From Ophiura sarsii (Eukaryota; Echinodermata; Ophiuroidea; Amphilepidida; Ophiuridae), in the NCBI GenBank assembly GCA_035610835.1, contig CM069454.1, forward strand, positions 65,132,883-65,196,882: a stretch of 64,000 nt of DNA, in the 5' to 3' direction. This document shows, piece after piece, positions 1 to 64,000 of the stretch. The notes beneath the pieces were generated by a model, which was not told where the DNA came from, made no database searches, and saw nothing but the letters and a program-made list of their open reading frames with translations. Both the position numbers and the translations under genes were made by a program. Within the stretch, counting starts at the first letter, position 1. Each line of letters starts with the position of its first letter.

Positions 1-85
1 GCACCCATATTACTATCGTCATCAGATATAACATCCATATCACAATAATTATTTACCGTTACTTAACTTTGGTTAACTTAACTTT

Positions 86-290
86 GAGCGGGCACGCGTG
101 GTCCAACGGATTCACCCTCGCTCCACAATATACAAAGGTTGTGGATTCGAGCCCCGTTGGTGCCAGCGTGTTGTGTCCTTGGGCAAGGCACTTTACCGCA
201 CTTGCCACGCTTCACCCAGGTGTATAATTGGGTACCGGCATTAATTCATGTTGGGAAGTAAAACAGACTCGCTGTGCGGGAGGAGTGGCG

Positions 291-334
<44 letters not shown>

Positions 335-425
335 ACACACAGCCAAATATGACATGGGGGAGTCTGGCCCAAACGCTAATGAAAGAGAGATGGGCACTCC
401 GCGCGAGTCTTTACTTACTTTTTTT
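86..425 (+). mobile_element. tRNA-derived SINE, copy 1 (with poly-C tract)
   Basis: The head has RNA polymerase III promoter motifs: an A-box-like TGGTCCAACGG and a B-box-like GATTCGAGCCC. The body shares its order of motifs with the element at 12433-12710 (CTTGGGCAAGGCACTT, ACCCAGGTGTAT, AGACTCGCTGTG, GAGTCTGGCCC, GAGATGGGC). It is flanked by an exact 10-bp target duplication ACTTAACTTT at 76-85 and 426-435. A run of 42 C residues (293-334) sits inside and has probably expanded. No protein is encoded; the glycine- and proline-rich frames over the tract are artefacts. Confidence 0.82.
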
Positions 426-435
426 ACTTAACTTT

Positions 436-1844
436 ACAGAAAATTAAAATGTTTTATTTACCAAAATGTAAAATGTTACCTGAAACTGCGATGTGAAAAA
501 TTATTGTTTTTATATTGTTTATTTAGCAGTTGTGGTTTTAGCACTAGGGATCTGCCACATCAAGTAATTTGTATTGACGTTGAATTGTTTCTTTTAATTA
601 TTTTAAAGACAAGTTCACCTCTTTAAAAAAATTGTCAGTCTTGACATTATATTTCACGCATTATTTGGTCTTAAAACAGCATTTAAGATTTTTGTCTAGG
701 ATTTTCAACTGAAAAAAAAAAAAACATAAAAAACACACCACAACAAACAAACTAATATAATGTGGCTAAGATTGCTACAAATATGCATAGGTGGCATACG
801 CGAAACAAATTATTTACTAAATATCAAAACGATGTCGTATCTACCAATAATGTATAAACAATATAAATACACACAATTCAAATTTGTATAGGGTTTATAA
901 ATATAATGAGGTGTTAGATCAATTAAAATTAATTTTGAGTTTAGACCTATTAGACATACGTACTGTTTCCCACCCGCTTTCCTTTACATTATTACTTTGA
1001 TGCTAATAACAGATGATAATGAACAAACAAAGAATACTTTCCCTGGATTATTTACTTGGATATGGCATTAATAATATGTTATAACATAATTAAATGCACA
1101 ATCCTCGATATGCGTTGATATTGGTTGCGACCACTTGTTTTGAAATAAAGGCAATAAAAGACAATTAAATAATTAACTTTAAATGTCACTTTTTCAAACT
1201 TGAAACAGTATTCCAACTGGCCTTGATCAGGCTTCTTAAATGATTCAGATAAATGACAGTCCGATCTCGTCCATAACTAGCTGGCGTACAATTCATCAGA
1301 GACTCCAGTCCCTCCGTGCCACACTTCGGCACACATAGTTGAATACCGTGCTATGACTAATGACTTTGGATTTACGAGCGAATAGCTGCATTCCGGAGTA
1401 AATTCCTAAAACGGACTCGCGTCTATTTCCTCCAAAAATAGTCATGATCAATGGGAATCGAACTCGAAGTGGCAACTCAATTCAATAACGACACAAAGAT
1501 ACGCGTTAATGGGTTCGCCATGAATTCAATAGAGAAGTGTTGCTATAATAGTACATACCGCACTCAATTTAGGTATTGGCACTTTATTTTACTTAATCAA
1601 AGCTATTAAATTAGCACACGATTTTAATATGCCAACAGCAATATTCTTATCGAGAATACAATACCCCACATGTCTATACCAATCGCATGCTCCAACACGA
1701 TGGGTGTCACGAAATGTCTTACGGGAAGCCCTTTTCTCTCGTTTTACACTGTACCAGATGGTTTTCATTATAATATGGTAGGCCTATTTCATTTTGGTAT
1801 TAAAATATAAGTTTTAAAATTCCTTCCTAAATATTCCAATTTTA
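436..1844. other. AT-rich stretch without recognisable gene
   Basis: I see no long reading frame, splice-bounded exon or repeat here, only A-rich runs (near 710-725) and scattered homopolymers. A 49-codon minus-strand frame at 1296-1445 has no recognisable domain. Confidence 0.5.
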
Positions 1845-3410
1845 ATAATAATAATAATAATAATAACAAGACATTTCTTAGGCGCTTAATACAAAAGCCT
1901 CTGAGCGCCGTACAACCAACAAAATATGATAAAAAGAGAGCAGCAATAAAAATGTACAAAGTTAAAATGCACAGTATGAAATATAAAAAATAAAATACAG
2001 AAGAAATATACACTCAAAAATACAATACAGTTAATAATAAATCAGTTGTAGTATTGGTTAAACAAATAGGTTTTCACATATATCTTTTAAGACATCTGTG
2101 AAAACCTAAAAACGATTTATCAACTTGATGCTTCGGATTGTTTCTGGTAGATTATTCCATAGCGCTGGAGCTTGTACCGCGAAGGCCCGAGCCCCAGTGT
2201 CAAAGTTGACGAACGTAGAGTGGGCGTCGGTTTGTACGGTGATATCAGCTCACACAGATATTTAGGTGCCATACCTTTGGAGGCATTTGAATGTTAGAAG
2301 AAGAGTCTTGTATGTGAGCCTTTGACGTACAGGGAGCCAGTGGAGCTTGAGGAAAACCGGGGTGATGTGTTCGGATCGTTTAGTGCGACAGATGAGGCGA
2401 GCAGTGGCATTTTGCAGTCGTTGAAGTTGCATTATGAGTTTATCCGGAAGCAGTGGCGTAGCCAGAGGGGGGGGCGAGGGGGCGATCGCCCCCCCCCCCC
2501 CCCAATATTGACATCGTGTCGGTTGAGATTGGCACTGTCGGTTCATTTGACCAGAGGAACCATGGAATTACACATGTCAAAAGTACACATATGAAACATT
2601 TTCGCGCGCTACGCGCGCATAACAATCACCTAAATGCAATATTCGTTGGTATAACCTTGTTTAGAGCCAAAAATGTACCTCAATCGTCCACAAATAGGTG
2701 TAAAGTCAAAGAAATTCGCGCGCTACGCGCGCAGTCCTAGACTCAAAACAAATTTGTCGGTTCAATTTCATTTCTCGCCCCCCCAATATGAATAACCTGG
2801 CTACGCCACTGTCCGGAAGACCTAGCAGAAGACTGTTACAGCAGTCAATTCTTGAAGTAATAAACGCGTGAGCGAGCTTCTCTGTAGCAGCCTCATCAAG
2901 ATATTTTCTGAGCTTTCCTAAGCGGCGAATACACGCCCATCCGACACGACAAATAGTTGAGATGTGCTTTTCCATTACTAGGGTATCGTCGAATAGAATG
3001 CCCAAGTTTCTAGCTTCATGAGATAGATCAACTGAAGAATCTCCAATTGTGAGGGAGGTCGGGGATTGCAAGCAGAGAATTTGGAGTGAAAGTGAAGAAT
3101 TTCAGATTTAGCATCATTGAACTTCATCTTGTTCTGAACTGCCCAGGCTTTGATGTCTTTGATACAACCTTCATGGCGGTCTATCTTGGAGTCGCGATCA
3201 CAGGGGTCAAAACACAGATACAGTTGTGTGTCGTCCGCGTAGATGGTGTGGTCTAATCCATGCAAGTTGATTATTTCACTAAACGGAGCAGAGTAGTAGG
3301 TGAATCCAGGTGCGCCTGCCCTGAACCCTGAGGGACTCCAAATTGGAGATGATGCGGAGTTGAGACTGCCTTTCCTACAGAGACTGATTGGGATCATTCA
3401 TGCAGGTAAG
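1845..3410 (-). mobile_element. L2/CR1-like LINE, reverse transcriptase 3' part, broken
   Basis: The minus strand encodes the C-terminal half of a non-LTR retrotransposon reverse transcriptase. Visible landmarks are YADDTQLYL (palm catalytic box, near 3215-3245), a thumb-like region with ITSRIDCCNSLL (near 2840-2880), and LHWLPVRQRL (near 2320-2350), the last typical of the L2/CR1 group. The 3' end on the minus strand has a GCGC-rich tail followed by ATT repeats (1845-1867), the usual microsatellite tail of these LINEs. The reading frame is broken by frameshifts and by a 361-bp MITE at 2451-2811. Endonuclease and N-terminal RT are missing, so this is a dead 5'-truncated copy. Confidence 0.85.
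2451..2811. mobile_element. hAT-type MITE, 15-bp TIR, 8-bp TSD
   Basis: Perfect 15-bp terminal inverted repeats CAGTGGCGTAGCCAG (2451-2465) and its complement (2797-2811) are bounded by an exact 8-bp duplication TCCGGAAG (2443-2450 and 2812-2819). An 8-bp TSD fits the hAT superfamily. The element interrupts the RT frame of the L2-like LINE, so it is younger. Inside are a G/C homopolymer stretch and two copies of the palindrome-like CGCGCGCTACGCGCGC (2603-2618, 2717-2732). No transposase is encoded. Confidence 0.92.
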
Positions 3411-3935
3411 ACTTGAAAGACTTTAAAGATGAATAAAGATATTAATTCTCAATATCTGAGAAAGATTAAAGATTAGAGACAATTTTTGGATTAGTTTCAC
3501 TTGAGTGCAATGACAAAACAATTGCGAAGGTTATTTTGAAAGGAAGTCAAAATTAACACACTGCCTACCATCATGAACATTGGATTGTATAGGCTATAAT
3601 GAGCTTGATGAATTGTTCATGAGCAATTTTCAATGGGAAAGTATGGAGATTCAACGTAGGGACATGCTTTCTTCAATTTCATGGGGAATGAGCAGATGTT
3701 GCAGGAAACATGAATTGATTAATGATAAGAGATTCAGCAACATATTTGTTGAACTCATAGTGAAATAATACAGTCCACATGTTATATCTGGGATGATTTT
3801 GCCACTATAACCAATTGTCCTATGACTTTTGGTCATCGGACAATTTTATACTAGAGTGCTTATATGGTCTCACGAAGACCACTGATATATATTTTGTTCA
3901 GAAAATCGACTTAAAAAGTAGAAAAATCATCAAAA
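3411..3935. other. Stretch without recognisable gene, one hairpin
   Basis: No domain-bearing frame is seen. A short hairpin lies at about 3812-3845: arms AATTGTCCTATGAC and GTCATCGGACAATT around a 4-5-base loop, one mismatch. Its role is unknown. Confidence 0.45.
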
Positions 3936-4082
3936 ATGTCTCAAGAAGATGGTCTAACTACCTACGCGGGTGTACTGAACAATGGTGATGCACGCATGGA
4001 CAACCTGAACAACACCGGCAACTACGAGGCCAACACTCAGCGTGTAACGCCTAATTCACAGCCAGCACAACAACAACAATAA
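3936..4082 (+). CDS. Short ORF, 48 aa, Asn/Gln-rich, possible element ORF start
   Basis: An ATG frame of 48 codons starts MSQEDGLTTYAGVLNNGDAR and ends in a run of glutamines before TAA. It sits just before the assembly gap. I recognise no domain. The composition and setting among LINE pieces suggest the 5' part of a retroelement ORF1 or a chance frame. It is listed only because it has an ATG and a non-random, codon-like composition. Confidence 0.25.
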   Translation: MSQEDGLTTYAGVLNNGDARMDNLNNTGNYEANTQRVTPNSQPAQQQQ

Positions 4083-4126
4083 CAACGAAGTGTAATACCG
4101 GTAGAGACGTAGAGATGTTGTAAACT

Positions 4127-4226
4127 NNNNNNNNNNNNNNNNNNNNNNNNNNNNNNNNNNNNNNNNNNNNNNNNNNNNNNNNNNNNNNNNNNNNNNNNNN
4201 NNNNNNNNNNNNNNNNNNNNNNNNNN
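4127..4226. other. Assembly gap, 100 N
   Basis: Exactly 100 N characters, the usual placeholder for a gap of unknown size. Reading frames that cross it have no meaning, and the LINE fragment on its right side is cut by it. Confidence 0.99.
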
Positions 4227-4545
4227 TATGACTGCAGAGAGATTATTGGAATGTATACCTTCGATGATTCTCCTGAGCCCCAGAATGTGTGAGGTAGTGC
4301 CTCTTCCCTCGCGGAAGCCATTCTGGTTAGTTCGAAGTAATTCATTTAGGTGAGGTCTTATTCTGTTGAGAATCATTCTGTTATATGTCTTGGCCACAAT
4401 AGAGTTCAGACATATGCCTCTGTAGTTTCCTGCTTGACTTAGGTCACCAGATTTTGGGACTGGTATCAGGTTCAATATTGCCCACTGGTCAGGTTTTTGT
4501 TTTTCTAGGAGGGCCTTATTACAGCTAGATGTCCAGTATGTTCTT
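4227..4545 (-). mobile_element. LINE reverse transcriptase fragment (fingers region), cut by gap
   Basis: The minus strand reads QWAILNLIPVPKSGDLSQ, then NYRGICLNSIVAKTYNRMIL and NQNGFREGRGTTSHIL. These are the fingers/palm motifs of non-LTR reverse transcriptases: the NYRGI block and the QNGFR.GR block. The catalytic YxDD region would lie in or beyond the gap. The exact clade cannot be fixed from this piece; it differs from the L2-like copy at 1845-3410. Confidence 0.75.
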
Positions 4546-4599
4546 ACTTGCTATTTAATTATGAAATAGTTTATGTTGCAGATCGAATCATTTGTTGAA

Positions 4600-5075
4600 A
4601 TGACCTACCTAATGTTGAATTCAATCTTTATCTTTTCATCTATGGTGATACCAAGAAATGTAGTGGACTTGTGAGATGTCTTGATTGTCAATTGTGATTT
4701 TGTTAGAGCAATGAGTAGTTTTAGGTGTGAAAAGCATGTAGATAGTTTTAGAGACAATTAAAGAAACTTTATTTGCCCTGAACCAGTCAGTAGTGTGTTA
4801 GTTAAGTGTTCATGTTATGGTATTAAAGTGATTCAAGGTCTGAATGAGAAAGGAAACTATTAGTATCGTCTGCATAGAGGATGAGTTTTTGAGTATACAA
4901 GTAGTGTTAGTAATGTCATTCATATAGACTATGAAAAGGAGGGGACCTAAAATAGAGCCCAGGGGAACTCCGACATGACTTCCCTTGTGGTTGAATGACA
5001 ATTGAGTGCATGATGGACGGTACGGTGAGTGAGATAGCTTTTGAACCATTCAGGGCAATACCCCGGATTCCATAA
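4600..5075 (-). mobile_element. LINE reverse transcriptase fragment (palm/thumb), decayed
   Basis: The minus strand contains GVPLGSILGPLLFIVYMNDI (near 4895-4960), the RT block that precedes the catalytic aspartates in Jockey/CR1-like LINEs. Further down, WFRANKVSL and ITIDNQ-like motifs (4640-4790) belong to the thumb region of the same family. The catalytic YADD is shifted out of frame, so the copy is dead. It lies beside, but is probably separate from, the fragment at 4227-4545. Confidence 0.65.
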
Positions 5076-5109
5076 TGATGAAGTTTGTCAAGGAGGATGT
5101 TCTAGTCAT

Positions 5110-5636
5110 TCTATATAAAACCAGGTTTATCAACCGATAAACCTGGTTTTTCAATTCGATTGTCATAGTTTGTTTTGATAAACCTGGTTAGGTTTTTCGA
5201 ATTCGATTGTCATAGTTTTTTGAAAAACCAGGTTTCTCGGTCGAAAAACCTGTTTTTTCAAAAACTATGACAATCGAATTCAGGTTTTTCGATCGAAAAA
5301 CCAGGTTTATCAAAAAAACTATGACAGTCGAATTGAAAAAACAAGTTTATCGGCGAAAAACCAGGTTTATCGGTCGAGAAACCTGTTTCTTTAAATACTA
5401 TGACAATCGAATTCGAAAAACCAGGTTTATCAAAAAAAACTATGACAATCGAATTGAAAAACCAGATTTATCGGTCGAGAAACCTGGTTTTTCAAAAACT
5501 ATGACAATCGAATTGAAAAACAGTTTATCGGTGAAAAACCTGGTTTTCGATCGAAAAACCAGGTTTTTCGAATTCGAATTTCGATTATCATAGTTGTTTG
5601 AAAACCCAGGTTTCTCGGTCGATAAACTTTATTATC
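5110..5636. repeat. Palindromic satellite array
   Basis: Units of roughly 50-65 bp alternate a palindromic core (AAACCAGGTTTxTCGxTCGA and its complement AAACCTGGTTT) with a spacer CTATGACAATCGAATT. The spacer points one way near 5150-5230, the other way from about 5260 to 5560, and turns back near 5580-5600. Because the core is self-complementary, a single strand could fold into a run of cruciforms. The array abuts the truncated 5' end of the sulfotransferase pseudogene. Confidence 0.85.
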
Positions 5637-5644
5637 TGATTACA

Positions 5645-6514
5645 ATCCTTCGTGTTTAACGTACACATCTTCCTACAATGGACATTTCTTCCATATGCCG
5701 AGCGTTATGTCCGGGGATAAACCCGAGGAGTCTTTTCTCCCACCGCTGAACGTCAAAAAGGGCGATTACGCACGGTATAAAAACTACGATATGCTGTCTC
5801 AGCATGTGAGATACAACAGACCACAAATGAGCCGATTCATGCGGAACGATACTAAATACATCTCTATCATCCGGGAGCCGAGCGCCCAGTGGGAATCCGC
5901 TTTTGAACACTTCACATTTCAAGAAGCTTTTCGGCAGCCTGTTGAAATCAACGAATGGATAGACACCTTTCTGACAAGACCGTCATATTATCGCGAGAGA
6001 TTAAGATTCATGAAGTATGAAGGAATTGCGGGACTACGTTGGTTTTACGCTCAGAATAGCCAGTCTTACGATTTAGGATTGGACCCAGAAAATGGGTTTT
6101 ATAACGAAACCATTATGAATGGGACTATAAAGAGTCTAGAGAAAGAGTTCACTATGGTCTTAATTACGGAGTTCTTTGATGAGTCTTTGCTAATTTCGAA
6201 GAAAGAACTTTGCTGGGAATTCGAAGAAGACGGACGTTGTCCGACGAGGTTCGTCAGAAAATAAGGACATTTAATCACGCCGATCTGTTGCTGTACCATA
6301 ATTTCAATCAAACTTTATGGAGGAAAATCGACGAGTACGGCTCAACCTTTGACGCAGATTTAGCCTATTTTCGTCAGCTTAATTTACATTTATTCGAAGA
6401 ATGTGGAAACGAAAAGCCCAATGTCAAGAAAATTAGCGCTGACCGACTCTACAAGCACGTGGAATTTTCACCGAGGAAAAATGCCACGCTGTTCTGCAAA
6501 ACACTTGTTCGATA
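5645..6514 (+). pseudogene. Galactose 3-O-sulfotransferase-like pseudogene (truncated copy 1)
   Basis: This is a close paralogue of the gene at 10981-12288. It keeps the 3'-phosphate-binding motif (IIREPSAQWESAF near 5865-5905) of the Gal3ST family, Golgi enzymes that move sulfate from PAPS to galactose of glycolipids and glycans. It lacks the upstream part with the PAPS 5'-phosphosulfate loop, because homology to copy 2 starts only at about 5645, directly after a satellite. Compared with copy 2 it has lost 34 bases near 6225, which shifts the frame and gives an early stop at about 6262; the old frame continues to 6514. The similarity goes past the coding end into the 3' flank (to about 6650), so this was a segmental duplication, not a retrocopy. 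It is not expected to make an enzyme. Confidence 0.85.
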
Positions 6515-7029
6515 GAGTTTTTAATAGACAAAAACGACAATAAAAATAACAGTGACTTGAAAAAGAGAAACGTACGGCTTCATGGTTTCTTTCTTCTGGT
6601 CTGTCTTTTCTGGACCGATGCTGAAATAGCCCATGCATCTAATCATACAATCATAAACTAGGGGGGGGGGGGGGGGGGGGGGCGGTATAAGATGTAATGC
6701 ATTAATTTTGGAAACGAAATTTCCTCTATGTTACCGTGATGTTACCCCTTAGTTCTATATATCAAATAAAAGCTTAGGTCGCAAGGGTTCAACAAGTCTG
6801 TGGTACTTTGATATAGTTGCCATGGTAACCACGCAAGGCCTCTGATTGGCTAAACACGGTAACGAGACAACTGCATGGCGTATGTGCGTCGTACTTGGGA
6901 GGATGATGTATAACTTCAGTGCGCACAAAACCATGGAGCTGGATTTTCGATATGGTTGCCATGTCAACTTTGAACCGACCAATCAGGAAACTTTGCATCA
7001 TAATTCATTGTTGTATTTTTGCTTTAATC
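6515..7029. other. 3' flank of pseudogene copy 1, poly-G tract, no gene
   Basis: Up to about 6650 the sequence matches the 3' flank of copy 2 (12305-12410), with the shared phrase TTTTCTGGACCGATGCTGAA. A G homopolymer of about 20 lies at 6661-6682. From there to 7029 I see no gene. Confidence 0.55.
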
Positions 7030-7120
7030 TTTTATTTATATGTTGTACAGCGCTTTGAGTTGAGATCTCACTAAAGTAAAGCGCTCTATAAATGTGTGTT
7101 ATTATTATTATTATTATTAA
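7030..7120 (+). mobile_element. 3' tail of a LINE/SINE (GCGCTTT...AAAGCGC, ATT repeat)
   Basis: GTACAGCGCTTTGAG, then AAAGCGCTCTATAAATG, then ATT repeats form the standard 3' tail of L2-group LINEs and the SINEs that borrow it. The same tail type ends the SINE at 14513-14925. No body is recognisable upstream, so this is a 5'-truncated insertion. Confidence 0.65.
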
Positions 7121-8056
7121 AAGAATGTATTCAAAATTGGGCTTCATGGTTTTGTAGCCCTCTGTATGCTTAACCTCTGTGCCAATTTCCATGGTCGCAT
7201 GACATTTGTTTTGAGATACGTTTGTTACGGTTTCGCTCGTTTGCGTGTTCTTGTTTTGAGATATCAAGCGAAACGTATTTACAAATATTAAAATTGCTAA
7301 AACAATATAAATTGACATTCGAGATGAGAATAATTGTTCATTGAAACATTGAATTTAGACACATTTTGAGTCCATTTTGGTGAAAATCGCATGTACACTA
7401 GGATTTGTATCGCATTTTTAAAGATAAGGAGCTTAAATATAGCCGGGTGAGAAAAAATAAATAAAAACATGAGAAATGCCGTTGTCCTAACAATCTGATG
7501 AATAATTACGCTCATTGAAATAATTCAATATTATTATTAACAAAAGTAATAAGAAGTTACAATTGTTTAATTTATATATAAGGGCGCACAGCACTAAATC
7601 ACTCCTCGTTTAAATATGTGTAATGGTAGTAAGTTCCGGCAAAAACAAAAACATGATTTTGCGATTAATGGGGTCTTTTGGGAATCAGTTTGGCGTGAGG
7701 GTAGCATTTTATATTAAAATGAAAGATAATCTCTTGTTCCTTGATCAGGATATTGCAAAATGTTAATTTTCTATTTAACCGAAAAATTTATCCCGTGGAT
7801 GAACACACGTGCTTCGATTTTGAGTCTATAAAAGAGGAAATGTTATCTTAATTTGAAAGAAAAACATCATTCTGTCCATGTCGTACATTTGTATCGTGAA
7901 CACCACTTTGGTTCATTTTTTTCCCTCGGTGTAGTGTTCGTAATTGTAGACCAATCTTCATGAAAAATGTGACTAATGGAAGAAGGGAAATTATTTTTAT
8001 GCTGGAACCATATTTTTAGAGCTACGACAGGGGTACGCATCTCTATTCTGCGCATA
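7121..8056. other. Stretch without recognisable gene
   Basis: AT-rich, with no convincing reading frame, splice pair or long repeat. Confidence 0.45.
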
Positions 8057-8245
8057 AACTTGTGGCTGAAGAGGAGGCGGTGAAAGAGCTTCAGGGTCGA
8101 ATGGCGGCCGAGGATCAGGAGAGGTTTGAAGAGTTGGGTCGAAGAGAGTCGACGGTGAAAGAGCGTGAGCGCGGGGCGTGAGCTCGAGTTGGAGCGACGG
8201 ACCCAGTTGTTGGATAGTCGTGAGAATGGAGCACGGGGATCTCTG
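8057..8245 (+). pseudogene. Glu/Arg-rich coiled-coil fragment, gag-like
   Basis: A GC-rich island in AT-rich surroundings reads LVAEEEAVKELQGRMAAEDQ and then EELGRRESTVKERERG. After a one-base shift it continues RELELERRTQLLDSREN. The heptad-like E/R/L pattern and codon choice resemble the coiled-coil part of the Gypsy Gag at 45058-48525, so it is probably a relic of a related element. No zinc knuckle or pol sequence remains. Confidence 0.45.
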
Positions 8246-8330
8246 TGGTATATAAATCATTCGTTTGTCATATTATCAGGCAACCGCGTAAATACCACGT
8301 GTATGGAAGCATAAGTGTGTCATTTCCGCC

Positions 8331-8799
8331 TTAACCCCAGATAAAAAACGTAAACCCCAGCTAAGACGGGCCTTGTCTGGGTTAACGCTCCTTAGCTGGG
8401 GTTAACGCTCCTTAGCTGGGATTAAGGCGCCTTATCTGGTGTTAAGACGCCGCATCCCTAGTTAACGCTGCTAATCCCGAATAACGCGCCTTATCTACGG
8501 ATAAAAGGCCTTATCCCTAGTTAACGCTCCTTATCTGTTAGTAGATAAGGATCGTTAACCCCAGATGAGGCCTGCTTTATCCTAGGTTTACGTCTCTTAT
8601 CTGGGGTTAAGGCCCTAAACACCGAATAAAGCGCCTTATCTAGCGTTCACTAGTGATAAGGCGCCTTATCCATAATGGATAAGGCGCCTTATCCCTAGTT
8701 AACGCTCCTTATCTGGGGTAAAGGCGCGTTAACCCCAGATAAGGGACGTAAACCCCGAATAACGCGTCTTATCTATGGATAAGGGGCCTTATCCCTAAA
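8331..8799. repeat. Short-period palindromic array (about 20-bp units)
   Basis: Twenty or so degenerate units of about 19-21 bp combine GTTAACGCTCCTTATCTGGG-like and ATAAGGCGCCTTATCC-like phrases in both orientations. Many units are close to self-complementary (GGCGCC, TTAAC/GTTAA). The array ends sharply against the A-rich simple repeat at 8800. It encodes nothing. It is not a CRISPR array, since there are no unique spacers. Confidence 0.8.
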
Positions 8800-8995
8800 A
8801 CAAAACAAAAAATAAATTCTAAAATAAATAAATAAACAAATAAACAAATAATAAATAAATATATAAATGAACAAATAAACAAATAAACAAATAATCAAAT
8901 AATCAAATAATCAAATAATCAAATAAACAAATAAACAAATAAACAAATAAACAAATAAACAAATAAACAAATAAACAAATAAACAAATAGATAAA
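8800..8995. repeat. AAATAAAC-type simple repeat
   Basis: About 200 bp of AAATAAAC and related AAATAATC units, continuous with the palindromic array on its left. Confidence 0.9.
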
Positions 8996-9854
8996 AGATT
9001 GTATTATCGATATTTTGTTGCTTTATTCATAAATAAAAAACGAAATATGCATACTCATTGCAATTATTCTTCACTTATTTTGTGTTGTTTTGATGTTTTT
9101 TGGTAAAGACGAAATTTTGAATTGTCATTCGTTAATGTTTACTGATATTTTATTTATATTTAAACATTTATAAAGATAGAATAAATGGCATCAATTGCTA
9201 TTTCTCACATTCGCAGGTTGGTAATCGATTTCTTCTATAATTCACATTATTCTATTCATTTTGTAATTATCTAATTCATATTGTTGTCTTGTTGTAGTTC
9301 CTAAATTTATTAAAAAAATGTAAATTTACCAAAATATCCCCCCGGGATTTGAACCATGGACCTCCAGCACCAGCGGCCTGTGATTCCACACTACAACATG
9401 GTGTTAAGGCTACTTTGCGCAGTATACTGCGCCAAGTATATGGGCTGGGTCAATTTTTTCATCGAAAAACTTCCACGCCGGTTGGTTCCAACTTGCGCAG
9501 TCGTGGTATTTTGTGGTATATGGTAGGGTTAGGGTTATAGAAAAAATGTGTAATTATGTTTTTAATTTATTTCACGTTTAACTTGGTTCATCTATTTTTT
9601 AAATATTTAATTAACTTAATATTCTTTTAATTATTAAATGATATTACCATGAACCCCCCCCCCCCCCCCCCCCCTGTACACCTCCTCGCATGTGCATTTG
9701 CGTCCAAGCAAGCGTTAGATACCTCTCCCATAGTTATATACTCCCTGACAATGAGCTGAGACGATTATAACCGTCTCAGGCAAGAGAAGATATCGGTATC
9801 GTCCCAGAAACCATTGTGTCCGATTGAATCACCATGTCTAATTAACTTGCACTA
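8996..9854. other. Mostly gene-free stretch with poly-C tract and small hairpin
   Basis: No protein gene is seen. It holds the tRNA-like relic (9340-9412), a run of 21 C at 9654-9674, and a small hairpin TGAGACGATTATAACCGTCTCA at 9755-9776. Confidence 0.5.
9340..9412 (-). tRNA. Degenerate tRNA-like (Gln-type) relic or SINE head
   Basis: The minus strand shows a B-box-like GGTTCAAATCCC, a D-arm-like GTTGTAGTGTGGAA, and between them GCTGGTGCTGGAGGTCC. This order resembles a tRNA with a possible CTG anticodon. The acceptor stem does not pair convincingly, so it is probably a pseudogene or the head of a short tRNA-derived SINE, not a working tRNA. Confidence 0.35.
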
Positions 9855-10841
9855 CACTGCAAAAAGGTTGCTTAAATATTTACTCAACATTTTACACAAC
9901 GTTGTTGAAGTATGCAAACGCTCAACAGTTGCGTGGATAACATGTTTTCACCAACAGTTGAACAATTCCAGTTACTCAGCAGTTGCACAATTTTAATTAC
10001 ACAACAGTTGGGTATTATTAATTAACCATTTGTTGGGCATTTTGTGACTGTTGCTTAATTTGTGAATTGTTTTCATTATGTATTGAGCATTTTTGTATAG
10101 CAACTGTTGCTTAATTTATCAAATGTAGCCATATGTTGGGTATTTTATTTGTGACAAGTTTTTATCATATATTGAGCATTTTTGTATAGCAACACGGGGT
10201 AGGCAAATAATGTGAATTCTGGGCGATGCAGCAGAGCTACATACATCACTTCCTCCCGGTAGTGAACCGGTAACTTGTAATGGGAATTCTAGGCGATGCA
10301 GCAGAGCTACATACACTATTCCCTTTCGGTAGTGAATCTGTAATTTATTTTAACATGTTATTTAACTAGGCCTATATATATATAATATCTGACATCTCTT
10401 ATCATTGGTGTTATTTACTGTGAACGTTTGCCAAACATGTTTTTACCAACAGTTGAACAATTCTAGTTACTCAAAAGTTAGGCAATTATATTCACTCAAC
10501 AGTTGTTCAAGTATGTAACAGCTCACGAAATTGGCTTTTTTGGACAACAGTTGCCTAAAATTCACATGTGCGTAACTTGCATCAACTGTTGCGTGATTGT
10601 CCTCAATGCTCATGCAACAGTTGCCAAAGTGGAATATTTTTACGCAACAAGCAACAGAAACAGTTTCCACCAACATTTTAAGGACATTGTTTTCGACGAA
10701 TTGCTCAACGCTGAGGATTTTTTACTTTTATACAACGCCTAACTTTCTACATATTATATTGAATGAATTTTAATCAACACGTCAACCAACGGATGATAAA
10801 AGTACTTTTAGCAACGTATTTTAAGCAACATTTTTGCAGTG
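9855..10841. mobile_element. Non-autonomous TIR element rich in CAACAGTTG motifs
   Basis: Terminal inverted repeats of about 24 bp begin CACTGCAAAAAGGTTGCTTAA and end with TTAAGCAACATTTTTGCAGTG. A TA dinucleotide lies outside each end, so a TA target duplication is likely. The interior has many copies of the near-palindrome CAACAGTTG or its halves (TTGC/GCAAC) and an imperfect tandem duplication of about 70 bp (10213-10345) containing GGCGATGCAGCAGAGCTACA. No transposase is present. It lies about 140 bp before the splice acceptor of the sulfotransferase exon, so it sits in that gene's intron. Confidence 0.8.
10213..10345. repeat. Two-copy tandem repeat inside the TIR element
   Basis: Two copies of about 70 bp starting GAATTCT(A/G)GGCGATGCAGCAG, each followed by CCGGTAGTGAA-like sequence. 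They are only partly diverged. Confidence 0.7.
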
Positions 10842-10980
10842 TACTTCTGTCAATACAGATGGTTGTACCCTGGTACATCCTATGGATTCTTTTATAACCT
10901 CATATCCAATAAGTACTGCTTTCCCCCCTCCTCCACCCCCAAAATTATCTGAAACTAATTCTTACTCCATTTTTTGTTTC

Positions 10981-12288
10981 AGACAACCACGATCTAAATT
11001 TCTTCGCATGTTAAATGACGCGTCACTCGTGACTACTACCGAAACGCCGTCGACGATGCCACCGCCAAATTGCACGGCGTGGACGTCCATCGTGTTCATC
11101 AAAACACACAAGACCGGAAGCACCACGCTGCAAACTATCGTCAACCGTTACGGATTCTTCAATGAACTATCCTTCGTGTTTAACGTACGTTCTTCCTACA
11201 ATGGACATTTCTTCCATATGCCGAGCGTTATGTCCGGGGATAAACCCGAGGAGTCTTTTCTCCCACCGCTGAACGTCAAGAAGGGCGATTATGCACGGTA
11301 TAAAAACTACGATATGCTGTCTCAACATGTGAGATACAACAGACCACTAATGAGCCGATTCATGCGGAACGATACTAAATATATCACCATCATCCGGGAG
11401 CCGAGCGCCCAGTGGGAATCCGCCTTTGAACACTTCAAATTTCAAGAAGCTTTTCGGCAGCCTGTTGAAGTCAACGAATGGATAGACACCTTTCTGGCAA
11501 GACCGTCATATTAATATCGCGAGAGATTAAGATTTATGAAGTATCAAGTACAAGGAATTGCGGGACTACGTTGGTTTTACGCTCAGAATAGCCAGTCTTA
11601 CGATTTAGGATTGGACCCAGAAAATGGGTTTTATAACGAAACCATTATCAATGGGACTATTAAGAGTCTAGAGAAAGAGTTCACTATGGTCTTGATTACG
11701 GAGTTCTTTGATGAGTCTTTGCTAATTTTGAAGAAAGAACTTTGCTGGGAATTCGAAGACATCGCGTATGTTTCGAAAAATCAACGCCAATCAAGACGGA
11801 CGTTGTCCGACGAGGTTCGTCAGAAAATTAGGACATTTAATCACGCCGATTTCTTGCTGTACCATCATTTTAATCAAACTTTATGGAGAAAAATCGACGA
11901 GTACGGCTCAACCTTTGAGGCAGATTTAGCTTATTTTCGTCAGCTTAATTTACATTTATTCGAAGAATGTGGAAACGAAAAGCCCAATGTCAAGAAAATG
12001 GGCGCTCACCGGCTCTACAATCACGTGGAATTTTCACCGAAGAAAAATTCTACGATGTTCTGCAGAACACTTGCAGAACACAAGCAAACACTGTTCGATA
12101 GAGTTTTTAAAAGACAAAATCCGACAAAACCCAGCAAAAAAACCGAACTTAAAAAAATGAAACGTGTGACACGCGTGTCGCCGACAAAAAAGAAACGTGT
12201 GACACGCGTGGCGCCGACAAAAAAGAAACGTGTGACACGCGTATCGCCGACAAAAAAGAAACGTGTGACACGCGTGACGCCGACATGA
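10981..12288 (+). pseudogene. Galactose 3-O-sulfotransferase-like gene (copy 2), one in-frame stop
   Basis: A last-exon-like block follows a polypyrimidine-AG acceptor (ending at 10980). It encodes most of a Gal3ST-family sulfotransferase, enzymes of the Golgi lumen that transfer sulfate from PAPS to the 3-OH of galactose. SIVFIKTHKTGSTTLQ (near 11086-11133) is the PAPS 5'-phosphosulfate loop with lysine, Gly-Ser and Thr. IIREPSAQWESAF (near 11389-11430) is the 3'-phosphate motif with Arg and Ser. The signal-anchor exon is not in view. A TAA at 11512-11514 interrupts the frame. Copy 1 has three fewer bases there (TCATATTATCGC against TCATATTAATATCGC), so a 3-bp gain created the stop. Six more inserted bases near 11545 keep the frame. 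After the stop the frame is clean for about 250 codons, so the lesion is recent, polymorphic or a sequence error. Confidence 0.82.
12157..12288 (+). repeat. Coding minisatellite: four 33-bp units, basic C-terminus
   Basis: Four in-frame 33-bp repeats encode KKKRVTRVxPT, giving a strongly basic tail absent from copy 1, whose frame ends before this point. The unit includes ACACGCGTG-type self-complementary bases. A tail of this kind is not a normal part of Gal3ST enzymes as I know them. The antisense reading (Cys/His-rich) is only a shadow. Confidence 0.9.
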
Positions 12289-12432
12289 CATTATTTCTTG
12301 ATTCACAGTGGAGTTTGGTACGGCCGGCTAGGGTTTCTTTCTTTTGGTCTGCTTTTTCTGGACCGATGCTGAAATAGTTCATCTATCGAATAAAATAATA
12401 TAATCATAAATATAAGGTGTTTACAGGGCGCA

Positions 12433-12710
12433 TGTGTGGTGCACTGGACTCATGATCTAAAGGTTGTGGGTTCAAGTCTGGCTGTGGTCAACATGTTGTG
12501 CTCTTGAGTAAGGCACTTACCCGCAATTATTCCTCTCTACCCAGGTGTATTTAAATGAGTACCGGTATTCTTCAGTGCTGGGAAGGTAACAGACTCGCTG
12601 TGGAGGAGGTGTAGCGAGCCCCACAGCAACATTATAAAAAGGAGCGAGTCTGGCCCTATCGCTTTGAATGGGAGATGGGCCTGGTATTACAGGATCGACC
12701 GCCTTTACTT
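12433..12710 (+). mobile_element. tRNA-derived SINE, copy 2
   Basis: Same family as the SINE at 86-425: A-box-like TGGTGCACTGG, B-box GGTTCAAGTCTGG, then GTAAGGCACTTACC, CTACCCAGGTGTAT, AGACTCGCTGTGG and GAGTCTGGCCC in the same order. It is flanked by an exact 13-bp target duplication TTTACAGGGCGCA (12420-12432 and 12711-12723). The insertion lies in the 3' flank of sulfotransferase copy 2 and is absent from the matching flank of copy 1. Confidence 0.85.
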
Positions 12711-12861
12711 TTTACAGGGCGCACTACACTAGATGGGGTATCACTTACCCTTGGGAGCGTTGCTAAACTAGAATCGGAAAGTATGCATGACAAAATCCTC
12801 AATTTAAAAAACTTGACAGTAAGAACAATTGCGTAAATGCCTAGGATTTTTGATTAATTCG

Positions 12862-13110
12862 AGGGTTTAGTGCAACAAAGGGATATCTGCGTTGCTGGCC
12901 AAAATGAGATTTTGGTATCAAGATGATCCGCACAAGATCAGGAACCTAAATATGAGAAAATAGTAAATTCACCTAATCAAAAAGGTTTGAATAGCATTTC
13001 TTTTAACTTGTCAAATCCAATAGGTGACAATGATGGGTACAAATCTTTAATTCACTTTTTCCTCAAAATGACCGAAATGCAGATAGCCGCCCTTTGTTGC
13101 ACTAAACCCT
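12862..13110. mobile_element. TIR element, AGGGTTTAGTGCAACAAAGGG ends
   Basis: Inverted ends of about 30 bp begin AGGGTTTAGTGCAACAAAGG and end with the complement ending ACTAAACCCT. The body is 249 bp with no coding content. No clear target duplication, so the superfamily is not assigned. Confidence 0.65.
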
Positions 13111-13351
13111 ATAAAATGTGAATATCATCTAAGTACATTTTTGAGAGATCTTTCAAATTGGTGTTTTTGACTTGAAACATCAGCGATTACGGTGAGATTT
13201 CCAAGCTCGTCAGAGATGTAGTCATTTCATGGCCGTATTTTAGAAAATCAAGCAGGTTACCATACCTAGGCCTATTTTCCGCACTTTTTGATGAGAAAGA
13301 GTGATAATCTTTAAGAAAAATACACACTACAAGGTCCAATTTCAAACTTAA

Positions 13352-13751
13352 AGGGATACTAAGAGATGTGTTGGAGGCTGCGCCCTCAATTATGATAAAA
13401 ACTGGGATTAGTATATTTTTATAATTGTATTACATGTATGAACTTACACCTATAAGGATTAAGAAAAATCAGCCCTCTTTGTACAAGAAAACGTCGATTC
13501 AAAAATGCTCGTACAGCCGGGACGAGCATTTTACGTCCGACAGTATCCCCCTGCAGTACATAACGCGAACCATATTTGCATAGAGGGCGTTTTTCAATAA
13601 ATAGCGATGATCTGGCGATGATATTGTTTTAATCAAGTTTTGCTGTGTTTTTGTTAGTAGAAACAACAATAATGGCAATTTTTAATGTTCATCTTGAATT
13701 CTGAAGTAAATTTTTAAACATTTAAAATTTTCAACACCACTTAATGTCCCT
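13352..13751. mobile_element. TTAA-flanked MITE (AGGGATA ends)
   Basis: TTAA lies on both sides (13348-13351 and 13752-13755). The ends AGGGATACTAAGAGATGTGT and, on the other strand, AGGGACATTAAGTGGTGTTG are imperfect inverted repeats. A TTAA duplication is the mark of piggyBac and Kolobok transposases. No coding capacity. Confidence 0.6.
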
Positions 13752-13756
13752 TTAAG

Positions 13757-14077
13757 TGGTCTTAAACAGAGTTTTATATTAGTTTTTTGTGTGTACATAT
13801 CCCTATGGAGCTCTAAGTAGTAGTGTGGACCCTACAGGGTGACATTATATTGGAAAAGACCGCTTCCTCATTAATGGTAGATTTTAGAAATGGGTTGTTT
13901 TTGATAGAAATTACTTTTTGTAAAAATGGAGGATTCCAAGTTCGACCGACAACGTTTTTGAAAATCCATAAAACTGTGACGTTTCTATTGTCTTCATCGT
14001 CTTCTATCTGTCACTCGCTTCATTTATTATCAATCTCAACACAATTCTGTATTTATCTATTTTACAAATTACGAACC
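13757..14077. other. Stretch without recognisable gene
   Basis: A 121-codon frame starting at 13823 runs through this stretch into the MITE at 14082 and has no recognisable domain. It is treated as non-coding. Confidence 0.45.
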
Positions 14078-14081
14078 TTAA

Positions 14082-14319
14082 CACTTTCCACGCGGCAGGC
14101 GGCTGCAGACGACATTCCAAAATGTCACAAAATGTTTAAAAAATATAAAAATTATGGATTGTCATTACCATATTTGGAATCATCTTGAGAAATGCATTGA
14201 CATAAGTACAAACATGCCTATTATCGGGTCAGTAATCCTTGAGATAGACTTTGAAAATTGTGAAAGGTTTCTGAAAAATCTGTTTTGTGTATGGTAAAAT
14301 AATAGCCGCGTGGAAAGTG
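14082..14319. mobile_element. piggyBac-type MITE, perfect 15-bp TIR, TTAA
   Basis: CACTTTCCACGCGGC at the left end and its exact complement at the right end, each bounded by TTAA (14078-14081 and 14320-14323). The length is 238 bp. The right 130 bp match a second copy that ends at 18734 before TTAA. The structure fits a non-autonomous piggyBac-like element. Confidence 0.88.
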
Positions 14320-14512
14320 TTAACTGGCCGGAATGACGCAAGGGCCAGCCGGTGCTGAACTCATCCCATCGCGCGAGGGCGCTATGTCACTGACCTAAGT
14401 GTAACCACCCTCAAATTTGCCTTATATTTGTTTGCTCCAAAATTCATTCCAATTTTGGATAAACATAAAATAATATAGATTGTCTGTCCTGCCAGTTCCA
14501 TACAATAGAGGG

Positions 14513-14886
14513 AGTGCGTGTTGGCACAGCGGTAGATACCCTCGCTTTGCACCAATGAATCCCGGGTTCGAAATCTGTGCTAGGTCGGGCTTTATGTGCA
14601 TTTGGTTTATCACGATCCATACACGCTCTCGCAGGTTTTCTCCGGGATCTCCGGTTTCCTCCTGCTTTCAAAATCTGTGATTAGTTGTTTCGGTTATCAA
14701 AAACTTCCTTGACCCAATGGTATTTGGGGAGCTGCATTGAAAAATGGTGGATGTTACAATCTAAGTGCGGATAGGTTTGCGCTAGAAATTGGCAGCACCC
14801 TAGTTGATGCGACCTGATTCTGATGATTCACCAGCAGCGAAATTACAGCGCTTTGATCACTTTGGAAAGGCGCTATATAAATACTA

Positions 14887-14925
<39 letters not shown>
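14513..14925 (+). mobile_element. tRNA-derived SINE with L2-like tail
   Basis: The head has an A-box-like TTGGCACAGCGGTAGA and a B-box GGGTTCGAAATC. The middle carries TTTTCTCCGGGATCTCCGG. The tail is CAGCGCTTTGATCAC, then AAGGCGCTATATAAATAC and a long ATT repeat (14886-14924). Tail type and microsatellite match L2-group LINEs, the likely source of retrotransposition machinery. It is a different family from the SINEs at 86 and 12433. Confidence 0.8.
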
Positions 14926-15699
14926 AACACAATTTGTGAGATTTACTTACTAAAGTAATGTGTGTTTCTTAATACTATTATGATGAGAGATTATTCCTAG
15001 TGACTGTATTAGGCCCCTGAAACTCGATTTTGAGTTTCCCGTCACATTTTCAGCTTATAATGAGGCAACTATTTCATTATTCATTATTCATTATTTTCAA
15101 GATTTCATTATTTAACCTTTTACGAACACTTTCAGTACTCTAGTCTATTTATTATGCATATTAGATACCAAAAGGACTACACTTTGGAATGAATAGAGAT
15201 ATTTGACCATTCATATAAAATATTTATTAAAATTCAGTAAACGACATGGTCCATGTGGTAGTTCTCTTTAAAATACAGCTTTCAAAGACAAAATGGACAG
15301 AGTTCCGACGTCCGATTAATCCCACGGTAAGTCTGCATAGCAAACTGGTTTTTTTAAATTTCAATTGCACATCAATTGAATTATTTAACATTTGAAAATA
15401 CCTAAATTCAGTTAATTATCATGGGAAGAGAAGTGTTGCCTGTTAAATGATATAACAATAAAAATAAAAATAAAATATCTTTGCAAAGTCAAGTCAGAAA
15501 AATTATTTTTGTGGTTCATATGCATGTGATGTGGAAATGCAAAATAGTAAATCTGTGTATTGTAGGTTTTGAAATGCAGTCAAAACCTATGTGTTATGAT
15601 TTCCATCATACATTCATGTACATGAAACATTTTTTTTTACCAGATTACATGCATAAGAAATAAAGTTATAATTTTGTTGACTCGAAATTAAAATCAAAA
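14926..15699. other. AT-rich stretch without recognisable gene
   Basis: Only low-complexity A/T runs (for example ATTCATTATT near 15075-15100) are seen. A 60-codon frame at 15481-15663 has no recognisable domain. Confidence 0.5.
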
Positions 15700-16190
15700 C
15701 AAAATCGAAATGTATACATACAAAACATTTATAAATCTTTACAATGGTGCATTATGTTACAGGCAACACTTCTTTTGCCAATAATAAGCACAATATTTAT
15801 AGTTTACTGAATTTGGTTAGATGTTGTTAGATTTAGATAAATGGTATTATTTACACTGAAAATGGTCCTCAAAAGTCATACTTTCAATCAGAATAAATTA
15901 ATCGTACTTGGTAATTTAGGATCTTAAACTTATAAATGACAGTTATAATTTTTGAATTTGAACTTCAAAATAATTGTTCAAAATTGAAATAGATTCCACA
16001 AACATTTACAAATCTTTCCAATGTTATAATTATACCATCAGGTCTAACAAAATGTACATAACTTACTTGATTTAGATGTTGTTACTTAAATGATATTTTG
16101 ACACTGAGAACGGTCCTTCAAAGTCATACTTTCAATTAATATGAATACAATTACAAATGTACTTTTTAGGATCTGAAATTATAATTTACC
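15700..16190. repeat. Imperfect two-copy tandem duplication (about 280 bp apart)
   Basis: Phrases recur in the same order: ACATTTATAAATCTTTACAA at 15725 and ACATTTACAAATCTTTCCAA near 16002; GATGTTGTTAGATTT and GATGTTGTTACTT; ACACTGAAAATGGTCCTC and ACACTGAGAACGGTCCTT; then AAAGTCATACTTTCAAT in both. It is non-coding and of moderate age. Confidence 0.75.
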
Positions 16191-16639
16191 ATTGTTAAGG
16201 GGTGGGTCAAGGGGTAACACATGGGTTGTTTCTGGTCAAATATGGATATATTGGTCATCAAATGTCATTGTTTTATACTTTCAGAAAAAAATTGTAAAAA
16301 AAGAAAAAATTGTAAAAAAAAAAAGGAATTATTTTCAGATTTTCGGCCCCAAACGCTCACCCATGCCTATAGTTACGCTTTTATAAATTATAATGTTCAG
16401 TTGTTTTGATGTTTTATGTACATCCTTGTACATACAGCTACATACCAAATTGTTTGAGTTGAATGTCATCTTATAAACATACTGGATGACAATGACTGTG
16501 ATACTTTTTATTTAAATAGTTTATTAGATTATACAATGGTAATTATTATTTGTTCATACTGGTTTACAAATTAATTATATCACGATCTAATTGAGTTTTA
16601 CTTTGATGAACTGCATGAATGTTAAACATTCATGAGATG
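16191..16639. other. AT-rich stretch without recognisable gene
   Basis: A-rich runs at 16285-16325; no frame with a known domain. Confidence 0.5.
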
Positions 16640-18557
16640 CTTGTGACAAGGAGTGACAAAAACAATAATTTCAACCAGCTGTGTAAAGCTTTAGAAGATC
16701 ATAGTGCACAAAATATAAGCCTGTTTAAAGGAGTCAAAGATCTCACTGGCAAGTAAACAGCAAGACTAGCAGTCATCAAATACGAGAATGGAAAAGGGCT
16801 AACTGAAAGTGAGGACATCAAAGACAGGTTGAGGACAATACTGTATGGGTCTCTTTGTCTCCCAGGAAACTAACATAAACGTACAATTAGATTTGGATGA
16901 AGAGGAACCTGATATTTTGCTATCAGAGGTTAGGAATGACATGCAGAAATTGAAGAACAATAAATCTCCTGGTATTGATGAAATTCCTGGTGAGCTGCTG
17001 AAGAGCACTGGTGACAATGGAATCAGAATTATGTTGCAGCTTTGTAACAATAACAATGATCTGGCGCATAAAAGTCTGGCCAGAGGACTGGAAAAAAAAT
17101 CTGTTTTCGTGACACTTCCAAAGAAAGGCGACATCAGTGAATGTAAAAATAATCGAACTATAGCACTAATACCTCATGCAAGTAAAATCCTGCTAGATAT
17201 CCTGAATGAGAGACTCAGACAACACCTTGAGAGAGAACTCCCTCCAGAGCAGGCCGGATTCAGAAGAGGAAGGGGTACCAGAGACCATATAGCCAACATT
17301 CGTCAGATCATAGGGAAATGTAATGAATTTCAAAGGACCGCATTTCTGTGCTTCATTGATTATGTTAAGGCGTTTGACTGTGTAAGATACGGTGCTTTGT
17401 GGAAAGCCCTGCTGGCACTTGGAGTTCCATCCCATCTTGTGCATATAATCAAGAATCTATATGATGGCCAACTTGCCTGTGTACATACAGAGAAAGGAAA
17501 CAGTGACTGGTTCTCGCTTGGACAGGGGGTGCGTCAAGGTTGCATTCCCGCCTACACTTTTCAACATGTATGCCGAATACATCATGAGAAATGCCCTTAA
17601 CAACTGGAATGGCGGACTGTCAATTGGAGGATGGCAGCTAAGCAATTTGCGGCATGCAGATGATACTACCCTTCTCACCACTACCCTTGAGGATCTCCAG
17701 TGTGTTCTTGAAAAAGTGAAACACGAGAGTGAGGCTATGGGTCTGCGTCTTAATGTTGCTAAAACCAAAATCATGATCATTGGTGGAGTCCAGCCAACGG
17801 ACCCTTTGATGGTAGATGGGAAGGAAGTTGAGCAAATAACACAGTTCAACTTTCTTGGAGCACTTATCACCACGGATGGCAGCTGTAAGCAAGAAATTAG
17901 AAGACGCCTGACAATGGCAAGATCGGCTATAGCAAATCTCTCCACAATTTGGGCAGATAGAGGAGTCACCAAATCAACAAAAGTGCGCCTTGTTCGAGCA
18001 CTTGTTTTCCCCATAGCCACCTATTCCTGTGAAACATGGTCACTCACCAAGGTAGACCGTGATAGGATAAATGCATTTGAACTCTGGTGCTGGCGGAAAA
18101 TGCTCAAAATCCCCTGGGTTGCTAAACGTACAAATATTAGCGTACTACATGATATTGGTGTGAATAATCGACTACTTGACTCAGTCAATCGCCAGACTCT
18201 CAGCTACCTCGGACACATAGCCAGACGTCAGGACAACTGCCTTGAAAAGGTCCTTATGCAGGGAAAAATTGAGGGCTCAAGAAGACGCGGGCGACCTAGA
18301 GCAAGATGGATGGACAGAATCAAAAATCTTACTGGACAACCTCTAACAGGGGTATACAAACTACACAGAAAGAAAAAAAGTGAGTCATCATCGAAAAATG
18401 AGTCATTTTGTCCGTGTAGTGACACACTATGGCTCAAAATGAGTCATTTTGTCCATGTAGTGACTCATTTTACGATAATGACTCACTTATTTTTTTCTGT
18501 GTAGCTGCTGACCGACAACAGTGGAGAGCCATCTTGAAAGTCACGAACTGTCAGATA
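16640..18557 (+). mobile_element. RTE-clade LINE, 5'-truncated, frameshifted reverse transcriptase
   Basis: The reading frame starts in the linker before RT (YENGKGLTESEDIKDR near 16780) and runs through NNKSPGIDEIPGELLK, PKKGDI, EQAGFRRGRGTRDHI, CFIDYVKAFDCV (first catalytic Asp), GVRQGC and HADDTTLL (catalytic Asp pair near 17655). The end has a WCWRKMLKIPW block, SYLGHIARR and RRRGRPRARWMD. These thumb and C-terminal motifs are typical of the RTE/BovB clade. The frame breaks by one base near 17553 and in the 16740-16850 stretch. The endonuclease is absent. The C-terminus (DRQQWRAILK at 18514-18545) is cut off from the rest by a small MITE at 18364-18501. Confidence 0.88.
18364..18501. mobile_element. 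Small TA-flanked MITE inside the RTE LINE
   Basis: Inverted ends CACAGAAAGAAAAAAAGTGA and TCACTTATTTTTTTCTGTG, with TA on each side (18362-18363, 18502-18503), as in Tc1/mariner-type elements. The interior repeats TGAGTCATTTTGTCC. It interrupts the RTE reading frame before its C-terminal DRQQWRA block, which shows the insertion order. Confidence 0.82.
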
Positions 18558-18581
18558 TGACGGAGGCGTACCAGACAGACC

Positions 18582-18734
18582 ATTTTGGGAATCACCATGA
18601 GAAATGCATTGACATAAGTACAAACATGCCTAGTATTGGTTCAGTAATCCTTGAGATAGACTTTGAAAATTGGGAAAGGTTTCTGAAAAATATGTTTTGT
18701 ATATATGGTAAAACTAATAGCCGCGTGGAAAGTG
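18582..18734. mobile_element. 3' end of a second piggyBac-type MITE copy
   Basis: From GGAATCACCATGAGAAATGC to GCCGCGTGGAAAGTG it matches the right part of the MITE at 14082-14319 with few changes and also ends before TTAA (18735-18738). The left part is missing, replaced by the RTE LINE. Confidence 0.8.
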
Positions 18735-18848
18735 TTAAAATGTTATGCACTGTAATTTGCTGTGTTGTATTTTAATCTCTTTTCTCTAAAAGTTGATAAA
18801 TATCAATTGTTTGATGTTTTTGAAGCTATATTAGGCGTACGTAGAGCG

Positions 18849-19013
18849 TGTTTCTGCTGGGCAAGTTACGTTAAGGATAATAGACAGTATCACGACATTC
18901 GTGGAAAAGAATTGTCCGAGGCCGCAGGCCGAGGACAATTCTTTTCCACGAATGGCGTGAATACGAGGCCATTATCCGACTTAACGCACATCTAGGACGT
19001 CATACAATTGTTT
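18849..19013. repeat. Left inverted arm of the Crypton-like unit with nested hairpin
   Basis: GTTTCTGCTGGGCAAGTTACGTTAA (in part) and, after 100 bases, TTAACGCACATCTAGGACGTCAT match the reverse complement of 23582-23649 at the far side of the recombinase gene. The 100-base interruption is itself a large palindrome: 22-base arms (18896-18917 and 18933-18954) around a 15-base GC-rich loop, extended outward by GGATAAT/ATTATCC. Confidence 0.75.
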
Positions 19014-19381
19014 TTGATTTCTCATGATAATTTTGCATGAGCTGCTGACATGATTTGCATTGTCCTTACGAATGTAGTGAAAAACACACCAATACCCTTA
19101 CGAATGTAGTGAAAAACACGCCAATACATTATTGACCCTTGAAGGGCAATGACATTATAGCCAATGCATTATAGGCCCTTGAAAAGAGGCAATGACATTT
19201 GCATAACCACATATTAAGGAAAGTATATGATAAGTGTTGTAACTTTAAAGAAACTTGAAAGATATAAATTGATCATGTAGTCATATTCATTGATAAATTA
19301 CGTAATTTTAAAGAGACGATAGTGAAATTATTCTTGAAGATATTATAAACTCATTCTGACTCTGGGTATTGACTAGTAAAG
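19014..19381. repeat. Gene-free leader with a two-copy 32-bp tandem repeat
   Basis: CCTTACGAATGTAGTGAAAA occurs twice, 32 bases apart (19064-19127). Downstream, GACATTATAGCCAATGCATT and CAATGACATTTGCAT are related pieces. This is the 5' untranslated or promoter side of the recombinase gene. Confidence 0.5.
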
Positions 19382-19674
19382 ATGGCAAGCGAAAGCGACT
19401 CCGATATATTTCTGACACAAAATTCGTTTCGAAATGAAATGAATGATAGTGATGGAAATGATGAAATAAATTATGATGATGTGTTTCCTAATGAAAACGT
19501 GGAAAAAGAAACCGAGAAATTCTATCCAGCGGTTTCCGATATATCGGATGATGAATTGATCGCGGCAAGCCTGGCTATGGAGGAGAAAGAAAAGATTGCT
19601 ACGGTTCCGTCGGGACCTTCTCGATTCGACAAACCAGTCAATGACGAAGAAATGGCCAACATTTCTAGACGAAG
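19382..19674 (+). pseudogene. Crypton-like recombinase gene, exon 1 (acidic N-terminus)
   Basis: An ATG opens an acidic, serine-rich N-terminus (MASESDSDIF, DISDDELIAAS) that ends in PSRFDKPVNDEEMANISRRR. The phrase RF..PV.DEE is common just before the recombinase core in DUF3504/Crypton-derived proteins. The exon ends AAG/GTACAT, a good splice donor, leaving two bases of an arginine codon that are completed exactly by the acceptor at 20767/20768. I place it with the tyrosine recombinase exon downstream. The ATG has no competing upstream start in frame that I can see. Confidence 0.65.
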
Positions 19675-20767
19675 GTACATTATTAATTTATTTTAGAATG
19701 CTATTATAAATCTGACAATATTCACTTACTCTCTTTAGTCAATTTGTAAGGGTGATGGTCTTCTATAAAGACGGTTTGTACGATAACGAATCAACATGTT
19801 GTAAAATCATATTAAGATCATGACAATAAACATGATAAATCACAAACGAGGCATGTTTTGGAAAGAAACCGCAGAATGAAAATGAACACAAAAAATGAAA
19901 AGCTCTATTCCAAAAGCAAAGGGATTAACTCCACCTTTTGTCGAAATTGAGTTAGGTGCAGAACATGAAAGAGAGTTTCGAAATACATATGTTACACTTT
20001 GATCTAATTTCAGGAAATGTCCGGTAATTTCCGGAAATTTGAATATAATTCACTATTTAGTAAGCCAAAATGGTAGAAATATGGTTCTTTTATCATGGTA
20101 AAACATCGATAAGAATGTCCTTAATGAAATGCAATGAAGAAAACGTAAAATGTATGGGATAATTGTTAATAAAATTGCACACAAACAGAAGTGTTTTTAT
20201 TTCAAAAATGAGCCAAATTGTCAAAGTTTTCAGGTTTTTTTTCAAGAAAAAACAAAATGTCATACTTTAAAAAAGGGTATTTGAATTCGGATTTCTGTTT
20301 TCAATGTGATTTGATAATGTCTTTCAGGTGTTCCTTAATTGAAAATAACGATTGTTTAGTAAAGTGGTTTTTTTACAAATTGGTCGAAACATTTATGTTC
20401 CAAAAGGGATCAACTCACTAGTTTCCGAAAATAAAGAATGACATAAGAAATACGGTGAAAATTAAACAATGAAATCAAACCATTTTTAAGCTTACACGTA
20501 TTATAATAGTAGCCTATCTTTCATATGGCAGAAAATTAGCATAATCAAAGAAGTGCAACATCCTTAATTTCACTTATATGGAGTTGATCCCTTTTGGAAC
20601 ATAGCTCTTCATATATATTTTCATAATTATCTTGCCACACAAAGACACCACCTAAATATATTTTGTTGTACTATTTACACTACTTGCGTTTCAGTTTCTT
20701 GTTATTGTAAGAACATTTTCTTGGTGCTATATAGTTAGTTATTTCCTGGTTTTTTTGGTTTATGCAG
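19675..20767 (+). other. Predicted intron of the Crypton-like gene
   Basis: 1,093 bases from GTACAT to a pyrimidine-rich TTTTTTGGTTTATGCAG. It is AT-rich, with no frame of note (the 67-codon frame at 20218 has no domain). The phase is the same on both sides. Confidence 0.6.
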
Positions 20768-21966
20768 ATTATCTGATAGTACAGAGAGGAAAATCCGTTG
20801 GGCTGTCAACCTCTTTAACCAGTGACAAAAAGAGAGAAACATACAAGCTTCATCGAACCCATCCCTCAACATAAGTTCCATCAATGTACATCTCGACAAT
20901 ATGACGAAAGACGAATTGAATTATTCAATATCTAGGTTTCTTTGTGAGGTAAAAAAACACTGATGGTGAACATTACCCTGGAAACACACTTCACGAGATG
21001 GTTATTTGTTTCCAGCTGCATTTCGAACTGAAGGGAATAGCCTACAAGTTCCTGAATGATCCTGCTTTTCTGGAACTTAAAAACACACTGGACAGAAAAA
21101 TGCAGGAGCGTGCCCAGTCTGGTATAGGGGCACATACAAAACAAGCCCAAGTTATCACAGTGGACGAGGAGGACATGCTATGGAAAAGTGAAATCCTTGG
21201 ATCATCAAATCCTACCCAACTTCTTAACACCCTGGTTTACATGGTTGGGTTAAATTTCGCATTGCGTGGTGGCCAGGAGCACAGGAGTTTAAGATGGAAA
21301 GAGCCCCAGCTTGAACTCTTAACAGACAGTACAGGAAACAATTTCCTCCGATACTCAGAGGATTGCTCTAAGACCAATCAGGGCGGTTTGAAGCATCGCA
21401 CAATTAAGCCGAAGGTAGTTGATGCATATGAGAATAAGAAAGACAGAAAACGTTGCCTTGTTACTCTCTTTAAGAAATACACGTACCACTGCCCGGAAAA
21501 CAAACCAAATGGGTTTTATCTACGACCCCTCGCCAAGCCTAAGGGAGCAATCTGGTATGCAGCAACACCAATTGGCAGACACAAGCTTTCCCAGGTTGTC
21601 TCAGAACTGTGCAAAAAGGGAGGCCTATCTGGACATCGTACAAACCATTCTCTACGCGCTACTGCTGCATCAAGGCTCTATGATGAGCAAATTGATGAAC
21701 AATTAATATGTGAAGTCACTGGACACAGATCCAATGCAGTCCGGAATTACAAACGCACAACCGTCACCTTAAAGCGCAAGGTAAACGCCGTCGTCCAAGG
21801 ACTAACAGTAGCTAATCCAAGCACAAGCGGTAGCAGTAATGTAAGTAATGAACCGGATGAAGATAATAATCAAGCACGTCATCAGTCTGTTTCAAGTGTC
21901 ATTGAAAATACAGGTCTTTCTGGTGCTACCAAGCACATTTCACTAACACTGAACTTTTATTTATAA
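20768..21966 (+). pseudogene. Crypton-like (DUF3504) tyrosine recombinase, exon 2, broken
   Basis: The exon opens LSDSTERKIRWAVNLFNQ, an N-terminal (SAM-like) core-binding motif of Crypton/ZMYM-type recombinases, then meets TGA at 20823-20825 where a tryptophan is usual. A one-base gain in an A-run near 20950 shifts the frame. From 20998 the frame is open to 21966. The catalytic domain has LRGGQEHRSLRW (first Arg region), NHSLRATAASRLY (His-x-x-Arg), TGHRS (His) and VRNYKR (nucleophile Tyr), that is, the R-H-R-H-Y set of tyrosine recombinases. The protein would cut and rejoin DNA for element movement. With one stop and one frameshift it is probably dead, unless these are sequence errors. Confidence 0.82.
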
Positions 21967-22034
21967 ATTGAACTGGAAAACGTTAGAAAACGTATGAAAA
22001 ATATTGAAATGAAATCAAGAGAATGTGATAGCAT

Positions 22035-22635
22035 CACAGAGAATATTAATTCGTCAAAAAGGGGTCTTATTTGACAAATTAAAAACTTGTCATCCAAAAT
22101 GGCAGGTTTGTTTGAAATATTCTGTAATGGTGTACATTTATTTGTGATGCTAAAAGAACAATTTAGAGTGTTTCTAGTTAATTTTCATCGTAACAAACAT
22201 TTGCTTGACTGAAATATATTTAACTTTTAATGAATGAATGAATGACAAATTAAATGACAAATTAAAATTACTTATCATCAATAAAATTACAAATTAAAAT
22301 TACTTATCATCAATAAAATTACAAATTAAGATTAGTCATTTAATTTGTCATTCATATTAAATGACTAATTATTGATTTAAAAATATTCTTTTAATATGTC
22401 ATTTAATTTGTCATTCATTTGTCATTCATTCATTTGTCATTGAAAATCAAATATTTATGAGTCGTGAAAATATTTGCTATGTTGAAAATTCAATTAAAAA
22501 TACTACTAATTGGTAAATTATCATTAAAAATAATTGTTTAGCATTACAAAATATTGTTTAACTGACGAACCTTCCATGACAAATGTTTAATTTTTCAAAT
22601 AAGACCCCTTTTTTGACGAATTAATATTCTCTGTG
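22035..22635. repeat. Foldback element with about 47-bp inverted ends
   Basis: CACAGAGAATATTAATTCGT and the following 27 bases (including AAAAAGGGGTCTTATTTGA) return as a near-perfect reverse complement at 22588-22635. The middle is AT-rich and holds a second inverted set built from GACAAATTAAATGACAAATT and its complement (22225-22440). It begins 69 bases after the recombinase stop. No target duplication is evident. Confidence 0.8.
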
Positions 22636-23400
22636 TATACGACTATGATAAAATGTACAGTGAATTAAAGATTCGCTTTGATATTAAACGCATTGTTTTC
22701 AATAATCAATTCCCGATCAGGATTGAATGAGTCTAAATCATTATATCAGTAACTGTAAAATACAAATAGGGGGAACATCATTTTAGATTATGAAGTTTGG
22801 TGGTTTATGACCGTGCCATATCCTACTGTGCATTTGATTTTGTCGCAATATTATTTACTGGAAAATTACTTCAACTGATCATAAATGAAGAAATATTATG
22901 TGTTTATATGACTTAATGATACAAAAGATGTTATTATTTATGTGATATTAACAAGGGTTCTTACTAGTAAAACAGTCTTTGAAAATAAAGATTGACAAAT
23001 ATAAGTGTATAAAATGCTCATAATATGCGTGTGCACAATAACAAACGTACATGTATATTTGTTATAAATTGGATACATTTTGCTTCAATTACGATTAATA
23101 AATGTACAAAATATTGACTTGATTTGATAGTAATGGTGTTGTTTGATTGTATTGTACGAAGAAAGAGAGTTTTGATATCCAAATGTTCAAAATATTGACT
23201 TGAAAGCAATGGTATTGTGCAACGACAGAATGTTGATACATTTTCATGGTATTTCGACTTGAAGACAATGGTATTGTATTTGTATTGTATAAAATAAATG
23301 TTTCGAGCTAAAATACGATTAATTTAATTATGGTATTCTGGAAAAAGGAGTTCACTTCTGTGTGTGTGTGTCTGTAATCAATTATTGTTGTATTTATTTC
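22636..23400. other. AT-rich stretch without recognisable gene
   Basis: Loose repeats of ATGTTCAAAATATTGACTTGA (partial; near 23110 and 23185) and a short TG run at 23358-23370. No coding signal. Confidence 0.5.
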
Positions 23401-23649
23401 TGTAGGGGTGAGAGATATCTAAGGAGAGAAAAACAACTCTCCATGGCTCTCGATTTACGAATGGAGGGATGTTGTTCTCTAAACAATAACTCTCCATTCT
23501 TAACAATAACTCTCCATTCGTAAATTTACGAATGGCGTGTTATTGTTCTATCTCTCCATTCTTGGAAAATAATGGAGTGAGAAAACAATGTCATGACGTC
23601 ATAGGTGTGCGTTAACGCTAATTAACGCTAAGTTTGCCCAGTAGAAACA
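23401..23649. repeat. Right inverted arm of the Crypton-like unit with palindromes
   Basis: 23582-23649 is the inverted partner of 18849-19013 (ATGACGTCATAGGTGTGCGTTAA and TTTGCCCAGTAGAAAC, in part). Just inside are CTCTCCATTC-type repeats and a 46-bp palindrome at 23502-23547 centred on CGTAAATTTACG. The phrase ACGAATGGCGTG occurs in both end hairpins. Confidence 0.72.
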
Positions 23650-24029
23650 GGCAGAACCGGGCAATAATCGGTATTTTTTGTAATCCCAAAAACTTTCACA
23701 AAGCAGGTTTGAAACCGGCAATAATCGGCCATAAACCCAATAGAAACAGAAAGGCGATTCTTAGCGGTTTGCGCCGTGAACCGTGTCACGCTGGGTTATA
23801 CATATTATTGTGAAGCAATCTTTTTCAGGTGCGGTGGCATTGTTTGGTTTTACAAAAGGTCAAATGTTGTGGCCCATCGACTAGGGTCGATAAACTTAGC
23901 GGTAACTTTTTGCGAGTAGAAACAGGGGGGATTAAAAACGGACCGATTGAATTCGCACAGTCCAAAAAAAAAAATCGCACAGTAAATGTACTACATGAAC
24001 AATTTCTCGTCCCCATTTTTCCGCTTCTC
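23650..24029. other. Stretch without confirmed gene
   Basis: A frame from about 23829 reads through a possible acceptor (TTTTTCAG at 23821-23828), but I recognise no domain and it runs into the poly-C tract. ACCGGCAATAATCGG and CCGGGCAATAATCGG form a short direct repeat. Confidence 0.4.
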
Positions 24030-24108
24030 CGTCCCCATTTTAGGTGTCCGGGGGGGGGGGGGGGCAGTCTGCCCCCCCCCCCCCTGCCCCCCGCTGGCTA
24101 CGCTACTG
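24030..24108. mobile_element. hAT-type MITE end fragment
   Basis: G and C homopolymers are followed by CTGGCTACGCTACTG, the right-end inverted repeat of the CAGTGGCGTAGCCAG family seen at 2451, 27134 and 56178. The left end is missing. Confidence 0.65.
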
Positions 24109-24399
24109 CATGGCATATCGGTGGTATAATAACAGACCGGCAATATCTCAACTCATTCATATACGGAATAAATCACAAGGCAGCAATTGTTTTGCTTATG
24201 ATTTACGTTGTAAAAATGATAGCTGCGTTGTGCTTTATGGTGGTATTATAGTCCTTCACGTTTTAAATACAAAGTGTTATTATTGGCCAAACCTGAGATG
24301 ATTATATAATCGTCTGACTCACAATCACATCGCTTCACTTACACGGGCAGCCAAGGCGCACATAATGTATCATCACTTATAGATTGTAATATCCCTAAC

Positions 24400-24611
24400 A
24401 GCTTCCCGCTCTCGCTTGGGTCGACAAGGCAATTGAGACTGTAGTATATGTACGAAATAAAAGGTAAACAAACTCAGAAGATTGTGAAATCTGTACCACT
24501 TTGTTTTATTCATACACGTGAGTGGAAAACGTAAGCAAAACGTTCATATCAGAAAGTCACTAACAACAGCGCGTCACCCGACGTAATAGCGCCCTCGATT
24601 GGAACACAACA
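24400..24611 (-). repeat. Putative LTR of the minus-strand Gypsy fragment
   Basis: On the minus strand a purine tract of G residues (24617-24631, read as the polypurine tract) precedes TGTTGTGTTCCAATCGAGG at about 24611. AATAAAAC lies further on as a possible polyadenylation signal. The far end of the LTR is not defined and no second copy is seen, so this rests on position after pol. Confidence 0.4.
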
Positions 24612-24629
24612 TATTCCCCCCCCCCCCCC

Positions 24630-25870
24630 TAAGGGTTTTGTTATTCAAGTCTATGCGTAATCCTCAAGGTAGCGCGGAGGCTGTCTATTCCTTTGTGAGC
24701 GACGGAGATCCGGAGCTGGTTGGAGATCCGGAGCGGAACGATCACCGGGATCCGCCACATGGATCAATGGGTCGATGTCATCCTGTGCGTCATCTGGGTT
24801 GCGTCTTTGTCGGGTATAAACAATTCGTCGACTATTCCATCGCGACCCGTCATCGAGTTCGTAAGAGTTTGGACCCAGTTTGCGTTTGATTTGCTTGAGT
24901 GCAGAGAGAGAGAGTTGTCTTCAGCTTGTGGCCCTGTTGGGGACGTTTGACTCTCACCCACTCGTTAAGTTGGAAGGTTGACTCTTTCGCGCGTCTCTTT
25001 TGGTCCGTGTAGCTTTTACCTCTATGTTGGCGCTCTGCGATGTCGTTTGCTTTTGCGACAGTAGCAGGCTTAACGGCCTCAGGAGGTTTCAGAATGTCTA
25101 ATGAGAGCGATAACTTCCTACCGATCATGAGTTCTGCAGGACTACTCTCTGTCAAGCTATGAGGAGTAGCACGATAGTTCATCAGAATGCTCTGAAGAGA
25201 GTTGTCAAAAGTGTATCCATCTCGGATGTGCGCTTTGAGTTGCTCCTTGAGGACCCGGTTGAACCGTTCAACTCCACCGTTGGCTGGAGGATTGTATAGA
25301 GCAGTTCGACGATGTTCGATCCCAAGATGGCGTAAGTACTTGGTGAACTCCTCTGAAGTAAATTTGGGACCATTATCAGAAATGATGACAGATGGTAAAC
25401 CCTAACGCGTGAATAATCGCTGAAGGATGGTGATTACCGTGCGTGACGTTACGCTGCTTGTTGTTGCGACCTCTGGCCACTTGGAATGTAGGTCATGGAC
25501 GACTAGGAGGAAGCGTTGACTAGCAGGAGCTGCTTAAACTTCTCCAAAGATGTCGATCTGTAACACATCCCATGGTTTCGTAGGCCAGGGTATCGGCTGA
25601 AGTGGTGGCTGAACAATTTTTGTAGTTTAATCGCTCAGCTGACAGGCTTCACAGTTGCGTACAAACTGTTCAACTTCTTTGTCCATGCCTGGCCACCATA
25701 TCGCTTCGCGACACCGTTGTTTCATTTTCACGATCCCAGGATGACCTTCATGAGCGAGCGTTATGACGCGTTTCTGAAGTGTAGCTGGGATAACGGCTCT
25801 CGTTCTTCGCGCGATGCAGCAGTCATTCCACACGGAGAGTTCATACTTAAGTTCCTTCTCAAACAAGAAC
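24630..25870 (-). pseudogene. Ty3/Gypsy pol fragment: integrase, decayed
   Basis: Minus strand, from high to low coordinates: an H2C2 zinc-binding domain (HEGHPGIVKMKQR..., NCEACQ; 25640-25780), then the integrase core with DIFGEV (first Asp), SVIISDNGPKFTSEEF (second Asp, near 25350-25390) and NGGVERFNRVLK (Glu, near 25260-25290), then MNYRATPHSLTESSPAELM (25130-25182) and a C-terminal linker. Such integrases insert retroelement cDNA. Stops and frameshifts interrupt it (for example near 25385 and 25530). RT and gag are absent: the fragment ends where the inverted-repeat block at 25846 begins. It is a different family from the Gypsy at 41313. Confidence 0.8.
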
Positions 25871-25903
25871 CCTGCTCGTTACAATGGCAAGAGAGGGTTG
25901 CTG

Positions 25904-25974
25904 ACTGGAGACCGCGGGTTACTATTTTCCCTCGACCTTCGGTCTCGCGAAAATAGTATCCCACGGTCTCCAGT
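25904..25974. repeat. Large hairpin, 25-base arms
   Basis: ACTGGAGACCGCGGGTTACT and onward (25904-25928) pairs with 25950-25974 with about three mismatches. The 21-base loop is CTCGACC..GGTCTCG-like, itself partly self-complementary. The design resembles the hairpin at 18896-18954. Confidence 0.8.
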
Positions 25975-26092
25975 TCTCCTCGGGGCCCAATAGATTCCAC
26001 CAGATCCCTCAAGAGCAGTAAATATTTGTATAATATTCCAATAGTATGCATGATTACACCAATGCCCCGAGAACCGCTCTAGTTGGATTTAA

Positions 26093-26465
26093 AGGCATAT
26101 TATGTGATCTTTTCCAAGTAGCGCCTTGATTTTTACTATGAAAGCAGATTTTTCTTGCAGATTTGCATTTTTGATTATAAATCATAAAGATCTTCTAAGT
26201 TACAAATCAATACAATTTCCTAATTACTTCAAAATCATGGATTGAAAATAGGTTGTACCGAGCGGTACAATCTTTTTTTTCTTCCACATTTTACTCTAAA
26301 TTCACTCTAAAACTATGATTGTGAGGTTATTAGGAATCGTATCGCTCTGTAACTTGGAATATATTTATGATTTATGATCAGAAAAGTAAATCTGCAAGAA
26401 AATCTGCTTCCAATTTTTTTTCGAGGATTGAGGTCGTCCCCTGGAAAAGATCACATAAAATACCT
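26093..26465. mobile_element. TTAA-flanked MITE with long inverted ends
   Basis: TTAA at 26089-26092 and 26466-26469. The ends AGGCATATTATGTGATCTTT and, on the other strand, AGGTATTTTATGTGATCTTT match well. A second inverted pair further in (GCAGATTTTTCTTGCAGATTT and AAATCTGCAAGAAAATCTGC, in part) lengthens the arms to about 80 bp. piggyBac/Kolobok-like by its target site; no coding content. Confidence 0.75.
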
Positions 26466-27133
26466 TTAATTATGCGGGGGTGGGGGTAAAAATGAGCATG
26501 AATATGCCAAAATCCAGAGAAAGTTGCATGACCTAACAAGTTTATATTCTTCACCTCGCGTTCGTATAGCGATAGCGTTTTTTACGCATTAAATGCAGGA
26601 AGGACCAATTATATTTAACGGTATATGACCCGATCACTTTTTTGGGCTATGATTTTGTTTCACATCAAGATATTTTTGTATCAGAAGAATCCCCATTTTT
26701 TTCTCATTATGTCTGTAAAATATTAGGGGCCAGAAATGTTTAATTTGGAAATTATAGGCTAAAATGTGGTGAATTACTGCCAAAGGTGGTTAACCACCAA
26801 GCAGTCTGTGTACTACTCAATGGGCACACGTCTTTTGATCTTGCGCTTCTAAAAATAGAACCATTGGAGTTATGCAACTCAAACTTTGGAATGCAACAAT
26901 TTAAAGGATGAGCTTTCATGTAAAATAGAAAACATCAAGTTGAAAATCGGGTCAGCAATCGGAACATCTCCTTTTTTTTAAAAAGTTTACTTTTATCATT
27001 ACTATGTAGAATTCTTAAAAGGTCAGTAATGATAAAAGTAATTCGACAATTATGTCTAACATTACCCTGATTAAGAGCGAATATTTTCTAGATTAACAAA
27101 CTCACGGACACGCTAACAGTATTGGAGGTGAAA

Positions 27134-27661
27134 TAGTAGCGTATCTCCCGGGGGATCAGGGGGGGGGGGGGCAGAGTGCCCCCAGACGGCCTTGACCGGG
27201 AAGGCCAGCCCAAACTACCGGGCTAAAAAAAAGAGAGGGGGAGAAAGAGAGAAGAAAAAGGGAAAGGAAAAGGAGAAGAGGAAGATAAAAGGGAAAAGGA
27301 AAGAGAAAATCTAAGGGATTTACTTAATTCCCAGCAAAATGACAACTTTGCCCCTTGCCCGGTATGATGATGGGCAATTTAGTATAAAAAGGGCAAATTT
27401 TCTCGCGCTACGCGCGCATTTGTCCAGGAATATCACTATAGAAGCCCGTTTGAAAGACAAATGTACCTGAATAATGGCCAGATTCACGTAGATATGTTGT
27501 TAAAATTTCGCGCGCTACTCGCACATCAACTTTAGGATGCAACGTCATTCGCTGAATAAACAACCCAGCTGCGCAATTTTTTTACTTAATAGCGGCGAAC
27601 TGGTGTTCACCGGGAAAAAATATCCTTTGCCCCCCTGGAAAAAATCCCAGATACGCCACTG
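27134..27661. mobile_element. hAT-type MITE with exact 8-bp TSD
   Basis: Ends TAGTAGCGTATCTCC and, inverted, CAGTGGCGTATCTGG. An exact 8-bp duplication AGGTGAAA lies at 27126-27133 and 27662-27669. It contains a G run and CGCGCTACGCGCGC plus CGCGCGCTACTCGC motifs, as in the copy at 2451-2811. No transposase. Confidence 0.88.
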
Positions 27662-27755
27662 AGGTGAAAACTATATGGAATTAAAAAGTCAGCAACCCTC
27701 TCTTGCCATTGTAACGAGCAGGGTTCTTGTTTGAGGGGGAACTTAATTAAGTATG

Positions 27756-28542
27756 AAATGGATGCGGTCGTAGAATTGAACTCTCGAACCCTGGAACATT
27801 CGTTGAGAGAAAACGAAAAAAGTATGGGTCATTGCGTTTATAACGTGGTAGTTTGTCGTGTATTTACACAACTTACATGAGCGTCGCACCCCGTAGTTTT
27901 ACTGCCATTGGTTTGTCAACAACAACATGGCGTTCTGAGTAGTAGACCTGAAAATGTTTATAATAAAATTTGAAACGAAGACAAGAAGACACAACTCTCC
28001 AATATTACAGTTCAAATAATTTATTGAAAACTGAAGAAATGATGAACGTTACATATTACATGATGTGGACTGCTTCACACTCAACAACGAAGAGATCGTT
28101 TACACGCTGCAATGCGCTTTTGAGTACTTCCCGGGAACTCGTCACCTGCTTGGTGCTCTGTGATTGGACAACGATCGACCTGACCCGGAAGTAACACAGA
28201 CGCAACAAGCAACTAACAAGAAGTTCCCATAAAAGTGAATGCTCACATCTCACCAAGTTAGCATCCTACACGTTAGAGACTTAACAAATCTGTATAATTT
28301 CCTGACGATATGCCTAATCAGGGGACAATGGTCAAATTCTTCAACAAATTGGGTTCATCAGATGAGAGCTAGACAGGGAAGGGTCTGAAAAGCTTTAAAT
28401 ATGCATCCCCAAATATCAGCCTCTTAATCATCAGTACATGTATATGTTCATAATCAAGTTGAAATAGCTGTAAATATCTAAGTTTACCAGCTATATTTTC
28501 CTATAATAATATCCAATGCACATTGATTTTAAGATATCAATA
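27756..28542. other. Stretch without confirmed gene, 3' side of the GPCR gene
   Basis: The minus strand at 27960-28260 has an AATAAATT signal and a CAATCACAG-type element and could be an old LTR, but no second copy or clear TG...CA ends are visible. The part next to 28542 is the likely 3' untranslated region of the receptor gene. Confidence 0.4.
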
Positions 28543-31215
28543 TTATTCTAAGTGTTTGTTGGTTATAGCAATCAATTGTTTACTCTTCTTCTGGCGTTGC
28601 TTTATTTTCATATCATGATACTCGAATAAGGTTGTTACTATGGTATAAAGAAAGGGGTTAATTGCCGAATTTATTGGTAATATGAAAGCAACTGTCCAAG
28701 CGTATATCACCGGATCCACGCTTATGATTCTTGATTGCACAAGAACACAAGCCATAACAAGAGGAACCCATGTAAAAAAGTCCGTGAAGACTATGACGGA
28801 CATTTTTGCCCCCATGCGAATTTCTTCCCCTTGGCTTCGGTTACGCCCAGCAGATTTGGCTGATCTTTTGACGGTAACAAATATAGCGATATAAAGAAAA
28901 GCGACCGTTAAAAAGCAAATCATATTGATCCCAATGAAAACTATAATCGAAAAATATGTCGCTAGTTTATATCCGGTGATCGTAGACTCTGAGAAAACAA
29001 AGTCGGTGCTGTCAATGTCTATACCGATGTCAAAAAAGATAACTCTATTGGCAGCGCTTAGTTTAAAAGAGTGATGAGATGGTGAAAAACCAGATGACCT
29101 GATATTCAGGTTAACTGTTTCGATCAGAACGGAAGACTTGTACGTGCTACCAATAGGTCGTAAAACGATAGGAATACCAACACACACTTCCGATACTTCA
29201 AACACGTCAGGATATGCGTTTTTTAAAATAATTGGTGTAACACTGAGAATTAAACCAGCAAACCAAATCAAAGCGGCACAAACCCTGACAGACGTAGACC
29301 CCAACCTGTAGTTGCTAAAGGGATTCGACGCTCCTTGAAACCTGTCTAACGAAATAAGTGTTATTAATAATACAGATGCCTCACTTGACAATATAGACAA
29401 TGCTCCGGCAATTTGACAGATTGTGCCATTCCGCCATTGATCAGAGTAAGACGGGAAGTATTCGGCGTAATAAACGTCAAAACCTGCCAACAATATCATG
29501 TTTACACCCATCAAACTATCTGATATCGATAAATTCATTATTAGAAGTGACTGAACTGTTGGGCGTTTATCTGTAACACGTAAGTATAATACTATACAAT
29601 TGCATATAATAGCTATCACACCTAAAAACCACATAGACACTCTCGGGGAAATATTTTCCAGCATTCTTTTACATGTAAGATAGACAGGACGAGGATTCGC
29701 AGATATACATTCCTTGACACCTGTATCAAAGCAACATGTAGCACTTTCATCCACAAATATTGTCGTGTTGTTCAGTCCATGAAAAGACGCATTCCTAATT
29801 AGTTTTAGCGGGTTTGATCTCAAATCAAGGACATTGATACAGGTGCCATTAAAAGCGTCCATTTCAATGTTTTGTATTTGATTACAGTGTAGATCAAGCT
29901 CCACAAGTTCAGTCAGTTCTGAAAAGACATATCTGGCTAGCATACTTATCCTGTTGTCCGACAGTCATAATATTTTACCAAACGTTTCTGGCACCAAACC
30001 AGTCAACGAGTTATTTCTTAAACTGATCACCTGTACATTAGTTAACCCTATGAAAGTTGTAATATTTATCTCAATTATTTGATTTTTATCTAAATAAAGT
30101 AACGATAAACTTGTCAAGTTTCGGAATACAAGGTTTTTCAGAGTTGACAGATCATTACTTGTTAAGTCTATTATTTCAAGATTTACAGCGGAATTAAATG
30201 ATGGTAAATCTGAAAGATTGTTGACAGAAAGATTTAAGTAGACCAAATTCACTAATGACGAAAGAGCAAATACATGCATTTTATGTATGCTGTTATGGCT
30301 AATGTCTAGGTACCGCAATGTTGTTAAACCATCAAATACGTCACGACTTATTTCAATTAGACTGTTGTTCTGTAATTTAATCGAGCGAATTCGAAACGCT
30401 GACGCTTGACCATTAAAAATAACGTCTGGTAACGAAACCAAGCTATTGCCATATAGGGTTAAAGTGTGTAATAGTGAAAGTGATTTAAATGTATCATATG
30501 TCAAATTGACTAACCCATTATTATGGAGGAACATTTGTAACAAACGAACGTTGTCACGAAATGTTTCTATTTGTAACGATGTTATCCGATTGCAACAAAG
30601 GTCTAAGATTTCTAAATATCTAAGGGTACTAAATACATCGTTTGATATTGTTGTTATTAGGTTATTATCTAGATATATCTCGCGCACTATTGAATTGATT
30701 GGAAAGGTATTGTTTAGCACCGATGTAATATTGTTACGACCTGCGCGAAGCATCCGTATAGGTTTTATATTATACATAACAGGTAGTGATAGTAACTGAT
30801 TGTTATCAACTTCCAATGTATTCAATCTAAGCAAGACAAAAGCATCTATTGGTAATGATATGAGATTGTTGTTTTCTATATAGAGAAATTTTAGTTTAAC
30901 CAATCCATGAAATATGCCTGTCGCCAAATATGATAAGAGGTTGTTTGAAAGACGAAGAGTTAACAAGCGACGTAATCTGACAAATACAGATTCTGGTAAC
31001 GAGATCAACTGATTTCTGGTTATTTCCAATTGATTTAAATCAGTAATTTCATAAAACACCCCTTGTGGAAGAGTGATTAGATAGTTGTTATAAAGACATG
31101 TCACCCCAAAACAGAACACCTCAAAGGAATAACACCGTGCATCAAATATATTATTACTGACAGAGTATTTATAGCTAGTGCTCTGTCCCTTAATATCTCC
31201 TAAACACATTGACAT
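28543..31215 (-). pseudogene. LRR-containing GPCR (relaxin-receptor/GRL101-like), one in-frame TGA
   Basis: A single intron-less block encodes about 14-16 leucine-rich repeats (31100-29830; typical phrases LRLSNNLLSYL, LYIENNNLISLP, LDISHNSIHKM), a cysteine cap (CCFDTGVKEC) and a rhodopsin-type seven-helix domain. Visible are TM1 (WFLGVIAIICNCIVLYL), TM2 (NLSISDSLMGVNM), DRF in place of DRY after TM3, TM6 (KMSVIVFTDFFTWVPLVM) and TM7 (LPINSAINPFLYT, the NPxxY motif). TM6/TM7 are of the LGR/RXFP type. Such receptors bind peptide or glycoprotein ligands at the cell surface. TGA at 29965-29967 lies in frame between LRR and cap (ETFGKIL, stop, LSDNRISML), and that repeat is also a few residues short, so a small deletion may be involved. 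No signal peptide is visible at the first ATG (MSMCLGDIKG), so an upstream exon is likely. Everything else is open, so the lesion is young or an error. Confidence 0.8.
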
Positions 31216-31348
31216 GCGTCCGCATGTTATGATGGCGTGTCAGTTAAAGACAACCTGGGCGTCGACCAACAACACGAAGGTCAATTTATGACATTTTGCA
31301 ATACCTTACACGTTCATGACGTTACTACTCCTGTCGTGAATTAGTTTG
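31216..31348. other. Upstream flank of the GPCR gene
   Basis: This holds the 5' side of the receptor on the minus strand. No clear TATA box or exon can be called. Confidence 0.35.
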
Positions 31349-31352
31349 TTAA

Positions 31353-31558
31353 CCCCCTGGGCACTATCGGCCTATCTTACAGTGGTTCTGATTGGTGTAT
31401 TGCAAGATATACTCATATGAATACCCAATTAAAATGCAGCTTGTAAAATATTTCACTCCAATCTTTATCAGGGATACAATTATTCTAACACTGTCTCTGA
31501 TTGGCACAATAAATGATGTATCTATCTTTCTGACCAATCGGCCGATAGTTCTCAGGGG
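31353..31558. mobile_element. TTAA-flanked MITE (CCCCTGRG ends)
   Basis: TTAA at 31349-31352 and 31559-31562. The ends CCCCCTGGGCACTATCGGCC and, on the other strand, CCCCTGAGAACTATCGGCCG are inverted repeats. C-rich ends plus TTAA fit piggyBac. 206 bp, non-coding, immediately 5' of the receptor gene. Confidence 0.78.
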
Positions 31559-31562
31559 TTAA

Positions 31563-32752
31563 ACATAAATGTTAACATTTTACAGGACAAGGTTCTTCAC
31601 AATAATTGTCTTCTTAAACTTGAAATGCCAACGGCTTGAGATATCAACCAGTTCAATTTCGTCTGATGATTGATGACACAGCGGTTTATAAATCTATAAT
31701 CATGTATCGACGCTTCAAAGATTTCAAAGAATGAATCTGTTAAGGAAGAAAAAAATAAAGCATTAAATACAGTGTGATCAATGACATCAGACTTCATAGA
31801 TTTATGAAAAATTTGCTATTTAGACCTATTTTGAACCACCCTGTATTCAAAATAAAAGGAACTTTAATGATATTCATGTAGTTCATTTTAATAACCATTT
31901 TCCTTTAAATTAAATAGTCCATGCTTACTAAATGTCATAGAATATTATATACAAACCTTCATTTTATGCATTATTTCATCATAATTTTAGACACCCTGTA
32001 CTTTTCCTGTGTACATTTTGGGCAGGTGATTCTTAGCAAATTTGGTAGCACCTTCTGCGGTTGTTCTGATTTTGGTGACTATCTACACACCCTGTATAAT
32101 TTGATTCTTTTTGCAAAAATGAAAAACCTTGAATCATAAGCTTTCCAACAATATATAGTTTGTGGGTCATTTAAGTATGTAAAACTTAAGTTTTGTCCCG
32201 TTTAATCAGAATTGGTGCATTTCTCAACATTATTAGAAGTGAAACATTTTTTTGGACCAGTTTGTGACTTCTGACCAGCACCAAATCGGGATAAGCTACT
32301 ATAGGCTAGTAACTTGCGAGTGATTTACGCTAAATCTTATACCTGACCGGACCCAAGAGTAAGTTGAAGCATAACTGTTTATGCTGTAACTTTATGATTT
32401 GATGGACGATTACATAGATATGATGATAAATGGGAGATTTATACAATTCATTATCAATTTATGCATTATTTACTCAATGATACATTTATGACCAATTTAC
32501 TATAAAATATTTTGAATCTATCCACAATGATGCATGCAAAATTGTAGAGATAATTTTAAACAATCAGTCAACCAACCAATCAATCAAATTAATGAATTAA
32601 TTATTTAACATGAAATCAAATACTATTGAAATAAAGGAATACATAATTAAATAAATAAATAAACACATACCTAGTTATATAAATGGATGAATGAATAATC
32701 AAAAAATATAAATTAATTAATAAATACATTAAAAGTAAATAAAAAAGATGTA
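31563..32752. other. Stretch without recognisable gene
   Basis: AT-rich. The phrase CACCCTGTA recurs three times in the same direction (near 31838, 31990, 32084), which hints at decayed MITE ends but does not define an element. Confidence 0.45.
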
Positions 32753-33808
32753 TCTTACTATAATTCACCGTATGTTGTATGTATGTATGTATGTATGTGA
32801 GTATGTATGTATCCTGAAAAGGCTTTCTCATTTTGCATTTTAAAGCCGTGAATATTTCACTGATACTAAATAAAGACCGGACACGGGTTATAAGCTATAA
32901 ATGGCCGAAAACCGTACAGAATTGACCGAGATATGAGCAAAATGATGTCCAATTTAGGCCTTTTCAGCCCGGCTTTTGAGACTAATTTCTACGGGCCATG
33001 TTTGTTTTTCTCTGCGTACACTGTAACCATGCAGTCGGCGCGCGTTACACATAGCGCGCAGCAGTGCGCCATGCAACATAAACGCGCACACGCACTACAC
33101 CCACGCACCCCTACACACGCGGGCGGAGGTTTTGAGTTGAGATAAGCCACGGGGCGGGCGGAGGCGCGGGGACGGGCGGGGACGGCAGGGCGGGCGGGGG
33201 GGGGGGGGGGGGGGGGCGCAGCGGGTCATAAGGTAACGAAATAATGTGGTTTCTGATCAAACAAAACATGATATGGTGAATCTAAATTACGTAACATGGT
33301 GTCAGATGTGGGATTTGATACTGTATGCGACACGCTGGCGGACAAATATTGTAGAAATACGCCGCGCTACGGGAGATGGTTAAGGTTAGGCCTTGGCGTT
33401 GAGATATATAAGCTGCGGGACGGGAACTTTAGGCCTTGGGTTGAGATATGCCACGGGCGGGGCGGGGGCGGTGACGAATGGGGGGGGGGGTATAATGTGG
33501 TTTGGGAGGCAGGGGGTTAATGAAGAAATGTGATGCTAAATTGCGTAACGGATATGCAGCGGGCGGGAGCGGGCGGGGCGGGGCAGGGCGCCGGGTAGTG
33601 ACTGGTGGGCTACGGGAGATGGTTCGGGTTTAGGCCTTGGAGTTGAAATATGCCACGGGGTGTGGGCGGGCGGGGGTTCTATTCCTGTGTGTTTCGTTAT
33701 AAATTTTCCAACACTTAGGCCTATGTGTTGTTTCATTTGTAGGTGTTCTATCTGGTAGGCCCTACTCCCTAGCGGGAGAGCCCGTCCGAAGGACGGGCGT
33801 TCCGCTAG
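32753..33808 (+). mobile_element. Helitron-like element, array unit 1
   Basis: Starts TCTTACTATAATTCACCGTA directly after an A and ends with the hairpin GCCCGTCCGAAGGACGGGC, then GTTCCG and CTAG. A TC 5' end, a hairpin a few bases before a CTRR 3' end, and insertion between A and T are the marks of Helitrons, which move by rolling-circle replication. A TATG microsatellite, a conserved block with ATAAATGGCCGAAAACCGTA, and G-rich runs fill the body. No Rep/helicase is encoded, so it is non-autonomous. Confidence 0.82.
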
Positions 33809-34785
33809 TCATACTATAATTTGCCGTATGGTGTATGTATGTATGTATGTATCCATAAAAGGCTCTCTCAGTTTGCAACTAAACGCCGTGAACATTGCAC
33901 TGAATAAAAGATGATTATAATGTGAGTGTTATAAGCTATAAATGGCCGAAAACCGTACAGAATTGACCGAGATATGAGCAAAATTATGGCAATTTAGGGC
34001 CTTTTCAGCCCGGCTTTTGAGACTATTTTTTACGGGCCATGTTTGTTTTTCTCTGCGTACACTGTAACCATGCAGTCGGCGCGCGTAACACAAAACGCGT
34101 CGCAGTGCGCCATGCAAAATAAACGCGCACGCACTACACCCACGCACGCCTACAAAGGCGGGCGGGCAAATATTGGAGAAATACGCTGCGCCACGGGAGT
34201 TGGTTACGGTTTAGGCCTTGGGGTTGCATAAGCCACGTGGCGGGGGCGGGAGCGGGTGACGGGTTAGGGGTTGTGTGTAATGATCCTCTTATGGCCTATG
34301 TTAGGGTTATGTGGTTTGGGATAGGGTTAATAAAGAAATGTATTATTAAATTGCACATCGATGGTGTCAGATGTGGGATTTGATACTGTGCTAAATTGTA
34401 AATTGCGTAACGGATATGCCACGGGGCGGGAGCGGGCGGGGCGGGGACAGGGCGGGGAGGGACGGATGGGTTACGGGAGATGGTTAAGGTTTAAGCCTTG
34501 GAGTTGAAATATGCCACGGGAGGTGGGCGGGCGGGGGGGGGGGGGGGGAATGGGGTGGGGGAGGTGCTTTTTCAAGTTTTTTTTATTGAAATTTGAAAAC
34601 TTTTAAATTAGGCCTACTACAAAACCTTTTGATTTAAAACAAAAATGTTTTAAATATTGTTCTATTCCTATGAGTTTCGTTATAAATTTTCCAACACTTT
34701 AAGTTGTTTTATTTTGTAGGTGTTCTATCTGGTAGGCCCTACTCCCTAGCGGGAAAGCCCGTCCGAAGGACGGGCGTGCCGCTAG
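33809..34785 (+). mobile_element. Helitron-like element, array unit 2
   Basis: Begins TCATACTATAATTTGCCGTA immediately after the CTAG of unit 1 and ends GACGGGCGTGCCGCTAG. Same block order as unit 1 with small losses. Head-to-tail, no spacer. Confidence 0.82.
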
Positions 34786-36059
34786 TCTTACTATAATTCA
34801 CCGTATGTTGTATGTTTGTATGTTTGTATGTTTGTATGTGTGTATCCATAAAAGGCTCCCTCATTTTACGCCTAAACGCCGTGAACGTTGAACTGATGAA
34901 AGATGATTATAATGTGAGTGTTATAAGCTATAAATGGCCGAAAACCGTACAGAATTGACCGAGATATGAGCAAAATGATGTCCAAGTTAGGCCTTTTAAG
35001 CCCGGCTTTTGAGACTATTTCCGTACGGACCATGTTTGTTTTTCTCTGCGTACACTGTAACCATGCAGTCGGCGCGTAGCACATAACGCGTCGCAGTGCG
35101 ACATGCAAAATAAACGCGCACACGCACTACACCCACGCACCCCTACACACGCGGGCGGTTAAATACGGAGAAATACGCTGCGCCACACGGGGTTGGTTAT
35201 GGTTTAGGCCTTGGGGCCTTGAGATAAGCCACGGAGCGTGGGCGGAGACGGGGACGGGGCGGGGACGGCAGGGAGGGCGGGGGGGGGGGGGGGGCAGCGG
35301 GTCATAAGGTAACGAAATAATGTGGTTTCTGATATAACAAAACATGATATGGTGAATCTAAATTACGTAACATGGTGTCACTAGATGTGGGATTTGATAC
35401 TGTATGCGACACGCTGGCGGACAAATATTGGAGAAATACGCCGCGCTACGGGAGATGGTTAAGGTTAGGCCTTGGCGTTGAGATAAGCCGCTGGGCGGGG
35501 AACTTTAGGCCTTGGGGTTGAGATATGACACAGGCGGGGCGGGGCGGTGACGAATGGGGGGGGGGGGGGGTGTAATGATGTAATGTGGTTTGGGAGGCAG
35601 GGGTTAATGAAGAAATGTAATGCTAAATTGCGTAACGGATATGCCACGGGCGGGGCAGGGGCAGGCGGGGGAGTGACTGGTGGGCTACGGGAGATGGTTA
35701 AGGTTTAGGCCTTGGAGTTGAAATATGCCACGGGCGGGGCGGGGGCGGTGACGAATGGGGGTTGTGATGCTAAATTGCGTAACGGATATGTCACGGGGCG
35801 GGGGCGGGCGGGGCGGGATGGTGACGGTTGGGGAACGGGAGATGGTTAAGGTTTAGGCCTTGAAGTTAAAATATGCCACGGGGCGTGGGCGGGCGGGGGT
35901 CTTTGAATTAAAACAAAAATGTTTTTGATATTGTTCTATTCCTATGTGTTTCGTTATAAATTTTCCAACACTTTTGTTTTGTTTCATTTGTAGGTGTTCT
36001 ATCTGGTAGGCCCTACTCCCTAGCGGGAGAGCCCGTCCGTAGAACGGGCGTTCCGCTAG
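34786..36059 (+). mobile_element. Helitron-like element, array unit 3
   Basis: Begins TCTTACTATAATTCACCGTA after unit 2 and ends GAACGGGCGTTCCGCTAG; the hairpin has one changed position (CCGTAGAACGG). It is the longest unit because the internal block with TTAATGAAGAAATGT and GGAGATGGTTAAGG is repeated. Confidence 0.82.
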
Positions 36060-36921
36060 TCATACTATAATTTGTCTTATGGTGAGACTATGTATGTATC
36101 CATAAAAGGCTCTCTCAGTTTGTAACTAAACGCCGTGAACGTTGCACTGATAAAAGATGATTATAATGTGAGTGTTATAAGCTATAAATGGCTGAAAACC
36201 GTACAGAATTGACCGAGATATGAACAAAAGGAGTCAAATTTAGGGCCTTTTCAGACTGTTTCTACGGGCCATGTTTGTTTATTTTTCGGTGCGTACTGCA
36301 ACCATGCAGTCGAGCGCGTAACACATAACGCGGCGTAGTGCGCCATGTAAAATAAACGCTCACACGCACTACACCCACGCCCCCCTACACACGCGGGCGG
36401 ATTGGAGAAATACGCTGCGCTGCTGAAGTTGATTAATTTAGGCCTTGAAGGTGTATTATAAGCACGGGGCGGGGATGGCGGGCGGTAGGGGCGGGGATGG
36501 CGGGCGGTAGGGGCGGAGACTGCGGGCGAGGGACGGCAGGGGGACGGCGGGCGGGGCGAGGGGAGGCCATGAAGTAATGAGGTTTGGGAGGCAGGGAGTT
36601 ACTGAAACACGCTACGGGAGTTGGTTAATTTAGGCCTTGAAGGTTTAGATAAGCACGGGGCGGGCGGGCGAGGGGACGCCATGAAGTAATAAGGTTCGGG
36701 AGGCAGGGGGTTAATGAAGAAATGTGATACTTAATTGCGTAACACTAACAGGGAGGGTCACGAGGTGGAAGGAAATAGTGTGGACAAAAGTATAACCCAG
36801 GGGATACAGCTTGGGGAGATGGTTAAGGTTTAGGCCTTGGATGTTGAGATAAGCACGGTGCGGGGGTGGCGGGCCGGGCAGAATGCCGGGACGAGGGGGT
36901 TTAATGAAGTAATATGGTTTG

Positions 36922-37590
36922 TAGGGTTGGGCAAATCACCATACTTTTTTTGAAACGAGTTGTTTCTATGGCCAAATTCTGCGTAGAATCCAAATCTGTA
37001 AAAAGAAATGGCCTCCAATGACGTTTTACGTCGCTACTGATTAAAAATTCAAAATGGCCGCCAAAATGACTAAATTTGGCTTGTTATTGGCATATTTAAG
37101 GCTTTCAGTGTGTCTTTTTATATGTTTCAGGGTCTGGAATAGTTGAATTGGATACTCTAAACACTAATTGGTGTGTATTGATGACATTTGACCTACATAC
37201 TAATTTCTAAATTGAAAATGGCCGTCAAAATGACGTAATTTTGCCTATTTGTGGCATATTTTGACAGATATACGGCTTTCAATATGTCTTTTTTATATGT
37301 TTTCAGGGTCTGGCAGTTGACTTTGATGCTTTAAATACAAATTGGTGTATATGGATGACATTTGAACCTAGACTACTGATTTAAACATTCAAAATGGCCG
37401 CCAAAATGGTGTAAATTTGCCTGTTAATTGTATATTTTCACAGATACATGGTTTCCGCTACGTCTTTTTATGTTTTCAGGGTCTGGGAAGTTGAACATAG
37501 GTTTCATAGTCAAGGATCACAAAGTTGACATGTGTAACATGATAAGCAGTACCTATTATAGACATTCTTGTACCTATAAGACATTCTTTA
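36922..37590. repeat. Left long inverted repeat of the nested transposon
   Basis: Starts TAGGGTTGGGCAAATC. It contains three tandem subrepeats of about 175 bp, each with AAAATGGCCGYCAAAATG and a TTTTCAGGGTCTGG block. The whole arm pairs with 39215-39895. The 5-bp duplication GTTTG precedes it (36917-36921). Confidence 0.9.
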
Positions 37591-39218
37591 AAGTAGTAAC
37601 AGTGGGTCTTGACAACACAACCAAAGCTGCAGGTCATAAACTGTATGATGTAAAGGCCGACCACATCACCATTCAGGGTCCAAACGTACCTCGGAAAACA
37701 ATGACCACTGGGTACAGTGAAAATGTCAGTCATTCAGGAGCTGATGGTGCTGCAGCATATGAATTGAAATTGAAATGTCTAGTGGTATTGGCTGATTGCG
37801 ACATCGATGAGATAAAAAGCTCAATTGATTTCTGGATGTCTGATCGTGCTGGTGACTGTGCTTCGCTTCTAGAAAATCTTGGTGTGACCGAAGAGAAGAT
37901 TCTCAAATGTACTGCTCACATCATATTAGGTGCAGATCATGCAGCAGATAAAGTGTTCAGAAACCTTGAACAGAAAATCGGAGTTCAGAAGCTGCGCTAC
38001 ACGTGACTGCTGGCGAGAAGGTATTCACATCACCGGGAACGAGTGTCCATACATTGGCCCTTATTGCAATTGCGAAGCAAGCTATACTATCTCCAAGTCA
38101 TGCTGCTCACTCCATATCCCTCTTCAATGAATACACTTCATGGATGGATACGCAGGGCATTGGCCATGATGGCTTCAAAGGGTTCACTATAGATTTGGCA
38201 GAATCGCTGAGAGTGCAAAGGAATTCCTATGTCGTCGGCAGTCTCATAGACTTTTTCGATGCCATGTTGACATAAACTCAAATAAGTTAGTTCTGGCTGT
38301 CTCAACATACATACAGAATGATTGGTTCCTGTGTTGTGCCGAAATCTATTCCCAACTGGGTGACGCTTTCATTTTCCCATTGATGGACCTTCTGGGAATA
38401 GATGACAGAGGCAGCGATGTTGACATGAGTGAGCGCAACTGGGCAGGAGTACGATCATTCTTTGAACAAACAAAAGTTGCCTAAACTGAAACAAGTGCGA
38501 GATGGCGCAACGATTGCAGATAATGGCCAGAGACGACTTTATGCAGCGGTACTTGACGAAGTGATTGATATGTTGGAGAGACAGTTATCCCAGATGGCAT
38601 TTTTCAACATTAGCGATGAGAGTAGTGCAGTAGACATGGATGAAACCAAGATGAAATTTGCCCCTCTGACAAATCTAGGGTGCGAAGCAGAATTTGCTAA
38701 ACTGGATGTTCGCATTATGGCAAGTGGTGGATCTACATCAGTTCAAACCCACTCTCGTAAAAACATCATCACAACGAATGGGTTACTGGCTGATCCCTCC
38801 TTCACAACACTAAGCAACACCGAAAAACACCAAAGATGGAAATGGGCAAGAACGTCTGAAAATGTTTCAGATGTTAAGGAAATAGAGTCAAATTACCTGC
38901 TGACAGTCAAAATATCACACCGATTGGCACTTGCAAAGAAGGCAGAACTAAAACAGGAAGAAACTCACCAGAACAATGAAACCTTTTGAAGCATGTAAGG
39001 ACCACCAGGGTTCAGTGACACCAGATTGCGTCGCCTTACTTGAGCAGTTGACTGACAAAGACCTTATCTGTGAGATAGGGTATCTGAGGGCTACAGTATC
39101 CCCAAATATTCGGCAAATGCGACAAACAAAAGTAGATGGCAGAAACAAAATGGTTACATTTTCTAATGATGAACCAAAACAATCAATCCGCAACGCTGTG
39201 ATATTGATGCTCTGTTAA
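37585..39218 (+). pseudogene. Unassigned transposase, broken by frameshifts
   Basis: The frame opens VVTVGLDNTTKAAGHKLYDV, continues DIDEIKSSIDFWMSDRAGDC, then KCTAHIILGADHAADKVFRN and, after a frame change near 38000, AGEKVFTSPGTSVHTLALIA. Two more shifts (near 38280 and 38440-38500) lead to LGCEAEFAKLDVRIMASGG, SRKNIITTNGLLADPSF and KWARTS. A last shift near 38970 leads to LTDKDLICEIGYLRATVSPN followed by IRQMRQ. Two aspartates in GLDNTT and MSDRAGD settings suggest an RNase-H-like DDE/D enzyme. I recognise no named superfamily. Its place between long TIRs marks it as the transposase of this element. With at least four frame breaks this copy is inactive. Confidence 0.65.
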
Positions 39219-39895
39219 AGAATGTCTTATAGGTACAAGAATGTCTTTAATAGGTACTGCTAATCATGTTACACATGTCAACTTTGTGATCCTTGACTAT
39301 GAAACCTATGTTCAACTTCCCAGACCCTGAAAACATAAAAAGACGTAGCGGAAACCATGTATCTGTGAAAATATACAATTAACAGGCAAATTTACACCAT
39401 TGTGGCGGCCATTTTGAATGTTTAAATCAGTAGTCTAGGTTCAAATGTCATCCATATACACCAATTTGTATTTAAAGCATCAAAGTCAACTGTCCAGACT
39501 CTGAAAACATATAAAAAGACATATTGAAAGCCGTATATCTGTCAAAATATGCCATAAATAGGCAAAATTACGTCATTTTGGCGGCCATTTTGAATTTAGA
39601 AATTAGTATGTAGGTCAAATGTCATCCATACACACCAATTAGTGTTGAGAGTATCCAATTCAACTATTCCAGACCCTGAAACATATAAAAAGACACACTA
39701 AAAGCCTTAAATATGCCAATAACAAGCCACATTTAGTCATTTTGGCGGCCATTTTGATTTTTTAATCAGTAGCGACGTAAAACATCATTGGAGGTCCAAA
39801 ATGTTGATGGATTTGGATTCTACACAAAATTTGGCCATAGAAACAACTCGTTTTGCATCAGTTTTGTAAAAAAAGTCTAGATTTGCCCAACCCTA
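39215..39895. repeat. Right long inverted repeat of the nested transposon
   Basis: Reverse complement of 36922-37590 with limited divergence, ending GATTTGCCCAACCCTA, then the duplicated GTTTG at 39896-39900. It includes the same three subrepeats inverted. Confidence 0.9.
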
Positions 39896-40130
39896 GTTTG
39901 GGTGGCAGGGGTTAAAGAAGAAATGTGATACTAAATTGCGTAACAGGGAGGGTCACGAGGTGGAATGAAATAGTATGGTTCCTCAAAAGTATAAACAATG
40001 GGATAACACTTTGGGTAATGACGTTATAAATTTCCCAACACTTATGTGTTGTTTCATTTCGTAGGTGTTCTATCTGGTAGGCCCTACTCCCTAGCGGGAG
40101 AGCCCGTCCAAAGGACGGGCGTCCCGCTAG

Positions 40131-41293
40131 TCTTACTATAATTCACCGTATGTTGTATGTATGTATGTATGTATGTATGTGAGTATGTATGTATCCCGAA
40201 AAGGCTTTCTCATTTGGCATTTTAAAGCCGTGAATATTTCACTGATACTGGATGATGACCTGACACGGGTTATAAGCTATAAATGGCCGAAAACCGTACA
40301 GAATTGACCGAGATATGAGCAAAATTATGTCCAATTTAGGGCCTTTCAGCCCGGCTTTTGAGACTATTTCTACGGGCCATGTTTGTTTTTTCTCTATGCG
40401 AACACTGTAACCATGCAGTCGGCGCGCGTTGCACATAGCGCGCAGCAGTGCGCCATGCAAAATAAACGCGCACACGCACTACACCCACGCACCCCTACAC
40501 ACGCGGGCGGGCAAATATTGGAGAAATACGCTGCAGCACGGGAGTTGGTTACGGTTTAGGCCTTGGGGTTGCATAAGCCACGGGGCGGGGGCGGGGCGGT
40601 GACGGTTAGGGGTTGTATGTAATGATCCCCTTAGTGCCTACATGTAGGTTATGTTAGGGTTATGTGGTTTGGGATGGGGTTAATAAAGAAATGTATTATT
40701 AAATTGCGTAACGATGGTGTCAGATGTGGGATTTGATACTGTATGTGAGACGCGGGCGGACAAATATTGGAGAAATACGCCGCGCTACGGGGGATGGTTA
40801 AGGTTAGACCTTGGCGTTGAGATAAGCCGCGGGGCGTGGAACATTGGGCCTTGGGGTTGAGATATGTCACGGGGCGGGGCGGGCGGGGCGGTGACGAATG
40901 GGGTTGTGTGTTATGATGTAATGTGGTTTGGGAGACAGGGGGTTAATGAAGAAATGTGATGCTAAATTGCGTAACGGATATGCCACGGGCGGGGGCGGGG
41001 GAGTGACGGGTGGGGTACGGGAGATGGTTAAGGTTTAGGCATTGGGAGTTGAAATATGCCAAGGGGCGTGGGCGGGCGGGGGGTCTTTTCTAATTGAAAT
41101 GTGAAAACTTTTGAATTAATCCTACTACAAAACCTTTTGATTTAAAACAAAAATGTTTTAGATATTGTTCTATTTCTATTATGTGTTTCGTTATAAATTT
41201 TCTAACACTTTAAGTTGTTTGATTTTGTAGGTGTTCGATCTGGTAGGCCCTACTCCCTAGCGGGAGAGCCCGTCCGAAGGACGGGCGTCCCGC
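40131..41293 (+). mobile_element. Helitron-like element, array unit 5, end lost
   Basis: Begins TCTTACTATAATTCACCGTA after unit 4 and keeps the terminal hairpin, but reads GTCCCGCCATTAC where the others have CCGCTAG. The last bases are lost just before the Gypsy LTR at 41313. Confidence 0.78.
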
Positions 41294-41312
41294 CATTACA
41301 AAATAATAATAC

Positions 41313-42210
41313 TGTAGCGGGAATTGGATTTAGTTTTTTTTTAATATTTAAAAATGTATTCATCATATGTTAAAATATTACCCTTATTTTACCTTGTCCG
41401 TGAGTGGGCCATGAAATGCCCTGGTCCCCACCCACGGAGCAATTGGTTAGCAATTGACTAGCAATAGGGGTATGACCCTATTGCCTAATTGGTTTAGGCG
41501 TGCGTGGTACAGCGGAAAGCCAAACGGAAGCGCCATTGATGTTCGGTGTACACGCGACTAAGTAAAATACGTGACGTTGTGGTGGAAAATGTCTAAAACG
41601 AAAGGATATATTGCTCGTTGTAAGCGATCAGTTGGATTTATCAATAGAAGATTTTTCCGTGGATGATTTAGGGAATCGTGACAGAAAGTGTGACGGAAGT
41701 AATAGGTGAACTGAAGATTGGGAATGCTCATATTGTAGAGCGATACTAACGCTCCATGGTGGTACAATTTTCTTTCGTTTTGGTGGTACAATCTTTATTT
41801 TTTGGTGGTACAATTTTCAAATCTCCAATTTCAGTTTCTTTTTGATCCTTAATTCTAAGTTTTATTTTTAGTCTTCCCCATTTTTCACTTTGGTACAATT
41901 CTCACTTTCAACTTTATTTTCGTCAATCTGGGCTAAGTTATGTAAATAACACTTGGAATTTGTAGATGCTGTAGTTGTGGAGTGGTGTGGTTGCGAAATA
42001 AATGGTACATAGAATATTAACCTAATTGTCCGGTGCTTTGTTCTTCACGGTAGAAAAGCAGGTTCTGCCCTGCAAACTAACCCACGTGGTCTTATAAATC
42101 AGGTTTCTAATTTCAACCCTGCCCAAACTTAAATTAAACCCAAAAAAAATTAGTGGTGTCAGATTGGCAAAATTGCATTCTGCACGCTTCGTGGTCTCGG
42201 TCCCGCCACA
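41313..42210 (+). repeat. 5' LTR of Ty3/Gypsy element
   Basis: Begins TGTAGCGGGAATTGG and ends CGGTCCCGCCACA. The 3' copy starts TGTGAAGCGGGAATTGG, so two bases were lost here. It contains three GGTGGTACAAT phrases (41758-41815). A primer-binding site follows at once. Confidence 0.9.
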
Positions 42211-42212
42211 AG

Positions 42213-42232
42213 TGGTGTCAGATGTGGGATTT
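42213..42232 (+). promoter_or_regulatory. Primer-binding site, tRNA-Leu type
   Basis: TGGTGTCAGATGTGGGATTT: its complement ends in CCA and resembles the 3' end of animal tRNA-Leu (about two mismatches, from memory). It would prime minus-strand cDNA. Repeated at 44966-44985 in the duplicated segment. Confidence 0.75.
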
Positions 42233-42304
42233 CTTTTTTTTTGTCGACAAGGTTTCTGGTAAGTTGGGGTAATTTCTATTTCAGTGGTTAACGGGCTCGA
42301 GGAG

Positions 42305-44186
42305 ATGAGTGAAACAGAGCGTCGTGTGAGTGAAACAGAGGGGCATCGTGCGAGTGAAACAGAGCGTCGTATGAGTGAAACAGAGGGGCATCGTGCGAGA
42401 GCAACAGAGCGTCGTATGAGTGAAGCAGAGGGGCATCGTGCGAGAGCAACAGGGCGTCATATGAGTGAAGGAGAGGGGCATCGTGCGAGAGCAACAGGGC
42501 GTCATATGAGTGAAGGAGAGGGACATCGTGCGAGAGCAACAGGGCGTCATATGAGTGAAGGAGAGGGGCATCGTGCGAGAGCAACAGGGCGTCGTATGAG
42601 TGAAGGAGAGGAGCGTCATGGTGGTGGAGGTGACGTGGAGAGTGTTGGTGGTAGAGCTGCAGAGAGAATTGGTGGCGAAGTGGATTTGGGTGTTTTGGGA
42701 AATATCGACAAAAGTGGTGAGAGTCGACCCTTGAGTGATGTGGAGCGTGTCGACAAGGGTGGAGATTGTCGACCTTTTGGTAACGTGGGAAGTGTCGACA
42801 AAAGTGGAGGTCGACAGTGGAATGATGATGGAGGTGCTGGTTTTGGTGCTAGTGGCGAGGTCAGACGTAGTGTCGGTGTTGGTGGAGGTCGACAGGGAGG
42901 TGATGTTGAGAGAGTTGCCGAAAGTGTAGGAGGTAGTAGAATGAGGAGTTCTGAACGAGGTGGTGGTGGGCATGAAAGTGGTGGTGAATCTGTGTATTTT
43001 AGTAGTGAGGAGAGTGAACAGATTGTGTTGGTGCCTCAGGGTATTCCTGAACGAGTGCGGCGTGTAAAAGAGTGGATTAGTGAGGGTGATTCTTTCCATG
43101 AGGCTAATAGTCCGGTAATCCGTGAGCAATTTCAGAGGGAAAGAGAGAGGCGTGGACAACAAGGTGCAATTAATGCGATTGTTGACAGACAGCACGTGGC
43201 TGTCGAGGTTGGCGAGGAGCCGAGCAAGGGGAGTGGTGGAGGCATGATGAGAGTTGGGGATATGGGCGTTGCGTATAGAGAGCGCATGCTCGCAGAAAAG
43301 GCAGAGAGGATGAGAGCGCGTGAGGTAAGGGTTGACCAGAGGGAGAGTGGTGTGCGTTGCAGAGAGGATGTGTGTGAGGAGAGAGCGAAAAAGTTAGATG
43401 AAGAATGGGTTCATTAGGAAGAGAGGCAAACAGGGTTGGAGGGTGAACGGAAAGAAAATGAAGAGAGTTTGAGAGAGCGAGAACAGAGTTTCTCCGCTAA
43501 CGTTGAGGCTGAGCAGAGGCGCTTGACGAAAGTAAGGGATGAGGTGGAGTGGCAAAAAGAGGAGGTAGAGAAGAGTAAGCACGAGTTGGCGAGTCATGAA
43601 CACAAGAAGAGGGTGGACCGTGAACGAAGGGGATATGAAGAGAGTTTGAGAGAACGAGAACGGTGTTCCCGTGCGGCAGAAGAGGAGGCTGAGCAGAGGC
43701 GCTTGGCGAACGAACGGGATGAGGTGAAGTCCCAGAAAGAGGAGGCAGAGAGAAGAAGGTGTGAGCGGGAGAGTCGCGAAGAATACGAGAAGAGGTTAGA
43801 AGAGGTCCGGAGAGAACACGAGAAGAGGGTGGAAGACGTCCGAAGGGAATATGAAAAGATTTCGAGAGAGCGAGAACAGAGTCTTTGCGCTAAAACTGAG
43901 GCTGAGCAGAGGCGCCTGTCGAAGTGGAGGGAGGAGGTGATGCGGGAGAAAGAGTGGTTGGAGAAGGCTAGGTGTGAGTCAGTGAGGCGTGAACACCAAA
44001 TAGACGAGGGATCAAAGGAAGTACGATTCGACCGTAACAGGGCCGAACAGGTACAGGGTCCCGTAGGGAGATGGAGGTCGTGTCAGACTGAAGGTAGTGA
44101 TCGGGAGTTATCGCAAGGAGGAAGGCAGGATGATGTATTTGAGAGGGAGATGGGGCCTACGGTCCCAGAAAGGAGTGGGAGTTCCC
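42305..44186 (+). pseudogene. Gypsy gag, first (duplicated, truncated) copy
   Basis: Starts at ATG 42305 (MSETERRVSETEGHRASETE), with six to eight 14-residue repeats (MSEGEGHRARATGR type), a Gly-rich stretch, then a long Glu/Arg-rich coiled coil. TAG at 43415-43417 breaks the frame where copy 2 has a tyrosine codon. The frame then stays open to the duplication junction at 44186, where it runs into LTR sequence. The capsid and zinc-knuckle parts are therefore missing from this copy. Confidence 0.85.
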
Positions 44187-44963
44187 ACGGAGCAATTGGT
44201 TAGCAATTGACTAGCAATAGGGGTATGACCCTATTGCCTAATTGGTTTAGGCGTGCGTGGTACAGCGGAAAGCCAAACGGAAGCGCCATTGATGTTCGGT
44301 GTACACGCGACTAAGTAAAATACGTGACGTTGTGGTGGAAAATGTCTAAAACGAAAGGATATATTGCTCGTTGTAAGCGATCAGTTGGATTTATCAATAG
44401 AAGATTTTTCCGTGGATGATTTAGGGAATCGTGACAGAAAGTGTGACGGAAGTAATAGGTGAACTGAAGATTGGGAATGCTCATATTGTAGAGCGATACT
44501 AACGCTCCATGGTGGTACAATTTTCTTTCGTTTTGGTGGTACAATCTTTATTTTTTGGTGGTACAATTTTCAAATCTCCAATTTCAGTTTCTTTTTGATC
44601 CTTAATTCTAAGTTTTATTTTTAGTCTTCCCCATTTTTCACTTTGGTACAATTCTCACTTTCAACTTTATTTTCGTCAATCTGGGCTAAGTTATGTAAAT
44701 AACACTTGGAATTTGTAGATGCTGTAGTTGTGGAGTGGTGTGGTTGCGAAATAAATGGTACATAGAATATTAACCTAATTGTCCGGTGCTTTGTTCTTCA
44801 CGGTAGAAAAGCAGGTTCTGCCCTGCAAACTAACCCACGTGGTCTTATAAATCAGGTTTCTAATTTCAACCCTGCCCAAACTTAAATTAAACCCAAAAAA
44901 AATTAGTGGTGTCAGATTGGCAAAATTGCATTCTGCACGCTTCGTGGTCTCGGTCCCGCCACA
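44187..44963 (+). repeat. Partial LTR inside the element (start of duplicated unit)
   Basis: Identical or nearly so to LTR positions 41434-42210. It begins at ACGGAGCAATTGG directly after the gag bases GTTCCC. This is the junction of a tandem duplication, with CCC shared at the join. Confidence 0.9.
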
Positions 44964-45057
44964 AGTGGTGTCAGATGTGGGATTTCTTTTTTTTTGTCGA
45001 CAAGGTTTCTGGTAAGTTGGGGTAATTTCTATTTCAGTGGTTAACGGGCTCGAGGAG

Positions 45058-48000
45058 ATGAGTGAAACAGAGCGTCGTGTGAGTGAAACAGAGGGGCATC
45101 GTGCGAGTGAAACAGAGCGTCGTATGAGTGAAACAGAGGGGCATCGTGCGAGAGCAACAGAGCGTCGTATGAGTGAAGCAGAGGGGCATCGTGCGAGAGC
45201 AACAGGGCGTCATATGAGTGAAGGAGAGGGGCATCGTGCGAGAGCAACAGGGCGTCATATGAGTGAAGGAGAGGGGCATCGTGCGAGAGCAACAGGGCGT
45301 CATATGAGTGAAGGAGAGGGGCATCGTGCGAGAGCAACAGGGCGTCGTATGAGTGAAGGAGAGGAGCGTCATGGTGGTGGCAGAGAGGAGCGTCGTGGTG
45401 GTGGAGGTGACGTGGAGAGTGTTGGTGGTAGAGCTGCAGAGAGAATTGGTGGCGAAGTGGATTTGGGTGTTTTGGGAAATATCGACAAAAGTGGTGAGAG
45501 TCGACCCTTGAGTGATGTGGAGCGTGTCGACAAGGGTGGAGATTGTCGACCTTTTGGTAACGTGGGAAGTGTCGACAAAAGTGGAGGTCGACAGTGGAAT
45601 GATGGTGGAGGTGCTGGTTTTGGTGCTAGTGGCGAGGTCAGACGTAGTGTCGGTGTTGGTGGAGGTCGACAGGGAGGTGATGTTGAGAGAGTTGCCGAAA
45701 GTGTAGGAGGTAGTAGAATGAGGAGTTCTGAACGAGGTGGTGGTGGGCATGAAAGTGGTGGTGAATCTCTGTATTTTAGTAGTGAGGAGAGTGAACAGAT
45801 TGTGTTGGTGCCTCAGGGTATTCCTGAACGAGTGCGGCGTGTAAAAGAGTGGATTAGTGAGGGTGATTCTTTCCATGAGGCTAATAGTCCGGTAATCCGT
45901 GAGCAATTTCAGAGGGAAAGAGAGAGGCGTGGACAACAAGGTGCAATTAATGCGATTGTTGACAGACAGCACGTGGCTGTCGAGGTTGGCGAGGAGCCGA
46001 GCAAGGGGAGTGGTGGAGGCATGATGAGAGTTGGGGATATGGGCGTTGCGTATAGAGAGCGCATGCTCGCAGAAAAGGCAGAGAGGATGAGAGCGCGTGA
46101 GGTAAGGGTTGACCAGAGGGAGAGTGGTGTGCGTTGCAGAGAGGATGTGTGTGAGGAGAGAGCGAAAAAGTTAGATGAAGAATGGGTTCATTATGAAGAG
46201 AGGCAAACAGGGTTGGAGGGTGAACGGAAAGAAAATGAAGAGAGTTTGAGAGAGCGAGAACAGAGTTTCTCCGCTAACGTTGAGGCTGAGCAGAGGCGCT
46301 TGACGAAAGTAAGGGATGAGGTGGAGTGGCAAAAAGAGGAGGTAGAGAAGAGTAAGCACGAGTTGGCGAGTCATGAACACAAGAAGAGGGTGGACCGTGA
46401 ACGAAGGGGATATGAAGAGAGTTTGAGAGAACGAGAACGGTGTTCCCGTGCGGCAGAAGAGGAGGCTGAGCAGAGGCGCTTGGCGAACGAACGGGATGAG
46501 GTGAAGTGCCAGAAAGAGGAGGCAGAGAGAAGAAGGTGTGAGCGGGAGAGTCGCGAAGAATACGAGAAGAGGTTAGAAGAGGTCCGGAGAGAACACGAGA
46601 AGAGGGTGGAAGACGTCCGAAGGGAATATGAAAAGATTTCGAGAGAGCGAGAACAGAGTCTTTGCGCTAAAACTGAGGCTGAGCAGAGGCGCCTGTCGAA
46701 GTAGAGGGAGGAGGTGATGCGGGAGAAAGAGTGGTTGGAGAAGGCTAGGTGTGAGTCAGTGAGGCGTGAACACCAAATAGACGAGGGATCAAAGGAAGTA
46801 CGATTCGACCGTAACAGGGCCGAACAGGTACAGGGTCCCGTAGGGAGATGGAGGTCGTGTCAGACTGAAGGTAGTGATCGGGAGTTATCGCAAGGAGGAA
46901 GGCAGGATGATGTATTTGAGAGGGAGATGGGGCCTACGGTCCCAGAAAGGAGTGGGAGTTCCCGTGGTAGAAGTAGAGAAAGAAGAGAGTTCGATCGAAA
47001 TATGCCTCAGAGGAGACGAGTGAGGAGAGAACGGAGTGAGGATTCAAGGCGAAAGAGGGGGCAAAGTCCTCGAGGTGACAGCGATGTGGAGGATGTGATT
47101 GCCGAAGAGAGTGATGACGCACCTCGACCGACTTTGCGTCGGACAAAGAGGGTGCGAAATAGAGCGGAATATGAAGCCTATACTAGGCGGGAGGAGAAAC
47201 CCAAGCGGGAGATGAATCCACAGAAGTTTGAGGGAAAAGGGAATTGGAGAGCGTTTCATAGGCATTTCGAGGTGTGTAGAGAATACAACAAGTGGACTGA
47301 TAAAGAGGCTGCCCTGTGGTTGTATTCAAGCTGCCACGGCAGTGCTTTAAATGTACTGGCTGCGAGTGATACAGACCCTCAAGAGGTGGGTTACGGGAGG
47401 CTAGTTCGGCTGATGACGAAGGAATTTGGGCCGCGGGAGGACCCAGATAATTGGTACGCCGAGTTGCAACTACGAGAGCAGAAACCAAACGAAAGCTATT
47501 ATGATCTAGCACAAGAGATAAAGAGGTTGACGTTGCTGGCAATGCCGGACTCTTCGAAGGGAGAAAGAGATAGGGCAGCTCGTTGCCACTTTGGGAGAGC
47601 CATCTCCGATTCAGATATGAGGAAAGAGGTACATCGGTTTTCTTCGGGCACCTTGGAAGAGATGCTAGATAGGGTGGAAAGGAGTAGCTCGTTTGAAAAG
47701 ATGGAGCAGCGGAGAGGACGGCCTCATAGGATTAGCCATACCCGCACGCTCGGGGCGCAGAGTCTGTCTACGGACGATACCCAGAGACAAATGCAGGACG
47801 GGTTCGAGAGAGTGGTTAGGGCAATTGAGGCTCGGAGTGTACCGGTAGCGAGTGAGAATAAAGATAGGAAGGAGAGAATTGCCGATGCGCGGGTAGAGGG
47901 GTTGAAGTCGGAGGTGAGTGAGTTAAAGTCAATGACACAGGTCGTGCTGGAAGCCCTTAAATCTGGCCGGACTAGTGTGGCGCCTGTTGTCCCGGGCGGA

Positions 48001-48525
48001 AGTACATGGAGTAGTGGACCGCAGCCTGGTAATTATAGTATGCCGCCTCCAGCTGGTTATGGCGGGCAGACTTTCGGTGGTGCTCAACCGCTTCATGGTC
48101 CTACGTCCATGCCAAGCCAGAAAGGTCAGGAATGTTACAAGTGTCGACAGCCAGGACACCTTGCGAGGGATTGTAAGGCTGAGGTGCGCCAGAGTTGCTT
48201 TAAGTGTGGGGAGATTGGCCATTTTGCGAGAGAGTGTCCGACCGCCGTTCCGCAAGGTTGCTTTAAGTGTGGGGAGATTGGCCATTTCGCGAGAGATTGT
48301 CAGGCCGCCGTTGCGCCGAGTTGTTTTAAGTGCGGGAATGTAGGGCACATTGCCCGTGAGTGTAGTCACAAAGGAATAGTGTGTTACCGCTGTAAGCAAG
48401 AAGGCCACATTGGGCCGAATTGTCCTGCACAAGGTACCGGCATAATGTCGGGAAACGGGGGTGGACCGACCCAAGGGCCCGGGGGCAGGTCTCCGACGGC
48501 AGCAGGGTCCAACAAGGGGAAGTAA
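45058..48525 (+). pseudogene. Gypsy Gag polyprotein, full-length copy with one TAG
   Basis: About 1,155 codons from ATG 45058. Order: 14-residue N-terminal repeats (to 45370); a Gly/Ser-rich part; a long Glu/Arg coiled coil (46020-46950); an Arg/Ser-rich stretch; a capsid-like (Retrotrans_gag) domain with WRAFHRHFEVCREYN and WYAELQLREQKPNESYYDL (47215-47560); and five CCHC zinc knuckles (CYKCRQPGHLARDC at about 48133, then CFKCGEIGHFAREC, two more CFKCG types, and CYRCKQEGHIGPNC at about 48381). Gag packages element RNA into particles. TAG at 46702-46704 replaces a tryptophan codon present in copy 1 (43925-43927). TAA ends the frame at 48523-48525, inside the start of pol. Confidence 0.88.
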
Positions 48526-51500
48526 GGAGAAGGAAGGAAGAGGAGAGGAGCGATGGGGAGAGAGGGGTGCCGGAGAGCAATGAACATGGCGGGGGTGTCA
48601 GGGGTCAACAATGGGGATATCACAAGCAAAATGGTTGGACGAGTTATCAGTTGGAGCGTGAGTGGCAGCCGGATGCTAATTATTGCAACTATTGTAAAGA
48701 ACCAGGGCATTGGAAGCGAGAGTGTCCGACGTTACGAGCTAAGCAAGGGATGTTAGGAACACGGGGTGTATTGAGGGGGAAAGAAGAAGAAGTGGTGAGA
48801 CGGGAGAAGGAGCGAATAGAACAACAGCGTAGGAGACTTCATGAGTCGAACAATAAAGAGGGACACCAAAAGAAAGATGTTGAAGTACGAAAGGAGGAGA
48901 AGAATCAGAAGAGCGAGGAGAAGGGTCAACCAGCAGAGAAGCTGGGGAAGATAGAACCCGTAAAGAATGGAGTAAATGATAAGGTCCAAAAGGTTATTAC
49001 GGTGCAAGGAGTGAGTGTAAAAGAGGTGAAGCCAGGACGAGATTTCTACGCACCGGTAGAAGTTCAGAAAGAGGAGATGTTGTTGTTGGTTGATACCGGG
49101 AGTTCCAACACCTTATTGACCAATGAACAGTATCTCCGCATCCCTAGAGAGGCTAGACCTGAATTAAAACCAGTAAATATAGAACTGATCCAAGCAGATG
49201 GTGGAGGTGTCGAGATTCATGGTGGGGTCGAAGTTGAGTTGAAGATTGGCGGCCAGAGTCTTCAAGTATTTGTGGTAGTGGCGGATGTGAAGAGTGGCAT
49301 GTTAGGGATGGATGTCCTTGAACGAGTGCACGCCGTTCTAGATTTTGGGAAGTGTCAGTTAGGGGTTAGAGGCGGAGTGGTGCAATTACGATCGAGTAAG
49401 GGTGACAAGCTGCACGTGCGGGTGTGTGTCACAAGGGATGTCACAATTCCGGCCCGGCATCAGCTGTGTGTGTCGGCAGACATAGCAGATTCGAGTGAGA
49501 AGAGGTTGGGGATGGTGGAGCCACTGGATGGTAGTATTCTGTTAGACGAAGGGTTGATGGTTGGAAGAGGTATAGTCACGGCCGGAGATGGGGCATTTCC
49601 GGTTTCGGTCATTAACGTGAGTGATAGGCCCCGCATCATGAAACAAGGGACAGTACTGGCCAAGATGGTAGAGGTTGGTGAGGAAGATGTGTGTGAAGAT
49701 GGAGTGACGGGCAACAAGGAAGAGAGTGTGGAGGGCATGGATTTACCAGAGTACTTAGAGGAGTTGGCTAAGAGAAGTACTGAAGGAATGGGGAAAGAGG
49801 ATAAGGATAAGGTTTTGACCCTGTTGATTAAGTACCAGGATGTATTTTCGAGTGGTGAATACGATATAGGGAGAACAACCCTTGTTAGGCATTCGATTGA
49901 CACAGGCGACGCCCGACCCATACGTCAACCACTTAGACGATCAGCACCTGTGCAGAGGGAGGAAGTAGAACGACAGGTTAAGGAATTGGTAGATAAAGGA
50001 ATGATAAGTCCCTCCGATAGTCCTTGGTCAAGCCCGGTGGTGTTAGTGGCAAAGAAAGACGGCTCTAAGCGACTGTGTCTAGACTATAGGAAATTAAATG
50101 AGGTAACGGTCAAGGACGCATACCCGTTGCCTAGGATTGATGACTCATTAGATTCCCTCGGAGGTGCTAAGTGTTTCGTCGCGTTGGATCTGGCAGCTGG
50201 GTATTGGCAGGTGGAGATGGATGAGGATGCTCGTGAAAAGTCGGCATTCTCAACGGCAAGTGGGCTATACGCGTGGAATGTGTTACCTTTTGGGCTATGC
50301 AATGCACCCTCCACGTTCGAAAGATTGATGGAGAGTGTGTTGGCTGGATTGAGGTGGGAGACCTTACTAGTATACTTGGACGACGTAATAGTATTCGGAA
50401 ATACGATATCAGAAACGGTAGACCGGTTAGAGGCTGTACTAGTTAGATTCCGAGAGGCCGGGCTTAAACTAAAACCGTCGAAGTGCCACATGTTTAAGGA
50501 GGAAGTTAACTACCTGGGGCACGTAGTGTCAGAGAAGGGAATTCATACGGACCCGAAGAAAATTGAAGCTGTAAAGGAGTGGCCAACACCGAGGACGCCG
50601 ACGCATGTCCGGAGTTTTCTGGGGTTGGCATCGTATTACCGCAGATTTATCCGAGGTTTTGCCGACATTGCAGCGCCATTGCATAAGCTGACGGAGAAGG
50701 AGGCGAAGACGAATTTTGAGTGGACAGAACCGTGTCAGGAGGCTTTCGACACACTGAAAGATGCACTGATTTCGGCACCCATCTTGGGGTACCCGAGAGA
50801 TGAGGGACAGTTTATCCTCGACACCGATGCCAGTAACTTCGCACTTGGAGGTGTTCTGTCACAAGAGCAAGATGGAGTAGAAAGGGTGATTGCCTACGGT
50901 AGCAAATCCTTGTCGAAACAGGAGAGGAATTACTGCGTGACGAGAAGGGAGTTGTTGGCAGTGGTTGTCTTTGTAAAGAAATACCGACATCATTTGCTGG
51001 GTAGAGTGGTAAAAGTGAGGACAGACCACGGGTCTTTAAGGTGGTTGAAGAATTTCAAGAACCCCGAGGGTCAGTTAGCCCGGTGGCTGGAGGTTCTGTC
51101 GTCGTTTAACCTGTTAATAGAGTATCGGCCGGGTGTGCGTCATCAGAATGCGGATGGGCTGTCCCGCATTCCATGTAAACAATGTGGACAGAATGAGGCG
51201 AAGCGGGTGGCCGAGATAAAACGAGACGAGCGGGAGCAATGGGAAGAGATGAAATTTGTGGTGGGGGATGTTGAGGAAGTGACCGAGGAGAGAAGGGAAA
51301 TGTGTGACATGGGGTGCCAGACAGAGGAGAGAAGGGAAAAGTGTGACCTAGGGTGTCAGACCGAGGATCTAGATGTGGTGGCAGAGTCGGAGAAGGGAGG
51401 GGTGAATGTAGCCACTACTGTGTTACAAGAGGAGGCTGATGGCGAGGTAGAGAAAAAGGCTGTGTTACCAGAGGGGATCGATGGTGAGATAGAGGAAATG

Positions 51501-53212
51501 GAGGCTGATCAGCAATCCTTAGGTTTTGAGCCTATGATGAAAGAAGAGTGTGTGAGTTTGCCGACAGAGTGTTCGGAGGTGAGACGAGTCGGTATAGAAC
51601 CCGTGGTAACCTTAGCCGATATCCGTGTGGCACAATTAGAGGATGAGACAATAGGGTTTATATTGACGAAGAAGGAGGCTGGGGAAGGGAGACCGACTCC
51701 AGAAGAGGTGTCTGGGCTTTCGTCCCGCGCCAAGACGCATTGTGGACTGTGGGATATATTGACAGTAAAGGAGGGAGTGCTAGCTAAGAAGTGGGAGAGT
51801 GATAGTGGGAAAGAGGTTAAGTGGTTAGTAGTGTTACCAAGGGGTCTGCGAGAGAAGGTTTTGGACGAGTTACATTCGGTAAGATCCGCTGGGCACTTAG
51901 GTCGGAACAAAGTAAAGCCTAAAGTGTCGGAAAGATATTACTGGGCCGGTATGGAAGCGGACATTAGAGCTTAAGGTGTATTGGATGTGCGCGGAAGAAA
52001 AACCCGCAGCGGAAACACCGAGCCCCATTGAAGCAGCACAGAGTCGGAGCTCCACTTGAGAGAATTGCGATTGACATACTAGGACCTCTGACTGAAACCC
52101 ATCATGGAAACAAGTATATCTTGGTAGTTGGGGATTATTGGACCAAGTGGATGGAGGCCTATGCAATAGAGGATCAACAGGCGGAGACGGTGGCGACGAA
52201 GCTGGTAGGAGAATTTGTGTGTCGGTTTGGAGCTCCGGCAGAGTTACATTCTGATCAGGGGCGGAACTTTGAGTCCGTGGTATTTCGGGAGATGTGTCGA
52301 CTGATGGGTATAAGCAAGACGCGCACGACACCGTATCATCCCTGTTCGGATGGGATGGTGGAGAGATATAACCGAACAATTGTCAATGCCGTGTCACTTA
52401 TGATACAACCGCATGAACATCAACGGGACTGGGATGAGTATTTACCTTTCGTAGGTATGGCGTATAGAGCCAGTGTGCAGGCCACGACGGGTGAGACGCC
52501 GAACATGATGATGTTTGGCCGAGACGTTCGGCTACCGGTTGATTTGGTAATGGGAGGGGTGCCTGACGAAGTGGAATGTGAGACATACTACGCGGATGAG
52601 GTTCGGGAGAAGTTGCGAGAGGTTCATGAGCGAGCTAGACAGACACTTGGGTTGAATCTCCGGCGGCAGAAGAGAAATTATGATAGGCGTAAGTTTGGAC
52701 CGGTGTACCAGGTGGGGCAATTTGTTTGGCTACACCACCCTGCGAGACAACCCCGGCTTTCCAAGAAACTAACGTTGCCTTGGGAGGGGCCATACTTGGT
52801 GGTGACGGCTTTATCGGACGTAACATTCCGAATACAGAGGTCCAGCAGAAGCAAACCGATGGTGGTACACGCCAATCGGCTTAAGTCGTATGAAGGGCCC
52901 GAGTTAGTAGCGTGGAAGTACCAAGCACCAGAGGTGGTTGAGGATAGTGGCCTGGTGGGGGCCGAAGTGAGGGACGAAGGAATAGAAGAGGGAGGGAATA
53001 AACCGACCAACGGAAGTGAGGCAGTTGAAGTCCACAAGGAGGCTGAAAAGCAGAGGGAGGAGGATGTCATCAAGGACCCACCGGAGATTAGAGTTAGAGT
53101 ACCTGAGGTGATTGATGAAGAAGGAGTAGAGGAGGAATGGGAGGATGTGGAGGAAAAAGGTCCTCGGCGGAGCCGACGGCGTGGCCGATGTAAACCTGTT
53201 AGGTACCGCTAG
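48420..53212 (+). pseudogene. Gypsy Pol: protease, RT, RNase H, integrase; one frameshift
   Basis: The pol frame is -1 relative to gag and overlaps its end (48420-48525). No canonical slippery heptamer is clear. Order: a sixth zinc knuckle (CNYCKEPGHWKREC, about 48685), aspartic protease LLLVDTGSSNTLL (about 49083), RT with ALDLAAGYWQVEM and YLDDVIVF (about 50371), RNase H with FILDTDASNFALGG (about 50815) and chromatin-free integrase. The integrase H2C2 finger (HLGRNK..., CIGC) is split by a frameshift at about 51970, giving a stop at 51972-51974. The core then has IDILGPL, HSDQGRNFES and MVERYNRT (the D, D, E residues) and a GPY/F-like module (WEGPYLVVTAL). It ends KPVRYR at 53212. There is no envelope-like gene. 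Confidence 0.88.
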
Positions 53213-53930
53213 GGTAGGATCTAAGATGGGAAACTTGTGGTGATGGACCGTAATGGAAGAGCATTCAGCAAAAGTCCTGTGGAAGATGGAGGAGTTATTA
53301 AATATTTGAAAGTTTTCGTTGACGTTAATATACCAGTTGTTTTGAGTTCGTGATAAGATTAGAATTGTTACGATATGAAGGCGAAGTAGGCGACGTATAC
53401 ATAACTGGACGATGACTGACGTTACACCCAATCTGTCAGAGTTTGGCTCGATTCTTGGCCTTATAAGCCGAGTTGTCAACTCATGGGACGTAACGGGAGA
53501 CTCGCTACTAGAGCTCCACACAGCTGAGGATTATTGCAGACCCGACCATGGGTACTTTAACCCGACCAGGGGTTACGACGAACCTGACCAAAGGTTCCAA
53601 CGGCGAGACGACGACGAATGACGGACGGGATCCTCGGACCCAACCAGGGGTCGCATCGGGATTGGCCAGGGGCCCTACCAGCAACCGGCCAGGGGCCCTA
53701 CAAGCAACAGGAGACTGGAGAGCAAGGACGACGGAGGGAGATGAAGATTGGAGTTTTTTTTGTTTGTACTTTAAGACCTGTAGTAGATTAAGTGTAGTTT
53801 AAGACCTTGTAGTAGAGTAAGGTATTCATCTCTGATGTTTGGTGAGGTATGTTTGGTTCGCATTGGTTACGGTACAGTGGCCAATTCCGCGTTTTGTATT
53901 ATCGCTTTTATTTGACGGGACGTCAAACGC
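53213..53930 (+). other. Gypsy 3' untranslated region with short repeats
   Basis: Between pol and the polypurine tract. Phrases of the type GACCAGGGGTTACGACGAACC and CAGGGGCCCTAC (in part) repeat between 53540 and 53710. The small frames here have no known domain. Confidence 0.55.
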
Positions 53931-53942
53931 TTGGTGGGGGGC
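53931..53942 (+). promoter_or_regulatory. Polypurine tract
   Basis: GGTGGGGGGC, a purine-rich run directly before the 3' LTR, the expected primer for plus-strand cDNA. Confidence 0.7.
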
Positions 53943-54452
53943 TGTGAAGCGGGAATTGGATTTAGTTTTTTTTTAATATTTAAAAATGTATTCATCATAT
54001 GTTAAAATATTACCCTTATTTTACCTTGTCCGTGAGTGGGCCATGAAATGCCCTGGTCCCCACCCACGGAGCAATTGGTTAGCAATTGACTAGCAATAGG
54101 GGTATGACCCTATTGCCTAATTGGTTTAGGCGTGCGTGGTACAGCGGAAAGCCAAACGGAAGCGCCATTGATGTTTGGTGTACACGCGACTAAGTAAAAT
54201 ACGTGACGTTGTGGTGGAAAATTTCTAAAACGAAAGGATATATTGCTCGTTGTAAGCGATCAGTTGGATTTATCAATAGAAGATTTTTCCGTGGATGATT
54301 TAGGGAATCGTGACAGAAAGTGTGACGGAAGTAATAGGTGAACTGAAGATTGGGAATGCTCATATTGTAGAGCGATACTAACGCTCCATGGTGGTACAAT
54401 TTTCTTTCGTTTTGGTGGTACAATCTTTATTTTTTGGTGGTACAATTTTCAA
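53943..54452 (+). repeat. 3' LTR, truncated
   Basis: Begins TGTGAAGCGGGAATTGG and follows the 5' LTR closely to GGTGGTACAATTTTCAAA, then changes abruptly to unrelated sequence. About 390 bp of LTR and the 3' target duplication are missing. Confidence 0.88.
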
Positions 54453-54569
54453 AGACAGTCGTATATACGGGATATCTCATGAAAATGCAGAGGATAACAG
54501 CTTACGAGGCATGAATAAATTTCACTTAGACCAAGTCTAACTTTAGGCCCGGTCTAACTCTTTTGTGCA

Positions 54570-54750
54570 TACGGACCTCTCAATTCAAAAGCCAGCTAAA
54601 AACTCATTTCTTCCGCCTGGCGTTTCCTGATTCACAGAATTAATTGTTGTATGTTTTTGTATGTTTTGCACGCTCTGGGTTCCTCGGAAGATTTTTGCGC
54701 TTGCGCTTAATAAGAACCATCTATTATTATTATTATTATTATTATTATCT
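54570..54750 (+). mobile_element. LINE (L2/CR1-like) 3' end fragment
   Basis: A short frame reads QFKSQLKTHFFRLAF before a stop, the usual C-terminal phrase of L2/CR1-like reverse transcriptases. It is followed by a short 3' region with TTGCGCTTGCGCTTAATAAG and ATT repeats (54721-54749). It is a heavily 5'-truncated copy lying just past the broken LTR. Confidence 0.72.
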
Positions 54751-55307
54751 AGCGCAGAGTTTTCAAGACATTAACAAATTGACTTACAATACAAAGAAGT
54801 TTACATAATATACAAAGATTTACGTGTATAGTTACTGATCCGTTAGTATATAATGTACACTAGCAACAAAAAGTCATTCGACACATTGCATGCTACAAAT
54901 TTAGCACCCTATCTTTTTTTTTTGGGGGGGGGGATCTGGGAACATTTTGTTAAAAACCAAGCCTTAATCAAATTACTATAGATCACGGGTAACTTACATT
55001 AATATTATTAATGAATGCATATCATGGGCAACAATTTCAGTGAACTACCAGTAAGCTGTTTTTATGATATGTTTTTATGAAAATAAATCTGTCATCTGTT
55101 GATGACATAATGCATCCATAACGATAGATGATCAATTTCATTTGATTTTTGTTTTTATATTAAAAAAAATAAGAAAAATGATAATGCCGTCAGATTTGCT
55201 ATAGCATCACTCTGTATAGGCAGGTCTGGCACATTGATTCACACCTGCGTTTTTGTCACACATCAACTATGATTTTAGTGGCATTGTCGGCGACGTAACA
55301 AACCATA
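54751..55307. other. AT-rich stretch without recognisable gene
   Basis: Only low-complexity runs (for example a T/G homopolymer pair near 54915-54935). Confidence 0.5.
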
Positions 55308-55644
55308 AGGCCTAAAAAAGGTTTGATTGGCGTAACATAGAAAATAAATAGGGTTTTTTTATTTTATTTTTTTATCTTTTTAAAATCTATAAAACGTCTA
55401 TGAAATTTTATATACCAGCACACATATACCATACAGACATAAACAAATGGCACAAATACACATTTTCACTGTTTTTTTCTGTTTTTTTCACACAAACAAT
55501 AAAAAAAAAGGTTTTACAAAAAAGAAGATGTTTTTAAATTTTTAAAATTTTAAAAATGTTTAAAAAAAAAAATGTTTAGGGTAGGCGGTAAAAATAGGAT
55601 CGGTCGGGTTACGCCAATCGAACATTTTTTTTAGACCTAGGCCT
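55308..55644. mobile_element. Small TIR element (GATTGGCGTAAC ends)
   Basis: AGGCCTAAAAAAGGTTTGAT and on to GGCGTAAC returns inverted as GTTACGCCAATCGAAC then TTTTAGACCTAGGCCT. The inside is A/T homopolymer-rich. No clear target duplication; class unassigned. Confidence 0.65.
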
Positions 55645-56177
55645 ACTACAGCATCCATCTGCAGCTATCCACGTAGTCAGGATTGCATGTTTGGATGCGG
55701 ATTTACAGTAAGTGGAAGGAGTTGTCTTATGAAATAGTCATTTTCTGACCAGGTTTGGTCGTTTAACATCAATAAAGTGGATATCTTCATTCCAACGTGA
55801 ATCTATAAAGTCATCATTTGCTATACAACTGGTCTTTTATTCACAGCTTAGGCGTTATAGTCCACATCATCAATGTCAAACCAGAAATCTAAGGTAGGCA
55901 TCATTTTCATTTAGTTCTTTATGTAATTCATGATGGGAATTTTTACACTCGATAAAAGTATGCGAGAATGTATCGGGCCCCGATGAGTTTTTTTATCGAG
56001 ACTGTTTAGAAAGAAAAAAATCTAGCCCCGTATCGAGCAGCAAGGGTTTATTTATCAAGTAGCGTAATACCCATTGTCTAAATAACGAAGGACAAGTGGT
56101 GCGGTATGTAAATATACATTATAATCCTGGTTTGTTTGATTTGAGTTAAATACCCTGGGGTATTTGTGACTACTGGT
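55645..56177. other. Stretch without recognisable gene
   Basis: No coding signal. ATCGAG-type phrases recur near 55990-56040 and again past the next MITE. Confidence 0.4.
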
Positions 56178-56557
56178 CAGTGGCGTAGCTATGTTATTCA
56201 TATTGGGGGGGGGGGGGGGGGGGGGGGGCGTAAGAAATAAAAATGCACCGACAAGACTTTTGTAAGTTAATAAATGCGCGCGAAATCTTTCGACTTTACA
56301 CCTATTTTTGGCACGATCGAGGTACATTTTGAGCTATTTTGGCTCAAAACAAACTTATAGCCTCAAAGAATGTTGCATTTTGGGGACACATTATGCGCGC
56401 GTAGCTCGCTACAAATTTTCATCTATGTACTTTTGACCATCATAATTCCATGATTCCTGTGGTCAAATGAACCGACAGTGCCAATCTCAACCGACACGTC
56501 AATATTGGGGAGGGGGGGGGGGCGATCCCCCCCACCCCACCTCTGGCGACGCCACTG
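56178..56557. mobile_element. hAT-type MITE, diverged 8-bp TSD
   Basis: Left end CAGTGGCGTAGCTATG; the inverted right end reads CAGTGGCGTCGCCAGAGG. Flanks CTACTGGT and CTACGGCT match at six of eight positions. It carries long G runs and GCGCGCGTAGCTCGC/GCGCGCGAAATC motifs like its relatives at 2451 and 27134. Confidence 0.8.
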
Positions 56558-56565
56558 CTACGGCT

Positions 56566-57908
56566 CTCGTGCCCCAATGTCTATTAAATCGAGCCTCAAC
56601 TTTAATTTATCGAGCTCAAACAAAACGTATTGAGCCCTGTTGCATTCTCAATAAATATATTGAGTATATATACATGGAACTCCCTTAGTAAATGATAGTA
56701 TATGCTGGTTGTCTTCACTAGCATGCATCATTCATTTTGAGTTCAGTGGCATCATTTAGGTTTGGTCAAGAAATGGAGGAAGCCGTGACAGTTGGCCAAC
56801 AAAAGCTATGATGATTGCGGGCGTGCGTAGCACGTGAATGTTTTAGCAATTTTACCATGTTCATCTACAATGTGGTGAAATAGTATACACAAATTGAATG
56901 CCCGAGAGTGTAATAGTATACAAATATTGACTGCAATGAGGGGCATGGTTCAAATTATAGGCCCAAGGTGATCTCGAAACCAGACTATGCCCCGAGGCGT
57001 TAGTAACCTGCGCTCTTAGATGAGAACCATCTAACGATTAATTTGATTGGAACGCACTTTGTACGCCATATATCGCGATTATTCATGAAGTAATGAATGT
57101 CATATATTTCGCTGCTGGATTCTGTTAATAAATTATGAATAAATTAATGAATGAAATCCTCTATTGCAGCTGTGTAATATCATGGTATTACACTTTTATG
57201 TACGTAAATTTATGTAGCCGCCGTGTGATATTTTACAAGTCACTTTTATTAGGCCAGAAAAATAAACAAGTTTGTTTCCAGTAGGTGGTCTAAAAACCAA
57301 GATGCGAGATGCGGTTTTTTTTTGAGGGGGGAGAAGGGGAGAAGTGCGGTGGGATGACTTTCCAAAGGCAATTTTTGCAATTTACCATACGCCGCGAACC
57401 CTGGAAGACACAAATTTACACAGCCAGTATCCTACTGTGCCCCATATCATAGTTACTGGGCTTCCCCGAGCAGTCATATTCAATTGTTTGTGCACATTTC
57501 AATCTTTTCTACAGTCATTTGTATTTAAATCGCTTTGGCGATTTTATTTTTTTCCAAAAAAAGGAGTAACAAAAATGATATGCGGTAATTGACGTCCCCA
57601 AAACGAAATGCGCGCGGCCTACCGGAAACAAAACTTTTTTTCTTTTCTTACGCCTTATGCCAATTAGAGGTTAAACTCGCTTACCCAGCAGTACAGGGTG
57701 TCCCTAAAAAAATTGTGCACATGTTTGCGCAACTTGTTGACCATGAAGTCCTACAGTTTGGTGTAATATATTTATACACACGGAAAGGGAAAACACTCAA
57801 CTTTCAGATGCCGTTTATTTTATCTGATTTGGATTTGTCAATCTGGAGATATGGACAATTAACTATAGAGCTACCCAGAATCGATGTTGCGCCACTTTAC
57901 AGTTTCAA
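56566..57908. other. Stretch without recognisable gene
   Basis: ACAGGGTGTCCCTAAAAAAA at about 57693 resembles ends of common invertebrate MITEs. The 125-codon frame at 57589-57966 over it has no domain and runs into the direct repeat, so it is not called as a gene. A small palindrome GTGTAATATCATGGTATTACAC lies near 57172. Confidence 0.45.
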
Positions 57909-58064
57909 TTCTTCCCTAATACGTTGCACTCAAACGGGAAGAAATCATTTTCAATTTCTACCTTAACCTAGGCCCCTGCAAGAAAACACATATAATACAC
58001 TTGAATCCGGGGAGCGCCGATCTTCGTTGACACGCACGTGGACAGACTGTCCTCCCCTATGTCA
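57909..58064. repeat. Direct repeat, distal copy (DIRS-like element end)
   Basis: 156 bp, from TTCTTCCCTAATACGTTGCA to TCCTCCCCTATGTCA, nearly identical to 58542-58702 in the same direction. The other copy has five extra bases (GCAGC). Confidence 0.85.
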
Positions 58065-58541
58065 GAGGGGAGGGGATAATAACTATGTCACGAAGGCCTG
58101 ATATGTTAGGCCTGATATCAAAAAGAGTGGCTTACCTTACCAGGATTCTAATAGAATAGTTTAAACATCACCTTCATTCTTCACTTCTTCATCTTCTTCA
58201 TCTTCTCCTTCCCTCTGCTTACTTGTTGCCTTCTGAAGGCCGTTCTTTTACAGCTTCCTGCTAATAAAAGCTTTGTTATCAATCAAAGGATACGGAATGC
58301 TGTTTTTCGCGATCCTTCATGAAGCTGAAAATTAATGTTCTATTAATGTTCTATTATTTCATGCATATCAATTTATATTTATAAATAAATCATTCACACG
58401 GTAAATAATACGTCTGCGTGGTGTGAAACGAATACGGTCAATGACCAAACATTGAAACCCCTCACTTCACCACTAATGCACAGTTCACTGCGCATCATTT
58501 GCATAGCCTTACCTAGGTCACCGTACCAAATGAAAAGATAT
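58065..58541. other. Spacer between the direct repeats
   Basis: About 480 bp with CTTCATCTT-type pyrimidine repeats near 58170-58210. In a DIRS/Ngaro-type layout this would be the internal A2-like segment, but its partner upstream of gag is not in view. Confidence 0.4.
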
Positions 58542-58702
58542 TTCTTCCCTAATACGTTGCACTCAAACGGGAAGAAATCATTTTCAATTTCTACCTTAAC
58601 CTAGGCGCAGCCCCTGCAAGAAAACACATATAATACACTTGAATCCGGGGAGCGCCGATCTTCGTTGACACGCACGTGGACAGACTGTCCTCCCCTATGT
58701 CA
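58542..58702. repeat. Direct repeat, proximal copy (DIRS-like element end)
   Basis: Partner of 57909-58064. It lies 130 bp past the stop codon of the recombinase exon in minus-strand order, as expected for the split direct repeats of tyrosine-recombinase retrotransposons. Confidence 0.85.
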
Positions 58703-58833
58703 AGCATTAAAGAACGGGAATGCAACAATGTTGTATCATTTATCATGCAACTATCATAATCATCAGCATCGATAATTTATTACATATATATACAAAACAG
58801 ACTGCTGAAAACTGAATAACAACAAGTAACATC

Positions 58834-59806
58834 TTACAGACCTAAGTTAAGTGAGACTGCAAGTCTACTTTGCATGGAATCTTTTACATACCCATCCTTC
58901 GCCGTTTCGGACCGCCATCGCCCATGCTTCTTAAAGAGCCGGTCCGGAACACCAAAATTGGCTGCAGCGGTTGCCCCACCTGCTCGAAGACTATGTAACC
59001 CAAAACTCTTAGGGTTCGCACCAACCGTAGCCAATGCATCTTTAAAGATTTCTAAACATCTCGTGTAGGAAAGCTGCCCCTCTCTAAGCCTGTAAGAATT
59101 ATCTGATTTCATAAAAATAAGAGGTCTGAAGATAAAGCCTTCGTCAGAATCCGACGTTATCTTAGCTAGAGAGAGGTACCTACGTAACATCTTAACTGGA
59201 CAACACAAGGAGTCAGTAGCTCCGATCAAAACCCAAGCACCTTGTCTGAAAATATCGGTCTTATATTTTGAGATAAAAATGTGCACATGTGAAACAAACA
59301 ATTGAATATCACATCGTCTAATATTTATAAGCTCATTAAATCTAAGAAAACCTGCATATGCTAATAAAATCATAGTACATAATCTAAGGTTCTTCAGGTT
59401 ATCTTCAATACCAAAGTTATTGATGAGAAGTCTAATCATCTCAGGCGAAACAGGCTCTTTCTTAACAATAGGTTTAGCCAGTATTTTCTTAAGACCGAGC
59501 AGAAGATTGGAGAGAAATTTAGAGTCACAGGGGTTCACAGTAACATAAGGTTGACAGTCCAGACGCCACTTGATAGCGTAAAATGTAGACTGGATCCTAG
59601 ATAATGGGGCTTTGCCATTATAAAGAAAGATAAGATATCTAGCAATATCTTCAGCACTGGCCAAAACAGGAGACATACCATTATCATGAGCCCACTTCTC
59701 CCAATAGGAGAGCATTCTATTATATTTATCAGTTGTACTCTCAGCTCTCGATGCTTCTAAAACTGTCTTCATAGTAAATTTATAACTATCATCGGGTTGT
59801 TTCCAT
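58834..59806 (-). CDS. DIRS-like element: tyrosine recombinase exon
   Basis: On the minus strand an acceptor (TTGCACTTGCAG) opens an exon reading WKQPDDSYKFTMKTVLEASR, then a SAM-like N-domain (STTDKYNRMLSYWEKWAHDN) and a catalytic domain with AGFLRFNELINIRR (Arg), FGLHSLRAGGATAAA (His-x-x-Arg), KKHGRWRS (His/Trp) and DGYVKDS (nucleophile Tyr). The enzyme integrates the element's DNA by strand exchange in place of a DDE integrase. The frame is open for about 320 codons to the stop at 58834-58836. The first two bases needed for the split Arg codon come from the donor at 60110, so phases agree. Confidence 0.85.
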
Positions 59807-60109
59807 CTGCAAGTGCAATAATAAAATTAAATATACATGTTATCAAATTACCTCATACCAGTATTCTTATAATATTCTCACAGAATCAATAACCAACTGG
59901 TTAATGTCAAACATGATTCTGTGATCAAACAGTGTATCAAACACTGTAGCCTTCGGGCTCATTTTGGTCTCGCCAAATTTAGGGCTAGTCAACGGTCTCA
60001 CCGTTACATATGGCCCGGGTGGCCTTACCCTTATCTCTAGCCCAGTGGCCATGATCATGATGATCATAAAAAATCTATCTCAACACACACACAATCTTAG
60101 CCCTCCAAC
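59807..60109 (-). other. Predicted intron 2 of the DIRS-like element
   Basis: 303 bases on the minus strand, from AAG/GTTGGAG to TTGCACTTGCAG. The 66-codon frame inside has no domain. Joining the exons restores one continuous frame. Confidence 0.65.
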
Positions 60110-62118
60110 CTTATGCAAAGAATATCACTTCTAAGCAATTTGGATCCAAAAATAGATTTTGTATTACGCCCATGCACAAATATACCGTCAGTATCAGAAA
60201 ATCGTATTACATGAGAAACCATATACCTAAATAAACTATGCTTGGAAAACAAAAGAGGCCAAAACGGCGATGAAGGCCATTCAGGAATTACCAACGTCGC
60301 TCGAGCTTTACACACATGTACATGACTAATGACCTGGCTCAATAAACAGATAGGAGCTACAACCCAATTGTTCTCGCCACTCCAATCACAAGAGAAAGCA
60401 TCAACTGACTCTGTACCTGTGCACCAGTATTTGGAATTAAACCTGACTAATTTTGCGTTAGAATCATCTGCAAAACGGTCCACAGAATATGGGCCCCACA
60501 ATTCGGACATAAATTGAAAAAAGATATTCGAAACACCCCAATCATCAAAATCGATCTCACGACTAAGTTCATCTGCGACTTGGTTTTGATTTCTAGGAAT
60601 CCATTGTACATCTAATGAGATGTTATGTAATTTACAGAACTCAAACAAACTCACGCTGAGGTTGTGTAATTCAGGCACTCTACTACCTTTAGATTACACC
60701 TTTGTTATCAGACAAAACTCGTACACTCTTGGTACTTAATTGTGGCGAGAAAGCTTGAATAGCTAAGGATACACCCTTTAACTCACGCCATGTTGAACTT
60801 TTCAATTGTTCCTCACCATTCCAAGTCTTGTTAAATTTCATCGTGTTCCCAAACTCAACCGTCCAAGCGCCACATCCAGTTTGACTAGCGTCTGAATACA
60901 CCAAAAGCTGCGGAACAGAATAATTGAATAGAAAACGATTATTAAGCTGTACTAGGTTGTTTTTCCAGAAAAACAACTCTTCAACCATTTTGCTATCATC
61001 ACTGACTCTAAACACCTTATCCCATTTTACTCGTTGCAAAATTTCTTGATACATAAACCTCGTTTTCAGTTGAGCAATATGTCCTACTACTGGAATAGTA
61101 GAGATTATTTTACCGTCTAAAGCAGCTACCTTCCTGGGAGTTGTCCAGGGTAAAGAATCCTGAAATTCGTCTAAACACTTTTGAATGTCAATAATTCGTC
61201 TCTGTATCACATATATAGCGCCTTCACGAGCATTCCATGTAATACCCAACCAATCAATCAACTGTGTAGGCTCCCAATGAGACTTCTCAACATTGGGTAC
61301 AAAACCTGATTCAATAAGGTCTTTTTTAACAATACTTACGACTCTGGTACATTCTGCCTCTGAGCTTGTTCTACACCATCCATCGTCGATATACAACACC
61401 ATGAAGAACCCCAAACTGCGCCAATGCTTTACTAGAGGCCTTAAACACTTGGTGAAAATGTAAGGCGCAGTGGCCAATCCAAATGGGAGGCATTGGAAAG
61501 TAAAATACTTGACTACACCATTAAACACCCATGAAAATCCAAGAAATTTGGTATGGTCAGGAAATATTTCTATATGATGATAACCTGACTTTAGGTCGTA
61601 ACTAAACACATAATCTCCTTTACGGAAGTATGTCAGTGCATGGTTCCAGTCTTCGAACTTAATCTTGTCTTTCCAAAGAGAATGGTTAATGTATCTCAGA
61701 TCCAAAATTAATCTAAGTTTGCCATTGGCTTGAACTGAAACAGAAAGTGGGTTAACAACAAAAGGAATACACAAACACTCATAAACAATAGATTTGTCAA
61801 CTAATTCTAAAATAGCACTAGAAACAAAGTCCTTAAAATTGTAAGCTGACTTATTGTTCGTGAACACCGCTGTGGAAGGCGTTTCAATGAATGGAAGTTT
61901 ATAACCATTTTCTATAGTATCAAGAACTACAGAGTTAGCACCAATACTCCTCCAGAAAAGTAAAGCAGATTTAAGTCTTCCTCTGAGAACAGGACTTGCT
62001 ATCCCTTGCTCATAATCAAAATAATTATCAATATAGTTAATATTGTCGTACCCAGAGTTCTGTTCCATATGATTCATATCAGTCTTATCGTCTGCTTTAT
62101 GAGATACCGCCAGAGCAC
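60110..62118 (-). pseudogene. DIRS-like element: reverse transcriptase and RNase H exon, one frameshift
   Basis: After an acceptor (TTTGTTTTTATAG) the exon reads GALAVSHKADDKTDMNHMEQ. RT blocks follow: LILDLRYINHSLW, FSYDLKSGYHHIEI (first Asp), QCLPFGLATAPYIFTK, and MVLYIDDGW (catalytic Asp pair near 61390). RNase H follows: LLVYSDASQTGCGAW, then VRVLSDNKGVI and, one frame over, VPELHNLSVSLFEFC, IPRNQNQVADELSREID. The YIDDG type of RT with an RNase H followed by a recombinase is DIRS/Ngaro-like. The frame changes near 60680-60690, where roughly eight bases seem lost. The exon ends DILCIR at AAG/GT (60110). The element copies RNA to DNA in the host cell. Confidence 0.85.
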
Positions 62119-62385
62119 CTATAAAAACAAATACATATAACAACGGTCACTTCATGTCATATAAATAAAACAAGGATGAAAGCACTCAGGCTCGAGGAAA
62201 CAATATCCGATACCAGTTATCATATTATCATTAATCATAACACATTATGCTAAACATCCATCATCATTATCCCACTCAACGTGGTAACATACAGAACAAA
62301 TCACAATCAACTCAACATTAAGTTTGATCGATAATCGATAATATTACATGAACGTATTCTCACCCCTACTACTGCTGGGTACCAC
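62119..62385 (-). other. Predicted intron 1 of the DIRS-like element
   Basis: 267 bases on the minus strand between GAAG/GTGGTA and TTTTTATAG. A G from the gag exon plus GT of the next exon make a glycine codon, so the phase is kept. Confidence 0.65.
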
Positions 62386-62736
62386 CTTCTTTATTAAAGG
62401 TTCTGGCAACTCTGCATGTACTACGCCAATGCCCCAGTTTGCCACATCCAAAACAGATGTCTGTAGGTTTCGGACCTGTCCCGAAGTTTGGGTTCCACCC
62501 ACCGTAACTAGACCGAGCTGGGTATCTATTGAAGCTCCCAGGGCCACGAAAAAACTCGTCAGAAGTACTAGCTTTACGATCAGACCCCTGATCCCGTCTT
62601 TGGTATGGTTTGCCTCTCTTAGGTTTAGCGGTCTTTTTCTTTCTAGCTGCTCGTGCCTGGGCTTGACGCATTTTCTTTTCGTCATCTGAGTCGCTTGCAA
62701 GATCATCACTCAAGTACTCATCCACTACTGCCCACC
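62386..62736 (-). CDS. DIRS-like element: gag exon with zinc knuckle
   Basis: After an acceptor (TTGATATACAG) the minus strand reads WAVVDEYLSDDLASDSDDEK, a basic stretch (ARAARKKKTAKPKRGK) and one CCHC knuckle CFGCGKLGHWRSTC near 62415-62460, ending in a donor at 62386. This W.VV.EY..D..ASDSDDEK pattern is common at the end of Gag in DIRS-like elements of marine invertebrates, as I recall. Earlier gag exon(s) must lie above 62736 or outside the window. The exon itself has no break. Confidence 0.75.
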
Positions 62737-64000
62737 CTGTATATCAACAAAAAACAACTAAGAAATAAGCATCATTACACAATGCAGTAAAAAATTATCA
62801 ACTCAAGCCTATGTAAACATATCACAATCAATACATGTATATGGTCACGCGTTATGAACTCGCCTCCCAATAGGGTGGTGCCGTTACATTTTTTAGCTTC
62901 ATGCTGTCATTTTCCTCAAATATGTTTAAAACCACAAAAGCTATCTCAACAAATTTGGTATCATTTTAAAGCCCTAATAACAAGCTATCTGCCTGCCAAA
63001 TGGCATTGGTATAGCTAATACAGAAAGGGAGATACAGCTGTTTGATGTTTGGGGACCAGGGGTGGTGCTGGAAGGGGTGTTTCTGGAAGGGGTGCTGCCT
63101 GTACAAACTCAATGGGGATAATCCCATGCTTTGTTCTTTTTACAATAACTAGTCATCCCCTAATGTTAAAAACACAATTTTGGTCCCATTTCAAAGGATA
63201 TTTAGTAGTCATTAAGTATGTGGTTCAATAGACTTGTCAACTATTATTAACAACTAATTAATTATGGATAAGACAATGATCATCAGCTTTCTTCCTATTC
63301 GCTACACAGTCAACATGAATAATCAGCCTTAATTTACCGGATTTATAAAAATGACTATAACAGAAAAAGTTTTCAACCTATGATAGCAAAAGTATACATT
63401 TTTGGAAAGCTTGTAACTAGAGGAATTCAGAAATGCAGTTTATATCATGGAAGGGTTCATCCTTAAACAAATGTTTCTGAAAATTCTAAAAATATATAAA
63501 ATAAAAATTTGAGATATTCACTAGCCGGTATAATTACCATACCGACGTAGTAACTTTGACAAATAGATATCATCTAATGGGTAATTTCATGAGGAATTCA
63601 AATATGTAAACAAAATAATAATAGGGATAGGTATACAAAATATATGGATCTCAAATTAAAAATTAAAAAACTCTGATATTTTCCGAACATTTCCGATCAT
63701 ACCATTTTAGTTCTTGGTCGTACTATAATTTTAATGACATATTTGGTTTCCTCATGCAATTTCCCTTCAGAAAATGTATACTTTTACTACCTCAGGGGGG
63801 TATACAAGCAAATATAAATGTTTAAAGTTAAATTCATGTCGCGAAAGCCAAAATCCGTGTGTAACGCGAAAGGAGGCGAGCTTAAAACACATGACCATAT
63901 GCCTGTACCAAGACACGTGTACCATTATTATGATGATAGGTACTATACAATCAAGTGTGTGAATACAAGAGATTGTACAGACATTAAATTGCAATCGATA
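62737..64000. other. Stretch without recognisable gene (intron or 5' part of the DIRS-like element)
   Basis: No coding exon could be identified on either strand. It may be an intron leading to an upstream gag exon beyond the window. GGGGTGGTGCTGGAA and GGGGTGTTTCTGGAA form a small repeat near 63060-63090. Confidence 0.45.

Follow-up and report, generated by a model that had tools for sequence, protein, structure and literature searches.

The 64-kb window, i.e., the whole stretch of Ophiura sarsii DNA that was analysed, harbors a 2,974-bp element at 36922-39895, which starts with TAGGGTTGGGCAAAT at 36922 and terminates with the complement of this sequence at 39895. GTTTG flanks the element on both sides (36917-36921 and 39896-39900), and its terminal inverted repeats (TIRs) measure 670 bp on the left and 681 bp on the right, with 93.4% identity and ungapped alignments between the arms of 341 nt at 94% and 278 nt at 99% (Table 1). 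A partly G-rich array of related host repeats occupies 32753-41334 and was the target of the insertion. When the flanks were joined without the element, they aligned without a break to two host repeat copies in the same window (35504-35636 and 40844-40975), while a third copy (33428-33549) aligned across the joined flanks, but needed a gap immediately ahead of the insertion point. The host repeat copies read GGTTTGGGAG at the position of the element junction, and all three show GGTTTGGG at the empty-site junction. Because host repeat copies run unbroken across the joined flanks, the element has genuinely inserted into this repeat, and we consider this point confirmed. Its ends and arms agree with a first-pass annotation of this DNA, which had described a 2,974-bp element with TIRs of ~670 bp and an exact GTTTG duplication.

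Table 1. Anatomy of the inserted element and its flanks (window coordinates; residue numbers refer to the 954-aa protein of the related element L029)
Feature	Position	Strand	Basis
Target duplication GTTTG, copy in the left flank	36917-36921	.	
Left TIR (~670 bp), inverted copy of the element's 3' end	36922-37591	+	
Tandem ~176-bp repeats within the left TIR	37100-37495	+	
Transposase remnant, residues 402-535, 90% identical	37593-37994	+	
First acidic motif of the remnant, GLDN	37605-37616	+	counted from reading frames
Second Asp of the remnant (SDRAGDC)	37842-37844	+	counted from reading frames
CxxH of the remnant	37908-37919	+	counted from reading frames
Transposase remnant, residues 536-857, frameshifted	37997-38965	+	
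R of the RFG motif of the remnant	38191-38193	+	
Conserved Glu of the remnant (GCEAEF)	38684-38686	+	
Transposase remnant, residues 846-935, different frame	38931-39200	+	
Right TIR, 681 bp	39215-39895	+	
Right flank target copy GTTTG(GG), read as the full 7-bp duplication GTTTGGG	39896-39902	.	

Several other features share the window. A retrotransposon-like pol region (48396-53212), accompanied by an internal ~2.75-kb duplication, lies between near-identical direct repeats (41431-41730, 44184-44483 and 54063-54362), and its frame at 48396-51974 has Pfam matches to reverse transcriptase, RNase H, protease and the integrase zinc-binding domain. At 58834-62146 a reverse transcriptase frame adjoins a tyrosine-recombinase (Phage_integrase) frame, an arrangement known from DIRS-like elements, and a frame at 20953-21966 with DUF3504 and Phage_integrase matches is possibly a Crypton-type tyrosine recombinase. 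Two galactose-3-O-sulfotransferase-like gene copies (5626-6507 and 10825-12288; the Pfam match is for the second, which was the copy that Pfam covered) stand ~5.5 kb apart with DNA blocks 94-98% alike. On the minus strand, a leucine-rich-repeat receptor with a 7tm_1 domain spans 28543-31239 (Pfam covered 28543-29961 only), adjoined by a second leucine-rich frame.

The coding part of the element, described at first pass as protein-like, is real: its matches to the 954-aa L029 protein fall into three segments, at 90, 57 and 60% identity, covering residues 402-935 only. The coding match starts two bases beyond the left arm, whose last base is 37591: in place of the first ~400 codons stands the 3' end, copied in inverted orientation. 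L029 itself is a related 4,406-bp element with a single intact 954-codon frame and TIRs of only 263 and 278 bp (83% identical), so that long TIRs, initially taken as a primary trait, do not characterize the intact relative. Its ends are 79-80% identical to those of the window element over 157-186 bp; judging by this similarity, it is plausible that the window family is mobilized in trans by an L029-like transposase.

A DNA search of the 1.57-Gb genome returned at least 116 matches and at least 9 near-complete copies of the window type, the window copy included. These 9 are pairwise 96.6-100% alike, depending on the zone, carry private as well as shared indels, and in none is the coding part open for more than 191 codons at a time. 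The first acidic motif was legible in 13 stretches; among these, Asn for the second Asp of GLDD occurs in the window element alone, and in L016 Glu replaces the first Asp. Arms of 670-1,119 bp occur in some copies. One of the elements, L025 (300-2997), has arms of ~1.1 kb with N-terminal transposase coding in both orientations and an exact 7-bp target site duplication (TSD); it is an independent foldback derivative, whose long arms have a separate origin.

A protein search with the window read-through yielded 91 matches, the full-length ones of ~910-950 aa, and an alignment search added two further proteins of 962 and 970 aa. Among the matches were LOC106176709 of Lingula anatina (941 aa) and shorter ones from Patella caerulea and Lottia gigantea, placing the named matches in three animal genera and two phyla; the family's genes are filed in databases as uncharacterized or hypothetical. 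Pfam assigned no named transposase family to the window frames or to 8 relatives (all matches, E <= 1 for the relatives), nor was there one among the best 25 of 40 weak families for 45 relatives. BED, hAT-dimerization (PF05699), THAP, P-element and KDZ families were absent from these same Pfam matches (8 relatives, and the best 25 of 40 families for 45 relatives), and no NCBIfam transposase model matched the 2 proteins of the family submitted. The first-pass view that the coding part fits no named transposase superfamily is thus upheld within the Pfam matches listed and for these 2 proteins in NCBIfam.

TSDs were surveyed in 36 stretches, 21 of which had both ends. An exact 7-bp duplication flanks 11 of these 21 (L009, L010, L011, L012, L017, L019, L021, L023, L025, L030 and L033), where chance would give an exact 7-bp match in ~8e-5 of pairs (assuming 60% A+T), and L032 matches at 6/7 positions. 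No element had an exact 8-bp TSD (0/21), and 8/21 lacked an in-register 7-bp duplication (L013, L014, L016, L018, L026, L029, L031 and L042). Within this last group, the flanks of L026 agree at 9/10 bases, and L014 (gtaaca) and L018 (ataacag) have target-like words 3-4 bases out of register on one side. The 11 exact sites follow the pattern nTnnnAn, with T at position 2 in 11/11 and A at position 6 in 10/11. Among the 21 two-ended elements, a 5-bp duplication was seen in the window copy only, and its target is best read as GTTTGGG minus two G on the left. The 5-bp duplication proposed at first pass as a family trait therefore gave way, once copies were compared, to one of 7 bp in 11/21.

We next consider the protein itself. 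AlphaFold2, run on the protein P0007 with a 45-row alignment, produced a model with a mean pLDDT of 82.9 and a pTM of 0.65. The predicted structure shows an RNase-H-like strand order (393-400, 412-420, 427-435 with a break, 472-475 and 495-497) and a helical insertion ahead of a helix at 747-763, that is, an RNase-H domain of the Hermes type. Foldseek with this model gave 8 matches at E <= 0.001, all of them Hermes, and VIA gave 16.7 for Hermes (334 residues, 4.2 Å), 8.7 for RAG1 and ~8 for integrases and ISCth4. The DDE/D RNase-H fold that the first-pass annotation had suggested looking for was thus found in the prediction, with Hermes as the nearest solved fold. The candidate catalytic residues are conserved (D399 in 40/42, D400 in 41/42, D476 in 44/45 and E750 in 42/42), as are the CxxH motif (44/45 and 45/45), N590 and R591 (45/45 each) and F592 (44/45). 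Hermes has R/W at 318/319; R591 is kept, and the counterpart of W319 would be F592. Under three MAFFT settings, D476 fell on Hermes D248 in 3/3, E750 on Hermes E572 in only 1/3 and D399/D400 on D180 in 0/3.

The N-terminal domain of L029, modelled alone (298 aa), reached a mean pLDDT of 81.5, with block means of 89-98 over residues 21-180. A Foldseek search of this model against the PDB returned no match better than E 2.4, a result that alone rules nothing out. In a word-based search the domain was confined to this family (15/15 matches), and it contains conserved cysteines; it probably binds the element ends.

In sequence, the resemblance to hAT was at the level of controls. The hAT set comprised Hermes and 11 hAT proteins of this genome, drawn from 21 loci inspected after a PF05699 search; that family itself occurs in at least 127 places there, with 150/285 candidates scored. 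When the family core was compared by hhalign with seven hAT sets, P values were 0.043-0.42 (0.1 in a further comparison), no better than three reversed controls (0.036-0.63), and hence there was no significant profile similarity; hAT against hAT gave 3.9e-6, 0.0022 and 0.035, these small profiles being weak even within hAT. As the comparison stayed at control level, sequence kinship to hAT is not demonstrated. Two alignments were inspected: in one, TDRA...CxxH falls on Hermes 248-268, as it does with MAFFT, and in the other NRFGRIAELAKEYLSWRESI falls on TRWNSTYTMLRSILDNWESV, both in a sensible register and both non-significant.

Building on the observed ends, 7-bp duplications, genome copies and intact gene, and on the predicted fold, we consider it likely that the window element is a non-autonomous deletion and inversion derivative of a hAT-like cut-and-paste transposon. 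The autonomous form would encode a single transposase of ~910-970 aa, with an N-terminal helical, presumably DNA-binding domain followed by an RNase-H-like DDE domain that, like that of Hermes, is split by a large helical insertion. This enzyme would bind the TAGGG/CAGGG ends and excise the element, possibly through hairpin-type excision by analogy with hAT, and the excised element would be joined to target DNA cut with a 7-bp stagger at nTnnnAn sites, with D399 or D400, D476 and E750 as the putative catalytic residues. The window family probably originated when the 5' part of the gene gave way to an inverted 3'-end copy, to be followed by multiplication and decay, with movement presumably supplied in trans by an L029-like transposase.

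We class the element as hAT-like rather than as an established hAT. The first-pass annotation had held that its TSD speaks against hAT; the predicted fold, the nTnnnAn targets and the TAGGG/CAGGG ends instead point towards hAT-like mechanics. hAT elements usually make 8-bp TSDs, yet hAT5, hAT6 and hAT7, the last described from rust fungi in 2025, have 5, 6 and 7 bp, respectively (PMC12730594), and the 2015 paper on Repbase Update takes hAT families whose annotated TSD is 7 bp as a text-search example (PMC4455052); therefore 7-bp hATs are not new in themselves. From hAT and Hermes the window family differs by its 7-bp instead of 8-bp TSD, by the absence of BED and hAT-dimerization from the Pfam matches listed, by a transposase of ~910-970 aa with a distinct N-terminal domain, and by TIRs of hundreds of bp as against the 10-25 bp given for hAT (PMC3942097). 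It shares the 7-bp TSD with hAT7, which is classed by transposase similarity and groups with fungal and plant Ac/Tam3 hATs, and a non-8-bp TSD with hAT5 and hAT6, which have 5 and 6 bp and are placed with Blackjack and other animal hATs (PMC12730594). No significant transposase similarity links this animal family to the hATs compared here, i.e., Hermes and the 11 proteins of the same genome. A more ambitious reading, which we offer only tentatively, makes the family a superfamily in its own right among animal cut-and-paste transposons, as yet unnamed and standing next to hAT as its sister. It would share the catalytic architecture of hAT, but have a cysteine-conserving N-terminal domain of its own, target 7-bp nTnnnAn sites, carry TIRs of hundreds of bp and lack any similarity to hAT that the profiles tried could detect.

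Membership in another superfamily for which no solved structure is to hand, e.g., KDZ (Kyakuja), Kolobok, Academ or Dada, seems unlikely. Kyakuja, as well as fungal hAT7, makes 7-bp TSDs (PMC12730594) and the phrase '7 bp target site' occurs in the Dada paper, but two Kyakuja families from the cited text have CA..TG ends and no TIRs (PMC12730594), as against the TAGGG/CAGGG ends with TIRs found here, and KDZ is absent from the Pfam matches given above. Quite unlikely, too, is a distant branch of the P superfamily akin to Drosophila Galileo, whose non-autonomous copies likewise combine long, internally repeated TIRs of up to 1.2 kb with a 7-bp TSD (PMC2775673); the 7-bp TSDs, the long arms of some copies and the tandem repeats of the window copy fit this picture. 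However, Galileo belongs to the P superfamily and has another target consensus, GTAGTAC (PMC2775673), than the looser nTnnnAn, THAP and P-element families are absent from the same Pfam matches, and the nearest solved fold is Hermes, with P-element chains absent among the matches listed, although this is not proof.

It is very improbable that a hAT5-type enzyme inserted the window copy as an isolated case with a genuine 5-bp TSD. hAT5 elements do make 5-bp TSDs (PMC12730594), GTTTG is exact on either side, and the empty site fits a 5-bp and a 7-bp-minus-2 reading equally; yet among the seven further near-full members of the 2,974-bp family that have both ends, four (L009, L010, L011 and L012) have an exact 7-bp TSD, three (L013, L014 and L016) have none in register, and 5 bp occurs in none. 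Lastly, a captured or domesticated host gene, a reading to which the intact frame of L029 and its lack of a TSD might lend themselves, is barely credible given the relatives within inverted-repeat elements with shared ends, the dispersed copies with TIRs and TSDs, and a predicted fold that is that of a DDE transposase.

Returning to the hAT-like transposon that we favor, long 'foldback' ends arose more than once in its family, in the window copies from the 3' end and in L025 with N-terminal coding arms. A curated family would mend the annotations of genes now filed as uncharacterized or hypothetical, for which Pfam and NCBIfam showed no model. Moreover, the family would widen the target spacing known with a Hermes-like active site, and the intact L029 copy offers a testable transposase.
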